From NCBI GenBank assembly GCA_951394045.1, contig OX595985.1, forward strand, positions 4,712,001 through 4,776,000: 64,000 bases of DNA. The letters run 5' to 3'. Position numbers and translations under genes: made by a program. How positions within the stretch are numbered: the stretch's first letter is position 1; each line of letters starts with the position of its first letter. The notes beneath the pieces are model-generated. The model saw only the letters and a program-made list of their open reading frames with translations. It ran no database searches and was not told where the DNA came from. Positions 1 through 64,000 of the stretch are shown one piece after another. The stretch comes from Nitzschia sp. DOCU1. Its lineage: Eukaryota > Bacillariophyta > Bacillariophyceae > Bacillariales > Bacillariaceae.

Positions 1-2933
1 ATAAATTGCAATTCCTCCCTCAAAACCTTTGCACAATGAGACCTCCATGAAAATCCTGCGGACGATAATCCATAGAGTGCCTTAATGATCACAGCTCTCC
101 GACCCTGGAGAGAGCCAAACTCCGGACCTAGGATTGTGTGAACCTTTTCTGCGCAAGGCGCATGCAAGTAAGCTCCTGCGATATCGGCAGACAAAATGTT
201 AAGACCATTCAAAGCGGCAATAAGGAATGCAATTCGTATACTTTCCCGCGTCACAACCGACGCATATGTAATCGATGACGGCGCCTCGGTCTGATCGCCT
301 CTTGCGCAGATCCGGGCCTTTCTTGTCAGATCCATTTTAACATCAAAAATAATCATCAGGTCGATCTGCTGCGACCCTACTGGTGGTTGTTCACTGTCTT
401 CAAGGACTTTTAAGGCAGGCAGCACAGTTTTAACTTCCTTGGCCATTGCCTTCTCCCACAGGTCAGTACCGGTTTCAGCATCAATAGCTCGTGCCCGGGC
501 CACGTCCATGGGCCCCGGGACTTCGATTCCAAATTTCTCATTTTTGCGACGAATCGCGCGACGTTTGACTGCTTTCAAAATCCGATCACGTTTTCGGAGA
601 GTATAGGGAACCCACCAAACAAACACCGGTTCTTCAACAAGTTTATTTGCGACAGCATACTCCGCCAGTTGCACTGGATAGCCCTCTTTCGCATCCTTCA
701 GCGAGAGCCATTCAGTTGATCCATCGACCATTTCGGCACAAACTTTCCATCCTTTCGTTGTTCTCTTGGGTATTCTCTGGCCATGACGCTCAATCCAAGC
801 ATCATCTTTCGACAAGGCACTCCCATCACGCTTGTGGTCGACGAACTCTTTCAAATGCATGACGGTGTAGCCTTCATCATCAACTGTGGCATAAATTGCT
901 TCCGCGATCTGGTTAGCATTGTACGCTTCAACATGACCATCATCAAATTCAACTTCGTAGATGCTCGTGTCAAGGATAGGATTGTCATGGTAGAAACCAA
1001 TGAATTTCCCATCAGGGCCACGCTTCCGGCCCTTTACGATACCTGTGAAAAACGAATTACCGTCACCCGAGGCCATACGAACTTTTGATGACACATATTT
1101 GTCAAATGCAAGCTGGTCCTCTTCCTCATCAACTGGAGGCGGTTCCCATTGGTGGAATTTCCGCTCCCTTTCTTCTTCATCGTCGTCGTATCTCTCATAT
1201 TCCGGAACGGTTGCCTCGACACGGATAAACCGATCATCATCTTCTTCCGGCTCGACAGAAATTCCTTTTATTCGGTTACCAAGCGACACCTTTAACTTTT
1301 CAGTGAACTCCTTTTTCGTTTGCTTAATGTCCTCGGAGCGATGCTCCTCGGGCAACAGCGGAATGACTGAAGTACGATGCAAAATTGTCCCCTTCGAGGT
1401 CAGCACGGCGAAGCAGAGCTCGTCTCCAACTTCAAAGCTTGGGCCAAGCCAGCGAGTGAGCTGCTTTTTCGGTTGGGTTGATTCTGCCGGCGACCGAGAC
1501 CAACACCAATCGTAGAACGCAAAGTCCACGAGATGTGAAATATCTGCAGTATTACCTGTAATAATTGTAGTGGCGCATTCACCTTCTTGCTCGGGGTGAT
1601 TTAAAACAGTGTGAGATCGTTGTTCGCAACAAGTCATAAAGCATCTGTCCCACAAAACAGCTGGTACGTTACGTGAGGTCATCGTCCTTTCATACAATCG
1701 GGTAACTTCCCGAATCGTGTCCTCCGCTCTTGCTTGGTTATGCATGTAAGGCTCCACCGGATAAATAGGAACCTGCGCCTTTTGACAGCGCCTCAAGAAT
1801 TCTCCTTGCGTTAAGGTAGTAGCCGAATCCGGAATAATCGCTTCAGGAAATCCGAATGCACGAAATAATTTATCCAGCGATGTATGAGCATCTTTTTCTT
1901 GTCGCAACGGGAAAGCTCGGCACCATTGAAATGTCGTAGCATAAACTTGGAGGCAAGTAGTCCCCTCAAGCGATGTGCAGGGACCAAACTTCGTGTCGGT
2001 ATACATAGCACATTTCAACCTTGGATACCGGAGCTGATAATGGGAGGGCCGAAATAAACGGTCCCCTGAGACCTTGCTCCAGTCTCTGATGGCACGTTGA
2101 GTCGTTTTGTTAAGCGTTCGTTGCGCGGCTTCAATCGAGATTCTCCAACGACGGGCCAGGGAATCTGCTTTAACCAACGTAGTTTTTGCAGTGGTCTTCA
2201 CTCCCGATAAGGTAGCTGAAACTTTGTTCCCTAGGAATGCCGAAAGAGCCTGATTTTGTATCATTGACGCAACATTGAAAGCCGACACAAGACGCTTCGC
2301 CACGACAGAGTCGAGATTGTGAAAATTGTTACCGCCGACCGTTTGTCGCAGGTGTTCCTCTGCATTGTTGCAATGAGGATCGGACGGTTTCCATTCTAAT
2401 TCACTCGTCATTCGAACATGAATATTGTTCACCGGATCGGTGGCCTCTTCTCTCGAGGGCTTTCTGCACGGAAAGAACGAAAAGGGTTTGTCATACTGCA
2501 GAGGGATCCGCAGGTCAGCAGTCCCCTCAATGATACAATGGTCCGTTGACTTTCGCTGAGCCGACGGAATCCTCAACAACGGGACATCATTAACAATCAG
2601 CTGGTTTTCTCGCAATTGATCCGGGCATAGCAGATGGCAACCCATACCCGGAACGACCAAAACATGGTCAAACAACAAAATAAAAGTTTGATAGGTGAGA
2701 GGGCAGTCGTACGCAACAGCGACCAAACACTCGCGAACTTTTGAAATTGGGCCCATCGAAGCATGAAACCCATTCACTTCAATATCATATTGGTAGACAT
2801 ATAACACATAACATCCGCTCTCAGAGAAAGCGCAAGTATCCGCATGAGAATCGAGCTCACATCTCCACACCTGAACCACAGCTCCAGACGACGACGATGC
2901 AATCCGGTGCAAGGATGCAGCTCTTCTTCCTAG
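1..2933 (-). CDS. pol: copia-0 pol (protease-integrase-RT), partial
   Basis: I read the whole frame and found no stop from 2933 to position 3, about 977 codons; the ORF leaves the window. It is in the same frame as gag and has no obvious start of its own, so it is presumably made as a gag-pol fusion. The retropepsin-like site reads DSHADT (first Asp at 2850-2852). A GAG-pre-integrase segment follows, then an integrase core with Asp in YTDTKF (1995-1997), Asp in PDSA and Glu in ARAEDTIRE. After a chromodomain-like linker and an EYAVANK segment comes RT motif A, LSADIAGAYLHAP, with the catalytic Asp at 183-185. The YxDD box and RNase H lie beyond the window. Family assignment is firm; function of this copy is inferred from the open frame. 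Confidence 0.9.
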
Positions 2934-2936
2934 TCA
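2928..2936 (-). promoter_or_regulatory. candidate stop-codon readthrough site, UGA-CUAG
   Basis: The only stop between gag and pol reads AAC TGA CTA GGA on the minus strand, and pol continues in the same frame. UGA followed by CUA(G) is the best-known leaky context for eukaryotic readthrough (alphaviruses, several plant viruses, several mammalian genes). Gag and gag-pol would then be made in an unequal ratio. The sequence is seen directly; the readthrough is inference. Confidence 0.65.
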
Positions 2937-4427
2937 GTTGCTCCCACCATTGTTTCGATTTCCATTATTATTTCGCCTGGTCATATTGTCCCCCATGTTG
3001 TTGTTGTTATTATTATTGTTCGTCGCTGGGGTGGTCGATGCTTCATTCTGATTCGAGGTAAAAGTAGTTCCACCGGAAGATTGGGTAGAAGAAACATTTC
3101 TTTCACGATTACGGGCACGCTGTTCATTCACATAGTCTCGTTCCTCCCTGGTAAAAGTAGCCCAGATAGTTGGAGGGTACGACCCGTTGTTCAGCAGGTG
3201 TCCTGATTCAGAGAAGCGACCGCCGCCGCCACGACCACGACCTCCGCGACCGCGCCCCCCGCCACGGCCTCTCCCCTGATTCCTGCTCCCTCTTCCGCCT
3301 CTTCCTGAGGCATTGTATCCTCGGCCACCTCCACGGCCTGAATTATCATTTTGTGTCACGGACGAAATATTACGAGGCAAGGGGTTACGCGAGGCCGACG
3401 ATTCATTGGCAGCGAGTTGCCCGCCCAAGAAATCAACGGCTAGCTGATAGTCGTTCGAGCGACGATCATCCCCAGCAATTAATCCTTTTGCGACCTGGAG
3501 CTTCGGATCGCTGATAGCATCCAGGAGAGTACGAACTTTGGAGTTTTCACTCCTAGCCTCACCATGGTCAGCCAAATCGGTGAAGGCAGAAGTTAAACGA
3601 GCAACGAAGCCCTGCCAGGTAAAGTTGCGTGCTTTACCGTTCCAGAACGTTGTGGCGATAACACGATCAGCTTCCAATTTCAATTGATTAACGTGGCTTG
3701 CCCCAGTATACTGGGACTTGATGGCATGGTAAGCGGCCCGACCATTCTTGGTCGAGGCATTGCCTTTCACGAAAGACCACGCCTCGGTCCCATGAGTAAC
3801 ATGGCGGACCATGAGCCATAGTTTCTCATTGTTGGCAGCATAAACAGCCCCGTTGTGAGACGCACGACGAATAAGCTCCTCGTGGAATGAGGGCTGGCCA
3901 TATCCAAGCGGGTCATTTGCGGGATCCGGAACATCGACAACGGTACGAACGAGGTAAGCCAATGGAAGTCTCTCCAAGCCATAAGACGAGTGGACCCACG
4001 CTTCCATGTTTTCGATAGTTTCACGCGCTTTCTTGGAAGTAGTGAACTTTTCGGGGAAGTCGGGATTCCCGGCAGCAATCACCTCATCAATCTGCAGCTT
4101 GTACTGCCACAAGGTTCTCAAAACGTTACGAGTTGCAGCAGCAGCGTTCCAAGGGCGACCAACAGCATACAAATAACGAAGATAATAGGCGAGTTGTTTC
4201 AAACGCAAAGCATGGTTCTGGCCAATGAGGACCCCGGGATTGGGGTTGCCACCAACCTGTCCCCCAGGACGACGAATGGTAGCACACAAACGATCAACAT
4301 CATCATCGGTCAGTTGGCGAAACTCCTCAGGGTCATCAAAACCTTGGTCGGTGACAGCCGTGGACTGGGTCCCATCAAAACCAAGGGTGGCCTCAAGGTA
4401 ATTACGAAAAGCGACAGCAGCAGCCAT
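2934..4427 (-). CDS. gag: copia-0 gag with RGG-rich C-terminus
   Basis: About 497 residues from the ATG at 4427 (MAAAVAFRNYL); the frame is open further upstream to 4526, but this ATG gives the typical compact gag N-terminus. The central part is an alpha-helical capsid-like region of the sort found in copia gag proteins. The C-terminal third has no CCHC zinc knuckle. Instead it carries an arginine-glycine-rich stretch (repeated RGG/GRG) and then Asn-rich low complexity ending NNGGSN. The RGG box probably replaces the knuckle as nucleic-acid binder (inference). Translation ends at a UGA (2936-2934) followed directly by an open pol frame. Confidence 0.85.
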   Translation of the reverse strand: MAAAVAFRNYLEATLGFDGTQSTAVTDQGFDDPEEFRQLTDDDVDRLCATIRRPGGQVGGNPNPGVLIGQNHALRLKQLAYYLRYLYAVGRPWNAAAATRNVLRTLWQYKLQIDEVIAAGNPDFPEKFTTSKKARETIENMEAWVHSSYGLERLPLAYLVRTVVDVPDPANDPLGYGQPSFHEELIRRASHNGAVYAANNEKLWLMVRHVTHGTEAWSFVKGNASTKNGRAAYHAIKSQYTGASHVNQLKLEADRVIATTFWNGKARNFTWQGFVARLTSAFTDLADHGEARSENSKVRTLLDAISDPKLQVAKGLIAGDDRRSNDYQLAVDFLGGQLAANESSASRNPLPRNISSVTQNDNSGRGGGRGYNASGRGGRGSRNQGRGRGGGRGRGGRGRGGGGRFSESGHLLNNGSYPPTIWATFTREERDYVNEQRARNRERNVSSTQSSGGTTFTSNQNEASTTPATNNNNNNNNMGDNMTRRNNNGNRNNGGSN

Positions 4428-4569
4428 GTTGATCAGAAACGAACGTGGTACGAGGGTACGGTAACGAAAGATCCTTTTGATATCTTTTGGAGGATTTTTC
4501 CAGCATTGGTGAAATCGGCACATCACCTTGCTCAGTCACACATTCTGTCGAGCAAGACCGCAGGTACCA

Positions 4570-4981
4570 TGTGCTAACGACAATCGCTGATCAGGCGATG
4601 CGCTCCACAAGGTTGCTTAAAAGGGTATACTTCGTGCATTGCACATTTTTCTCTCTTAAATACCCGTGCCGTTAACCCCCGAACGCAGGGTTTGTATTTA
4701 GGTGCGTCCACCTAGTTGGCGCGCGCATACCAGCCCGTATGCGAGCATGGCAGTATGATCGCCAGTTTTGCCGCGTCGGATGCAAAACACGAAGCGACGA
4801 CCATGGGCTTTCCTTTTTGCCTCTTTGCGCCGAATCTCCTCATCATCTTTATGGAGAAACAGATATTGTCGTAGCCTTCCCAGGCTGTACGGAGACTCTG
4901 GGTCTGATAAACCATTAAATCTAGCAAGGAGTGGCGGACGATTCAAGCACAAACACACATACGATGGATGGTGATTCAACA
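4570..4981 (-). repeat. copia-0 putative 5' LTR
   Basis: On the minus strand the segment starts TGTTGAATC (from 4981) and ends TTAGCACA (4570), directly followed by TGGTACCTGCGG, a plausible primer-binding site for a tRNA 3' end. A TATA-like GTATTTAAG lies on the minus strand near 4660, giving a short R-U5 of about 70-90 nt. The second LTR is outside the window, so both boundaries rest only on TG...CA, the PBS and the position upstream of gag. No self-complementarity like that of copia-1 and copia-2 was seen. Confidence 0.45.
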
Positions 4982-5441
4982 ATTGGACGAAACAAAATTG
5001 TGACCTTACTTTATATCGCGGGCATTTCCAGTCCCGCCTGAGTCCCTAATCTTGGCGACTATCACGGGGAATTAACGATCAAGCTTGCGGAAATGAAGGC
5101 GGAAATGCAAACAAGCCGGCACGGCCAGCTGAATGCACGCATGCACAGCCACAAATCGAGCGAGGTCAGCCTGTTGCTTTCGGGCAGATGATTACAACCA
5201 CGCAGTATTGACTGCCTTTGTCGGCATCGACTATCTAAGCTAAAGCTAAGAACTAACATTACTGGAATAGATACACTTCTATCTTCAGAATACTACTAGT
5301 GCACGCTTTGATACATGAAGCTGTGGCACGAACAAAGGTAGAGCATCCCAGATGTCGCAAAAGAAAACAAACCCTCCCACAGCTGCTCACTAAAACCTCA
5401 CTCTAGGAAATGTGGCATTTTGCATCATTGCAATACACATT

Positions 5442-6480
5442 TCATAGTGCCAAAAAGGCATCCGAGGCGCCCACTGAAGGGGGTGAAGGGATACTTCCTG
5501 CATGACACGACTGTTGGAAAATTAGGGGATCACCCTTGCTCAGATCCACCGTCTGTACCCGATTTCTGGCAAATGACATTGAAGTCAAAGTCTTTAGTCC
5601 ACAATGTTTTCGCTGGTAGCTGTATTGTAGTAATTTGTTAGGCTTTGCAGCAGCCTCTTGCTCATGTTTCTTATTATGTTTCCACACCGCCTCGGGCACT
5701 TTCATCTTCTTGACAATATCCAGAGCTGCTTGGCACCTTCTTGCTCCAAATCATGCAACTTCACGAGCCTCTTGTTCTGCTCTTCTTTCTGCTCTGGCTT
5801 TCTTTCTTCTTGTTCGCATCCCTGCTTCTTGCCCTTGCTTCAAATGCGCTGGCTTTTGCCGCTCTAACTCTTGAGCTTTAAATTCGGCTTCCTTGCACCC
5901 TTTCTGCCTACCGGTACCGTCTTCCATATGCTTAATTCTTCAATAGCAATACTCTGCATGCTGCTTTGGAGCTTTATCCATCCTGCATTTGGCTCCCTCT
6001 TCAGTCTGGGGTTGGGCTTCAGCTCTATGATTCTGCTCTTCTTCCACCACCTATGCTTTCTCCTCCCAAATCAGTATCTCACTTGCCTACAATGACCGGC
6101 AGCCTCAGTGGTTTTGGTATCAATTTCTTCCTTTATCCGCCAATGCAATTTAGCAAATTCTTTGCGTTTTGTGCTTCAACCTCTGCTCACTTTCCATGCT
6201 CTAGTCCGCTCATCAGTTGACTTCTTCCAGCAGGTGGTTGCACGCCATCTTTCTTTCGTTCAGCAGCATCCAGATAATTCTGGGTCTCCATTTGGACCAA
6301 TCCAGCAGAACCTTGAATGAATTTGCGTGTTTCTTCCTCAGCAGCATTCCAGGTCTGTCCCTAGGTTGTCGTCTGCCCCTGCTGATTGGTGTACTTCGAG
6401 AGTGTGAAAGCTCAGGGCGGCCGCAGGTTGAATCCAATGAACATGGTGCACCACCAAGTCCCCCAAAACTAGTACTCAAA
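5442..6480 (-). pseudogene. possible degenerate coiled-coil gene
   Basis: On the minus strand, broken frames are rich in Glu, Lys, Arg, Gln and Ala (fragments such as KKMKVPEAVWKHNKKHEQE and RKKARAERRAEQEA), which suggests a charged coiled-coil protein. The pieces change frame several times between about 6480 and 5440, and no start or full-length frame can be drawn. It may be a decayed gene or a gene with many introns. Apparent hydrophobic plus-strand ORFs here (5635-6220) are the antisense of the charged minus-strand text. No family recognised. Confidence 0.25.
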
Positions 6481-6851
6481 GTAGAGAAAAACCAAATCCG
6501 AATCTCTAGTCAAACGGGGCTCCCAAACTTCATGCTTGACCCACATGAGGAGGTGAATTGTTGTCATTAGAGACGGCAATCTTGGCGAGACCACATGCCG
6601 TTGTCACTCCCTGAACTCCATCCCAAAGTGGTCAGCAATGTTTCCAGGCCAAGAAATGAAAAGCTACCGGTAGAGACAATGTGATCAATAACTGTGAGAG
6701 GAAGAGAGCAATGTTGTCAACAACCCTTGAAGGGGTACCATTTCATAATCGCATCGTCGACAATGCATCATCGACAATTTAGCGATGAGCGTTCCGACTC
6801 GCGAGGTGCCGACCTCGCTCGCGCGGGTGCGGCCTCAGCGTTTTCGCGGAA

Positions 6852-6922
6852 GCGCGGCTTCGCCGCGCGTATCTACGCGGCCTTCGGCCGCTGCGTTTCC
6901 GCGGAAACGCGGCTTCGCCGCG
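6852..6922. repeat. cluster of three GC-rich TTC-loop hairpins
   Basis: Three perfect inverted repeats with a TTC loop occur within 71 bp: 6852-6868 (GCGCGGC arms), 6877-6891 (GCGGCC arms) and 6908-6922 (CGCGGC arms). They lie in a local GC island between about 6785 and 6925 inside otherwise AT-richer DNA. The role is unknown; a structured RNA, a terminator-like element or a transposon sub-terminal region are all possible. Confidence 0.6.
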
Positions 6923-8184
6923 GATATGCTGAATTTTCCGGTCATCTTTGGCCCACATTTACACTACGACCCCCCTGGTAGAAAGTCTACGCACGGGGTT
7001 GGGGATAATGGACTTAATCGACAACTTTGAAACAAGTCAAGTGAGTCACGTATTCCTTTTACTGCATGCCATTTCAACTGTAGACTACTACTTGTCGACG
7101 ACGAGACGACGGTCTTAAACACAAATATTTTGGATACTCATTACTACTGCTACTACTCATTAGTACTCTAGTACCGTGCTCTTAGTCATGGTGGAAATTG
7201 TGCAACAGCGGCCACAACTGCCTTGCAAATTTCTCACTACTCCACAGCTTTGCAGAATTATTGGCGTCATATTTCGGTTCCATCATCGCAATGATCGAAC
7301 AGAATTGACTCTAGCCTGATTTCATAGCTATCTTAAACGCACGAAACACCAAACCAGGCCCAACTAGCATTTCGCATTCAAGCCTTGAACTCCACTTCTG
7401 GTAGCAAATCTTGAAATTAAGCAACCAACCAGAAGATTCCACCAGTAGCAAACTGATCAGCAAATCACCCCATGGGGACCAACATTATCTGATTCACAGT
7501 CCATGACAACGACACTTGTTGATTGTTGCTGCTAATATCCATTAGAATTTGCCCCCTGCCCCCTGCTTGATCACGAGACCTTCCGCCAGCCACCACCTCC
7601 TTATGCCCAGATGAATGAATGAGGACACCACCCTTTTGAAAAATAAAAATCCAGATTCGAATATAAAAAAGAAAGTTTCGCTCGTAGCATTGTCACAGAA
7701 TGGCAACACAGATTTCATTTCATCCAATCCGCCTTCCATGCCCAAAGGTCTTGTTCCACTTCAAAGTAGTCGTTTTCGACCCTTGGAAGACCGGGTGAAT
7801 TATTGGGTACAAGTGCATGGCTCTTGCCAAAAAGATGGTGAAGCCATTTTTGTTCTGCCCGTGAGAATGGGGGGATCGCCATGCCGGAATGGCAGCAGTG
7901 CCATGGACAGCCTGTTTGTGGATCGATGACTTGGGCGACGATGTGGGGGCAAGAGACCTGAACTGCCGGTAGTCCGAATCAAATCTGACTTGCCACGTGC
8001 CTTTTGTGTTGCCTCCGTGCATTTTACTTGCTGCCGTGGTGGTCATGATCCGGCATTGTGATGGGGAGGCTCGAATGCTTTGTCATTGTCGGCTGTCTCG
8101 GAGGATACTCTTTTCAGGAAATGGTAAGTGGCCGATACTACGGCAAAAGAAGCGCGCGGGATTTTATCGTCCCGGATGGCAGTC

Positions 8185-8481
8185 CACAGCGAGATGCACC
8201 CTTCTGATTAAGAGGCTCCAGTACATTTCTCTACGAAGACCTTAATTATTTCTACACAAGCGCGGGATACGCTTTCCTATTGGTGGATACATTTTTCGCC
8301 TCCCAATCGAGCTCATTGATTGGTGGATACAAAATTCGCCTGTACACAACTACTCAGTGATACGCGAATTGCGTGGCGGTCACAACTTGGGGGAAGCTGC
8401 TGTCCACCAAAAGAGGGATTTTCCCGCGAGCTCTTCTGCCGCGGAAGTGTGACATTTCCGTCTATTATTTTTGTTATCATC
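8185..8481 (+). repeat. outer part of left transposon arm
   Basis: Reverse complement of 26620-26916 in the right arm (one difference noticed near 8219). It begins CACAGCGAGATGC and ends with TCATC (8477-8481), the left copy of the copia-2 target duplication. It contains the terminal inverted repeat and presumably the promoter of the arm's transposase gene, now separated from that gene by 11 kb of inserted retrotransposon. Confidence 0.8.
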
Positions 8482-9100
8482 TGCTAATATCACGTATGGC
8501 TGGGTCAATGGTCATAAATATTTTCGTAGCGCATCGTAGGCGCAGTACAAAAGGGGGAAAGTCGTGCGCGCGCGCACGCAGAAACTTCGCGACAAAACAC
8601 TTCATTTCACTAGACCATGGCGGAAACTTGTTGATTAGTATGAAGTAAGTCCGATTCTAGGCCATGCTGCCAATATCTTTTTTATAGCAAATTTCTCACG
8701 CTTTCCGAAAATGTCCATATAATGGCCTAGAACTTATTATTTCGAAAGATAGTATTTTGTGGTGTATTCATGCATGAGTTTGGCAGCTAGAGTCAAACGA
8801 TTCGAATTTGGTAATTAGAGTCAAAATATCACCATGGTACACTTTTTACGAGGCCTACGGAAACAACGGTCATCGCTGAACAAGCCATAGAAGTAGTGTG
8901 ACGAGAAACGGGAGATTACTAAATAATGGCATTATTCTGTGATGTGTGGTTTCGAGTGGCGCACCGGGCAATCGGCATTGGGCGCGCCAACGGATGATAA
9001 CGGTGAGATATTGGCGGGCCCGCGCGCGTGTGAGTCCAACGGATGTAAACGGTGCGCGGGAAATGGTGGGCATATGTGCTGGATACTGGTAGCATTAGCA
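8482..9100 (-). repeat. copia-2 3' LTR, interrupted by a MITE
   Basis: Two blocks, 8482-8496 and 8890-9100, together match all 226 bp of the other LTR (19221-19446) with three substitutions. The gap between them is the MITE. The last five bases, TAGCA (9096-9100), were duplicated when copia-1 inserted exactly at the border between internal region and 3' LTR. Confidence 0.93.
8497..8887. mobile_element. 391-bp MITE, TA target duplication
   Basis: The insertion is defined exactly by comparing the two copia-2 LTRs: TA at 8495-8496 and 8888-8889 flank it and the uninterrupted LTR has TA once. The ends form an imperfect inverted repeat: TGGCTGGGTCA at the left, TGGCTTGTTCA on the opposite strand at the right (9 of 11). 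TA duplication and short size fit a non-autonomous Tc1/mariner-like element. It contains no coding capacity. It is younger than copia-2. Confidence 0.75.
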
Positions 9101-9293
9101 TGCTAAAGTCAAACGGAAGTGAAAGACACAGAGATGATGAGCAATCTAATTTATGAGTAGATTGCGAGTGTTTTGAATGTGGCGGGAAATCCCGTTTGAG
9201 TTTGGCGCGCTCGGCGCACAACGGATCTTTGTGACTGGCCGGTGCTCGCTGGAAAGGATGCCGGCATGCCTGACGTGGCATGTGGAATCAACA
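9101..9293 (-). repeat. copia-1 3' LTR
   Basis: 193 bp, identical to 14198-14390. On the minus strand it starts TGTTGATTCC and ends GACTTTAGCA. The first bases supply the pol stop codon: TGTTGA gives Cys-stop at 9293-9288. The preceding internal sequence TGCGAGGGTG, also found at the end of copia-2, is the probable polypurine tract and overlaps the last codons. Confidence 0.95.
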
Positions 9294-12200
9294 CACCCTC
9301 GCAGTGAGCATTGGCAGTCGTCGACGATGCTGGAGGAGTGCAAAGATAAGCGATGGATGACCGCTGTTGGGGTCATTTGCAAGGTATTGCGGACGCATTT
9401 TCTGGTGGTGTGCGGCCGAATGGTGCTTGGTGAAGTAGTCGGCAAGATTCGTTGTTCCGGGAGCCCATTTGACAATAAACTGTTGTTGGGTGATGCGGTC
9501 ACGGATCCAGTGGTATCGCATGTCGATGGCGCGGGAACGTTGTTGTTTGATGGTGTCGTTGGCAATACCGGCGGCGGTGGAATTATCGGTGGTAACTGGG
9601 GTGGCGGGCTGTGGGTGTCCCATTTCGTGGAGAGTTGTGTGCAGGATTGTGCCCTCTTTCATGTTGACGAAGAGGCCCCCCGTTTCGGCTTCGGCGGCGG
9701 AGGATGCTACGTGGCGGAGGATGCCGGTGGGGTTCAATATTGCTCCATTGTTGATTGGCGGTTTGGGCGGCTGATTGTCCAAGTAAAAGTGACCGCCCAC
9801 TCGGCTGCGTCCCTGGCCCGCATTTAAGTAGCCGGCGTCGCTGTGGATTGCAAGGATCATGTCGCTGGCGTAGTATTTTAATATGGCGTCCGGGTGCGTG
9901 GCACAGTAGTCCAAGAGGCGGTGGATATCGGCGTTGGTGGTCTCGGTGGCTCGGCTTTGGTCGGAGGCCAGTTCGCTGAGTGCGACGAGCGTGGTGTTGT
10001 CAACGGCCCGGCCGTAGTATAGCAGTGTGCCGACAATCTTTTGAATGCGGAGTCTGCCGTCAGGGCTCAATTGCGGTGCCGTATCAATTGGGTCGGTGAG
10101 TTGCACTTTGACACCGAATTGGGGGGCATTGAAGCGGTGGGGTGAATGTTGTGGTCGGCTTGGCATCGGATGGTTGTACTTGGCCAGTGTTGCAGCAATG
10201 TAGCCCGGCATGCTGAGTTCCACGGTACGTTTTTCATAGTCCCATTTGAGGGAAATCCCGCAGAAAAGTGCAGCATCCCAATCGGTACTCACGCCTTCAT
10301 AGTATTTTTTCAGAATGCTGAGCAGGTGATCTGCATGCTCTTTGCCCACATATTTGATCGCGAAGTCGTCAACAACCAACACGAAGCTGATTGGTCGGAA
10401 TGAATGGAGCCAAAGGCCAGGAGTGTGGCGGGCAGTGTAGTACCCGTATTTGGCGAGGCGTCGTTGGAGCAAATCATTGGCAAGTTTTCCAGACTGGGGC
10501 AAGCCATACATGCCCTTTTCAATGCGGACATAAATAAATCCGTTGTGCACGAGAGGTAAGAGCCTGTATTCCTCGATGATTTCGTGGGGGACCAAATCGA
10601 TTGCTATTCTCATGAATTCTGGCCTGTCCAGTGGTGTATTCAGGTAGAAATTTTTCACATCGGCGCAGACGCATTTGGCATTGGGAGTTGACAATACGCT
10701 GTTGAAGTGGAGCTTGGCGGTGGTAATGTCGGCAGTGGGAGCGCTCGTGTCGCCAGGATAGTCGATAAGGTTGCCGCCGACGGTTAGCCGTGTGCGCTCA
10801 GGTTCTGATTTCTGGGGTCGCAAGGTGCAGACAAACCGGGCGTAGGTGACGGTGCGGTCCTTTGGGACGTCCTGTTTGGCAATGAATTTGATAGTGTCAG
10901 TGCCAGCAACGCGCCCTCCTACTCCTTGGGCAAGTCTGCCAAATTCGTTGGCGGCGGATTTGCTCCAGACGGCGGTCGTGGCTGGATTCGTGATGAGTTC
11001 ACGATATTCCATGCTTTTGCCGGTGATAGGGTCGATGACGGAGTTGGCAAAATAATAATCAACCGGGTGCGTGGGTGGTGGGGCAAGGAACAGATCCGAT
11101 AGTGGCGCCTCTGGGATGGCCTGGGACAGTATGATGGCGGCTTTGTGAGCAGCTTCGATCAAATTCGGGGTCACCCTCGGAGCATGGGGCGGCGTGTGGG
11201 GGCTGTCTTCGACGACGTGCGGGGTCACCCTCGGAGCAGCTGGCGTCATGGATGGATCGGTGGCAAGGCCAAAGATTCGGGCTAGTTGCTGGATTCCTCG
11301 CATGGTTTCCTCACCGTAGAGGAATGGAGTCGCTGGATGAGGATGTTCGATGGCGTGTATGAGGTCGCGAGCAGCATGTGTGGCGGCATCTGCAGATGAG
11401 AGCGCCGGCATTTTTATTGCCGTCGGGAAAAATTCGACGGTATCGTTGATCCTGGTCGCCTGGGTTTTGGGGATGAAGACACGGTAGCACCGGTAATGGT
11501 TCATTGCGGGGCCAACATACCATCCGAGATCGCCGTGGGTGCCCCAGGATGGGCGTTTGTCCGATTTGTTGTGGGCCACGACCCGGATGCCTGGTGGAGC
11601 CATTGGAGTGCGGTTGAAGTTAAAATTTCCATGGAGCTGGGCGTGGGAAGAGAGGCGCGGATTGATTCTTGATTGACGCAACAAATTGAGGCTGATTGTG
11701 GCCTGGTCAATAAGTTCGTCCCACAAGTACAGTGGAAAGTTCGGATCGGTTGTGCAAAGGCCTGCCATAAAGTGGTTTTTGAAAGTGCGGATGGCACGTT
11801 CGGCAGCATTGCGGCGATGGATGCCTGGGGGTGCGAGTTGGAAATCCACATTCTCTTGGGCCATAAGATTTTTTAGGATGGTGCTGGCCTCATTGTCCAA
11901 GCGTTGTAAGCGGGGGCGTAGGCCTCGAGTTACCGGGAGACCATGCAGCTTTTTGTATGCGCGAAGGATTTCTTTGGCCGTGCGATCGGATATTGGTTCG
12001 GCTAAAATCGCGTTGCTATCATAGTCATAGAGGACCATGATGTATTTTTTGCCTGTGTGCGATTGGACAGGGAAGCGGCCGGTTTGATCAGTGTGGATAG
12101 CGCCTGTGGGGACTGAGGAGACTTTTTCGATGGCGGCGTAGATGTGATTGGTACGGGTACCATCTGTGATAGCCGGTGTGGGAGTAAAGTCGTCGTCGTC

Positions 12201-12944
12201 CGATGTGGTACTACTAGTAGGTTGGTGCGCAACTCTGGTGCTCTGGATGTTTTTGCGTTGTTGGTCCAGGTGGCCTAACGCTGTTGCGATGGATTTAGGC
12301 AAGTGCCGCTTGACATTATCGGAGGTCAGCGCAGGCCAAGTAGTAAAGTGGTTGTTGTTGATTGCCTTGAGTAATGTAGAAACCGAGGGAGAAAACAAAC
12401 TTGCGTGTAGAAATTGCATGATCTCACTTGTAGTGCTGGTAGGAAGCACTAAGTTGGCAACTGGGGTAGGCATAGTTGACAGGGGAAGCCGGTAGAGGCC
12501 ATTGTTGTCACGGTAGCCCTGGTACAGGTGCTCGCCGTGGTCGCTGGCAATATGGCAGTGTTTTGCATCGAAGGTGATGGTACAGCCAGCATCTGCAATG
12601 ACGCCGACTGAAAGGAGGTCGTGTGTGTCCATACTGGGGAACAAATGTGCATTGCAAGCTGTGGCAGGTAGTTTTGGAAGATTAATTGTTCCGGTATGGC
12701 TCGAGTGCATTGTTTCACCAGTGGCAGTGTGGACAGAGAGACTGGGGTTGGTACGAGGGTGAACGGGCTTGATGTTAATGCAGCACTTTGTGATAACACG
12801 GGCAAAGTGTTTGGAGGCGCCGGAGTCAAGAGCTGGATCATTAGGATCTGGAGTTGAAGTATCAATGGGTTGCAGACTAGAATACAAATTAAGTTGAGCA
12901 CTAGGATTAGTGTTTAATGTTGCATTATTCGTCGACCCAAAGAG
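9288..12944 (-). CDS. pol: copia-1 pol polyprotein
   Basis: Open frame of 1,218 codons directly after the gag UGA; no good pol start of its own, so a gag-pol fusion is expected. Domains in order: retropepsin (LDSGASKHF near the N-terminus), a degenerate GAG-pre-integrase part (GHLDQQRK), integrase catalytic Asp (HTDQTGRF), Asp (RLDNEAS) and Glu (NAAERAIRTF). RT follows with motif A Asp in CADVKNFYLNTP and the FVLVVDDFAIKY box, then RNase H (HSDAGY, SSAAEAETG, DNSTAAGI). The C-terminus MLTARVC ends on a stop lying inside the 3' LTR. All key residues are present. The lineage resembles heterokont and fungal-type copia proteins with the RLTVGGNLIDYPGD signature. Confidence 0.95.
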   Translation of the reverse strand, partial: LFGSTNNATLNTNPSAQLNLYSSLQPIDTSTPDPNDPALDSGASKHFARVITKCCINIKPVHPRTNPSLSVHTATGETMHSSHTGTINLPKLPATACNAHLFPSMDTHDLLSVGVIADAGCTITFDAKHCHIASDHGEHLYQGYRDNNGLYRLPLSTMPTPVANLVLPTSTTSEIMQFLHASLFSPSVSTLLKAINNNHFTTWPALTSDNVKRHLPKSIATALGHLDQQRKNIQSTRVAHQPTSSTTSDDDDFTPTPAITDGTRTNHIYAAIEKVSSVPTGAIHTDQTGRFPVQSHTGKKYIMVLYDYDSNAILAEPISDRTAKEILRAYKKLHGLPVTRGLRPRLQRLDNEASTILKNLMAQENVDFQLAPPGIHRRNAAERAIRTFKNHFMAGLCTTDPNFPLYLWDELIDQATISLNLLRQSRINPRLSSHAQLHGNFNFNRTPMAPPGIRVVAHNKSDKRPSWGTHGDLGWYVGPAMNHYRCYRVFIPKTQATRINDTVEFFPTAIKMPALSSADAATHAARDLIHAIEHPHPATPFLYGEETMRGIQQLARIFGLATDPSMTPAAPRVTPHVVEDSPHTPPHAPRVTPNLIEAAHKAAIILSQAIPEAPLSDLFLAPPPTHPVDYYFANSVIDPITGKSMEYRELITNPATTAVWSKSAANEFGRLAQGVGGRVAGTDTIKFIAKQDVPKDRTVTYARFVCTLRPQKSEPERTRLTVGGNLIDYPGDTSAPTADITTAKLHFNSVLSTPNAKCVCADVKNFYLNTPLDRPEFMRIAIDLVPHEIIEEYRLLPLVHNGFIYVRIEKGMYGLPQSGKLANDLLQRRLAKYGYYTARHTPGLWLHSFRPISFVLVVDDFAIKYVGKEHADHLLSILKKYYEGVSTDWDAALFCGISLKWDYEKRTVELSMPGYIAATLAKYNHPMPSRPQHSPHRFNAPQFGVKVQLTDPIDTAPQLSPDGRLRIQKIVGTLLYYGRAVDNTTLVALSELASDQSRATETTNADIHRLLDYCATHPDAILKYYASDMILAIHSDAGYLNAGQGRSRVGGHFYLDNQPPKPPINNGAILNPTGILRHVASSAAEAETGGLFVNMKEGTILHTTLHEMGHPQPATPVTTDNSTAAGIANDTIKQQRSRAIDMRYHWIRDRITQQQFIVKWAPGTTNLADYFTKHHSAAHHQKMRPQYLANDPNSGHPSLIFALLQHRRRLPMLTARVC

Positions 12945-12947
12945 TCA
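12942..12947 (-). promoter_or_regulatory. copia-1 gag-pol UGA, candidate readthrough
   Basis: Context AAA TGA CTC TTT on the minus strand; pol is in frame and open on the far side, with no other stop. The UGA-CU start of the context matches that of copia-0, though the third base of CUA is changed to C. Readthrough is inferred from the shared layout in three elements. Confidence 0.5.
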
Positions 12948-14123
12948 TTTCTTGAGGCGCCATTTTCCATGTTGGCAGCCGCCTTTGTTGTCTTCCAGGG
13001 TGGCTTCTTTGATATGGCCAGTGGCAGTGCGTGTGCATTGAGAGCCATTGTGGCCACCATAACCGTGGGTCCAACAGTATTGGGCAACGAAGGGTGCTCG
13101 TGGTGCTCGGGCAGCGGGACCAGCGGTGGTCCGTTTGGCATCGTCGAGGGCTTTGCGTAGGCGTGCAATTTCTTCGTCCTTCTGGGCCAGCTGTGTTGTG
13201 AGGTTGGTGGTGTTTTCAACTAGTGCTGCGAATGCTTGGCGGTCGGAGGCTGTGGCCGTGGCCAGGTTGGCCAAGGCTTCTACTGTCGCGTTTTCCTGGT
13301 CGGCAATGGCCACGTTGATGAAACCTGCGCGGCCGGTAGTGGTTTGTTGGAGGCGGAGGGAGCGTTGGGCGTCCAAGAAGTGGAGCTTGAAGTTATCCCA
13401 TGTTTGTTCAGCGGTGGGTCTGGCAAGCCACCTTTTGCAATCATCAAAGTACAGACCGGTTGCCCAAACGGAACTGTAGGCAGAGGTCAGGATGTGGCTG
13501 TCGCTGATTGGGGCATTGCCGTCGGCTGCAAATTCTACGCAGGTTTCGACACTGTCAATAAGTGTCTCGAAGGGGCTGTTGCCGTCCCAAGGCTGATCCA
13601 AGAGCTTGCGGTTCTCCGCAAGGGCCTGCAGGGTGATTTGGCCATAACTGGTGAAAAGGAACTCAAGGAGATCGCGGAGCTTGACATTTTGGTACCCAAG
13701 ATTGCGGTCGATTTTGGCGCGAAGGTACAGGGGCTCGATAGCGCCTACAAGTTGCTTTTTGAGAGCGGCATGGACATTGAGGTATGTGTACCACTTTCGG
13801 AGGAGCACTTTGTGGCGGCGTTCTAGGGCGGCGAGCTGTTCGTCAGTGGCATTGCGTGGGATAGTGGGTGTGTCACCGGGATTGGTGGGAGGGGTAAACC
13901 CATTGTTGGCGCCGGCAAGTGCTGTGTAGACGGTGTCAGAGAGGATGAGGCCAAGATAGCCGTGTTGGCCGCCACCTGCGGTGGTCGGCACGGATGCGGC
14001 ATTCATCTTGAGGGATTCACGGAGCCCTTGCAAGGTGGCGTAGGTCGGCTGGCCGACGATTTTCTCGACGGTACATGGAAAGGATTTGTCCATGTCGTCA
14101 ATGGATAGGACGGTAGTCGTCAT
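12945..14123 (-). CDS. gag: copia-1 gag
   Basis: 392 residues from the ATG at 14123. Mostly alpha-helical capsid-type sequence, then a short coiled coil (QLAQKDEEIARLRKALDD), and a C-terminal zinc-finger-like motif CWTHGYGGHNGSQC followed by GH (Cys-x2-His, His-x4-Cys spacing) that stands where a CCHC knuckle is expected. It ends in AAA UGA, followed without interruption by pol in the same frame. The start lies 62 nt after the putative primer-binding site. Confidence 0.92.
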   Translation of the reverse strand: MTTTVLSIDDMDKSFPCTVEKIVGQPTYATLQGLRESLKMNAASVPTTAGGGQHGYLGLILSDTVYTALAGANNGFTPPTNPGDTPTIPRNATDEQLAALERRHKVLLRKWYTYLNVHAALKKQLVGAIEPLYLRAKIDRNLGYQNVKLRDLLEFLFTSYGQITLQALAENRKLLDQPWDGNSPFETLIDSVETCVEFAADGNAPISDSHILTSAYSSVWATGLYFDDCKRWLARPTAEQTWDNFKLHFLDAQRSLRLQQTTTGRAGFINVAIADQENATVEALANLATATASDRQAFAALVENTTNLTTQLAQKDEEIARLRKALDDAKRTTAGPAARAPRAPFVAQYCWTHGYGGHNGSQCTRTATGHIKEATLEDNKGGCQHGKWRLKK

Positions 14124-14184
14124 CGTAGGAGCTGCGACAAGGAGTGCTGTTGGTGGAGTAACAGCAATGTCGGCAGGTCTGAAG

Positions 14185-14248
14185 AATTAGATTGCTCTGC
14201 TAAAGTCAAACGGAAGTGAAAGACACAGAGATGATGAGCAATCTAATT
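14185..14248 (-). promoter_or_regulatory. copia-1 self-complementary PBS/LTR pair
   Basis: AATTAGATTGCTC at 14185-14197, directly abutting the 5' LTR end, is the exact complement of GAGCAATCTAATT at 14236-14248 inside the LTR (13 of 13, 38-nt spacer). In RNA sense the upstream copy is in the LTR and the second sits where a tRNA PBS should be. Such an arrangement is known from Tf1, where the 5' end of the transcript primes its own reverse transcription. No tRNA-like PBS is visible here. The transcript would start near 14248 if the analogy holds. Confidence 0.7.
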
Positions 14249-14390
14249 TATGAGTAGATTGCGAGTGTTTTGAATGTGGCGGGAAATCCCGTTTGAGTTT
14301 GGCGCGCTCGGCGCACAACGGATCTTTGTGACTGGCCGGTGCTCGCTGGAAAGGATGCCGGCATGCCTGACGTGGCATGTGGAATCAACA
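14198..14390 (-). repeat. copia-1 5' LTR
   Basis: 193 bp, identical to 9101-9293; minus-strand ends TGTTGATTCC and GACTTTAGCA. It contains a further perfect 8-bp hairpin (GCAATCTA at 14238-14245 with TAGATTGC at 14255-14262) overlapping the element complementary to the PBS. The copia-2 pol frame accidentally runs about 48 codons into this LTR before a stop at 14248. Confidence 0.95.
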
Positions 14391-17300
14391 TAGCACACCC
14401 TCGCAGCACATCTGCCGCCGGCTCGGAGGGAAAATTTTGAATTTTTGTCGACGATTGTAAATGAAGAACATATTCCGAGCGGACTTGTTGATGATGGGAG
14501 GGCGGGAAATGTTTGGTGAAGTAGTCGGCTTTGTTATACTTTGCAGGAGCCCAATGGAATTTGAATTGCTGTTGGGCCTCGCGATCGCGTAGCCAATGGT
14601 AACGCATATCCATGGCACGAGTGCGCTTTTGCTTAATGCTGCTCGTAATGAAACCGTGTGCGGTGGTGTTATCAAGCAGGACCGGGGTGGGTGGTTGCGG
14701 ATACCCCATCTCTTGAAGTGTGATTCGGAGTGGCAGTGCTTCCCGACAGTTGATGAAGGCAGCTCCAGTTTCAGCTTCGGCAGCACTGGATGCGACATGA
14801 CGGATGATTGTCGTCGGGTTAAGAATTGCTCCGTTCGGCTTGGCAGCTAGGGGGTCGAGAGTGTCAGTGAGGAAGTGATGTCCACCACTGCGGCTGCGGG
14901 CCCCTGGTTCATTGTGATAGCCGGCATCGCTGTGTGTGTGCAGGATCATGGCGGAAGCTCGATATTCCAGGGCCGCATCTGGATTTGTTGCACAATAATC
15001 CAGCAGTTGGTGGATTTTGGACTTTGTGTGCGTGGATGGCTTATTTTGTTCGGAGGATAAGGAGCTCAGAGCCACCAACAGGGTGGAGTCCACGGCGCGC
15101 CCGTAGTACATCAATTTTCCGATGATGTGTGGAACGATTTTGCTGTCGGCAGGGGGCAGTGGCACGAATGGGATCTCTTCGGGCAGGATTTGACTGTCAG
15201 CCCCAAATTTGGGAGGGTTGTGCGGATGTGGCGAAAACTGTGGCTTGCTTGGAAGGGAGTGGCTGAGTTCTTTGAGCATGGTGGCAATATACTTGGGCAT
15301 GGACAGGCGAGCAGTGCGTTTGATGTAGTCCCAGGCTACACTGATGCCACAGAATAGTGAAGCAGTCCAATCAACTTTAATGTCATAGTGCCCTTTGAGA
15401 ATTGTAAGTAGCTCGTTGGCATCCCCTTTGTTGACATATTTCACAGCAAAGTCGTCCACAACTAACACGAATGATAGTTGTTTTGTATCGTGTCGCCACA
15501 GACCTGGGGTATAGCGGCAGGGGCGGTATCCATGGGGGGCGAGGCGTCGTTGCAGTAAATCATTTGCAAGTTTACCGGCTTGTGGAAGTCCGTACATGCC
15601 TTTGTTGATGCGCATGTGAATGTAGCCGGCATCATCCGCCAGGGCGGCGAGCTTGTATTCTTGGATGATTTCTGGCGGGATCAAGGAGATGTGCAGCTTC
15701 ATGAATTCGGGACGGTCAAGTGGGGTGTTCAAGTAGAAATTGCTGATGGCCAGGGACATCATTTTTGCGTTGGGAGTGGACAGTACGTCATTCACATGGA
15801 GTTTGAACGTTGTCAAGTCAGCAGTCGGTGAGCTGACATCACCGGGGTAATCAATAAGATTCCCACCAACGGTGAGCCGTGTGCGTTCCACCTCTTCTTT
15901 CTGCGGTCGTCGCTCACACACAAATCGCCCATATGTGACGCGGCGGCCTGCAGGGACCTCGGATCTTGGAATAAAATTGATGGTGTCGGTACCTCGAATT
16001 CTGCCACCGACTCCTTGGGCCAGCCGGCCAAATTCGTTGGCAGAGGATCGGAGCCATGCCTCCTTATAGTTTGGATGCTGGATGAGTTGGCGGTATTCCA
16101 GATTGCGGCCAGTGTCTGTATCGAAAACGGCATTGGCTAGTGCCGGCGTGGTCTGCACCCTCGTAGCTGGCGCAGAGGATTTTGGAACGGGGATGGACAT
16201 GGGCGGTGTGCGCGGTGGCAACAGTTGGTTGATCACCCTTGGAGCCATAGGCCTGATTGCTAGGCGGTCCTGTCGGCGTCGTGGCGGGGTGACGGGCACA
16301 GGGCCTGGACTGGGGACCGTAGCAGGCGCAGTGGTGGCTGGTTGTTGTGCCAGGGTGAAGATGTCCGCCAGGCGTTGGAGTTCAGAATTGAGACGTTGTG
16401 TGGGCGGCAGGAAAGGGGCAGCTGGATGGGGATTTTGCAGGGCCTTGGCAAGTTCAGTGGCGGCCCGTGCAGCCAAGTCAGCAGACGATAGTTGTGGCAT
16501 CTGAAAATCATGGGGCAAGAATTCTGCGGTTTCGGCAACACGTTGGCGGCCGGTGGCATGGGAGACAGTGGTGTAGCAGCGGTAGTGGTTCATGGCCGGG
16601 CCAACATACCATGCAACTTCGCCATGGGGCGCCCACGATCCACGTTGGTCCGGAGTGTTGAATATAATTGTTTTGCATCCCGGGGGCGCCAAAGGGGTGC
16701 GGTTGAAGTCGAAGTTACCGTACAGCTGTGCATAGGCGGAGAGCCTGGGATTGAGACGCGATTGTCGGAGTAGGTTCAAGCTCGTTTCGGATTGGGGCAG
16801 GAGCTGGCACCAGAATCGAATTGGAAAGGATGGGTCCAGGGCACTGAGTCCTGCAATGAAATGATTTTTCCAAGTCCGAATGGCCCGTTCGGCAGCGTTG
16901 CGGCGATGGATGCTGCTGGGAGTGAGTTGGAAATCAATTTGTTGTTGCTGCAAGAAAGTTTTGAAAGCCCCACTGGCTTCGTTGTCAAGGCGTTGGAATT
17001 TTGGCCGCAGTCCGGCCACTACAAGGCGCTGGTGCAATTTTGCGTATGCTCGGAGCAATTCAGTGGCGCCTCAGCTGGTTATACCCTCCACCAGGATTGA
17101 ATTACTGTCGTAGTCATATAAGACCATAACCGCTTTGACACCACGGCTAGATACTTGTGGAAAGTAGCCGGTTTGGTCGGAGAATATGCGTCCTGTAGGA
17201 AGATCGGTGACAGCGAGGACAACATCATTGGTGTGTAGTCCGTCGGTAATTGGTGGTGTTGGGGGGCCCTCGGTGGGCTGTACTGGAGGAGTCTCCCCTG

Positions 17301-17967
17301 TGGGCCGCGTGTTTTGCCGTTGCTGGTCCATGTGGCCCATAATCGTGGCTGGTTGCAGTGTCAGATGGCGCCGTACCGTTTGAGTGTTGAAAGCTGGCCA
17401 GCCAACAAAGTGGTTGTTGGCCAAGGCTTGCAGTAAGGTGGACTTGGTGGGCGAGAACAGTGTTCGATGCAGGAACCGTACGATCTGGCTTGTGGTGCTA
17501 TCGTGGATGGAATAGTTCATTTGCGGCTGCATAGTGGGTTGTGGGAGTGGAAGTGTCCACAGTCCATTGGAATGGCGGGTGCCACGGATGGCTTGGCGTT
17601 GCGGATGGCTGATATTGACACTTGTGGCATCGAAGGTGGCAGTGTAGCCGACATCGCAGAGTTTTCCAATGGCAACAAGGGAATTTTGCAAATTTGGCAG
17701 GATGTGTCCAGTACGTGCTGTCACAGGGATATCGGGAAATGGGAGTGTTGCTGTGTGTGAGGAGGTTAACTCGGCACCGTTGGGCATGGCAATGTGGACA
17801 GGAAAGGTGGCAGGTTGCGGGTCGCTAACATTGGCGGTGGTGGTAAAAAAATGATCCGTGGCACCCGTGTCAGCAAAGGCGAGGGATGATGGAGGTGGAA
17901 AGGGCTGCAGACATGGAGTATAATTCATATTGCTATGATTAATACTATGCTTAGTCGGCCCAATTCC
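14391..17967 (-). pseudogene. pol: copia-2 pol, inactivated
   Basis: In frame with copia-2 gag after a UGA at 17970-17968. Protease (FADTGATDHF) and the first integrase Asp (FSDQTGYF) precede a premature UGA at 17073-17071, where copia-1 has a sense codon; after it the same frame is open to the insertion point of copia-1. Integrase Asp (RLDNEASG) and Glu (NAAERAIRTW), RT box FVLVVDDFAVKY and RNase H (HSDAGY, SSAAEAETG, DNTTAHGF) remain. RT motif A reads LAISNFYL where copia-1 has ADVKNFYL: the catalytic Asp is Ala (codon 15748-15750). Two lesions make this copy non-autonomous. The last codons were displaced by copia-1; originally the frame ran into its own LTR. Confidence 0.88.
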
Positions 17968-17970
17968 TCA
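17965..17970 (-). promoter_or_regulatory. copia-2 gag-pol UGA, candidate readthrough
   Basis: GCC TGA GGA ATT on the minus strand between in-frame gag and pol. The 3' context differs from the CU-starting context of copia-0 and copia-1, so either other signals matter or this dead copy has drifted. Confidence 0.4.
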
Positions 17971-19149
17971 GGCGGCCACGGGCTTGCCCTCCTGGTTACC
18001 TCCTTTGTTGTCCAATCGTGTCGCAGTGGCATCGTGGCCAGGCTTGGGTAGGCGGCATGTAGCACTACTGTGGCGGCGATCCACCAAGTAGCCATGGGAC
18101 CAGCAGTAGGATCCTTGGTCACGACGGGGCCCAGCCGGCTTGTTGCGGGAGCGATTGTTTTTCTTCAGGGCCTTGACTTCTTCTGCCAGCGCCTGCAATT
18201 GTTCGAGGATGGTGGCATTGGCCATGGCTTGGTTGGCTTGGGCCATGGCATTTTCATCATTGGGAGCCGGTGCCACCCAGGCTGCTGGAAGCTTGGGTGC
18301 AATGTTGTGGGCCATCCAGGCCCCAGGGACGGTGGTTGACATATTGTGGGCTGTGAGTTTCCCAGTATTGCTCTTTTGGTAGCGTAAGACAAGGGGTTGG
18401 AAGTGGGTGACAAATTTCTTCCAGGTGTCACGGGTTTCGGCAGTTTTGTTGGTCCACTTGTCGATGGCAGTTTCCAAGACACCAGTTTGTTCGAGGGCAG
18501 CCAGGCCAGCACTGATCAATGCCTTGTCATCAATGGGCACACCACCATCGGCGGCATAAGAGGTAATGGTCCGAAACCGGTCCACAAGGACCTGAAATGG
18601 TTCGGATGCCGAATAGGGAGTGTGTAGTTTGGCCCGGTTGGCCTCGACTTCCGTGGGGGTGATGGCCCCGTACCCAGCAATGAGATCCTGTAGAAGTTTT
18701 TTCGTGGTGACGCCCATCAGACCTGTGTCATCATCCTCGTAGGGGCGCATGAAGAGTGGTTCAATGCTTTCACTGATGAACCGGAGAAGGGCCTCGTTCA
18801 GGTTGGAGAACTCTTTGAATTCTCTAAGAGCCTCGGCATACTGTCGGTTGGCTTCGCTGATTTGCGGGCCCGTCATGCCCTCGACATCGGGTGCATCGGG
18901 CGAGACGGGATCAACCCAAGCGGTGTCGCTAAGGGTGGCGTAACTTGTAGCAGGCATTACCATACCCAGGTGTCCATGTGCCGCCCCACCCCGGGTGGAG
19001 TGGAACTTGGACGCATTGCGGTAGACCAGTTGGCGGAGAACTCGGAGATCTTCGTATGTTGGTTGGCCTTCGATGCGGACAGGGCGCGCAGGGAATGCGG
19101 TGTAGAACTCATCCTCAGACTGCGCTTTGAGCGTTGTAGTGGATGACAT
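17968..19149 (-). CDS. gag: copia-2 gag
   Basis: 393 residues from the ATG at 19149 (MSSTTTLKAQSEDEF); the frame is open slightly upstream from a TTG at 19170 but this ATG is the natural start. Helical capsid-like sequence, an Ala/Gln-rich coiled region, a basic stretch (KKNNRSRNKPAGPRRDQ) and a C-terminal Cys/His motif (CWSHGYLVDRRHSSATC, then GH) like that of copia-1. Ends VAA UGA GGA; pol continues in the same frame. Confidence 0.9.
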   Translation of the reverse strand: MSSTTTLKAQSEDEFYTAFPARPVRIEGQPTYEDLRVLRQLVYRNASKFHSTRGGAAHGHLGMVMPATSYATLSDTAWVDPVSPDAPDVEGMTGPQISEANRQYAEALREFKEFSNLNEALLRFISESIEPLFMRPYEDDDTGLMGVTTKKLLQDLIAGYGAITPTEVEANRAKLHTPYSASEPFQVLVDRFRTITSYAADGGVPIDDKALISAGLAALEQTGVLETAIDKWTNKTAETRDTWKKFVTHFQPLVLRYQKSNTGKLTAHNMSTTVPGAWMAHNIAPKLPAAWVAPAPNDENAMAQANQAMANATILEQLQALAEEVKALKKNNRSRNKPAGPRRDQGSYCWSHGYLVDRRHSSATCRLPKPGHDATATRLDNKGGNQEGKPVAA

Positions 19150-19209
19150 GGTCGTAAGCGTACCTTGCAACGGAGACGGGATCTCGGGACGTTTGGAAAC
19201 AAGGGATCC

Positions 19210-19268
19210 TTAGTAATCTCTGCTAATATCACGTAGAAGTAGTGTGACGAGAAACGGGAGATTACTAA
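19210..19268 (-). promoter_or_regulatory. copia-2 self-complementary PBS/LTR pair
   Basis: TTAGTAATCTC at 19210-19220, immediately after the 5' LTR, is the exact complement of GAGATTACTAA at 19258-19268 inside the LTR (11 of 11, 37-nt spacer). Position, spacing and length closely parallel copia-1 although the sequences are unrelated. Tf1 self-priming also uses 11 nt. Predicted transcript start is near 19268, giving an R-U5 of about 48 nt. Confidence 0.7.
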
Positions 19269-19446
19269 ATAATGGCATTATTCTGTGATGTGTGGTTTCG
19301 AGTGGCGCGCCGGGCAATCGGCATTGGGCGCGCCAACGGATGATAACGGTGAGATATTGGCGGGCCCGCGCGCGTGTGAGTCCAACCGATGTAAACGGTG
19401 CGCGGGAAATGGCGGGCATATGTGCTGGATACTGGTAGCATTAGCA
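19221..19446 (-). repeat. copia-2 5' LTR
   Basis: 226 bp; minus strand starts TGCTAATGC and ends GATATTAGCA. Same sequence as the 3' LTR apart from three substitutions and the MITE. It ends 53 bp before the ATG of the left-arm transposase, so the LTR now sits in that gene's promoter or 5' UTR. Confidence 0.95.
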
Positions 19447-19499
19447 TCATCGTCGATCGGCAATGGCCTCGAGCAGTCATTGTCATTTCACTATCGACC
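19447..19499 (+). other. left-arm transposase 5' UTR and TSD
   Basis: Contains the right copy of the copia-2 target duplication TCATC (19447-19451) followed by the sequence leading to the transposase ATG. The identical right-arm stretch is 26572-26624. No TATA box is evident in these 53 bases. Confidence 0.6.
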
Positions 19500-22400
19500 A
19501 TGGCCTCGAACAATAGTGGGTGGGACAAAGTAGCTAAAGGCCTCTTGCCACCAGTGGTCCAGTGCTTACGCGATGTGGCCCAAGATTTCCCACGGTTAAA
19601 CCAAAGGGGCAGACTTGTGGTGCTGCCAAAAGGCAGAAATGGGCGCAATGTTGTAGGAACTGCTGCCAGAAAGGCAATGAGCGATGACCAATGCAGTGCC
19701 CTTGACGAGTTGAGCATCAACAATTGGATTAAAAGAAACCTTCCGAATTCTCCCATCTACTACTTGCCTTCAGCAGAGTCACTTGCGGAAGCAAGAATCA
19801 CTCAAGGAGGATACCAGCAGGAGTATATGGACCAAGCAGCGGCATGCTTTCGAATTCCAGATGAAACAAAAGTATTATTCATTGGACCTGAGTACACCTT
19901 CCGGCGCCAGCTGTGGAAAGATGAGAAATGGGCCCTATTTGATGATCAAGGGAATACTACTGGAATAGCACCGCCTTGCCCCTGGTGCTCAAGTAACAAA
20001 AGCATTAAATTTCAATGCTTTGAGGTCTCCAATAAGGACACAATGCCTCGAGCAATTTGCAATTTGGGCAACACTCGCACTTTTCTCTTTGGAGTACGGT
20101 ATGACTGCATCAGTACTGCTTGTGTTGGGCGCCTGCCTAAGGTGGACAAAGAAAAAGAATGGAATGGTGCAGTAGAGCAGGCTTCGTCCCACTCATTTGT
20201 ATCATGGAATCCAAGACTGCTCAAAATGCTCCCAAAAGAACAGCAGAGAGTATACTTGGAGTATGCATCCGGATTATTTATTGAAGATGATGCATTGGAG
20301 CTACCGTCTGAACCACAGACTCTTCCATCCCCGGCCCTAGCCTTGCAACTTCTTGATAACTCTCGGCCTTGGTCTAAGATAGAAAGCAACTTGCAGGAAC
20401 AATATGATCTTGTCGTTGAGACCTGTGTTGCCAGTTATCAACGCTTTGTAAGATCTCACAAGCCTCCCACAAAACGACTAGTCCAGACTACTTTGACAGG
20501 TGGGAGCTTGGTCATGCAGAACCAAGAACGAGCTGTTACTACCTGGCCCATGTTTCAAAGGGACAAGTTTGCAGTTGAGTTTGCCCCCCCCCAAAATCAA
20601 AGCGATCCAGACCATGTTCTGGTGTTGCTTTCTACAAATTGAGAAGTATCTGGACCGCGATTTGTTCTCCCGGGTACCAGGCCGTATCATTCGTTGGGAC
20701 GGTACCTATGAAGCCGCCAAAAAGATAATTGGTTCCATCGATGGCATCGATGATGTGGGCGTGCTTTTAATTCTATTTGGCGAGTATGGGGATATCGTTT
20801 CCTATGGTTTTGCCCCAAGCGAGGGCCCAAAATATTTACAAGCACTCCACTACAACTTGCGAAAGCGAGTCCAGAGGAAAGGCTACAAGGAATTGATGGA
20901 CGTCAAGTGGGGATATGACGACCTCGGTAGCGCTAACTACCGAGATGCACGGAATCACTGGTTTGCAAAGATTTGGCCAAATGCAAAGAGAGGTCCCTAC
21001 AAGGACATAATGCATGGAGTGCAGCTTGTTTCAAAATCAACACATGGGTCGTCTCACCCATTTCATCAGATCTTCTCCCAGAAGCTGACAGGCGTTCTGT
21101 TGGAATTTGATGAAGAAAGTATCCAGGCAGCAGCTACTGAATATTTGGCTGAGTGCAACGGTGCAGTTACCATGGAGGTGGCAGTGGAAACTGTCAAGAC
21201 AACCGAACGATGGAAAAAGAAGATGTACAATGGTACTCCTTCTATTTCAACTCAGGTAGAATGCGCCGAGAAACTGAGGAGTCAGGCAATGGAGGAAGAC
21301 AAGAAATACCGGGCCGAGGGATGGCCTCCATATTTCAAAAAGTCCACGCCCACATCAAGAGGCACACTTGAGCAATTTGAGTTTTTGATTGATCATATTA
21401 AGCGTGGCGACTACCAAGACCCTTTGAAGTCTACCCTCATGTCCTTCCCTAAGCGGAAAGCGTATGCACAGAATGTTCAGGCCCCAAAGAAGCAAAAACG
21501 GAACTCGCTCGATGATTTGGGTCGCCTTCGTGGAACCAACAGTGGAGAGTCCTCTAATAAACAAGTAAACCGCAGCGTGCAGAATGCTTCACGACTTCAC
21601 ATGCGGACAGTAGAAGCAAGAGTCAAACTTCAAGTACATGACCATAACCTTAAGAAAGACTTCAATTTTGGTGGCATGACTGGTCGTTGGGCAAAGAACA
21701 AAGTCTGGATGCTTCGGGAAGGCAACGATGAAGACGCCGAGTCGATTCCAAACTACAACAAAGACGGGTCAATGAAGGCAGCATATCCTCCAAAAGAGTT
21801 CCAGAAAGAACCAATTGGAATTGAATTTTTAAGCTACCAGGAGTATCTGAGTGAGCGGGACCGTACATTTTTGGATACCATGGACGCCAGCAACAATACA
21901 AGGAAACCACTAGTAGAGATGGACCCTCAAGACGAAGATGCCTTCTTTGATGCCTGCGAGGAGCCAGTCGAGCCAGTCGTGGCAGAGTTGCCCCCTGATG
22001 AATTACCAGTAAACGAAGAGGATGCGAGCAATACAGGTGCAAATGTGGTGCAGCTGTCATCACCAACAAAGGAGACAAGGAGGTGCAACTTGACAAAAGA
22101 GGTGGCGACACCACCTCCAAATACTTATAGTAGTCCTGGTCGCTGTGTGTGGAATCGGAAAGAATCCAATCAAGGGCTCCTCTCTCCCACTCGTATGACC
22201 CTTTCCCTACCACTGACACCAGACCAGCAGAAGATTTGTTCCAAGCTACTGGCGGAAATCGCAAATGAGGGGAGCCCGGAAAGCAACCAATATTCAAGAA
22301 GTCTAGCAAAGGCACTACATCTGAAGTGGAATGGATTGCACTTCCTTGAGTCGCTTCAGTCCGGCAAGGGCATTGGTGGCACCATGACTCTAGATCATGC

Positions 22401-22755
22401 CAACCAAATTGTCAACACAATACTCAATGTTCAAGTCCTTGATCGGATGGGTGGACAAAGGTTACAAATTGTGAAGCCTACCGAAATTGCAGCAAGACCG
22501 ACCAGCAGTGGAGCAGAGCCCAAGAAGCGAGCAACCCTTGCATCGACTGTACTTTCTCTTAGTCAAATTCGGGAAGAAGATATTCGCAATCCTTCCACAT
22601 TTGGGTCTAGACGCCTGTACAAACACTTGAAAGAGTATTCAAGTCACTACAATACTTCAGCATCCTTCCCACGGGATGTGGATGGACGACGGCGAGCTCT
22701 GCTAGAGCTAGTGCAAAAATTGAAAAGCTCTACCACCACCACTAGTAATAGATAA
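19500..22755 (+). CDS. transposase-like protein, left arm (frameshifted)
   Basis: ATG at 19500 (MASNNSGWDK). The first frame ends at 20642; the remaining protein is in the +1 frame from a run of nine C (20584-20592) to 22755. Skipping one C gives 1,084 residues. Seen: a Cys cluster CPWC near residue 160 with further Cys at about 173, 203 and 208 (zinc-ribbon-like), a DGTYEAAKK motif like DHTFTTVKN of the transposase at 52081-54160, then YDD and a conserved D-x2-H (PYKDIMHG). The C-terminal third is low-complexity and acidic, with Ser/Thr-rich ends. I infer a DDE-type transposase of an uncharacterised superfamily (similar to DUF6729-type proteins, from memory). The same frameshift is present in the right arm, so it is either programmed, ancestral, or a shared homopolymer error. 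Confidence 0.65.
20584..20592 (+). other. C9 run at +1 frame change
   Basis: The frame change in the left-arm gene falls on this run: GCC CCC CCC C AAA ATC. Eight C would restore one ORF. The right arm has GG followed by eight C, keeping the same total length and the same frame change. Confidence 0.8.
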
Positions 22756-22935
22756 GTTTCTCTCTAGCTGGTCATTCCACTAGCCTAATTGGAGAGAGTA
22801 CTCTGAACCGCACCTTCTAGAAGTCAGTAGTAGAGGAGGCGAAGCTCGTTGTATTTTGAAGCTAAGATAGTACGGCGTATCAAAGGGAGGACTACGGTCC
22901 CCCTTTTTGTGTCGCAGCATCGCGGGAAATAACAC
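22756..22935. other. transposase 3' UTR, left arm inner end
   Basis: After the stop, 180 bp of non-coding sequence ends GGGAAATAACAC at the gap. The right arm starts with its exact reverse complement at 23136, so the assembly stops at the same base on both sides. Confidence 0.8.
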
Positions 22936-23135
22936 NNNNNNNNNNNNNNNNNNNNNNNNNNNNNNNNNNNNNNNNNNNNNNNNNNNNNNNNNNNNNNNNN
23001 NNNNNNNNNNNNNNNNNNNNNNNNNNNNNNNNNNNNNNNNNNNNNNNNNNNNNNNNNNNNNNNNNNNNNNNNNNNNNNNNNNNNNNNNNNNNNNNNNNNN
23101 NNNNNNNNNNNNNNNNNNNNNNNNNNNNNNNNNNN
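22936..23135. other. assembly gap of 200 N at palindrome centre
   Basis: Exactly 200 N, probably a placeholder of unknown true size. It sits at the symmetry centre, as expected where an assembler fails inside a long inverted repeat; unique central sequence of the transposon may be missing. Confidence 0.95.
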
Positions 23136-23315
23136 GTGTTATTTCCCGCGATGCTGCGACACAAAAAGGGGGACCGTAGTCCTCCCTTTGATACGCCGTA
23201 CTATCTTAGCTTCAAAATACAACGAGCTTCGCCTCCTCTACTACTGACTTCTAGAAGGTGCGGTTCAGAGTACTCTCTCCAATTAGGCTAGTGGAATGAC
23301 CAGCTAGAGAGAAAC

Positions 23316-26300
23316 TTATCTATTACTAGTGGTGGTGGTAGAGCTTTTCAATTTTTGCACTAGCTCTAGCAGAGCTCGCCGTCGTCCATCCACATCCCGT
23401 GGGAAGGATGCTGAAGTATTGTAGTGACTTGAATACTCTTTCAAGTGTTTGTACAGGCGTCTAGACCCAAATGTGGAAGGATTGCGAATATCTTCTTCCC
23501 GAATTTGACTAAGAGAAAGTACAGTCGATGCAAGGGTTGCACGCTTCTTGGGCTCTGCTCCACTGCTGGTCGGTCTTGCTGCAATTTCAGTAGGCTTCAC
23601 AATTTGTAACCTTTGTCCACCCATCCGATCAAGGACTTGAACATTGAGTATTGTGTTGACAATTTGGTTGGCATGATCTAGAGTCATGGTGCCACCAATG
23701 CCCTTGCCGGACTGAAGCGACTCAAGGAAGTGCAATCCATTCCACTTCAGATGTAGTGCCTTTGCTAGACTTCTTGAATATTGGTTGCTTTCCGGGCTCC
23801 CCTCATTTGCGATTTCCGCCAGTAGCTTGGAACAAATCTTCTGCTGGTCTGGTGTCAGTGGTAGGGAAAGGGTCATACGAGTGGGAGAGAGGAGCCCTTG
23901 ATTGGATTCTTTCCGATTCCACACACAGCGACCAGGACTACTATAAGTATTTGGAGGTGGTGTCGCCACCTCTTTTGTCAAGTTGCACCTCCTTGTCTCC
24001 TTTGTTGGTGATGACAGCTGCACCACATTTGCACCTGTATTGCTCGCATCCTCTTCGTTTACTGGTAATTCATCAGGGGGCAACTCTGCCACGACTGGCT
24101 CGACTGGCTCCTCGCAGGCATCAAAGAAGGCATCTTCGTCTTGAGGGTCCATCTCTACTAGTGGTTTCCTTGTATTGTTGCTGGCGTCCATGGTATCCAA
24201 AAATGTACGGTCCCGCTCACTCAGATACTCCTGGTAGCTTAAAAATTCAATTCCAATTGGTTCTTTCTGGAACTCTTTTGGAGGATATGCTGCCTTCATT
24301 GACCCGTCTTTGTTGTAGTTTGGAATCGACTCGGCGTCTTCATCGTTGCCTTCCCGAAGCATCCAGACTTTGTTCTTTGCCCAACGACCAGTCATGCCAC
24401 CAAAATTGAAGTCTTTCTTAAGGTTATGGTCATGTACTTGAAGTTTGACTCTTGCTTCTACTGTCCGCATGTGAAGTCGTGAAGCATTCTGCACGCTGCG
24501 GTTTACTTGTTTATTAGAGGACTCTCCACTGTTGGTTCCACGAAGGCGACCCAAATCATCGAGCGAGTTCCGTTTTTGCTTCTTTGGGGCCTGAACATTC
24601 TGTGCATACGCTTTCCGCTTAGGGAAGGACATGAGGGTAGACTTCAAAGGGTCTTGGTAGTCGCCACGCTTAATATGATCAATCAAAAACTCAAATTGCT
24701 CAAGTGTGCCTCTTGATGTGGGCGTGGACTTTTTGAAATATGGAGGCCATCCCTCGGCCCGGTATTTCTTGTCTTCCTCCATTGCCTGACTCCTCAGTTT
24801 CTCGGCGCATTCTACCTGAGTTGAAATAGAAGGAGTACCATTGTACATCTTCTTTTTCCATCGTTCGGTTGTCTTGACAGTTTCCACTGCCACCTCCATG
24901 GTAACTGCACCGTTGCACTCAGCCAAATATTCAGTAGCTGCTGCCTGGATACTTTCTTCATCAAATTCCAACAGAACGCCTGTCAGCTTCTGGGAGAAGA
25001 TCTGATGAAATGGGTGAGACGACCCATGTGTTGATTTTGAAACAAGCTGCACTCCATGCATTATGTCCTTGTAGGGACCTCTCTTTGCATTTGGCCAAAT
25101 CTTTGCAAACCAGTGATTCCGTGCATCTCGGTAGTTAGCGCTACCGAGGTCGTCATATCCCCACTTGACGTCCATCAATTCCTTGTAGCCTTTCCTCTGG
25201 ACTCGCTTTCGCAAGTTGTAGTGGAGTGCTTGTAAATATTTTGGGCCCTCGCTTGGGGCGAAACCATAGGAAACGATATCCCCATACTCGCCAAATAGAA
25301 TTAGAAGCACGCCCACATCATCGATGCCATCGATGGAACCAATTATCTTTTTGGCGGCTTCATAGGTACCGTCCCAACGAATGATACGGCCTGGTACCCG
25401 GGAGAACAAATCGCGGTCCAGATACTTCTCAATTTGTAGAAAGCAACACCAGAACATGGTCTGGATCGCTTTGATTTTGGGGGGGGCCAAACTCAACTGC
25501 AAACTTGTCCCTTTGAAACATGGGCCAGGTAGTAACAGCTCGTTCTTGGTTCTGCATGACCAAGCTCCCACCTGTCAAAGTAGTCTGGACTAGTCGTTTT
25601 GTGGGAGGCTTGTGAGATCTTACAAAGCGTTGATAACTGGCAACACAGGTCTCAACGACAAGATCATATTGTTCCTGCAAGTTGCTTTCTATCTTAGACC
25701 AAGGCCGAGAGTTATCAAGAAGTTGCAAGGCTAGGGCCGGGGATGGAAGAGTCTGTGGTTCAGACGGTAGCTCCAATGCATCATCTTCAATAAATAATCC
25801 GGATGCATACTCCAAGTATACTCTCTGCTGTTCTTTTGGGAGCATTTTGAGCAGTCTTGGATTCCATGATACAAATGAGTGGGACGAAGCCTGCTCTACT
25901 GCACCATTCCATTCTTTTTCTTTGTCCACCTTAGGCAGGCGCCCAACACAAGCAGTACTGATGCAGTCATACCGTACTCCAAAGAGAAAAGTGCGAGTGT
26001 TGCCCAAATTGCAAATTGCTCGAGGCATTGTGTCCTTATTGGAGACCTCAAAGCATTGAAATTTAATGCTTTTGTTACTTGAGCACCAGGGGCAAGGCGG
26101 TGCTATTCCAGTAGTATTCCCTTGATCATCAAATAGGGCCCATTTCTCATCTTTCCACAGCTGGCGCCGGAAGGTGTACTCAGGTCCAATGAATAATACT
26201 TTTGTTTCATCTGGAATTCGAAAGCATGCCGCTGCTTGGTCCATATACTCCTGCTGGTATCCTCCTTGAGTGATTCTTGCTTCCGCAAGTGACTCTGCTG

Positions 26301-26571
26301 AAGGCAAGTAGTAGATGGGAGAATTCGGAAGGTTTCTTTTAATCCAATTGTTGATGCTCAACTCGTCAAGGGCACTGCATTGGTCATCGCTCATTGCCTT
26401 TCTGGCAGCAGTTCCTACAACATTGCGCCCATTTCTGCCTTTTGGCAGCACCACAAGTCTGCCCCTTTGGTTTAACCGTGGGAAATCTTGGGCCACATCG
26501 CGTAAGCACTGGACCACTGGTGGCAAGAGGCCTTTAGCTACTTTGTCCCACCCACTATTGTTCGAGGCCAT
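23316..26571 (-). CDS. transposase-like protein, right arm (frameshifted)
   Basis: Mirror copy of the left-arm gene: ATG at 26571, first frame to 25429, second frame to 23316, frame change at 25479-25488. The only coding difference I noticed around the run is Gly for Ala before PPQ/PPK. Unlike the left copy its upstream region is intact (26572-26916) and includes the arm end, so this copy shows the native promoter side. An upstream in-frame extension to 26781 has no comparable start in the mirror gene after insertion, so the ATG at 26571 is preferred. Confidence 0.65.
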
Positions 26572-26916
26572 GGTCGATAGTGAAATGACAATGACTGCTC
26601 GAGGCCATTGCCGATCGACGATGATAACAAAAATAATAGACGGAAATGTCACACTTCCGCGGCAGAAGAGCTCGCGGGAAAATCCCTCTTTTGGTGGACA
26701 GCAGCTTCCCCCAAGTTGTGACCGCCACGCAATTCGCGTATCACTGAGTAGTTGTGTACAGGCGAATTTTGTATCCACCAATCAATGAGCTCGATTGGGA
26801 GGCGAAAAATGTATCCACCAATAGGAAAGCGTATCCCGCGCTTGTGTAGAAATAATTAAGGTCTTCGTAGAGAAATGTACCGGAGCCTCTTAATCAGAAG
26901 GGTGCATCTCGCTGTG
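26572..26916 (-). repeat. right arm outer end with empty copia-2 site
   Basis: Contains the single TCATC (as GATGA, 26620-26624) that was duplicated on the left side by copia-2, and the terminal CATCTCGCTGTG followed by AGTC. It is the reference for the pre-insertion state. Confidence 0.85.
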
Positions 26917-29109
26917 AGTCCAAACTGAAAGATCTTTGGCTGAAAAATAATCCCACACGATTTTCCTGGCCCATGCGTTAGTACGGCCAACTCGCGCCGG
27001 CCGGGCATTATTTCATATGCCTGCTGGGTCGGAGTTGGCAAGACCAATGTGGGTTGACTGGTGATTGATATTTTATATTTATTGGTGCATGAAATCGATA
27101 GCGGAAGCCAGCGGAAGCCCCCACTTATCTTGTCCTTTCCCCCAAAAGCAAGTGCAGGATACCGCGCTCAACAGTTCCGGCACTCGGGTTCTCCTCAAAA
27201 CCTCGTCAAAGCTCTGCCATGATTTTGCCATGATTTTGCCATGATTCTCCCCACGTTCTTCCGGGACTGGTATCTCTTAATCGGATTAATCAGTGAATCA
27301 AGCCATGATTCACATCTGCAACTCTACTGCATCAACCGTCACCTAACCAAAAAGTACTCTTTTGCAACTTATCCTAGCTACTATTGTTCTATACACGTTC
27401 CAGTAGCTCGCCGCGTTGGAATTTTCCAAAAACTCCCCCTCTACACGTTACTACCTGCGCGACAGTGTGACTCATGCGCCAAATTTGCCCATTTTCGCCC
27501 ATTTTCATCGAGTTTTCTGCTAAACTGAGTCAAATGTGATGATACAAATACTATTTTTTATTCTGGATGTTGTCCCCTGCATCAGAGGGATTGGATGGAT
27601 GTTTCCTTTTTTGATTCTTTGATTAACTTGTAGGAGGGGACCCTCGTTTTCCCAACCGGCTTCCGAGCCCAATTTTCATGGCATCACACATATAATCAAA
27701 TAAATGGTGTGATCCATCGCCAGTGGCTAAAGTCAATTGTGTTTTAGTGATTTTAATGACTCTGCGATGCCTTGTTTTTTGTAGATTGCTTGGTTCTCTT
27801 GCGATTTGCCGTCTAGAACTGTACTCAGCATTTCATCCATTCTGCTCCATCGTGACCTGCATTTCAATGCAATCAAGGGCGGCACCAATCTGTAAATTTC
27901 TCACAGTTTGAATGCAGGAGCCAAACTGGTTCGAATATCAGCCAAAAGGAGTATGAAATGCTGCTATTTGGTGGCCCTCTTGCTATTTATTTGAATCCCA
28001 ATTAATCTCAACTTTCCCAGCAGGGTCGCTTTCCTCCACCTCATACCAATTCAGAGCAGTTGTTGGTCTCACTATCGCCTTGCTCAGCATATGTGAGAAT
28101 GCAGTTGGCGACTGCTTCTTGCATTCTTCATAGAAGCCCAGTTGCCTTGGTCTGGTTGGTTGTTGTTTGGCGACTTCCTTGGAGCTGCAGTCGATGGCTA
28201 TTAAAGTCATTTCAATGGAGAAGCCACAAAATCCTCGCCCTGTTTGTCATTGTTACTCTCCTTACCACCACCCTCGCCCCCAATCGTGTTCAGAACATCA
28301 AAGTCGATGTTTCACTGAAAAAAGTATGGAATAGCATCATGGAAAGGCCCAAATTTCCTATTTGAATGGTCGCCATCATTGAATCGGACCAGTCGGTAAG
28401 CAAACTTTGTTGCCTCATTCTCCCCCCTCCAAAACCTTGAGATCATGCCTTGAATTGTGGGAATGCGAGAGGCATCATGGTGCAACGCCTGGAGCGTGGG
28501 GTATTTTCCCGTCCGATGCGTTGCGCACGATATCATATGATGATTGAGTGCGAATGACGCAGAATGACATGCAGAGTAACCTTAAGTAATTTCTTCGTCA
28601 ATTGACCCAAAGGCAATAAATGAAAGATATAAGGAATCTCATTCCATTTAAAGCGATTGTTTGCGAACTCGATACGGATTGCGAAGCGAACCCAAAACGA
28701 ATGAATCAGGCTCAATCGGTTTCAATCGGTTTCAATCGGTGCCAAACGTATTTCAATCGGTGCGAAACGGATTTCAATCGGTGTGGTCGGTCCGCCTCAC
28801 CCATTGAATCTTCACGAATAATTTCCTTTGTCGAGGTTTTTTGTTGAAAGCCAATACGAGCCAGCCCGATTGAGCCATATCGATACCTTAATAGAAATTT
28901 TTCAGATATGATAAAGTTCAAATTGTCGATACACTTTATTCGAGCATGTGAATGTATCATTCATGCTCGCTATGGTTGCCGCCAAGATACAAGATTGAGA
29001 GTAGGATTGATTCAACCCTCGGTCCACGACTTATTCTCATTATATTATTAGCTGAGAAAAACATGGAGTCCCTCTCTCGCCATGCGCGCCCCCTTTTTGG
29101 CGTGCCATG
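26917..29109. other. intergenic: no assignable gene
   Basis: Starts with AGTC, the right target duplication of the palindromic transposon. Holds a hairpin with GCCAACTC/GAGTTGGC arms near 26989-27042, a 13-bp unit repeated three times (GCCATGATTTT, about 27216-27247), short ORFs at 27983-28210 (minus) and 28060-28365 (plus) without recognised family, and the TCAATCGGT repeats at 28711. The end of the 28060-28365 ORF resembles the end of the ORF at 40807-41145, so both may be remnants of one dispersed element. Confidence 0.5.
28711..28782 (+). repeat. tandem TTTCAATCGGT repeats
   Basis: Three 10-bp copies of (T/C)TCAATCGGT at 28711-28740, then two 21-bp units (GCCAAACGTATTTCAATCGGT type) to 28782. 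The same 21-bp unit recurs at 40650-40682. Origin unknown; probably part of a dispersed repeat. Confidence 0.7.
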
Positions 29110-30545
29110 AAATTTTGCTAGGCATCATAGCTAGACCCTAGCGACAGTTGCGGGTCAATAGCTCTATGGCTTTCCATGCTAGTTACCGTACAGTAACATC
29201 ATTGTTTGCGGAATTCCATTTGACGCTGCTTGACGTATTGCTAGTGGGGATTAGAGCAATACCTGAAAAGATATGGCCATTTCTGTAATGCCAAAACGAG
29301 GAGGGTTGCTAAACTCAACTCCAGTCGAAGGTCGATAACTCTACTGCTATTTATGTTAGAGAGTGTGCCGTAGCATCATCGTTCAGGACATTAAATTTAG
29401 CGTTGTTTGATGTATTGCTATTGGCGAGAGGATCAATCGCCGTAGAGATATGACCGTGGCTGTAGAACCAATCGCGCAAAGTAGCTAACTTTTGCGACAC
29501 TCGCCGGTCGATATCTTTATGAATATCCGTACTAGAGACTATGAAGTAGCATCATTGTTCGAGACAATGAAATTGGCGTTGATTGACGTATTGTCAGTGG
29601 AAATTAGATCAGTTCCTGTAGAAATATAGCCGATGTCCTGGGACCAAAACGTGCAAGGGAGCTTCTTCAGGGACAGTTGTGGGTCTCTATCTCTACGACT
29701 ATCCATGCTAGCGACTATAGAGTAGCATCACCTTTTGTAACATGTAATGCGGCGTAGATTGATGTATTGTCAGTGGAGAATTGAGCAGTGACCGCAGAGA
29801 TATAAGCGTCACTGTAGATCCAACCTGTTCAAGGTAGCCAAACTTCAGCGACACTCGCCAGCCGATATCTTTACAAATATTCATACTAGAGACTATGAAG
29901 TAGCATCATCATTCAGAGAATTCAATTTGACGTTGATTGATGTATTGTTAGTGGCAAGAAAAGCGACGGACGTAGAGATATGGCCGTCGTTGTAAGGCAA
30001 ACCCTGCAAGGTAGCTAGCTTCAGCGACATTCGCCAGTCAATATCTTTACGAATATCCATACTAGAGACTATAACGTAGCTTCACTGTTCGAGGAATTGA
30101 ATTTGGCGTTGTTTGACGTATTGCTAGTGGGAATAAGAGCAAAACCCGGAGAGATATGGTTGATGCTCCAGATTCAAAAAGGGGAGAGGTAGCCAAACTC
30201 TGCTGCAGTCGCGGGTCGATATCTCTACGGCTATTTATGATAGAGACCGTGAAGTAGTATTGTCATTCAGAGAATTCCATTTGACGTTGATTGATGTATT
30301 GTTAGTGGCAAGACAAGCGACGGACGCAGAGATATGGCCGTCGTTGTAAGGCAAACCCTGCAAGGTAGCAAGCTTCAGCGACATTCGCCAGTCGATATCT
30401 TTACGAATATCCATACTAGAGACTATAACGTAGCATCATCATTCGCGAAATTGAATTTGGCGTTGTTTGACGTATTGCTAGTGGAGATGTGGGCCACGCC
30501 CGTGGAGATATGGCTGTTGCTCTAGAGCCAAAAAGAGCAAGGTAG
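29110..30545 (+). repeat. satellite array, 176-178-bp period
   Basis: Eight diverged units. The anchor ATTGnTAGTGG (with variants) occurs at 29238, 29414, 29590, 29766, 29944, 30120, 30298 and 30474, giving spacings of 176 or 178 bp. Units starting at 29944 and 30298 are much more alike than neighbours (both with GCGACGGACG and GTTGTAAGGCAAACCC), indicating a 354-bp dimeric higher-order repeat at the right side. No ORF runs through it. Confidence 0.85.
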
Positions 30546-31384
30546 CTAGTGCTTGGCCAAAGCTCATTTTCAAGGTGATAAAATTGAGCAATCTGAACCC
30601 CCGCCTGCCCCTACCTTCCAAAACGTCTAAGGAAGACTGTGTTAGCTTGGGGTTTAGAACAATCAACTCCTTCTTGAGATATGAGTGCCTTTCGAAGCCA
30701 CCATTGTCTCGTGCTTTTATTGAGTAAAGAAAGACCATTTCTACGTTCACGACGAAGGGAAATTGAGTCACTAGAGTTTGCCGTACATATTTTTAGTTAA
30801 ATCCTACATACAGGCGTTTCTACGGTGGCATATCCAGGTTTTGCACCGTGCGTATGATACGATTGACTCAATTGGCGAAGGACCACTGAACATGTGTGAC
30901 AAGCTGACTGGCGCGGAAATACATAGGGCTCGCCCGCACTTTTCATTGTCTATGCTCGCGCTTATCTGGTAGGTGTGGCTAAACCTCGTAATCCGTTCTA
31001 GCACTCGTTAAATTGAGTGGCTTGAAAATAATCCGATTGAATCTATGGGACTCACATTAGCTTACCTTTACGGGACAACAATCCGTGATCCACACGAGAG
31101 ATGCAGGACAAAATGTTCCGGAAAAGTTTGTCTGATCAAATTTCCCCCTATGTAAAATAGCGCTAATTTGATCATTCGAACGATCATTAGAACTTCACAG
31201 GGGCGTGGAAGGAGTTTGTGTCGGAAGCGTGCGACGGGATGTTTCATTTAACCCTGTTGAATGACGTTCGCCTTGCTTGGGCTGGCGCGACGTCAGCAAA
31301 ATCTATATTACGGTGTTTCACGCGCACCGGCATTGGACGAACTGTCAAAAACGAAAGAGAAGAAAAACCGATCCCTCGAGATGC
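30546..31384. other. intergenic: nothing recognised
   Basis: No domain-bearing ORF or clear repeat structure seen on either strand; only short ORFs below 100 codons. Confidence 0.5.
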
Positions 31385-31467
31385 AAGCTAAATTTATAAG
31401 AGCACCATAAGAGCATCATAAGAGCATCATTAGAGCATTTTGAGAATGCTGTTATGATGCTCTTATG
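31385..31467. repeat. short tandem repeat and hairpin with ATAAGAGCATC units
   Basis: Begins with AAGCTAAATTTATAAGAGCA (31385-31404), repeated exactly at 37434-37453. Four 11-bp units of ATAAGAGCATC type follow. CATAAGAGCATCATAA (31406-31421) pairs perfectly with TTATGATGCTCTTATG (31452-31467). The copy at 37434-37515 also has the inverted ATGATGCTCTTATGA. These could be ends of a small transposon or the borders of the duplicated region between them. Confidence 0.6.
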
Positions 31468-31507
31468 CGAGCTCCTCTTTCGATAAATTATTTCAACTTA
31501 ATCCCCA

Positions 31508-32505
31508 AGTCCCACTAGCTTCCGACAACGTAAATTGAATTATTTACTTATTAGAGAACGTATTATGAACATAAACTCTATTTAGAAAGAAACCTCATTT
31601 TTCGAGCCCGCCGGCATCTTCAATTGAGACGAGCACGAGTGAAATAGCGATTTCGACCCTCTCCCTTCGACGATGACGATGACCCACGGTACGACACGGG
31701 ATGCGCTGGTTGCTCCTGGCTCCTTCATGAACTATGTGAATAGAACATCCAGAAGTAATGAGGGCTCGTGTAGCCTCGAAAGACGGAGAACCAAGTCGTC
31801 CCGAAAGCTGAAATATCGAAAAATTTGCTCCGAATGATTTGACCATGACGCAGCGCCGTGGTACTTCAGGAATCATAAGGGATTTCGTTTTTGAAGCAAG
31901 TTGGTGTTGTTGATGATCGATTGGAAGAGTTGACTGATGTCTCAGAGCGACGTTTCTACGACGGGTGGCCATAGCCGCAGGTGCATGGTGCTCTATCGCT
32001 AAAACATGACGTCGTTTTGACAATGACGCTCCATTGGCGTTTTCTATACGTGAAAACGTCGACGTTTTCTATGATACGTTAAAGTCCTACAAGCTCGACA
32101 AGACCCCTTCTGAGAAGAAAGAAGAGAACTAGAGGATTGGGAGTTACTGGTCCAGACGATTCGAGGCCGACGAGAATGGTTGTGGTCGTTGATCACGGTA
32201 CATCGTATTTACGTGCCTTTCATGAAAACGGTTGTATGGATGTGGATCGGAAATAGATCACGAGTCGATATGCGCATTGCTACACCGGATGGAACGGTGT
32301 GTTGTGCCAGCGCAAAAACTACCAGAGTTGGAAACCTTCGTCAACAATCAACAAGGAAGAAGATACTGCGACTGTTGCCGCCCAAAGCCGAATTCGGCCG
32401 CCACATTTGGTGTTGGCATCACGGCGTTTGAAAACGAGTGATTGAAGAATCCAAGTGAGTGTTCGGGCGAATTTATGCTGATGGAAACGTCTTCGGTTAA
32501 ACTCA
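31508..32505. repeat. duplicated block A, copy 1
   Basis: About 1 kb, clearly homologous to 34159-35145. Both copies keep an open minus-strand frame of about 142 codons (31595-32023; 34279-34710; shared SKRRHVLAIEHHAPAAMAT) and a plus-strand frame (32232-32441; 34892-35095; shared KLPELETFVNNQQGRRYCD). I cannot tell which strand was originally coding. Plus-strand text between has protein-like stretches (RLEELTDVSERRFYD) broken by stops, so a decayed plus-strand gene is plausible. Confidence 0.7.
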
Positions 32506-33360
32506 ATATTGCCAAGTCTGAGATGGCAGCCCTTTCAGGTGGCGGCGCTTCTTCCTTTGACGATGAATCGTTCAACAAGTAACGTCAACGGGGCCGATAT
32601 TATTCTAGGCAAACAACATTGGATGGCGCAGGGTGGTCGGCTATCGGCTATCGCACGCAGATCAATCCCTTGTCTTGTTATTTTTCTGGGGGGAAGGCGA
32701 AACAAAGTCTCGAATTCGACGACGCGGAGACTTTGAAACGCCACGTTCGAACGTGGGAGAAATTAAGACTACAGTTGTATGATTGATCGCTGCAACGAAC
32801 TCTCTCTAGCGTTACGTACTGGTTAGAAACTCTAGCTAGAGAAAGTAGATATAGCTTGATAAAATAGGCAGTGCTACCAGGTACGTTAATACTATTTGTA
32901 GGTCAGATCATGATAAGACCAAGATTCCCCAAAGAAATGAATATCAAGCCACATCTTTCGAGACCTGGGGGCGTTCCACCATTACCTCTGAAACGCTAGA
33001 AGTCCCCTCATCATCCGAATCTTTCCGCAATATGACAGAAGTATCGATATGCTTTGGATCTCGCGTGATCGCATGCGACGAAATTAAGATTTTGCTGATA
33101 GCAATCGCCGTGATAGTGGGCACCAGACACTTCCAAACAACAACTATGATTGAAATCGCCGTCAACAGTGCCGACCGATGATTCAATAATATAATAGTGG
33201 TCTTGGCCAAACACAATACATTCATACGATCTCAAGAAACGAATGAAATGCCCACATTCTGTATAGCAATCCCCGAAAGAGGAGCATTCCAACGTGCATT
33301 AAAGCAATGACGAGCAAGACTCCGCTTGTTACCAGCACATAGTTGACTCAGTTCCAATCA
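32506..33360. other. cargo of first A-x-B unit, no assigned gene
   Basis: Unrelated to the cargo of the second unit. A minus-strand frame at 33011-33292 (93 codons) is rich in Cys and His (nine Cys), possibly a small zinc-binding or disulphide protein fragment, but no family is recognised and it may be chance. Confidence 0.3.
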
Positions 33361-34153
33361 TCGCCTTATTCTCGTTCTGGATCCAAAACGCTCCCACCTT
33401 AACCCAAGACTGGTACCAAAATGGATGATTGTTGTCGAATTCGAACTGGGAATTGGCTGCGCCCAATTGTCTGGGCCGCATGTCCGTGGGGGCATCCAAA
33501 CAGCACCTGCTCTAATAGCCACCAGTGTCCTTAAAGCGATCACCTGCGATCGCGACCTGCTGGCAACTCTTCTTCGGGAACCATCGTCGACCAAGAACAC
33601 AACCACCACGTCCTCATCAACGACCCATGGTTTCCAATCGTCTGGAGGATTAACTCCCAAGTCTATAACCCTCTCGTTTTCTCCGCAGCTTTTTGTCGAA
33701 CTTGTCGGACCTTTCCATTGGCTTGTCTTAATGCAGCTGCGCCGCATCGTACAAGCTCACGTCAACGACGCAGTTGCGTCATGGTCAAACGGCAGCGAGA
33801 GTTTTAGCGATAAGGTATCTGGTACTGCAGATACGAGCGCTCTTCGTAGAAGCTGGTTCTTTGAAAAATGTCCCAAAACTGACGCAACCGGCCAGCCATT
33901 ACAATCAAATAACACCCTGGTGCAGCATGATAGGTCGGGTGGCCGGCCGAAGAACCACGGGGTTGCGTCATGGTCAAAATAACGCGAAACATGAAGATGG
34001 AGCATTTTAGTAGTCAGAACTATCGCCCAAAGCCCGCCAATTGACGCAATCATCACCAATAGCTTTTTAAACAACATACCTCTGTTAAACGAAAGCCCAG
34101 ATCGATGCCTGTCAAACGACGGCATGGTCCATCATGGTCAAAACGAGACGAAC
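33361..34153. repeat. duplicated block B, copy 1
   Basis: About 790 bp, homologous to 36513-37322. It contains a plus-strand ORF (33425-33982, 185 codons) and a minus-strand ORF (33358-33747); the second copy has frame breaks in both. Neither gives a recognisable domain. It directly abuts copy 2 of block A. Confidence 0.7.
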
Positions 34154-34158
34154 GTCTC

Positions 34159-35145
34159 GTTAAGTCCCATTACTTCCGACAACGTCAATTGAATTATTTA
34201 CATATTACAGGACGTATTATGAACACAAATTCTATTTAGAAAGAAACCTCATTTTTCGAGCCCGCCAGCATCTGAAATTCAGGCGAGCACGAGTAAAACA
34301 GCGATTTCGACCCTCTCCCTTCGAAGATGACGATGACCTATGGTACGACACGGGATGCGCTGGTTGCTCCTAGTTTCTTCATGAACCATGGGAAAAGAGC
34401 ATCCAGAAGTAATCAGAGCTCGTGTAGTATTGAAGGATGGAGAGCAAAGCCGCCCCGAGAGCTGAAATTTCGGAAATTTCGCTCCGAATGATTTGACCAT
34501 GACGCAGCGCCGTTGTACGTCAGGAATCGTAAAGGCTTTCGTTTTTAAAGCAGGTTGGTGTTGTTGATCATCGATTGGAAGAGTTGACTGATGTCTCCGA
34601 GCGACGTTTCTACGACAGGTGGCCATAGCCGCAGGTGCATGGTGCTCTATCGCTAAAACATGACGTCGTTTTGACAATGACGCTACGTCGGCGTTTTCTA
34701 TGATACGCAAAAGTCCTACAAGCTCGACCAGACCCCTGCTGAGAAGAAAAGAAGAGAACTAGAGGATTGGGAGTTACTGGTCCAGACGATTCGAGGCCGA
34801 TGAGAATGGTTGTGTTGGTTGTGGTTGTCGATCACGGTACATCGTATTTACGTGCCTTTCATTGAAACGGTAGTATGGATGTGGATCGGAAATGGATCAC
34901 AAGTCGATATGTGTATTGTTGCACCGGATTGAACGCTGTGTTGTGCCTGCGCAAAAACTACCAGAGTTGGAAACCTTCGTCAACAATCAACAAGGAAGAA
35001 GATACTGCGACTGTTGCCGCCCAAAGCCGAATTCGGCCGGCACATATGGTGTTGGCAACACGCCGTTTGAAAAACGAGTGATTGCAGAATCCTAGCGAGA
35101 GTTCGAACGAATTTATGCTGGTGGAAATGTCTTTGTTTAAACTCA
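34159..35145. repeat. duplicated block A, copy 2
   Basis: Second copy of 31508-32505, with stretches over 90 bp identical around 34952-35040. It stands six bases after block B copy 1, showing that A-x-B is arranged as a tandem of two units with different centres. Confidence 0.7.
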
Positions 35146-35361
35146 CGGATAGCTCGTCGTGCTTTGAATGACCGTCCACGCTTCTGGGGCTTACACACAG
35201 GCGATTACACAACGCTTGATTGCAAGCGTTGTAGGGGGACAACTACTATTCGATCTCTAAAACGTCGATTAGAGTATCAAAATTTAATCCATAGCTGATA
35301 CTACGATTTAGAAAGAGGTATTGGGACCAAGAGGACGAACGAGTACGTATTGATTATGGGA

Positions 35362-36483
35362 CTAGTAGTAGTAGACAAATTCCTTGGCCTTTAGGTTTGT
35401 GGGCGTCCAAATCGAGCCCTCTGCAGACTTTGGCACCAAATAGCTATGCATGTGGAGGCCACCACCATCACCATGTAACGTGGTAGCTGCAGTGTTGTAT
35501 GATGATGATGATTTTTGAAGAAACAGCAAACCTGGCGAAATATGTGTGATTTCTTCCCTCAAAAGGTGTTTCATCCAAGTTTTCACTTCCTCGGGTGAAT
35601 CGGCACGTCTCAAAGCATACGTCGCAGCATCGAGGGCCTTTTCGTTTGTGAATAAGAAACCTCTGGCGGGTGTGTTGTTCTTGCCCCACCAGGTTTTTCG
35701 TCAAGCGAAAAAGTCAGTCTGTGGATTCATAAACTCTGAGACAATGGCAAGTGTCGAGTACTGATCGTCGTCGTCATCGAGGCAGTCTGCTGCGAGTTGT
35801 ACGATTCGCTGTAGAATCTCTTCACCGCTGGCACCACCGGAAGAAAATAATCCATGCCGTCTTTGAATGATCGTATCATGCACGGGTACTGGTAAAAATG
35901 GTGGATTCGCCAGTAGAAACGTGGGACGACCCAACCACTCGGACCATGACTTCTCTTTGGACATTTCTAGTGGATCATCCCGAATCAGCATTAGCTGCGT
36001 TCCACATTCGTCCTGTACGTCTCCCAGAACCAACTCGGGCTCGAAAACTCCATTCCAAACAAAGTTGAGCCAAGCGATCCGTAACGCACGAGGATTGAGG
36101 TCAATGCAGACCACTTGGATTCCATTATCATCGTCATAACGTTTTAATCTGGCTGATTGCAGTGATAACGCCATGGTCAACGCTTGAATCCCACTCCCTG
36201 TGCCGATATCTACGATTTGTAGAGTTTTCTTCTCGGTAGTTTGATGACGATGAGGCAACGATGTCCAATGATCGACTAGCGCCAGCGAGTCGGGCCCAAT
36301 GTACATGACTGGGTCGTTTTCCTCGTCGATCATGGATGTCATGGACAAGACATTTGGATGCAAATCCGTCGCAAAATAAAGAACCTTCAGATCATTAACT
36401 CCCGACATCGGTTTGACTGGCATGATGTGACAGTAGGGAACCACGAGTGGATCCGTTTGACTGTTTTTCGACCCCAAGAAATA
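35362..36483 (-). pseudogene. SAM-dependent methyltransferase, 5'-truncated, in-frame UGA
   Basis: The frame from 36483 to 35704 encodes a class I methyltransferase core: motif I VDIGTGSGIQAL, an acidic strand-2 end (VVCIDLNPRALRIA) and the NPPF catalytic motif (LLANPPFLPVPVH), which is typical of N-methyltransferases acting on Gln, Asn or adenine. Upstream, YIGPDSLALVDHW matches the usual lead-in. A UGA at 35703-35701 interrupts; after it the same frame continues to a stop at 35362 with convincing sequence (EVKTWMKHLLREEITHISPG). There is no ATG at the 5' end: the frame opens after a TAA at 36484 and block B copy 2 lies directly upstream, so the N-terminus is lost or in another exon. Decay is the simplest reading; readthrough is possible. 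Confidence 0.6.
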
Positions 36484-36512
36484 TTAATAGTAGAAATACT
36501 CATTCAAATTGT

Positions 36513-37322
36513 CGCTTTATTCTCGTTCTGGATCCAAAATGCTCCCACCTTAACCTAAGACTGGTACCAAAATGGATGATTGTTGTCGAATTCGAACTGG
36601 GAATTGGCTGCACGCAATTTTCTTCTTCGCACCTCTGACGGGCCTGTTTTCAAGCATATCCAAACAGCACCTTCTCTAATAGCCACCTGTGTCCTTGTAG
36701 AGTTCACCTGTGAGCGCGACCTGCATGCGACTCGTCTTCAAGAACCATCGTCGACCAAGAAACACACCCACCATGTGATCGTCAACCTCCCGTGGTTTCC
36801 AGTCGTCTGGAGCATTAAGTCCCAAGCCTGTGGCCCTCCCGCTTTTTTATCCGCAGCAATTTGTCGAACTCGTAGAGTCTTTCCAATGATTTCGTCTTCA
36901 AGCTGCGTTGCATCGTACAAGCTCACTCCACCAGGCCATACCGCCATGGTCAAACGACGGCGAGAGTTTTAGCGATAATGTATCTGGTACTGCAGATACG
37001 AGCGCTCTTCGTAGAAACTGATCCTTTGAAAAATGCCCCCAAAATCGACGCAATCGGCCAGCCATTACAACCAAAACAACACCTTTATGCAGCATGATAG
37101 TTCTGATGGCCGGCCGAAGAACCACGGGGTTGCGTCATGGTCAAAATAACGCGAAACATGAAGATGGAGCATTTTAAGTGTGAAAACTATCGCCCGAAGC
37201 CCGCGACTTGACGCAATCGATCACCGATAGCTGTTTTAACACCATACCTCTGTTAAACGAAAGCCCTGATCGATTCCTGTCAAACGACGGCGTGGTCCAT
37301 CATGGTCAAAACGAGATGAACG
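36513..37322. repeat. duplicated block B, copy 2
   Basis: Second copy of 33361-34153, somewhat more diverged, with frames broken. Lies just upstream (in gene sense) of the truncated methyltransferase. Confidence 0.7.
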
Positions 37323-40300
37323 CCGCCTAGGCATTGGCGATAAGCTGGTACTAGGGCTACAGAAGCTGTTCGTACAGATTTATCTTTTGCTAGGAACTCG
37401 TAAAACAAAAAGGTCCGATTAGTCATAACAGCAAAGCTAAATTTATAAGAGCATTTTGAAACAGACTCCGTAGCGATCGGAAATTCTTCTCGTATGATGC
37501 TCTTATGATTCTCTTATCCCGTCGGAAGCGTGGGCAGCGTCGGAAGCGTTGGATGACTTGAGGATGTTGAGGTTCGCTATCTCTTATTGGGGCGACTGGC
37601 AAGCGGAACGACAAACCACGCATCCGACGCGTGCGACGCGAAGTCCTCCCCCGCCCCAGGACAAATGTCCTCCATTCTATTTTGGACTCCAATGACTCAC
37701 TTTTTCAATGACCTGCGCGCACCTCCCGTGATCGGCCGCTTTCATCTTCTCCAAAGGATATCGATATCCTACCGACCGTCGTCATGATCATTTCATTTTT
37801 GAAACATTCAACTCAATCATAGCTCACCCTGATGCCACCATCACTCCCACCACTCCCATCGAACAAAGAAAGGAAAATGATTAAGCTGTGCCGACCGGAA
37901 AGGAAGATTTTGATGCTGATTCTCGGGACACAAGGCTCTAAAACAACCAACCCGTCGTGGCGGCACAACCAGGGTTACTACCACAATCGAAGTGTCCTGC
38001 TTCTGGCTAGGGCAAGTCGCGAAACTTCAGCATGATGGGCGACGAAAAAGATGCGATGGATTTCATGGCGTTGCACAACGAGAGAGCAACGACAGGATTC
38101 TTGGTGCCTTTTGCCTATTTTGGGCGCTGGAAAGCAAAATTCAAACGCTTGCTATCCCGTCATCGTTGATGATACCTTCTCCAAGGTGCAAATGGCCACA
38201 GTCAGGTTCAGTTCCTTTCTTCGCTATTAATAGTGGAATGCTACAATGCACGCCTGTGGCAGGAAACGAATCGAGTCTCCTATTGTTGCATGCGCATGAT
38301 TCCGAGGGGGCACGACACTATTTGGCCCTCGATGATGGAGGCGGTGGCCTCCAATCAATCCCGATTGGCGACCGTTTTCGGATCAACGTTGTTTCAACCC
38401 AAATGTCGTTGTCAGAAGCATGACACAATAGCTACCCTATTCAAACCAGCATTGATTATCGGGTCCTGCCTTGGAAAACGGCAACTTTACAGGCGACGTC
38501 TTTTTTGCATTGATTGAGCCAGCTAATTGCAAAATCTGAGGTCGGCGAACAGAACTAGTTGTAATGAGTAGTAGCACCAGTAATGAGTATCTATAATACC
38601 TAATAATATCATTGGCGTTGTCTCGTCATCGTCAACGTAGTAGTAGTAACATCCGAAAATCGACATGGCGCGAGGTGAAAGCATTTGTGACTCAATTGAC
38701 TGTTGCCCAAAGTGCTCGAGTCAGTCAATTGGATGTTCAAACTTATCGAGTCACGGGCATATGTCTGCTGGACATTTGTCCTGCAAAATTCATACTATAG
38801 ACATCCTACCAAAACATCTCGATCGGGTGTGCAGGTGCGCGCGTACGCCATGGCAATGATCGACACATTCGAATGCCAGGAGTTAGACCCATCCGAACAA
38901 CGAAAAGACTGACGTATGTGGCGAAAACGATAATGTTTGCATCATGGCATCGAGATGCACTTTGATTCACAATTGGTTGTCATTGTCCTTCCATTTGCTG
39001 CTATCATGCCAACCTTTCATGCAGTTCTTCTTCATCCTACGCTTCAAAGCGCTTGAAAGAAGCCGCAGCTCCAGTCGAGACACCGCCGTTGTTGCTCTCT
39101 TTGCCTCCAATTTGGAGCAGCAATCCAGAATTCAGCAATTGCAATCTCAATAGGTTGGTCTACGGCGTCTACAAACTACTTGTGCAGGCAAATGACGCAA
39201 ACGATGCAGACAACAATACGAAGAAAGGAATGCAAATGCAAACAGCATTGCCGGAGTCACAATTTCGGAATGGCGCTCTCAACTTCCAGGGGCGATTCAA
39301 CGACGGGTTGTCCTTGCATCGATGAATTGATGGCCTTTCCGTCCGAAAGCCGAAAGGAATTAAAGTGGCATTGCATGAGGTCACGTCTGGTCCGCAGTGA
39401 GGGAGTGGCAAGGTGCAGCTACCTTTGCAATGTGCTCTTCAAACGGCTACTACTTCGGGTGGTAAAACTGGACGATTCTTGGCTAGTAGTTTTTGAAACA
39501 TGGATCCTTACCTGGTACGAGACTTGGCATGGCATTGTCAATCGATACTAGAAGATACTACGCCCATGAAGCAGGAGCAGCAGCGACCAGATGTCTGCCA
39601 ACAATCATCCAACAAACGCAAATGACAACGCCCATGCCTGGTTCCTTTTAATCTCTACTTTCAATCCATTCAAATGACAACCGACTTGCCATGGTATTGA
39701 AACTATTGAAAGATGAATCACTACGATCGGCGATGCAGTCATTATTGTCGATGCCTTGCATAAGTTGCTAGTCCATCATGACGAATGGGCTTGGCAACGA
39801 TTGAAACGCACGGAGCGCCTTTATCCTTAGATACTACTATTAGAGCAGCAGAAGTGGTAACGGCGCAATCTACCAAAAGCCAGGCTCCCTCCCAGCACAA
39901 TTCGCATGTCGATGGAACCATTTGCAGCCTACATCAACAAGTGGTAGGAGGGTGTCGCCACAACAAATATAATGGAATGGGACAATACATAGCTGTTACT
40001 ACTAGGTAATAGTAATCATCATTGTTGCTGCTGATAGTACAGTTCTTTACTATCCTGATAGAAAGAACAAGAACATAGAACAGAAATACATTTTTTGATT
40101 CGTTGTCTTGCCAGGTTTCAAAATGTGATGTTGTGCATGCGCAATGTATACAAAGCCATTGTCGTGGTCACGGAATACACCACCTCCATCTTCAACAATT
40201 CAATTCAAAGACTTGCAAACGTTCTTGTCAGAACACACCAAAGTTCACATCTAGCGCCTTTGCCCATGCTTCTGGCGGCATCCACTTGTCTCGGAATGTT

Positions 40301-41413
40301 GCATTGGCGGCAAGCGTTTTCAAATGTACCATGGCGTCTGCTACTACACCGATTTTGAGGCTTAGAGGGCCTGACATTTCAACTCCTTTTGCAGGATGGT
40401 CTATTGATATGTTTTGGATCTATGTCTAAACGCGGTCGAAATGATACGGCCTATTGACGAAGATATGGTGATCCGACCATTGCCATGGTCGATGGAACGA
40501 ATTGCTTTTCGTGTTGTCATCGTGCAAAAACAAGTTGGCGCCCGAAAATGAGATGCCAAGGTGGACTACTTTGATAAACACTATTCGTGAACCAGGGGCA
40601 GTCACGATCTTGACATGTTTCTACGGGATGTGAGTCCCATAGAATCAGTTTCAATCGGTGCGAAACGTATTTCAATCGGTGCGGCGCACCGATTGAATCC
40701 GTTTGGGAACGATTCGTTTGCTTTGATTCGCCTACGTTAGACGTTCGATTCGATTCGCATCTGTTATATATGAGGTTGCGCGAAGCAATAAATCATGTAG
40801 TCACGATTGGGACAACATGACGACGGAATTCGTTATGGATGTTTCGCACGCCATTCGTTGCAAAGAGGACCAATCAGGCTCACGAATGTCCATGCCACGC
40901 ATGCCACACACGAATACCCCGCGCCCCTGGTGTGGTTTATTTGTCGCTTTGTTGCCCCTGTCATGAGTTATGTTGATTTGCCTGACATTTGTCGCACAAA
41001 TCGCGAAAATTATGGCAAAACGAGTAGAAAATTCCCCATTGCACTCGTTATAACTCTACTCGCCCCAAACCTTGCCCCCACCATCAAGCCTCTTATTAAG
41101 ACAGATGTTTGGGTGAAAGAATCATGGAAAAAGAGTATGTTTTGACGGAATGGTGGCCATGTAGCTGATTTGGGAAATGTGAATCATTGCTCGCCGCGGT
41201 GCGCGCTAACTACTTGGATTTATCAAATTGATTGGCTAGCAATGGTTGTAAGGCCGCCACGTTGCATATGACTTCTATGCTTTCGATGATGCTGATTCCG
41301 AATCTTTGGTCAGTTTGTGGGTATTGCTAGGACGTTGGTGTCATATTAGCTACTGAAGATAGGTCGATGTGAATCACGGTCTGATTCACATCCGATTAAG
41401 AGTATAATAGCCT
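37323..41413. other. intergenic with short ORFs, no assigned gene
   Basis: Contains the second AAGCTAAATTTATAAGAGCA (37434-37453). A 45-codon plus ORF at 38032 (MMGDEKDAMDFMALHNER...) followed by protein-like text in another frame to about 38517 may be a decayed gene, family unknown. 38900-40640 shows only short ORFs. The ORF 40807-41145 (112 codons) shares its C-terminal stretch with the one near 28365 and is probably a repeat remnant. Confidence 0.45.
40671..40697. repeat. perfect hairpin built from TTCAATCGGTGC
   Basis: TTCAATCGGTGC, loop GGC, then GCACCGATTGAA: a 12-bp perfect stem. The left arm is part of the tandem TTTCAATCGGT unit also found at 28711-28782. Confidence 0.75.
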
Positions 41414-42024
41414 GATGGGGGGGCGTGCAGCCTACAGCCAAATCCATTGCCGTCCTTGGCATTCTACCTCATATCCAAATCAGCGATGACTACTTTGTGG
41501 AACTTGACAACAAGATCCCCATTGAGCTGGGACTAGATCATGATTGGACCTTGTCCTTTTCGGGGGCGTGCTTGGCACATTCAGACGACGAAAAGGTCGA
41601 CATTATCTTTCTTGGCGAAAAAGCTGATGGATCCCCGAGTTCGTTCGCTGTTTGTTACGAATCCGACAACTCGATCGGCTTGGGCTCCTGCGGTCGAGGC
41701 AAGGATTCGACCACAGTTATACAACTGCCTTACCAAGTAATGGAATATCACGTGGTGACCCTATCATACTCTGAACAAGCAGGAAAGTTGCAATTGTTTC
41801 AAAACACACAGCTGGTCGCCGACTTGGACTATCGTTCAGAGCTGGAAACGACCTTCCTGTCAATGATCGGCCCACCGTGCTTCAACGACGAGCCAGAAGA
41901 AGGAGACTCGAGTCTGAATAGTACTTCCAACATTGCAATTCGACACGTGGCATACCTGGAAAAGCACATCACAGACGGGAGCCTGGAGGAAATTACTGAT
42001 GTAACATTGAACATGGGAAACTGA
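41414..42024 (+). CDS. jelly-roll/LamG-like domain protein, start uncertain
   Basis: The frame open from a GTG at 41425 to 42024 encodes about 199 residues. Seen: alternating hydrophobic strands, WTLSFSGACLAHS, YHVVTLSYSEQAGKLQLFQN and a final stretch typical of concanavalin A-like/laminin-G sandwich domains. No signal peptide or membrane segment. No ATG is in frame at the start, but an ATG at 41414 followed by a G run (ATG plus six G) would be in frame if the run were one G shorter. So the start may be lost through a homopolymer error, or an upstream exon is missing. Function unknown; a carbohydrate-binding or structural domain is plausible. Confidence 0.45.
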
Positions 42025-42076
42025 TGATGGAATCTTTTGAGATGTTATGGTCTACACATTAACAAACCTTGTTCTC

Positions 42077-43234
42077 TCACGAGATGATGGTAGAAGTGGG
42101 TGGCTCGACCAACTCGGGTGCAGGAGCTGCTCCTTCATGGACGCACTTTTCCAAGCCGCAATACAACAATGGCCTTTTTTCCGAGCAACCGTTTGACGAC
42201 AAGGCTTCTCCAAAACATACATAGTTGAGACGACAATCATTGCAGATGAGGATGAGCATTCGGCACGTGTTGCACCGCACCTCTTTTTGTTCGCTCGGTG
42301 CATGGCCATTGTCGTAGTCATCGTGAAGTTTCAAACACACCAAACACCTCCCAATGATAGCCGCGGGACCATGGACGGGGTCCTTCCTTCGATAGTCAAA
42401 GACAAAGTTTTTGCCCAAAAATAGATTGCTACTTGTAGTAGCGGAGTGCGCTGAGCTAGCTTGAGCCTCCAAATAAGTTTGAATACCGCCACCTAATTGA
42501 TAAACTCGTTTTTCCGGATAGAGAGATTGTACTAGCATGCTGACTCTTTCGCAACGCACGCCTCCGGTACAGTACATGTAGATATCGCTCTTTTCTTGAA
42601 TGTGAGGATTGTTGGCTAGGAGGTGGGGCAGATCCGAGTATTTCCGTGTGTTCGTGAGCAAGGTCGGAACATAGGGGGCGGAAAAGTGCCCCACACGCGA
42701 TTCATAAACGTTGCGGACATCCAGTAACAAGGCGTTCGTGTTGTTTTCTTTATCACCTCCTGCTAGCAGCAAGTGAGAATTCCACTCGTCCGGCGTCAAG
42801 TGGGGAGAAGGGTGGAGGCATGTCATATCCTTTTGGATTTTCGCCATGTTTAGTTGATGGGTGGTTCCTTCTTCGACTATTATTGACTCATGTTTCTCCT
42901 CCACCGCAGTATTATCAATTTGAGCCTTTTTCTTTCGCTTTGCCTTGGCTTTTTTGGATAGTTTTGCACCATTGACATCCTCACCCCCAAAGGATTCATC
43001 GGCACCAAACAGACTGATCACCGTCTGGGTTTTCTTCACAATCAAATTGTCAAATAACTGCGGCTGGATTGGAAGATTTTCTCGCAACAAACAGTATTTG
43101 ACATTTAAATTGATAGTATTTCCGGATATCTCTTGTAGTATTTGGGTGACCAACTGTTCATATTCTTGCAAGAGCTGGAACTTGCCGCTCAACAATGAGG
43201 TATTTGGCTCAGCGGTGATTTGGAGAAGCGCGGT
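42077..43234 (-). CDS. rhodanese-domain protein, TrhO/TSTD2-like, 5' exon missing
   Basis: The open frame runs from about 43234 to a TGA at 42077; the best start inside it is only a TTG at 43195, so a 5' exon and intron are likely. The N-terminal part resembles the ferredoxin-like domain of TrhO (UPF0176) proteins. A basic KKAKAKRKKKAQ linker follows, then the rhodanese domain with LLLDVRNVYESRVGHF and the active loop CTGGVRCER holding the catalytic Cys. The C-terminus has paired cysteines (GRCLVC, VRCNTC, ICNDC) forming a probable zinc site. Bacterial TrhO hydroxylates tRNA uridine-34; in eukaryotes the related TSTD2 is poorly characterised. An acyl or persulphide intermediate role is inferred only from the conserved Cys. 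It is convergent with the 41414-42024 ORF, 52 bp apart. Confidence 0.75.
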   Translation of the reverse strand, partial: TALLQITAEPNTSLLSGKFQLLQEYEQLVTQILQEISGNTINLNVKYCLLRENLPIQPQLFDNLIVKKTQTVISLFGADESFGGEDVNGAKLSKKAKAKRKKKAQIDNTAVEEKHESIIVEEGTTHQLNMAKIQKDMTCLHPSPHLTPDEWNSHLLLAGGDKENNTNALLLDVRNVYESRVGHFSAPYVPTLLTNTRKYSDLPHLLANNPHIQEKSDIYMYCTGGVRCERVSMLVQSLYPEKRVYQLGGGIQTYLEAQASSAHSATTSSNLFLGKNFVFDYRRKDPVHGPAAIIGRCLVCLKLHDDYDNGHAPSEQKEVRCNTCRMLILICNDCRLNYVCFGEALSSNGCSEKRPLLYCGLEKCVHEGAAPAPELVEPPTSTIIS

Positions 43235-44149
43235 TCACAATCCTACTTCCCGATACTGAAGAGGAAGCAGCATCATTCATCGATCATCACAACGCGGCGG
43301 CGACAGTACTATTCGATGGCTCGTTTCGCTTCTCCTTGTTTGACCAGAACGTTCGACAAGAAGCAAGAAGCAGCCAATTGGAGACGCACTCTGATGCAGT
43401 TCGCAATCCTACTTCCCGATTCTGAAGAGGTACAGCCCCGAATAACTCGATGTCCAAGTTCCCGCCACTCGCCTATTTCGTGTCAAGGATTTATCAATAT
43501 CGTGTCAAGGTTGTGTCACAGCCGTGTCAAAGTTCTGCCATGTTCTTGCGTCATGATTATTCCAAGGCTTATAATTTAACGCTTCTGATGCTGATAGGGC
43601 AATTGGAACTGGGGGAAGTTACCAAATGGGGGCTTCTCTTGAATCAACTTGGAATATATTATTCAACGCCATATATTATATTAACATGTTTGCATGTGTT
43701 TGCCAACTCCGACCGAAAATGGGGGGGGAAAGGGCGGAAGCGGAGGGGAAAAAAAGAAAGGGAAAAGGAAAAAAAGAAGGGAGACGCAAGGATTCCCCAC
43801 ACCGGCTTCCCCGCGAAGAACACATGGTCATGGCATGCATACTCCGAATGGACCCGGCCTACGACATTCTCATATATATAGACTTTAATGTAGGATGGGG
43901 GCGCGACAGGGGAAAACTTCTAAGCAAATCAGAACGTCGACGATTATTTCTTTCAATAAGACTGTCTTTACAGTGACGCCTGGCGGCAACGAAAAAGGGC
44001 GCGCAGGATTTTGAAAACATCAAATGTCGGCGCACCTCCGTCGACAAAATGCAGAATTGGCAAACGACGATGAGTCTTGCGATCGGCAAGCGAGTCTTAC
44101 TAAGGGTAATAGATTATTCAAGCTATGTAGATACTTTAAATATGGACTA
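43235..44149. other. intergenic, with direct repeat and purine tract
   Basis: A 27-bp imperfect direct repeat (CAATCCTACTTCCCGAT...) occurs near 43240 and 43403. A purine-rich stretch lies at 43721-43795. No gene recognised; 5' exons of the rhodanese gene could be hidden in 43235-43440. Confidence 0.5.
43721..43795 (+). repeat. homopurine tract
   Basis: Nearly uninterrupted G/A on the plus strand, including eight G and several A runs; 43 consecutive purines near 43752-43794. May form triplex DNA; otherwise simple low complexity. Confidence 0.7.
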
Positions 44150-44797
44150 TCAAACTTTGCATCGGACAGGGCAGTTGTTGTCATGCGGCGGCTTGCCACG
44201 AACAACAGCCCCATCTTCCTTTCGTTGCAGATATACGGAATATGTGGAACAAAAATAACGAGGACCAACTTTGTAACAACAATTGTCCGGCCTCGGTTGC
44301 CAATGTGTCATCATCCCCATCGGTGGGTAATGAACGAGCCATGATGGGCATGGCACTACTACGGCTTGTGCCAGTGGAATTTGCTGCTGGGTGGGGGCGG
44401 GGTGAATTTGCTCAAGGGGAGGGGAGGGTGGCAGTGCTTGTTGTGCAACCGGTGCTTCTTTTTCCTGCAGGGCCAAGCAACAACCAACCAGTGCTTCTTT
44501 TTCCTGCGGGGCCAAGCAACGAGATGCAACGAACGAAGTGCAAGCCGAGCACTTGCACAACTTGGTAGCTGGATCTTGACCGACTGTGGCATTTCGCCTG
44601 GCTTGTGCCTCAAAATACTCGGACAAAAAAACTTCACCATTGTCTTCTGTTGGAATTCGGACATTGCCAAACATCAGGCTAAATCCACACTTTCTTGCAA
44701 GCTCGTTCAAGTGATGAAGCATGGTGTGATCATAGTAGCGGGGCAAATCAGCAAATCCAGCTGGTCCGCTTGGCCAATTTCCTTTGAGACGCTGCTG
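44150..44797 (-). pseudogene. transposase T, C-terminal third (third piece)
   Basis: Continues the frame of 52081-54160 after removal of copia-4 and one TGCTG: codons join as AAC CAG CAG CGT. It starts QQRLKGNWPSGPAGF, then helical sequence, a Cys-x-Cys-x2-Cys-like stretch, a Pro/Gln-rich repeat region with a tandem duplication (PQEKEALVGCC / LQEKEAPVAQQ), and a Cys-rich end (HDNNCPVRCKV). Stop at 44150. Function of the tail is unknown. Confidence 0.8.
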
Positions 44798-45021
44798 TGT
44801 TGTCCGACCCGGAATCCTGTTCGAGTGAGTCGACACGAAAGTGCAATTGCGACTTGCCGTTACTCCGTTTGCCCAATCAGATCGAAGCAGGAACATAGCT
44901 GCTTCTCTCCGGCATTGGATGAGCAACTGCCTCGTCTCAAACGCAACTCAATAAAGTAGTCATTCTTTTGTTTCTGTTGATTGTTGCTTTGCACCTTCAG
45001 GGATAGGAAAGGATCACAACA
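44798..45021 (+). repeat. copia-4 5' LTR
   Basis: 224 bp, TGTTG...CAACA ends; near-identical to 51852-52075. AATAAAG at about 44950 may serve as polyadenylation signal in the 3' copy. Confidence 0.95.
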
Positions 45022-45039
45022 GGTTATGAGCCCAATTAC
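45022..45039 (+). promoter_or_regulatory. copia-4 PBS, half-tRNA-Met type
   Basis: GGTTATGAGCCC immediately follows the LTR. Its complement GGGCTCATAACC is the anticodon arm of tRNA-Met (CAT anticodon), not a tRNA 3' end. Priming by an internal tRNA-iMet fragment is established for Drosophila copia and Ty5. Confidence 0.7.
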
Positions 45040-45159
45040 ACCTCGCTTGCGTTATCGGAATCGGACTGCTATCGCGGTTGGGTGGCTGAAATCGGAAGAG
45101 GATTGTACGAAGGAAACGAATAATCCCCCCGCAAAACAGAAGCTTCTCACTCAAACACC

Positions 45160-47262
45160 ATGTTTACTACGGTTACTGACTACGTAGTCAAGTTCCTCGC
45201 CCAGAATCGAGATCCCGACGCTCACCGATTCATGAACTTGATCTATCAGGATGCGATTCCGGACCCCAGTCGCTTGTTCGTTGATCCAGCCACCATGGAT
45301 GATCTGAAGACGGAACGAGAAGTCATCGACCTTCTCAGACAAATCATCGCGCGAGAAGTCATTGCACCGATGGCAACTCAGACTTCGGACATTAACGACA
45401 TCACCAGGATTATCAACTCATTGCCTCTTTATGTGGAAGTGAACGGAAGTCAACGACGATTGTCCCGAGATAGTCTGCAAAGAGCCCTGGAACTGGCGAT
45501 TACGAACGGAAAGGATTCGATTGAGATTCGAGTGGGAACGTCTCAGATCTACTTCGACCCGACAAACGGACCGATTGATTTCACTGACTGGTCCCAGTTT
45601 TCGCTGACTTCGATTAGAGCCCCGGTTCCGCCCGCGCCGATGACTGCTGCTGAAATTGCTGCTGCGGTTGTCGGAGCCATCCCGACGCCCCCGACTGCTG
45701 CTGAACTGGCTAGTGCGTTCGCTAGCGCGTACCCACAGCCTACCGTTACTACCTCTGCAACCGCTGTGACACCTAGTGTCCCCACCTCCGCTTCGACTGC
45801 TGGAATTCTGTTTACTTTCAACTCTGGTGCGCTCCCCTCGGATGTCTGCACTCGCTATGAGAACAAGTACAAGACGAAGGGGCTGATTACCGGATCTATG
45901 GTCCGCACGCCGTACTCCACCGGGTTTCGCTATCACCTCGAAGGTGCCGACAAGCTGATTCTTCCGGATGGTACCTTCTTTCAGATCCAAGTCCCGAATG
46001 AGAAGGAATTCTTGAAGGCTACGGTTTACTGCGAAGACGACACGCATGCTGGGATACGCCAATGGTACCAGAACTTCAGCCAGGCGTGTCTAGACTACGG
46101 ATACTACGCGCACCCATTGTGGTGTTTCCTCCCGGATCATGGAGGGCCCGAGGGTTTCACTGTTGGAGATGGACCGAACGATGACCTTCCGAAGCGGATG
46201 GAAATCCAGATTGCAAAGATGACGAATGTCATCTATCGTGTGCTCTGCAAGAAGGAGATGTTTCCGAAAGGAAGCCGTCTCGTTGAGATCGTCCAATCGT
46301 GTCCTGGGGATGGATACAGCGCCCTCAAGTCTGTGCTGTTTAAAAGCCATCCAGCATTCTACGCTCATCCTTCAACGTTGATTCGTGAGTATCCAAAACA
46401 AAAGGAGCTCTCGATGACTGCGTATTATCGGATCTTCAACGATTACCTTCAGGTGAGGGCCTGGATTGCTGATATCACCTTGACCCTGGACGATCTGAGT
46501 GAGCTCGACATTTTCATTCGGAACACGAAGCATAATGTCTACCTCAATCAAGTCACTCGAGAAGAGCGCCGTATTCCCTCGATTGCCATCAAGAAATATC
46601 GCGGCACTCAGCTTGTTGAAACATTGTCCAAGTTTCTGCTCGAAGCTGATAGCCCCGAATGGAAAGAAGTCACCTCTTCACGTCATTCCAAGAAAGATAC
46701 ACTGGGAAAGGGTGGAAAGACTGACTACGGTTCCCGCAAACCGTATCGTAAGCCTTTCAGTGCGATTGTTAACGCAATCGCCGAAGTCTCGGATGATGAT
46801 GCTGACGATACCACCAAGGAAGGCCCCGATGAGGACGATGCTACCGACGATGATGACCCCATCAGTGCCGCATTACTATCGATCAAGGTTCCGAAGGCTT
46901 CCAAGTCCCGTGCCCTCTATCATGTCTACTGTGCTTCGGTCCACAGAATTCAAATGGAACCTGACCTCGCTCGCGATACTACTTGTATTGTATGCGATGG
47001 AAAACATCGGTTTGATAAATGCCCGATCCTCAGCAATGCTGACTTCCTACGTGGACACTACGTTCGATATTGCCAGCAGCTCCGTCGCGATTCCACTGCC
47101 AAGGCAGCCGCTCTTTCAGGGAAAAACGGAGGCTCACCTTCTCGCGGTGCTGGCTCGCCAACTGCAAAATCGCTGAACTTTGTCGATGCCCAAGATGATA
47201 ATTATGAAGGTGGCAGTGACACTGATACTGACGGTGAGGATTTTCAGCGCGGCCGCGGATAA
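45160..47262 (+). CDS. gag: copia-4 gag
   Basis: 700 residues from the ATG at 45160. Helical N-terminal region, an Ala/Pro/Thr-rich linker (about residues 150-220), a capsid-like core (YHLEGADKLILPDGTFF, then YYRIFNDYLQVRAW), an acidic stretch, and a CCHC zinc knuckle CIVCDGKHRFDKC (C-x2-C-x3-H-x4-C). Typical of diatom CoDi gag. The stop TAA is at 47260-47262; the protease frame overlaps from 47238 in the -1 phase. Confidence 0.92.
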   Translation: MFTTVTDYVVKFLAQNRDPDAHRFMNLIYQDAIPDPSRLFVDPATMDDLKTEREVIDLLRQIIAREVIAPMATQTSDINDITRIINSLPLYVEVNGSQRRLSRDSLQRALELAITNGKDSIEIRVGTSQIYFDPTNGPIDFTDWSQFSLTSIRAPVPPAPMTAAEIAAAVVGAIPTPPTAAELASAFASAYPQPTVTTSATAVTPSVPTSASTAGILFTFNSGALPSDVCTRYENKYKTKGLITGSMVRTPYSTGFRYHLEGADKLILPDGTFFQIQVPNEKEFLKATVYCEDDTHAGIRQWYQNFSQACLDYGYYAHPLWCFLPDHGGPEGFTVGDGPNDDLPKRMEIQIAKMTNVIYRVLCKKEMFPKGSRLVEIVQSCPGDGYSALKSVLFKSHPAFYAHPSTLIREYPKQKELSMTAYYRIFNDYLQVRAWIADITLTLDDLSELDIFIRNTKHNVYLNQVTREERRIPSIAIKKYRGTQLVETLSKFLLEADSPEWKEVTSSRHSKKDTLGKGGKTDYGSRKPYRKPFSAIVNAIAEVSDDDADDTTKEGPDEDDATDDDDPISAALLSIKVPKASKSRALYHVYCASVHRIQMEPDLARDTTCIVCDGKHRFDKCPILSNADFLRGHYVRYCQQLRRDSTAKAAALSGKNGGSPSRGAGSPTAKSLNFVDAQDDNYEGGSDTDTDGEDFQRGRG

Positions 47263-47920
47263 ACTTGGTTTCGCGCCGCCGTCTTCAGCAAAAATCCAAG
47301 TGTTCTACAAGCGGGACTTTGTCGGAGCTGCAGGATAGCAGCAAGTCCGTCGCTTCCACCTCCGACCTTATGGACGATACCACTATCAAGGTTTCAAATC
47401 TGTCTCGTCATATTCATCCTTCGATTCGGGAGTCAAAATCGCAGGATGAGGGGAGAGCGAGCTCCAGATCTGAACGAACGAAAATTGCGCGTAAGCGCCT
47501 GGCCTCAAACGGGAAAAGAGGCCACTCTGGTATTGTGACGGTATGTTCTTCTGGAATGCATGATTCGAATCAGGGGAGAGTTCATTCGGATGATGTCGCG
47601 CTGCCGGAGCCACGAAAACCCCCTGATCCGGCCGTCATTGCTTCTATTGCGGATGATGACGTTGAATCTGCTGCCCCAGATCTGCTTCCACGTGGGCTCA
47701 TGGATGATGATGATGATGAATCTACCGACGATGACGCATCTCATGATGGCGTGATCGGACCCGAGACGAATGCGATTGGAATTGCCGTAAACGCGCTCTC
47801 ATGTGACGCTCCCGTTACAACTGATCCAATTCCGGAATCTCAAGACGTGGATGGAATGCGTGCTGAAATCGACACGGGGGCTCGAGCCACCTGCACCGAT
47901 CGAAAAGAATTGCTTCACGA
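47238..47920 (+). CDS. pro: copia-4 protease segment (-1 frame)
   Basis: Open from 47238 in the -1 frame relative to gag; 25-nt overlap with gag. A TTTT at 47241-47244 (GAT TTT CAG in gag frame) permits a simple -1 slip on Phe-tRNA. Long acidic low-complexity region, then the retropepsin motif EIDTGARATCTD (Asp codon 47871-47873). The frame runs on to 48059, but after HDI at about 47918 the homologous sequence is in the next frame, so a one-base deletion there separates it from integrase. Confidence 0.75.
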
Positions 47921-50900
47921 TATCGACGGTTCACTAAGAAGTTTCCAAGCCCTATCAAGCTCATGCCAGCCACGCATGGATCGGATGCCCGTCCGGAAGG
48001 CTGCGGTTTTCTACATGTTCCTAGCCCTACTGCTGCATCTGGATACCTGCCAGTGTTGACCTTTTACACTCCTGAGCTGCGGACGACGGTTATCAACGAG
48101 CTGGACCTCATACGTGCTGCTGGTCTCAAGCGCTGTGAGATTGAAGGAGAACAGTTACTGAAATTCTACGATGCTGGCACGTTCACTTGGAAAGCGTCTC
48201 ATAAAAAGCGACGATCCCAAGATGTGATGATTCACGGTGTTCTACGATCTGGGAAGTGCTACTCTGGTGTACTTTTGGAGCCTGTCGATGATAAAGCTAT
48301 CCAGGCAATCAAGATTGAAGATTCTGATTTCGCTGAGGCCTGCGAGCGAGCGACTCTCTATGCGATCTACTCTTATCAAGAGAGAGAGTATGCAAAGCTT
48401 CGCCAAGAATTCAAAAGTTTAGCCAGGATGCATCACAACCTTCCATTCCATGAATTTATTCATCAAAATACTCCGGTACATGCGATTCGGAAGGAAGCCG
48501 AGCGTCTGCTGTGGCATCAGAGGCTTGGGCATCCGAGCGACTACTACCTCTACAATGCTCACAAGCATGTGGATGGAGTTCCGGAGTTCAGACATATGGA
48601 CCCAATCCTCGATGCCTGCCCCACATGCATTAGGGCAAAGCAAACCAAGGAACCTGCCGGCGAGCACACTACGCGAGTTGCGACCCAGCCGTATCAAGGA
48701 TTATCTATCGACTTCTCTTTCGCTGGCCAACGCTCCAAGGATGGTAATCGTGCGAAAGATTTTGTGGGATTCAATGGGGAGACCTGCTGGATTCTGGTCA
48801 CCGACCATTTTTCCCGCATGAAGCACGGTGATACTCGTGTTTCCAAGGCCTCGCCGGTAAAATGGTTGCGTGACTTTCTTCGTAAACATTCACCGCAGTG
48901 TGCCGATAAGTATGTGATGCTCGACCAAGGCGGGGAACTCTACGCAAACCCTGAGGTTGTAAAAAAAAAATACGAGGTTCGGCCTACCGGTGCAGACACG
49001 TCGAATCAAAATGGCCCAGTCGAACGTGCCCATCGCACCGTGGCTAATGCAATCCGAGCGATGCTCACCGGTGCGAATCTCGACATTAAATTCTGGCCAT
49101 ACGCGTTTCATCACTGGCTCAGAATCGACAACTCTTTGCCATCTCGGGATCAGGATGCAAGTCCGTTGCAAATCGCTCAGGGGAAGACCGACAATTTTGC
49201 GGACTTTCGAACGTTTGGTTGTCGTGTGTGGGTTCGACCGCCCGGTCGTCGCCCTGCAAAGTTTCGGGTTGTTTCAAGGCGTGGTATCTTCCTTGGGTTT
49301 ATCCCCAATACCACGGAGAATATTCTATGGTACGACCCAGAAACATCTCACGTGAAGATCGCAAAGCATGCCCGCTTCGATGAAGGCATGAATGATTTGC
49401 CTTTGAATGAAACACCGCCGAATGTTGTTCACTTACAACGTACTCAGCTTGGCGAGGAAATGCCCATGGAGATGCAGGAAGTCTCAGTTCAGGAATTTGA
49501 CGTCGGATCTAGTCCGTTCTTCGAGACTCTTCCGCGCCGTATGCGTGTCGCCTGCCAACGGCACAACTTTGGTCTGACGATTGAAAGTGACCAGCTCAGC
49601 AATCGCGCTTTTGTGTCGGACGTCCGTAAGGACAGCAGTGCCTCCCGTCTGTTCTCGACTCATAAGGCGACAACGAATAAAATCCGTGGTGCCTATATCA
49701 TCCGGATCAATGGCACCCCCGTGTTCACTAAGGACGAAGTGGTGGATGCACTGCGCTCTGTTCGCCAGTCAAAGCTGGGTACCTTCGAGATTGAATTTGC
49801 CCCCGAACGACGTTTGGCCGCTAAGCAAGTTCGGAATGCTATGAAGGAATTGGACCTTTTCGCTCCTGATCGCCCTGTGGATGGTGTCCACGTGCATGCG
49901 TTGACGGTTGGCGATATTCGATCTATTGCAGCCATACGGTACCCGGACGATGATCTTACGGATTCAGCTGTATTGCCTGAACAAGCCGCACTCGCTGTAT
50001 CGGCTATTCGTTCAAGCGCTACTACTGCAGCTGAGCAAGCACTTGGCCACTTCACGCGTCGCAAGCTAAAGAAACTTGAGACCTGGCCTCTCTGGGAAGC
50101 TGGCGAACGCAAACAGCTAGATCAGTTTCATGATCTTGGAATGTACGGCCTCCCTGTGGATCGTGGAAAGGATTCGATCGTTCTGCGCCAACACTGGCAG
50201 TATCACATTAAGCGTGATGGTACTCGCCGCGCTCGGAATTGCTGCGACGGATCTCCACGTGCTGCCCCCTCCTTGCACCGTTTTGTTCAAACCTACTCGT
50301 CGTGCGTTGAGCAGCCGGTACAGCGACTCTTCTTCGCGCTTTCGGCTGAGATGAACTACAAGGTTTTCGGAGGGGATGCTAAAGATGCATATGCCCACTC
50401 GCCGCCCCCGGATCGCCCTACCTTTGTTGCGATCGACGATGCCTATGCGGATTGGTATCAGTGGAAATTTGGTCATTCGGTTGATCGGTCTAAAGTCCTC
50501 CCGGTTCTCCATGCTCTGCAAGGCCACCCAGAATCAGGTCGTCTCTGGGAGCAGCATATCTCCAAGATTCTGCGATCGCCAGATCTGAACTTTCGATCCA
50601 CCACACATGACAAGTCGATTTATCGTGGAGATTTCAATGGAGTACCTATTTTTCTCCTCCGTCAAGTCGACGATTTTGCGCTGGCTGTCCCGGACGAGAC
50701 AATGGCCAAGGCAATCTACAAGCGTATTGGGGAACTTTTGCAGCTCCCGTCGGAACCATCTGCACCATTCAGTTATTTGGGACTACTCAATGACTTCAAT
50801 GGAGTTGACGTGAAGCAATATTCGGACCGAATTGTCCTCAGCTGTGGTAACTATATTGATCGAGTCCTGCGTTCTCATGGTTGGGACAAGGTTTCACCCA

Positions 50901-51775
50901 ACGACAAATCCAGCTCTCGGCCTCTTTCCCCTATGCGTCCTGACTGTCTGTCAACCCTGTATGCTTCGAAGGGTTTTCCTGAAGGATCCGAAGATTACCA
51001 GAAGCTTGTTGAGTCGTTTGGTTTCGGTTACCGAACTCTGCTGGGCGAATTACTGTACGCCTACGTCACATGCCGACCCGACATTGGCTACGCTGTCATC
51101 ACCCTGAGCAAGTTTGCGACTGCCCCGTCTGCATATCACTTCGCCATGCTGAAGCACGTTGCGAAGTACCTCCGCAGTACCCGCGATTGGGGCCTACATT
51201 ACTATCGATCCACCTCTGACCCCACACTTCCGCCTTGTCCACTTGAAGCTACATCTGTTGACCCTTCGCTGCCTGCATTCCCTTCGTATGAATCTGGTGT
51301 CCAACTTACCGGTTTTCTTGATGCTGCTCACGCGAACGAACTGCGTAAACGCCGATCCACCACGGGCTACGCCTTCATGTTAGCAGGAGGATGCATTTCC
51401 TATAAGTGCAAGACACAGCCTCTGACTGCCACGAGTTCTACTGAAGCCGAATTCTATGCGGCTGTCACGACTGCCAAGCATGCTCGATATTTGCGTGCTA
51501 TTCTTACGGAGTTGGGGTTCCCACAGTCGCATCCTACGCCATTATACTGCGATAACGAGTCAGCGATCAACATGGTCAATGCTCGTATACCCACTGAACG
51601 TTCACGCCACATCCTCATACAGTTTTTCGCTATTCAAGACTGGAAGGAATCGGGAGACATTGTCATGCGCCATATTCCTGGGATTTTGAATCCGTCAGAT
51701 GATCTAACGAAACCACTCGGTTGGGTGCTTCATTCGCGCCATTGCCAACGTCTGATGGGCCACATCCCACCCTGA
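47921..51775 (+). pseudogene. pol: copia-4 integrase-RT-RNase H, frameshifted from protease
   Basis: Open to 51775 (about 1,284 codons). Starts RRFTKKFPSPIKLMP, then integrase with HHCC zinc motif (WHQRLGHP, ACPTC), Asp in SIDFSFAG (48710-48712), Asp in MLDQGGE and Glu in GPVERAHR. The chromodomain-like/PDZ-like insert KIRGAYIIRINGTPVFTKD lies between integrase and RT. RT motif A is GGDAKDAYAHSP, the catalytic box QVDDFALAV (50669-50674). RNase H: GFLDAAHAN, SSTEAEFYAA, CDNESAINMVN. Stop just before the purine tract. Otherwise intact; a repair of the deletion near 47918 would unite pro and pol. Confidence 0.88.
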
Positions 51776-51842
51776 CCTCCCACCCTTTCTTCTCTTTCCA
51801 TGTCGGTCCATGCTATGATTCTAGCTTGAGGAAGCTACAATC

Positions 51843-51851
51843 AGGGGAGAG
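51843..51851 (+). promoter_or_regulatory. copia-4 polypurine tract
   Basis: AGGGGAGAG directly before the 3' LTR at 51852, as required for plus-strand priming. Confidence 0.85.
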
Positions 51852-52075
51852 TGTTGTCCGACCCGGAATCCTGTTCGAGTGAGTCGACACGAAAGTGCGA
51901 TTGCGACTTGCCGTTACTCCGTTTGCCCAATCAGATCGAAGCAGGAACATAGCTGTTTCTCTCCGGCATTGGATGAGCAACTGCCTCGTCTCAAACGCAA
52001 CTCAATAAAGTAGTCATTCTTTTGTTTCTGTTGATTGTTGCTTTGCACCTTCAGGGATAGGAAAGGATCACAACA
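51852..52075 (+). repeat. copia-4 3' LTR
   Basis: 224 bp; two substitutions against the 5' LTR. Followed by the target duplication TGCTG. Confidence 0.95.
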
Positions 52076-52080
52076 TGCTG

Positions 52081-54160
52081 GTTAACTTCATACTTCCAAC
52101 GCTGCTTGACGTTGTGTTCACAAGTTCCTCCAAGAGTAAGAACATCAGCAAGCCCTCTGTTCATACCGGTATTGGCGTAGTGTGCTGCAAGTTCATGCCA
52201 CTTTTCAAGTGCTGTCTCAGGTCTATGGGATCGCCACTTTGAGAGTTGGTGGGAGCTGCGAGGTCCAGCTGGAATCTCATCATAGTATGTCTCGCCTGGA
52301 GTATCGCCAACAAATCTAGCCTTGTTAAGATGTTCATGTGCCACCTTTTCTGTATTTTTGGTGAAGACTGGTCGGCCAAGTTCGTCACGATCATTTGTAA
52401 ACTCAACAATCCAACTTGTGAGGCGGGCTGTGATGACTGCACCGGGCAAAATGTTTTTTCGCAGATATTCACCGCATCGCTCTTTCCATCGCTTTGAGTG
52501 CCGGAGGTCACGAACTTCATCGTCGGTGTATTTGTGATTGTCCTTTGAAAATAATCCATTCTTGAGAGCATGGAGCAACCCGGCCTCGTCCTTGTATTCA
52601 TACGAATATACGGCATTCTTCAGGGCAACAAGACACTTCCAGTATAAGGCGCTTTTAGAATCAAGAGTGTCAATGATCCGATGGAGAAAGTGATAAAGTC
52701 CGAGCTTGAAGTCGATGTCACCAAATATCCGCCTCCAGAATGCATCATTGTGAGGGCAAGTGTCGGTATATACTTCGCTTGGTGAGAACTCTGCTCGTTT
52801 CTGGCAGCTTTCGAGCATGAGGTGGGAAATCTCGTTTGCTCCTGTCGATGGAACAATAGCCAAAGTCACAATCTCTTTTGTTGACCCCTTGCACGCTGTG
52901 AACAGAGCCTTTCCACCCGGCACATTGAAGTTTTTCACCGTGGTGAACGTGTGGTCGAACGCCACCTTATCTCCTTTTTTCAACGACACACTCTGCAGCT
53001 CCCGTTTGAAACGATCATAATTGGAGTATCCATACGGTGTCAGGGGACTTCGTTGGGCTGCTTCGTAGTATTGTCGAATGGCAGTGCCAGCTGGGGGCAC
53101 CATTGAGCCATGGAATTCCTCGTATGAAATGAAAGGGATTTTTGGTGACCTTGCAAAGTATGTGCGTGCCACTCTTGTGAATGTCTTTCCCATATTGGTG
53201 TACATCGTTTCACTCACCATTTTCCCATTGGCATAAGTCTTCATGAGGGCTTCCAAATGGTCGGTCAACTCTTCATTAAACTGGAACTGGTGTGCAATTG
53301 GGGACGCATATATTGGACTGACAGGGTATGCTGCTGCCACGTCAGGATCCAGGAGGGATAGGAGACGGCCATCATTTGCAGAGTAGCATGTCTTGCATGC
53401 ATTGCACCGGTACCTCATGACGATGCACCACATTGGGCGTCCAGTAGTAAACACCGGGAAGAGCGTCTGATTTTTTGAAAAGTTCGTCCTGTCATGAACT
53501 AGAAAATTATTTGCACCACTTGCAAGCTTGCAGTTGTAGCACAATAGTTTAGCAGAGGGATAGGCAACCTTCCAGTCGATGTGCAAGATGGAAGTGCCTT
53601 CAAGAGCATGGTAGTAAGGGCTGGGGTCGTCATTCTGCTCGTTGACTTCTTTTGGAAATTTGAATTCCAACGAACCAGGTTGGAAGAAGTGGCGATAGGT
53701 CTCCATCGCTTCAAGTGCCTTGATTGTCTCAGGGACAGGAATGCTAGTATCTGCCGGCTTCTTGTGCTCGATGACGGAGCAAATGTAGTCGGCAAGCAGC
53801 CCAACTGCTGGTGGGTATTTCTTAGCACTAAGCCACTGATATTCTTCGCCCTTCTTGAATTTACTAATCCTAGAATCGACTTCGCGGCGAAGATTTGTGG
53901 GATTTGCAAGACTCTTTGCCATACGCAATGGTAAATAATGAACCGTCTTTCGCCCTGTTTCTCTTTTTGCAAAGAAGCCACAGAATCCACTAGTAGTGCG
54001 ATTACTACCTGTACTGGTACTGGCGACGGCAGCACGATTTAGCTGTAGATTGCGGGCTGCTTCTCGTTCCACAAACACAGTTTGCTCCGAAAGTCCCTTC
54101 GTCCTGCGATTCTTTGAACACAGCCTGTGGTGCGGCCGCTTTGGGATACGTAGTTTTGGC
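52081..54160 (-). pseudogene. transposase T, middle piece
   Basis: The main body of a transposase-like protein. Seen in order: KRPHHRLCSKNRRTKG after the LINE junction, a Cys-rich part (LLCYNCKL, then RYRCNACKTCY) forming a zinc-ribbon-like pair, a motif VAFDHTFTTVKNF with the likely first catalytic Asp, a strand-rich segment, VYTDTCPHNDAFWRR with a second Asp, and GLYHFLHRII. These motifs correspond to those in the palindromic transposon's protein (CPWC, DGTYEAAKK, YKDIMH). The full gene comprises 62961-63283, 52081-54160 and 44150-44797 and totals 1,017 codons once LINE and copia-4 are removed. It is broken only by those two insertions. Superfamily: DDE-like, uncharacterised (DUF6729-like by recollection). 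Confidence 0.75.
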
Positions 54161-54179
54161 TTGGAATCAAGGCGTGCAT
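54161..54179. repeat. LINE target site duplication, left copy
   Basis: TTGGAATCAAGGCGTGCAT, identical to 62961-62979. On the minus strand it is coding sequence of transposase T (ARLDS). Confidence 0.95.
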
Positions 54180-54267
54180 AACTCCCGCACGCAAAAAGAC
54201 TAAATTGCTATAAATTTAGCCGTGCGTTTTATACGGTTTCTTCTCGTAGGAAATCGTCATTTTGACC
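54180..54267 (+). promoter_or_regulatory. LINE 5' UTR with hairpin
   Basis: GCACG...CTAAATT, loop GCTAT, AATTTAG...CGTGC forms a two-part stem near 54188-54227, within the first 50 nt of the element. Might be part of the internal promoter or of a 5' RNA structure. Confidence 0.4.
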
Positions 54268-57195
54268 ATGGCGAAACGTAAACCACAACAACGAAAGGAA
54301 AAGGCTGCATCGGCTCATTCCTCCGGTAGGCCCAAATCTGCCCACCACCGAGGTAATGCTGCAGGTCCGAGGACTGGAGGTGGAAAATCCACCTCAGGAG
54401 TCCTCCAGGCACGACCTCCCAACAATGCCGAATCCTCTCGTAGAAATCAACGTAGCTCGAGTACTGGAAACCCCAATGCCAATGACGGCATGGATATTGA
54501 CGATGTTTTGGATGATGTTCTCGACGACCTGAACTCCTCTGACACTGCTGAGCTCACCCGTTTTATTAAGAACATGAAACACCCAGACAAGGCTCGCCCC
54601 AAACGCCCGGTCCTCACAGAGGAAACTCCCCAGAAGGGGAAAAACAAGAAGAAGAACCGTAACACCTCTAAAGCTCACTCCTCGTCCCGTAATTTGTATG
54701 AATCCCTGGCGGACTCCGAGGACGCCGATGACAAGGAAGGAAGTGAAGACAACGAGGCATCGGAAGATGATGATTACGAGGAAGCTCAATCAGGTGCCGA
54801 ACATTCAGGCAACACTGCTGGGTCCAACGACGACGACGAGGCTTCTGACGATCATACGCCGGTTCATGCTTGCGCAGCTGATGCCACTGATGCTGATGAA
54901 GGCGCCAGTGCTGGTGATGTGGACAGTCTAGGTTCCGATGATGACGATGCTTCTGTCATCTTTGTTGAACCACGCCTAGAGTATCGCACCAATCCCACTG
55001 CTGTGGCTACTCCTCCCACCATTCCTGGTATTACTACCCCGCCTTCGGCTGTCGCATTCTCCCCAGCATTCTTAGCTGTTACCTCTCCTCGCTCCAAGAA
55101 CACTGCGGCGGATGAGGAAGCAGAAGAATCCGATGGCTCTTACCAGCCCTCTAGGGAGCGAGATGTGCCTCTCCAACATGACGCGGCTGTGAAATCTCCA
55201 GAAATTGCGGATTTACATCATGACGCCAAAGCCACTCTGGGCATCGATCCAGTCCACCTGGCAAGCGCTCGCCTGTCACGTTCTGACAAAGCCTACTCGG
55301 TTGCTGCCGCTGAGGGTGTGACACCCAACCCGGATGGGTCGGTTATGTTTGATGACATCCTGAACCGGTTTAAGTCTATTCGATATAAAGCAATCGTCTC
55401 TATCTCGGATCCTGACCACATCAAGAAAGAGGTGGCGAAAGTCCTGAAATCGTCGCTGAAAATAATTCAAGACGAAGGCGGGACTGCCATTCACTTGGCA
55501 GCTTGGGACTCCAAGAAAGTGTCCACTACGTTTGCAACCCCGGCAAAACTACCTTCCGGGGATGGATCTAAAAAGGATGACCTCTTGTTTCAGACTCTCC
55601 TTGGTGCTGTTCCGAAGAAACCGAAAGGAAAGAAAAAAGTAGTGGAACTCTGGATCAACTTACATTTTGTCACAGCCTCGCCGGATGCCCTTGCCATTCC
55701 TCTCCCTGACCTCGGCCTTCATTTTCATGAGGATCTGGCTACTGTGGGCCTACAAATCACCAAAAGCCCACACCACATGCAGTGTGCTCGCCATTCTTCG
55801 CTAATTTGGCTATTGTACTCTAATCAGTCCATGGACGCTGACAAGGTTTGTGATGAACTTCGTGAACAATTGCGCCTTAAACCGAGTACCGTCATTGGAG
55901 CCCAGTGGCGACGCATCAAGCAACCAAATGGAAAGATGTAGGACTTCCCAGATCCTGACGACCGCAACAAGGACCCTCCACCCCAGGCCCTCCACATTGA
56001 TTGCGATTCCTCAGCCCGGCTGTCCCTCATGAAGGCCCTTATGAAACGTTTCCGCAAGCGCAGTCGTCATCGTCTGCTGGGTCAGAAGGTTCGTGCGATT
56101 CCATGTTTTGGCAGCCACAAAGGTCCTACATTGAAACGGGCCAAGGCACGTCCTGGGGCTAAGGAACCTCCGGCCGCCACTATGGTTTCCTGTGCAATCA
56201 AGCAGCGCTATTTTGTCAATACCTACTTGATCCGGCTTCCCTGCCCTGAGCTTGTCAATGCCGATTTTGCGCTTCCTGACTCTGACGGTAATATATTCAC
56301 CGCAGCTACATGGATCATGTCTCAGCACCCCCCTGATCAGATCACGGCTCGTATGTGCACTGGGGTCATGCCTCACTGGCGTGACGAAGGCCACATCCTC
56401 CTGACTTCCGAGCAACAGGTGGAGCATATGGAAAATTTCATGGCCTCCATGATTCCCCAGAGTCTTTATGTATTTGGATCGTCGGCTGCTCGATGGTGGT
56501 CCCCTGATGCCCTGGAGCACCATGCTGAGGATGCATGGGACCCCAGGCAAGGTCTCACCCTTACCGACGCCATGTACGAAGACTTTGATAGTGACGACCC
56601 TTACGGTATGAAGGATGCCTGGAAGTCGGCCACTATGGCTAATGCTTTCTCCCCAACTGCTCAGGAAGAGTCGCCAACTGGTACACCAGCCCCACCCGGG
56701 GCGACGGTTGGCGAAATGCTGGCAAATCGGGATGCTCTTGCCAACGATGACCAATCTCTTGGCACCTACATTGGACGTGACCATGACGGGGACACCGTGA
56801 TGACGGAAATCCCTCCGGCCCCTGACCCAGCTTCGAATACCAAGGTTGCGTTTGATAATCTTCCTGCAGCCATTGGTACCACATCTGGGCTGCGTGATGC
56901 TGCATCTGTTAGCACAATGGGCTCCGGGTTTACTACGGAGTCCACCCGGAAGAACCTTCGCCATGAACGCCTTGTCTCCGCTCAACTCCGCGAAGAAAAC
57001 CAGGAAGTTGAGGCCGAGCGTGATGCTGCATTGAATCAAATTGATGCCTTACGTGCCATGCTTCACGCGGCCGGTTTTTCGGAGGAAGCTATTGATGCGA
57101 AGCTTATGCATTCTTCTCCTGCTGCCACTGCGCCCACTGATGGGGCTTTGGCGGTCGGCACCACCGTGAATGGTGCCAGGCAGGAGAATGAATAG
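54268..57195 (+). pseudogene. LINE ORF1, in-frame UAG
   Basis: ATG at 54268 (MAKRKPQQRKEK). The frame has a UAG at 55939-55941 (GGA AAG ATG TAG GAC) and then stays open to 57195, so the original protein was about 975 residues. N-terminal half is basic then strongly acidic low complexity with Ser/Thr; a conserved globular part begins near 55250 and continues past the stop (KQRYFVNTYLIRLPCPELV). A C-terminal coiled coil (RHERLVSAQLREENQEVEAE) could mediate self-association. No zinc knuckle. Probably the nucleic-acid-binding ORF1 protein; the UAG is likely a nonsense mutation. Confidence 0.7.
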
Positions 57196-58550
57196 ATCTC
57201 GTGGCAACTCTCGGCGCGTTCGGCCGTCGAGACAGCGCCTCCAACCAAGTCGAACTGGAAATGGCCCTGTCGGAAGTCCCCTAATGTTCCCTGCCCCTCC
57301 TGGTGTTACTAGGTTTGGTTTTCTCAACGTTAGTGGTCTTCCCACAGAACCCCGTTCCCCCCAATATCAAGATCTATTCAAATTTATCCCATCAAAAGGT
57401 TTTTCATTCCTGGGGGTTCAGGAAGTGAACCTCAATCTTTCAAAATGTACCGCCTCAGGCTCGTGGTCTAGGCGAACAGCCAAATATTCTGGATTCTCTC
57501 ATGCTTCGGTCAATATTCATTCTTCTTCGGAGGATCAAGTTCTGTATGGGGGTACGGCATGCTTTGTCGAGCCAAAGCTTCAAATCCGCCTTGGTGTTCA
57601 CGGCTCGGATCCTTCTGGCTTGGGTCGTTGGAGCTGGATTACTCTGCTGGGAAGGCAAGGAATACGCACGCGTGTCATTACAGGGTACCGCCCTGTCATT
57701 GACAAATCTGACAAGCCCAATTCGGTATACTCTCAACAGGAGTTGTACTGGAAGGAGGCAAAGGTTCCTTATCGGTGTCCGCGCTTGGCTTTTTTGGATG
57801 ACCTTGGCCACGCCATCAAAGGGTGGATGGCAGCGGGCGATCAAATCCTTTTGGGGCTTGACGCCAACGAAAATACCCGACGCCCCCTTTTGCAAGAATG
57901 GTCTGCAGATCTTGGATTGATCGACGTTCATAAAGCGATGTGGGAGGATGCCACCCACGTTGCCACGTGCAACAAGAGCACGGTCTCCAACCAACAACCA
58001 CCGATTGATGCTGTATGGTGCTCCCCGGGGCTCGATGTGGCTGCTTGTGGTCTCTCTGGTTTTGGGTCTCTCGACTTTGGAATTAATACGGATCATTGTC
58101 TTCTCTGGGTTGACATTGCGGATGATTCCTTATTTGGTTTCTCTGCCCCGTCCCCGGCTAAATGCCAGATCACACATTTTCCGCTACATGACCCACGTGC
58201 CCGGAAGCGTTATTATCGGACTTTAAACCGCCTTCGTGATCAACACGGCATCCAATGCCAGCTGGCGGACCTTGCACTAAAGTCAGAAAATCGATCGTTC
58301 TCCAAGGAGGATGAAGGGACGTACAACCGGATAGCTGCCCTTGATCTGGAGCTACGCTGCCAAGCCAAGTCTAAGTGTGCCCCCTTTTATGCCGGCCGTG
58401 TTCTATATTCTGCCGAAATTGGGGCTTTGCGCAAAGAAATTCGGTTGTGGAAATTAATGTACCAGCACCGTTCGAAGCGGCGCGTTGACAATCGTAAGAT
58501 CCGACGCCTGATGAAACGGTTGGACATCAAGGATGCTTTCCTGGGCGCCG
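57170..58550 (+). pseudogene. LINE ORF2, endonuclease part
   Basis: ATG at 57170 overlaps the ORF1 end by 26 nt; a second ATG at 57188 lies five bases before the ORF1 stop, suggesting reinitiation. APE-type endonuclease motifs: FLNVSGLP (Asn), GVQEVNLN (Glu), GDQILLGLDANEN (Asp-x-Asn), IDAVWCSPGLD and NTDHCLLWVD (Asp-His). The frame continues to 58732, but from about 58550 the homologous coding (HAKRHQVKLHKEHRARL, leading to MRKHFWHVRKVMDRKPR) is in another frame: one small indel. Confidence 0.85.
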
Positions 58551-61500
58551 AGAGGATGTACGGAAACGGTATCAGCATGCCAAACGCCACCAAGTTAAAC
58601 TGCATAAGGAACACCGCGCACGTCTTCACCGCAGCCGTGCAAAGGCAACTGGCACTTCCCCTGAATCCCAAGAGCGAGCCGACATCCACACGGCTGCTAT
58701 GCGAAAACATTTCTGGCACGTTCGGAAAGTGATGGATCGGAAGCCCCGCACGAATATCAGCATCCTTGAGACGATCGACGAAGATGGCCAGACCGTTCAG
58801 CATACTACTCGAGAGGATATTGAGGCGGCATGCGCTGAAGAAGGCGCCCGTCGTTTTTCTCAAACCACGGATACCCCTTTCATGACCGGCTCGCTGCATC
58901 AGCAGCTCGGCTTTCAAGCCTGCCAGTCTGTGGTGGATGCTATTCTGGCTGGCGAATTCGTCCCTGGGGAGGATGTTGACGAGCCCATGCGCTTGTTTCT
59001 TGAAGAATTAACGATGCCTGATGCTATTCGTGCCACAGCCCCCATTACTGGTTTTGTAAATGCGGCTGAACATGCGGCAGGTTGGAAACGGATGAAGGGT
59101 CGCATTGCTTCCAGCCCCTTTGGACCTTCCTTTGCCGATTTTATTGCTGGGGGTGACCATAAAGAAACGGCAGCGATCGATGCTGCCTTTGCGAATATTC
59201 CCGTTGCAGCTGGATTCTACCCTGATCTCTGGAAGAAATCTCTGGATGTAATGATCCCCAAGAAGGTATCATCGGTTAATGTGCGCAAACTTCGAATCAT
59301 TGTCTTGTTCCACTCACTTTTTAACATGTTGAACAAGCGCATTGGCCGCTCCATGATTCGGCAGGCGGATACTCTTGGTCTTATTCCTTTGGAGGCTTAT
59401 GGTAGCCGCCCTGGCCGTCGCGCCAATATCTGCGCACTCAACAAGGTACTGGCTATTGACATCTTGCACCAGCTTCGACGTGCTGGCATTATTTGCGGGA
59501 ACGATGCCTCCTCATGTTACGACCGCATAGTACACGTCGTTGCTAGCATTTGCATGCAACGCCTCGGCGTAACTCCGGAGGTTTGCAAAGTGATGTTTGG
59601 TACACTACGGGAACTACGCCATTATGTATCTACTGTTTTCGGTCAGAGCTCGACTGCGTATGGCGCTCTTCGCATTCCACTCCAAGGCATCGGTCAGGGC
59701 AATGGGGCAGGCCCCGCCATATGGTTGGTGATGACTATCCCACTAATCAATATGCTCCGCAATCGGGGCTATGGCATCGAGGCATTTGCCCCCTTCTCTG
59801 GCGAGCGCATTTTCTTCAGCTGCTTTACCTTTGTTGACGATTCGGACTCCATCATTGCGCCCCTTAATTGCCCTACGATACAAAGCCTTATACAGGAGGC
59901 ACAAGGGGCCATTGACTTATGGGGTGGTGGTCTTCGCGCGACTGGTGGTGCTTTATCTCTCGATAAAACTTACTGGTGGCTTATTGACACCTATTGGCAT
60001 CGGCCTTCGCAGCAATGGCGATCCTGTCCTACTCATTCTCGCCCTGGCACCTTGTGGCTTCGCACACCTGGCTCCCCTCCTGAGCAGATCCGTCGTTTGG
60101 AGCTTTCTCAGGCAGAAGAGACCCTGGGAATTTGGATTGCACCAGATGGTAATCAGACGGCACAGATTGCAGCTATGACGTCCAAGATTGACGCCTGGGC
60201 GGCTAAGATCGCGACCCGACAGCTGACTCGGACTGAAAGTTGGCTGTCATTAACAACAGGCATCCATCGCACTTTGCTGTACCCGCTGGTGGCTACTCGA
60301 TTGTCCTTCAAAGAATGCACCCGGGTGACTAAGAGCTTGAAGACTTGTGCTCTTCCTGCTTTGGGACTGCCCAAAACTATGCCTCTCACTGTGGTGCATA
60401 GCCCTCGGCGATACTTAGGTTATGGGGTTTTGGATCTTTGGTTTGAACAAGGCTTTGAGCAGGTTGAATCGTACGTGCATCATGCAAACCTGGCTTGTGA
60501 TATTACGGGCAGTCAACTTCGTTGCTCTCTTGAGAATCTTCGTCTGGAGCTCGGGCTACCTTCTTGTCCTCTGTCCTACGATTATTCAATCTGGCATCTT
60601 TGTGGCACTACCGTTCAGGTTTACATTGTCTGGGAATTTTGCTCTCGTCTTGGTTTGAGCATTCATGACCATCTGCCCGCTCTTACTGTTCAACGAGACG
60701 GCGACGTCTTCCTAATGGAGTCGTTCGCCAAGAACGGCTTTAGCCCCAAGCAGCTGGCTATGCTGAATCGGTGTCGCATGTTTCTTCGAGTTATATATCT
60801 CTCTGATCTGGCTACCGGCGATGGTACCAGTCTTCCGGTTTCCGTGTTTCACCAGCGCACCCCCTTGGATATCCATTCAGACGTCTCGTGGCCCCCACAG
60901 GTTGCCCCGAATGCCCATTCCTGGCGCCTTTGGAACGACGCTCTCCTTCGCTGTTTTTTGTGTCCGCATTCCGAATCGCGTGGTCGCTTACTTCGTCCAC
61001 TCGGTGCTTGGTTTAAGGTTCCTGTTGGCTGGTCGGAATTTCTTGACCCCGCTACGAGTTGCTACTATGTTCATCGCGGGGAAATGGCATACGATAGGTA
61101 CACGCTCGCACAAACGGGCCACGCTGTTCGATCCCTCCGTGTTCAGTTTCGTGACGTTGTCCCCTGCCTCCCCCCTGGTTGTCTACCTACTACCGGCGTT
61201 GGTACTGGCCGCATTCGGCAGGTCTCGGCTCCCAGTATGCTTCTTCCACCCAGGCCGCCGTACCCTCCATCGAACTGGTGGGGCGTGGTCATACGATGGC
61301 CGACTTCCCTCCGCCATCTGTTAGACGGAATCCTTGCCGGTACTGGGGCTTGCCTTACTGATGGCTCCCTCAAAAATTCGTGGGGCACGGCTGGGTTTAC
61401 CATTCGAGCAGATATTCTTGACAAGAGCGACGACCTTATTCTTGCTAATCAGACGCCGGGAGATCCGGAAGATATGGACCCATATCGTGCTGAACTGGGT

Positions 61501-62766
61501 GGTGCTTACGGTATCTTGCGTTCGGTCAACCAGCTCTTGGCTTCCTGCCCAACTGTTCCTGCTTCTGGCACTTCAATTATCCTTGCATGTGATTGCGAAT
61601 CCGTACTGAAAAACCTCTTTGCTAAGCATGATCCAAGGCCTTCTATTCCACATTATGATTTGCTGACGGCTGCCCGTTTTGAACTTGAACGCAGTCCATT
61701 GCGGTGGATACCACGACACGTCCGTGGCCATCGAGATCGGGTTCTGCCATATTACCTCTTGGATCCGTGGGAACAATTAAATTGTGACATGGATCGCCTT
61801 GCCAAAACGTTTTGGCGCACTCTTGAGCGTGGTGGCTTTCGGCCACATTATCTTTCTGAACCCGACTTGCAACATTGGTCGTTGTGGTTGGGCCCGAAGA
61901 GGTTGTGTACATGGTCTCGGGGCTTTGTGGAGGATTTGTTCTATGGTGCACCGGTCAAGCAATATTGGTCCACACGACTACATTATGACACCAACGGTTG
62001 CAATTGGGACGCGTTGAGCCACGCCTTTAAACGATTACCATTGCCTCGTCAGCTGTGGGTTCCACGTTGGCTCTCTTCCTTTCTTCCATTGCGGAGCACA
62101 TTATTTCGCTGGGGCTTGGCTACAGACGATAAATGTCCCCGATGCCCGCATACCGAAACCCGTCACCACATTCTGGTGTGTTCTCACCCGATCAACCGCG
62201 AACTGGTGGACCGTGCAATAGCGGATCTTGAGGTTTGGCTTACAAGTCAGCGAACTCACCCTTCATTGTCCTCTGGAATTGTCTCCATGATCCGTTCTTG
62301 GTCCACGTCTACCCCGTGGACTATTCCAGCCGAGGTCCCGTCTACCCATCACTCCTTGCTGTCTTCTCAAGCTGCTCTTGGCCTTTCTGCTCTGATGGAT
62401 GGGTTCATGCTTCGTTCTTGGACTGCATTTCAGCATGCCCACTATCAATTCCTTGGTTCTAAACGTACTGGAAAACGGTGGCACTCCTTGCTCATTCGTC
62501 GAATTTGGCAGATTGCCTGGATATCTTGGCAGCACCGATATCAGGTCTTGCGATCGGAAGACTCGCTCGTTCTTCTTCGCCGTCATGCCGACCTCGATGC
62601 TGCTATTGCGGCTGCCTTCGCCACTGATCGGTCGCACCTTCCCCGCCCTGCCCGCCGTTGGTTCCTGCGATCCCCCTCGGCCCTACATTCTGAAACACTT
62701 GATTACAAACTTCTCTGGCTCCGCAATGTTCAGGCTTGGATGCCTAACCATTGCGAGGGACCGTGA
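58551..62766 (+). pseudogene. LINE ORF2, RT, RNase H and CCHC
   Basis: Open in the second frame to 62766. RT: PKKVSSVNVRKLRIIVL, LEAYGSRPGR, ICGNDASSCYDRI (motif A Asp), GIGQGNGAGP and the catalytic FVDDSD at 59831. RNase H: LTDGSLKNSWG (Asp), YRAELGGAYGIL (Glu), LACDCESVLKN (Asp), RHVRGHRD. C-terminal Cys-His motif CPRCPHTETRHHILVC. All catalytic residues are present, so only the frameshift and the ORF1 stop mark this copy as defective. Confidence 0.88.
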
Positions 62767-62960
62767 CATTTGATGACTCTTTGTCATCTCATGTTTCGCT
62801 CCCACCAGGTGTTTGATCTTCCTCCCCATGTCGTTACAAGCTCGTCCGTCTGGTGTTGATGTGAGACCCCCTGTGCGACTTTACAGCCTTGATGGGCGAC
62901 TACTGGCGTCCTTATGATAGCCTAGTAAGTAGTAAATCTGTGAGTTAGTTAGTTAGTTAG
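62767..62960 (+). other. LINE 3' UTR with TTAG tail
   Basis: 193 nt without coding; ends GAGTTAGTTAGTTAGTTAG directly before the target duplication. A short tandem tail instead of poly(A) is known from several LINE clades. Confidence 0.8.
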
Positions 62961-63283
62961 TTGGAATCAAGGCGTGCATTGAACGCCTTCGTCTTACAAA
63001 TGATGCAGTGGAGAACTGGATCAAAGGCCAATCCACCATCAATTGCGTATTGCCGCCCGTGTTTTGCTTTGAACCGTGATGCTTTTTTCCTTGCCTTGGC
63101 ATTCGCACCGATTCGTTTCTGCGATTGGATGCCCATTGTCGCTGCCGCAGTTACTACAGTGTTGTCGATAGCAGTAGTAGCTGCAGCAACACCATTTTGT
63201 GAAAGAGGAAGCCGTGGTGGCCTCAGGTAAGGGTTGATGATGCATCTTGTTGAAGTAGTAGCCGCTGTCATCATCTCGTTCAT
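62961..63283 (-). pseudogene. transposase T, N-terminal piece
   Basis: ATG at 63283 (MNEMMTAATTSTRC). Ala/Thr-rich start, then a basic segment KARKKASRFKAKHGRQ, then CIICKTKAFNARLDS, whose CxxC may pair with the C-S-K-N-R downstream of the LINE to form an N-terminal zinc finger. The frame joins that of 54160 exactly across the 19-bp target duplication. Confidence 0.75.
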
Positions 63284-63783
63284 TACGGAATCTCAATCAA
63301 TGTGACAGTCGCAATGGGAAATGGGTGCATTTGTTTTCGTTGTGGGCACCCTTTTGTGGAGGGAAAAGCATGCCTTGCTCGACTTTGAATCTATGTATGA
63401 ATTTAATTGTGTTGTGTTAATATTTGAAGGTCTTCCGATTAGGCACGAGGACACTATTAAGACACCATTAATATGAAATGATTGGCTGGAACTTCTGCCT
63501 GAATACTTTACATCCCTGCACCAAAACTGGACGACAAATATTACTGTTCCGTTCCTTCTGTGAACCGTAGAATAAAAAAAGTTCCTCCGAAAAGATTCTC
63601 TTGGGGACGACTCCTTCCGATTGCGATCCCGGCCTGCCAGATCTCCCAGATCTTAGATCTTGGAGGGAAAATCTCGTTCCAACTCGTGCCAACGCGCGAA
63701 ATATCCCTGTAGACCATAGTACATATCCAACGGTTAGAAATATATTTCAGTTGAGACACAAAACACTCACAAAATCGGCGACG
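63284..63783. other. promoter region between divergent ORFs
   Basis: Between transposase T (minus) and the ORF at 63784 (plus). A TATA-like AAATATATTT near 63741 precedes the latter by about 40 bp. A near-palindrome of AGATCT repeats occurs at 63638-63660. No gene seen. Confidence 0.4.
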
Positions 63784-64000
63784 ATGGCAGGTAAAAAGAC
63801 TAGCAACACGACCACCAACGGTTCGGATTCCGAGCCGGATGAGAGCAATGTTGGCGACAAGGAGCATGTGGATCAGAAATGAGGCCGAGTCCAATCTTGC
63901 CGAGAAGGTGGAGGCTCTCAAAAAAATGAGCCATGATTCCACCACCCGCGAGAAGGATCTTAAGGCTGCCTACGCAAGAATCAAGACTCTGGAGAAGCAG
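63784..64000 (+). pseudogene. coiled-coil ORF, frame broken, runs off window
   Basis: ATG at 63784 (MAGKKTSNTTTNGSDSEPDE) gives 32 codons to a TGA at 63880-63882. A different frame, open from an ATG at 63866, continues to the window end with typical coiled-coil text (NLAEKVEALKKMSHDSTTRE, KDLKAAYARIKTLEKQ). Charged N-terminus plus coiled coil resembles diatom copia gag N-termini, but too little is visible. Either a frameshifted gag or a gene with an intron. Confidence 0.35.

Follow-up and report, generated by a model that had tools for sequence, protein, structure and literature searches.

The retrotransposon Tf1 primes reverse transcription with the first 11 nt of its own RNA, cut by RNase H (PMC7175516), and this primer sits in a three-duplex structure (PMC10085805). 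Self-priming is described for Tf1/sushi elements of the Ty3/gypsy type, and it has been predicted for the TAR lineage of plant Ty1/copia elements (Houba, Osr-1; PMC6317226); that prediction contradicts the first-pass annotation of the present locus, which did not know self-priming as a recognized mode for copia elements. In the GalEa copia elements of fungi, a Conserved Hairpin Site replaces the primer binding site (PBS), and the authors of that work found no complementary sequence in the long terminal repeat (LTR) (PMC5445492). The CoDi elements of the diatoms Phaeodactylum and Thalassiosira (CoDiI, CoDiII, CoDi6), for which accessions such as EU432484, EU432486, EU432490, EU432495 and EU432499 appear in PMC3587641, fall by their reverse transcriptase (RT) into three groups, two of them specific to diatoms and the third near Copia; a word search of the main text of that paper returned no primer binding site, tRNA or self-priming (PMC2806351). 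Among openly licensed PMC papers, we found no report of self-priming in diatom copia elements, for which the present work supplies strong comparative evidence.

In copia elements of the diatom Nitzschia sp. DOCU1, as in the accounts of Tf1, Tf2 and the Tf1/sushi group, the PBS is the exact complement of a stretch of the LTR where the RNA is presumed to begin. As in Tf1, the PBS directly follows the CA of the LTR, and the pairing in the first of two groups of families (clade 1) spans 11–13 nt, near the 11 nt of Tf1. Unlike Tf1 as described, these elements place integrase before RT, and a few nucleotides may precede the paired arm in their RNA. A further duplex like that of the Tf1 'pretzel' was not seen when the loop was compared with the 25 nt after the PBS (within the shuffle range in 9/9 lineages). 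The elements resemble the TAR lineage, beside which we set them by description only, in being Ty1/copia with a predicted self-primer; they differ in the diatom host and in covariation over many lineages with controls from the same genome. Like GalEa, they are copia elements without a tRNA-type PBS; unlike GalEa, they carry an exact LTR complement. With the CoDi elements they have in common the diatom host and the three-way RT division described above, and clade 1 is possibly CoDiII and clade 2 CoDiI, as matched by description. Given the Tf1 and TAR precedents and the lack of a diatom report in the papers searched, the kind of priming is a known one, and what is new is its well-replicated setting.

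The analysis started from a window of 64,000 nt (C1:4712001-4776000) in an assembly of 52 Mb and 63 contigs. Within it, the element copia-1 lies on the minus strand between two 193-bp LTRs with TG...CA ends (5' LTR, 14198..14390; 3' LTR, 9101..9293), flanked by the 5-bp target duplication TAGCA at 9096..9100 and 14391..14395; the same LTR occurs in loci L009-L012. Its gag frame (413 aa, 12948..14186) is followed by a pol frame (1218 aa, 9288..12944) that encodes integrase, RT and RNase H in this order. The element had been described as intact with identical LTRs. The LTRs indeed show 0 differences; the intactness needs the qualification that gag and pol form one frame split by an in-frame TGA (12945..12947), a layout common to related families. 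The PBS, GAGCAATCTAATT (14185..14197), immediately adjoins the 5' LTR and is 100% complementary over 13 nt to the arm AATTAGATTGCTC (14236..14248) inside that LTR, 38 nt away, just as the first-pass annotation had noticed. LTR comparison places the second copy of the arm at 9139..9151 in the 3' LTR. Complementarity begins exactly at the first nucleotide past the terminal CA of the LTR, and the longest match from this nucleotide is 13 nt, against at most 10 nt when the final 150 nt of the LTR were shuffled 3000 times with dinucleotide counts preserved.

An integrase downstream of RNase H, a trait of Tf1/sushi elements in Ty3/gypsy, was sought and is absent from copia-1 and its relatives. Integrase precedes RT, and they are therefore not Ty3/gypsy. 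The segment of copia-1 before the RT, in a structure model with a mean pLDDT of 70, matches retroviral integrases (best E 1.9e-7); PDB sequence searches gave no match. In the relative P0041, rve (residues 246-334; 27.9 bits, under the cut-off of 32.6) lies upstream of RVT_2 (671-902). RVT_2 (PF07727) matches copia-1 with just 14.5 bits, under the cut-off of 31.6, and the neighboring copia B with 37.1 bits; 28 of the 31 members of alignment A2 match it at E 0.01, and the first member holds no RT. LTRs with TG...CA ends and 5-bp duplications are present in copia-1 and in 11 of 12 copies compared, the exception being L023, whose 3' LTR is cut. By domain order, RVT_2 matches, LTR ends and duplications, copia-1 and its relatives belong to the LTR retrotransposons of the Ty1/copia type.

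The self-pairing is not peculiar to copia-1 and is present in copia B and at every LTR/PBS junction found in the clade to which both belong. Copia-1 is nested in copia B at the border between B's 3' LTR and interior. Also on the minus strand, copia B retains a 5' LTR (19221..19446, its length taken from comparison with L018), a 3' LTR remnant whose outer end is cut off (8888..9100), a gag frame (17971..19209) followed by an in-frame TGA (17968..17970), and pol (14396..17967) with one more in-frame stop. Its 11-nt PBS, GAGATTACTAA (19210..19220), and 11-nt arm, TTAGTAATCTC (19258..19268), 37 nt from the PBS, have the layout of copia-1 in a different sequence, the first hint of covariation.

The RT region of copia-1 as query, with scores for 58 of 182 candidates, gave at least 59 matches across the genome. 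LTR/PBS junctions taken from the window and from fetched copies gave 32 rows, four of them overlapping fetches, and thus 28 distinct junctions in nine lineages (A 7, B 8, C 1, D 3, E 3, F 3, G 1, H 1, I 1). All 28 pair exactly with their own LTR from the first PBS nucleotide, over 11 nt in B, 12 nt in F and H, and 13 nt in A, C, D, E, G and I, with 18–38 nt between arm and PBS. The nine lineages carry seven distinct PBS sequences. PBS positions 1, 4, 5, 6, 7, 8 and 9 vary and each change is compensated in the arm, so that 11 positions in nine lineages (99 cells) contain 0 mismatches or G.U pairs; at position 12 there are three kinds of Watson-Crick pair and one G.T, and B, F and H have no pair at position 13. 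In the sister lineages A and I, whose LTRs are 80% identical over 105 nt, a single PBS position differs together with its partner. Compensation in related copies was a test set in advance by the first-pass annotation, and it is complete in 28/28 junctions.

Each clade-1 PBS matches its own LTR over 11–13 nt versus at most 7 nt in LTRs of lineages with another PBS, and in every lineage 0 of 3000 shuffled LTRs reach the observed match. This cross-lineage table and the shuffles rule out chance complementarity. Ten fetched clade-1 loci have no junction in their own orientation, and none of them has a PBS without a complement. Five show a 3' LTR match only (L013, L014, L020, L022, L025); L022 carries one of the 28 junctions on its opposite strand. 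In L021 the leader is present from 34 nt past the junction and the PBS is absent, and L033, L034, L037 and L040 gave no match. These ten loci are neither counterexamples nor support. Outside this genome, the viral contigs searched contained no relative, and the genome contigs searched gave a single fragment. This clade-1 copia pol fragment (49%) is present in L054, a contig filed as Gammaproteobacteria MAG Bco_10 and probably eukaryotic contamination of the bacterial bin; scanning it revealed no LTR/PBS hairpin.

A distant copia clade, clade 2, with RT ~21% identical to that of lineage A, had been considered as a negative control. An initial scan that allowed at most 90 nt between the arms gave no complement there; a check of the whole LTR then yielded an exact complement of 14 nt, and the clade was rejected as a control. 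The three clade-2 families resolved by an LTR pair all self-pair exactly, over 14, 14 and 16 nt, with 106–127 nt between arm and PBS, and in each 0 of 3000 shuffles reach the observed match. The clade contains more families than these three. The arm of F1665 is AT-rich and close to its own reverse complement. The 14-mer of the F1780 arm has 18 copies in the genome (reversed-pattern control, 1). By position, these copies make up six elements, each with an arm, a PBS 132 nt on and a 3' arm, and the word does not occur outside the six.

Controls were resampled outside both clades once clade 2 proved to be self-pairing. Nine further families were taken, three of which were resolved by an LTR pair at once and four more from upstream DNA, leaving F1404 and F1809. 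In five copia families outside both clades, the run of complementarity from the first PBS nucleotide is just 3–7 nt; four are plainly at chance, and the 7 nt of F1471 are equalled by 84 of 3000 shuffles. F1432 and F1471 have different LTRs and one common PBS. By the position of L093-L099, F1404 shares it too, its PBS being known only through these copies near its RT matches. A 14-mer complementary to this PBS has 92 genome copies (reversed-pattern control, 0), of which 81 precede a copia RT and have the correct orientation. Among the eight sites fetched from the other 11, one proved to be a tRNA-Met(CAT) gene. The F1432 PBS shares a 16-nt run with an internal piece of that tRNA-Met, and the F1548 PBS a 12-nt run with its 3' end plus CCA. 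The tRNA-type PBSs are thus visible where they are present. Other copia elements of the same genome appear, by sequence match, to use tRNA-Met as primer. Their PBS is common to several families, the opposite of what is found in clades 1 and 2, and none of ten self-type PBSs shares a 6-nt run with tRNA-Met.

Two of the control families have PBS regions of other kinds. In F1871, a 12-nt palindrome, TACCGATCGGTA, directly follows the LTR (L072:987-998; C5:579886-579897) and has no LTR complement; it is reminiscent of the GalEa Conserved Hairpin Site as described (PMC5445492). The F1381 PBS, GGTTGTGCAGCCC (L081:908-920; C1:4909907-4909919), matches neither its own LTR nor the tRNA-Met found.

A tRNA matching the PBS was another finding that the first-pass annotation had named as refuting self-priming. 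Genome-wide, one was sought with the A/D, B and F1780 arms as search patterns. The A/D arm 11-mer, as a priming tRNA would carry it, has 39 genome copies (18 + 21; reversed pattern, 11), of which 30 lie by position in or beside A/D elements; ARAGORN finds 0 tRNAs at the nine remaining sites, all of which were fetched. By the pattern searches, a tRNA primer was rejected for the A/D and F1780 arms. For the lineage B arm it is unlikely as far as these searches reach; they cover the first 100 of its 109 places, and DNA was fetched from five. An RF00005 scan, in which 63 of 1655 candidates were scored, gave an incomplete set of tRNAs. Contigs C62 and C63 are rich in tRNAs and C62 also carries COX1 and ATP6; the two are accordingly taken as mitochondrion and plastid. 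The closest named matches of the ATP6 protein, at 93% identity, are Nitzschia proteins, and unnamed ones reach 96%, which places the host as a diatom near Nitzschia. A tandem repeat of ~1.5 kb in L109-L113 (C6, C15, C10, C1, C17) contains the lineage B arm and then gtaatattagca, close to B's LTR end; it yielded no tRNA and no Rfam match.

Self-priming of the Tf1 type in divergent diatom copia elements is the best explanation of why the pairing is exact, of its register and its covariation between lineages, and of its absence from five other copia families, and we regard it as highly probable. For copia-1 itself, for which the first-pass annotation had proposed it, the mechanism is well supported by the complete covariation and by the lack of tRNAs at arm-word sites outside elements. 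We infer the transcript start, the cleavage of the primer and its copying as follows. Transcription would begin in the LTR, at the arm or just before it, and the first 11–17 nt of the RNA would fold back onto the PBS that adjoins the LTR. The RNase H of the element would cut after the arm, leaving as primer a short RNA with its 3' end directly against the last nucleotide of the LTR; pairing from the first nucleotide past the LTR sets the 3' end of the arm where the 3' end of a primer must be. RT would extend the primer through 18–38 nt (clade 1) or 106–127 nt (clade 2) to the cut; in lineage E this would give minus strong-stop DNA of only 18 nt. Fold predictions for the 5' RNA put the pair probability of arm and PBS at 0.90–0.99 in 9/9 clade-1 lineages.

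Elements primed by tRNA regenerate their PBS by copying the primer, and copying of the self-primer would follow from the same step. The primer would later be copied as the PBS of the new element. Any change in the LTR would thereby pass to the PBS, and this would account for the maintenance of an exact Watson-Crick match.

The A of a CA(T) motif lies 16–17 nt upstream of the 3' end of the arm in 9/9 clade-1 lineages and 15–16 nt from it in 3/3 clade-2 families. The distance thus stays at 15–17 nt in 12/12 families, while the distance from arm to LTR end spans 18–127 nt. A fixed distance from start to cut would give such constant spacing, and the motif is suggestive of an RNA 5' end at or near the arm. 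In copia-1, the A of the CAT motif is at 14251 on the minus strand, 16 nt from the 3' end of the arm, and is the likely transcript start, 3 nt upstream of the 14248 expected by the first-pass annotation. The motif was picked after the sequences had been seen and lacks the preceding pyrimidine in lineage H, and Thalassiosira seems, in the account of an oomycete study, to be without the oomycete INR+FPR promoter block (PMC3599244); for these reasons, the start site is one that we infer.

A helix between arm and PBS is predicted in 9/9 lineages, and structural stems beside the PBS are known in retroviruses, so the complementarity might serve as an RNA hairpin for dimerization, packaging, translation control or closing of the PBS, with something else as the primer. 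Yet a plain stem need not begin at the first nucleotide past the LTR, as 28/28 junctions do, nor need it avoid G.U pairs in 99/99 cells. The CA(T) motif keeps its 15–17 nt from the 3' end of the arm over loop lengths of 18–127 nt, and the families that match tRNA-Met are without the complement. These features make a purely structural role improbable. That the primer is a host tRNA, a tRNA piece or another small RNA, and the LTR copy incidental or a decoy, draws on the tRNA-Met-type PBSs of other copia families in the genome, on the incomplete tRNA inventory and on the tandem repeat bearing the lineage B arm. It would demand seven primers for the seven PBSs of one clade and a copy of each in the LTR that matches it. 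Outside elements, the A/D arm word occurs at nine sites with 0 tRNAs, the F1780 word is confined to six elements, and 0/10 self-type PBSs match tRNA-Met over 6 nt; we consider a host primer very unlikely.

The same sequence data fit a primer that derives from the element and acts in trans, either as the 5' piece of another genomic RNA or as a short promoter-proximal LTR RNA. The 3' LTR also has an arm, and in clade 2 the arms lie 106–127 nt from the PBS, both of which would suit such a primer. In clade 1, however, the arm is near the PBS and the predicted fold is strong, and the available precedent, Tf1, folds back on itself (PMC7175516), which leaves priming in trans with a very small probability.

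In an unrooted RT tree of ten self-type, three tRNA-type and four other rows, a single branch has all ten self-type rows on the same side (support 96/95; recovered in 96% of 200 bootstrap trees). F1548, counted among the others and recognized as tRNA-type afterwards, leaves the split unchanged. Since the tree is unrooted, it is compatible with a single origin of either self-priming or tRNA priming. We tentatively suggest, as a reading that is plausible though short of probable, that self-priming is an old standing mode of two deep diatom copia lineages, perhaps CoDiI and CoDiII, that it is independent of Tf1, that at least three primer systems coexist in one genome and that every cycle renews the PBS from the LTR. 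On the same tentative reading, a self-primer, an internal tRNA-Met piece, the tRNA-Met 3' end and perhaps a palindrome type would operate side by side. If so, LTR and PBS would drift together, and new families would escape dependence on host tRNAs. Self-priming could even predate tRNA priming in the copia superfamily; the elements bear on whether tRNA priming is ancestral in copia. CoDi elements of diatoms are already the subject of stress studies, and those of Phaeodactylum respond to stress. The same genome supplies tRNA-type sisters as controls, which makes for an easy test. The PBS also matters for annotation. An LTRdigest filter, as described, keeps only LTR elements with a PBS (PMC7466962), and pipelines with such a filter, if they seek the PBS in a list of tRNAs, would drop the self-type families.

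Gag and pol lie in one frame parted by a stop in both elements of the window (12945-12947 and 17968-17970) and in L009-L012, L015-L018, L024, L026-L028, L060, L062, L064 and L074. The stop is TGA in copia B and in 13 of 15 clade-1 copies checked (families A–F; L019 and L023 are broken there). It is also TGA in F1404, F1432 and F1471, and TAG in F1381. The bases after it, tggtgtggggcaacg, are the same in families C, D and E. This arrangement suggests that diatom copia elements recode Gag-Pol by stop-codon readthrough.

Two further repeats are present in the window. Beside copia B, 19446-22935 and 23136-26625 are the two arms of a 3.5-kb inverted repeat; the arms are 99.9% identical and both contain open frames. 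The stretch 29128-30549 holds repeats arranged head-to-tail whose copies are ~68–75% alike.
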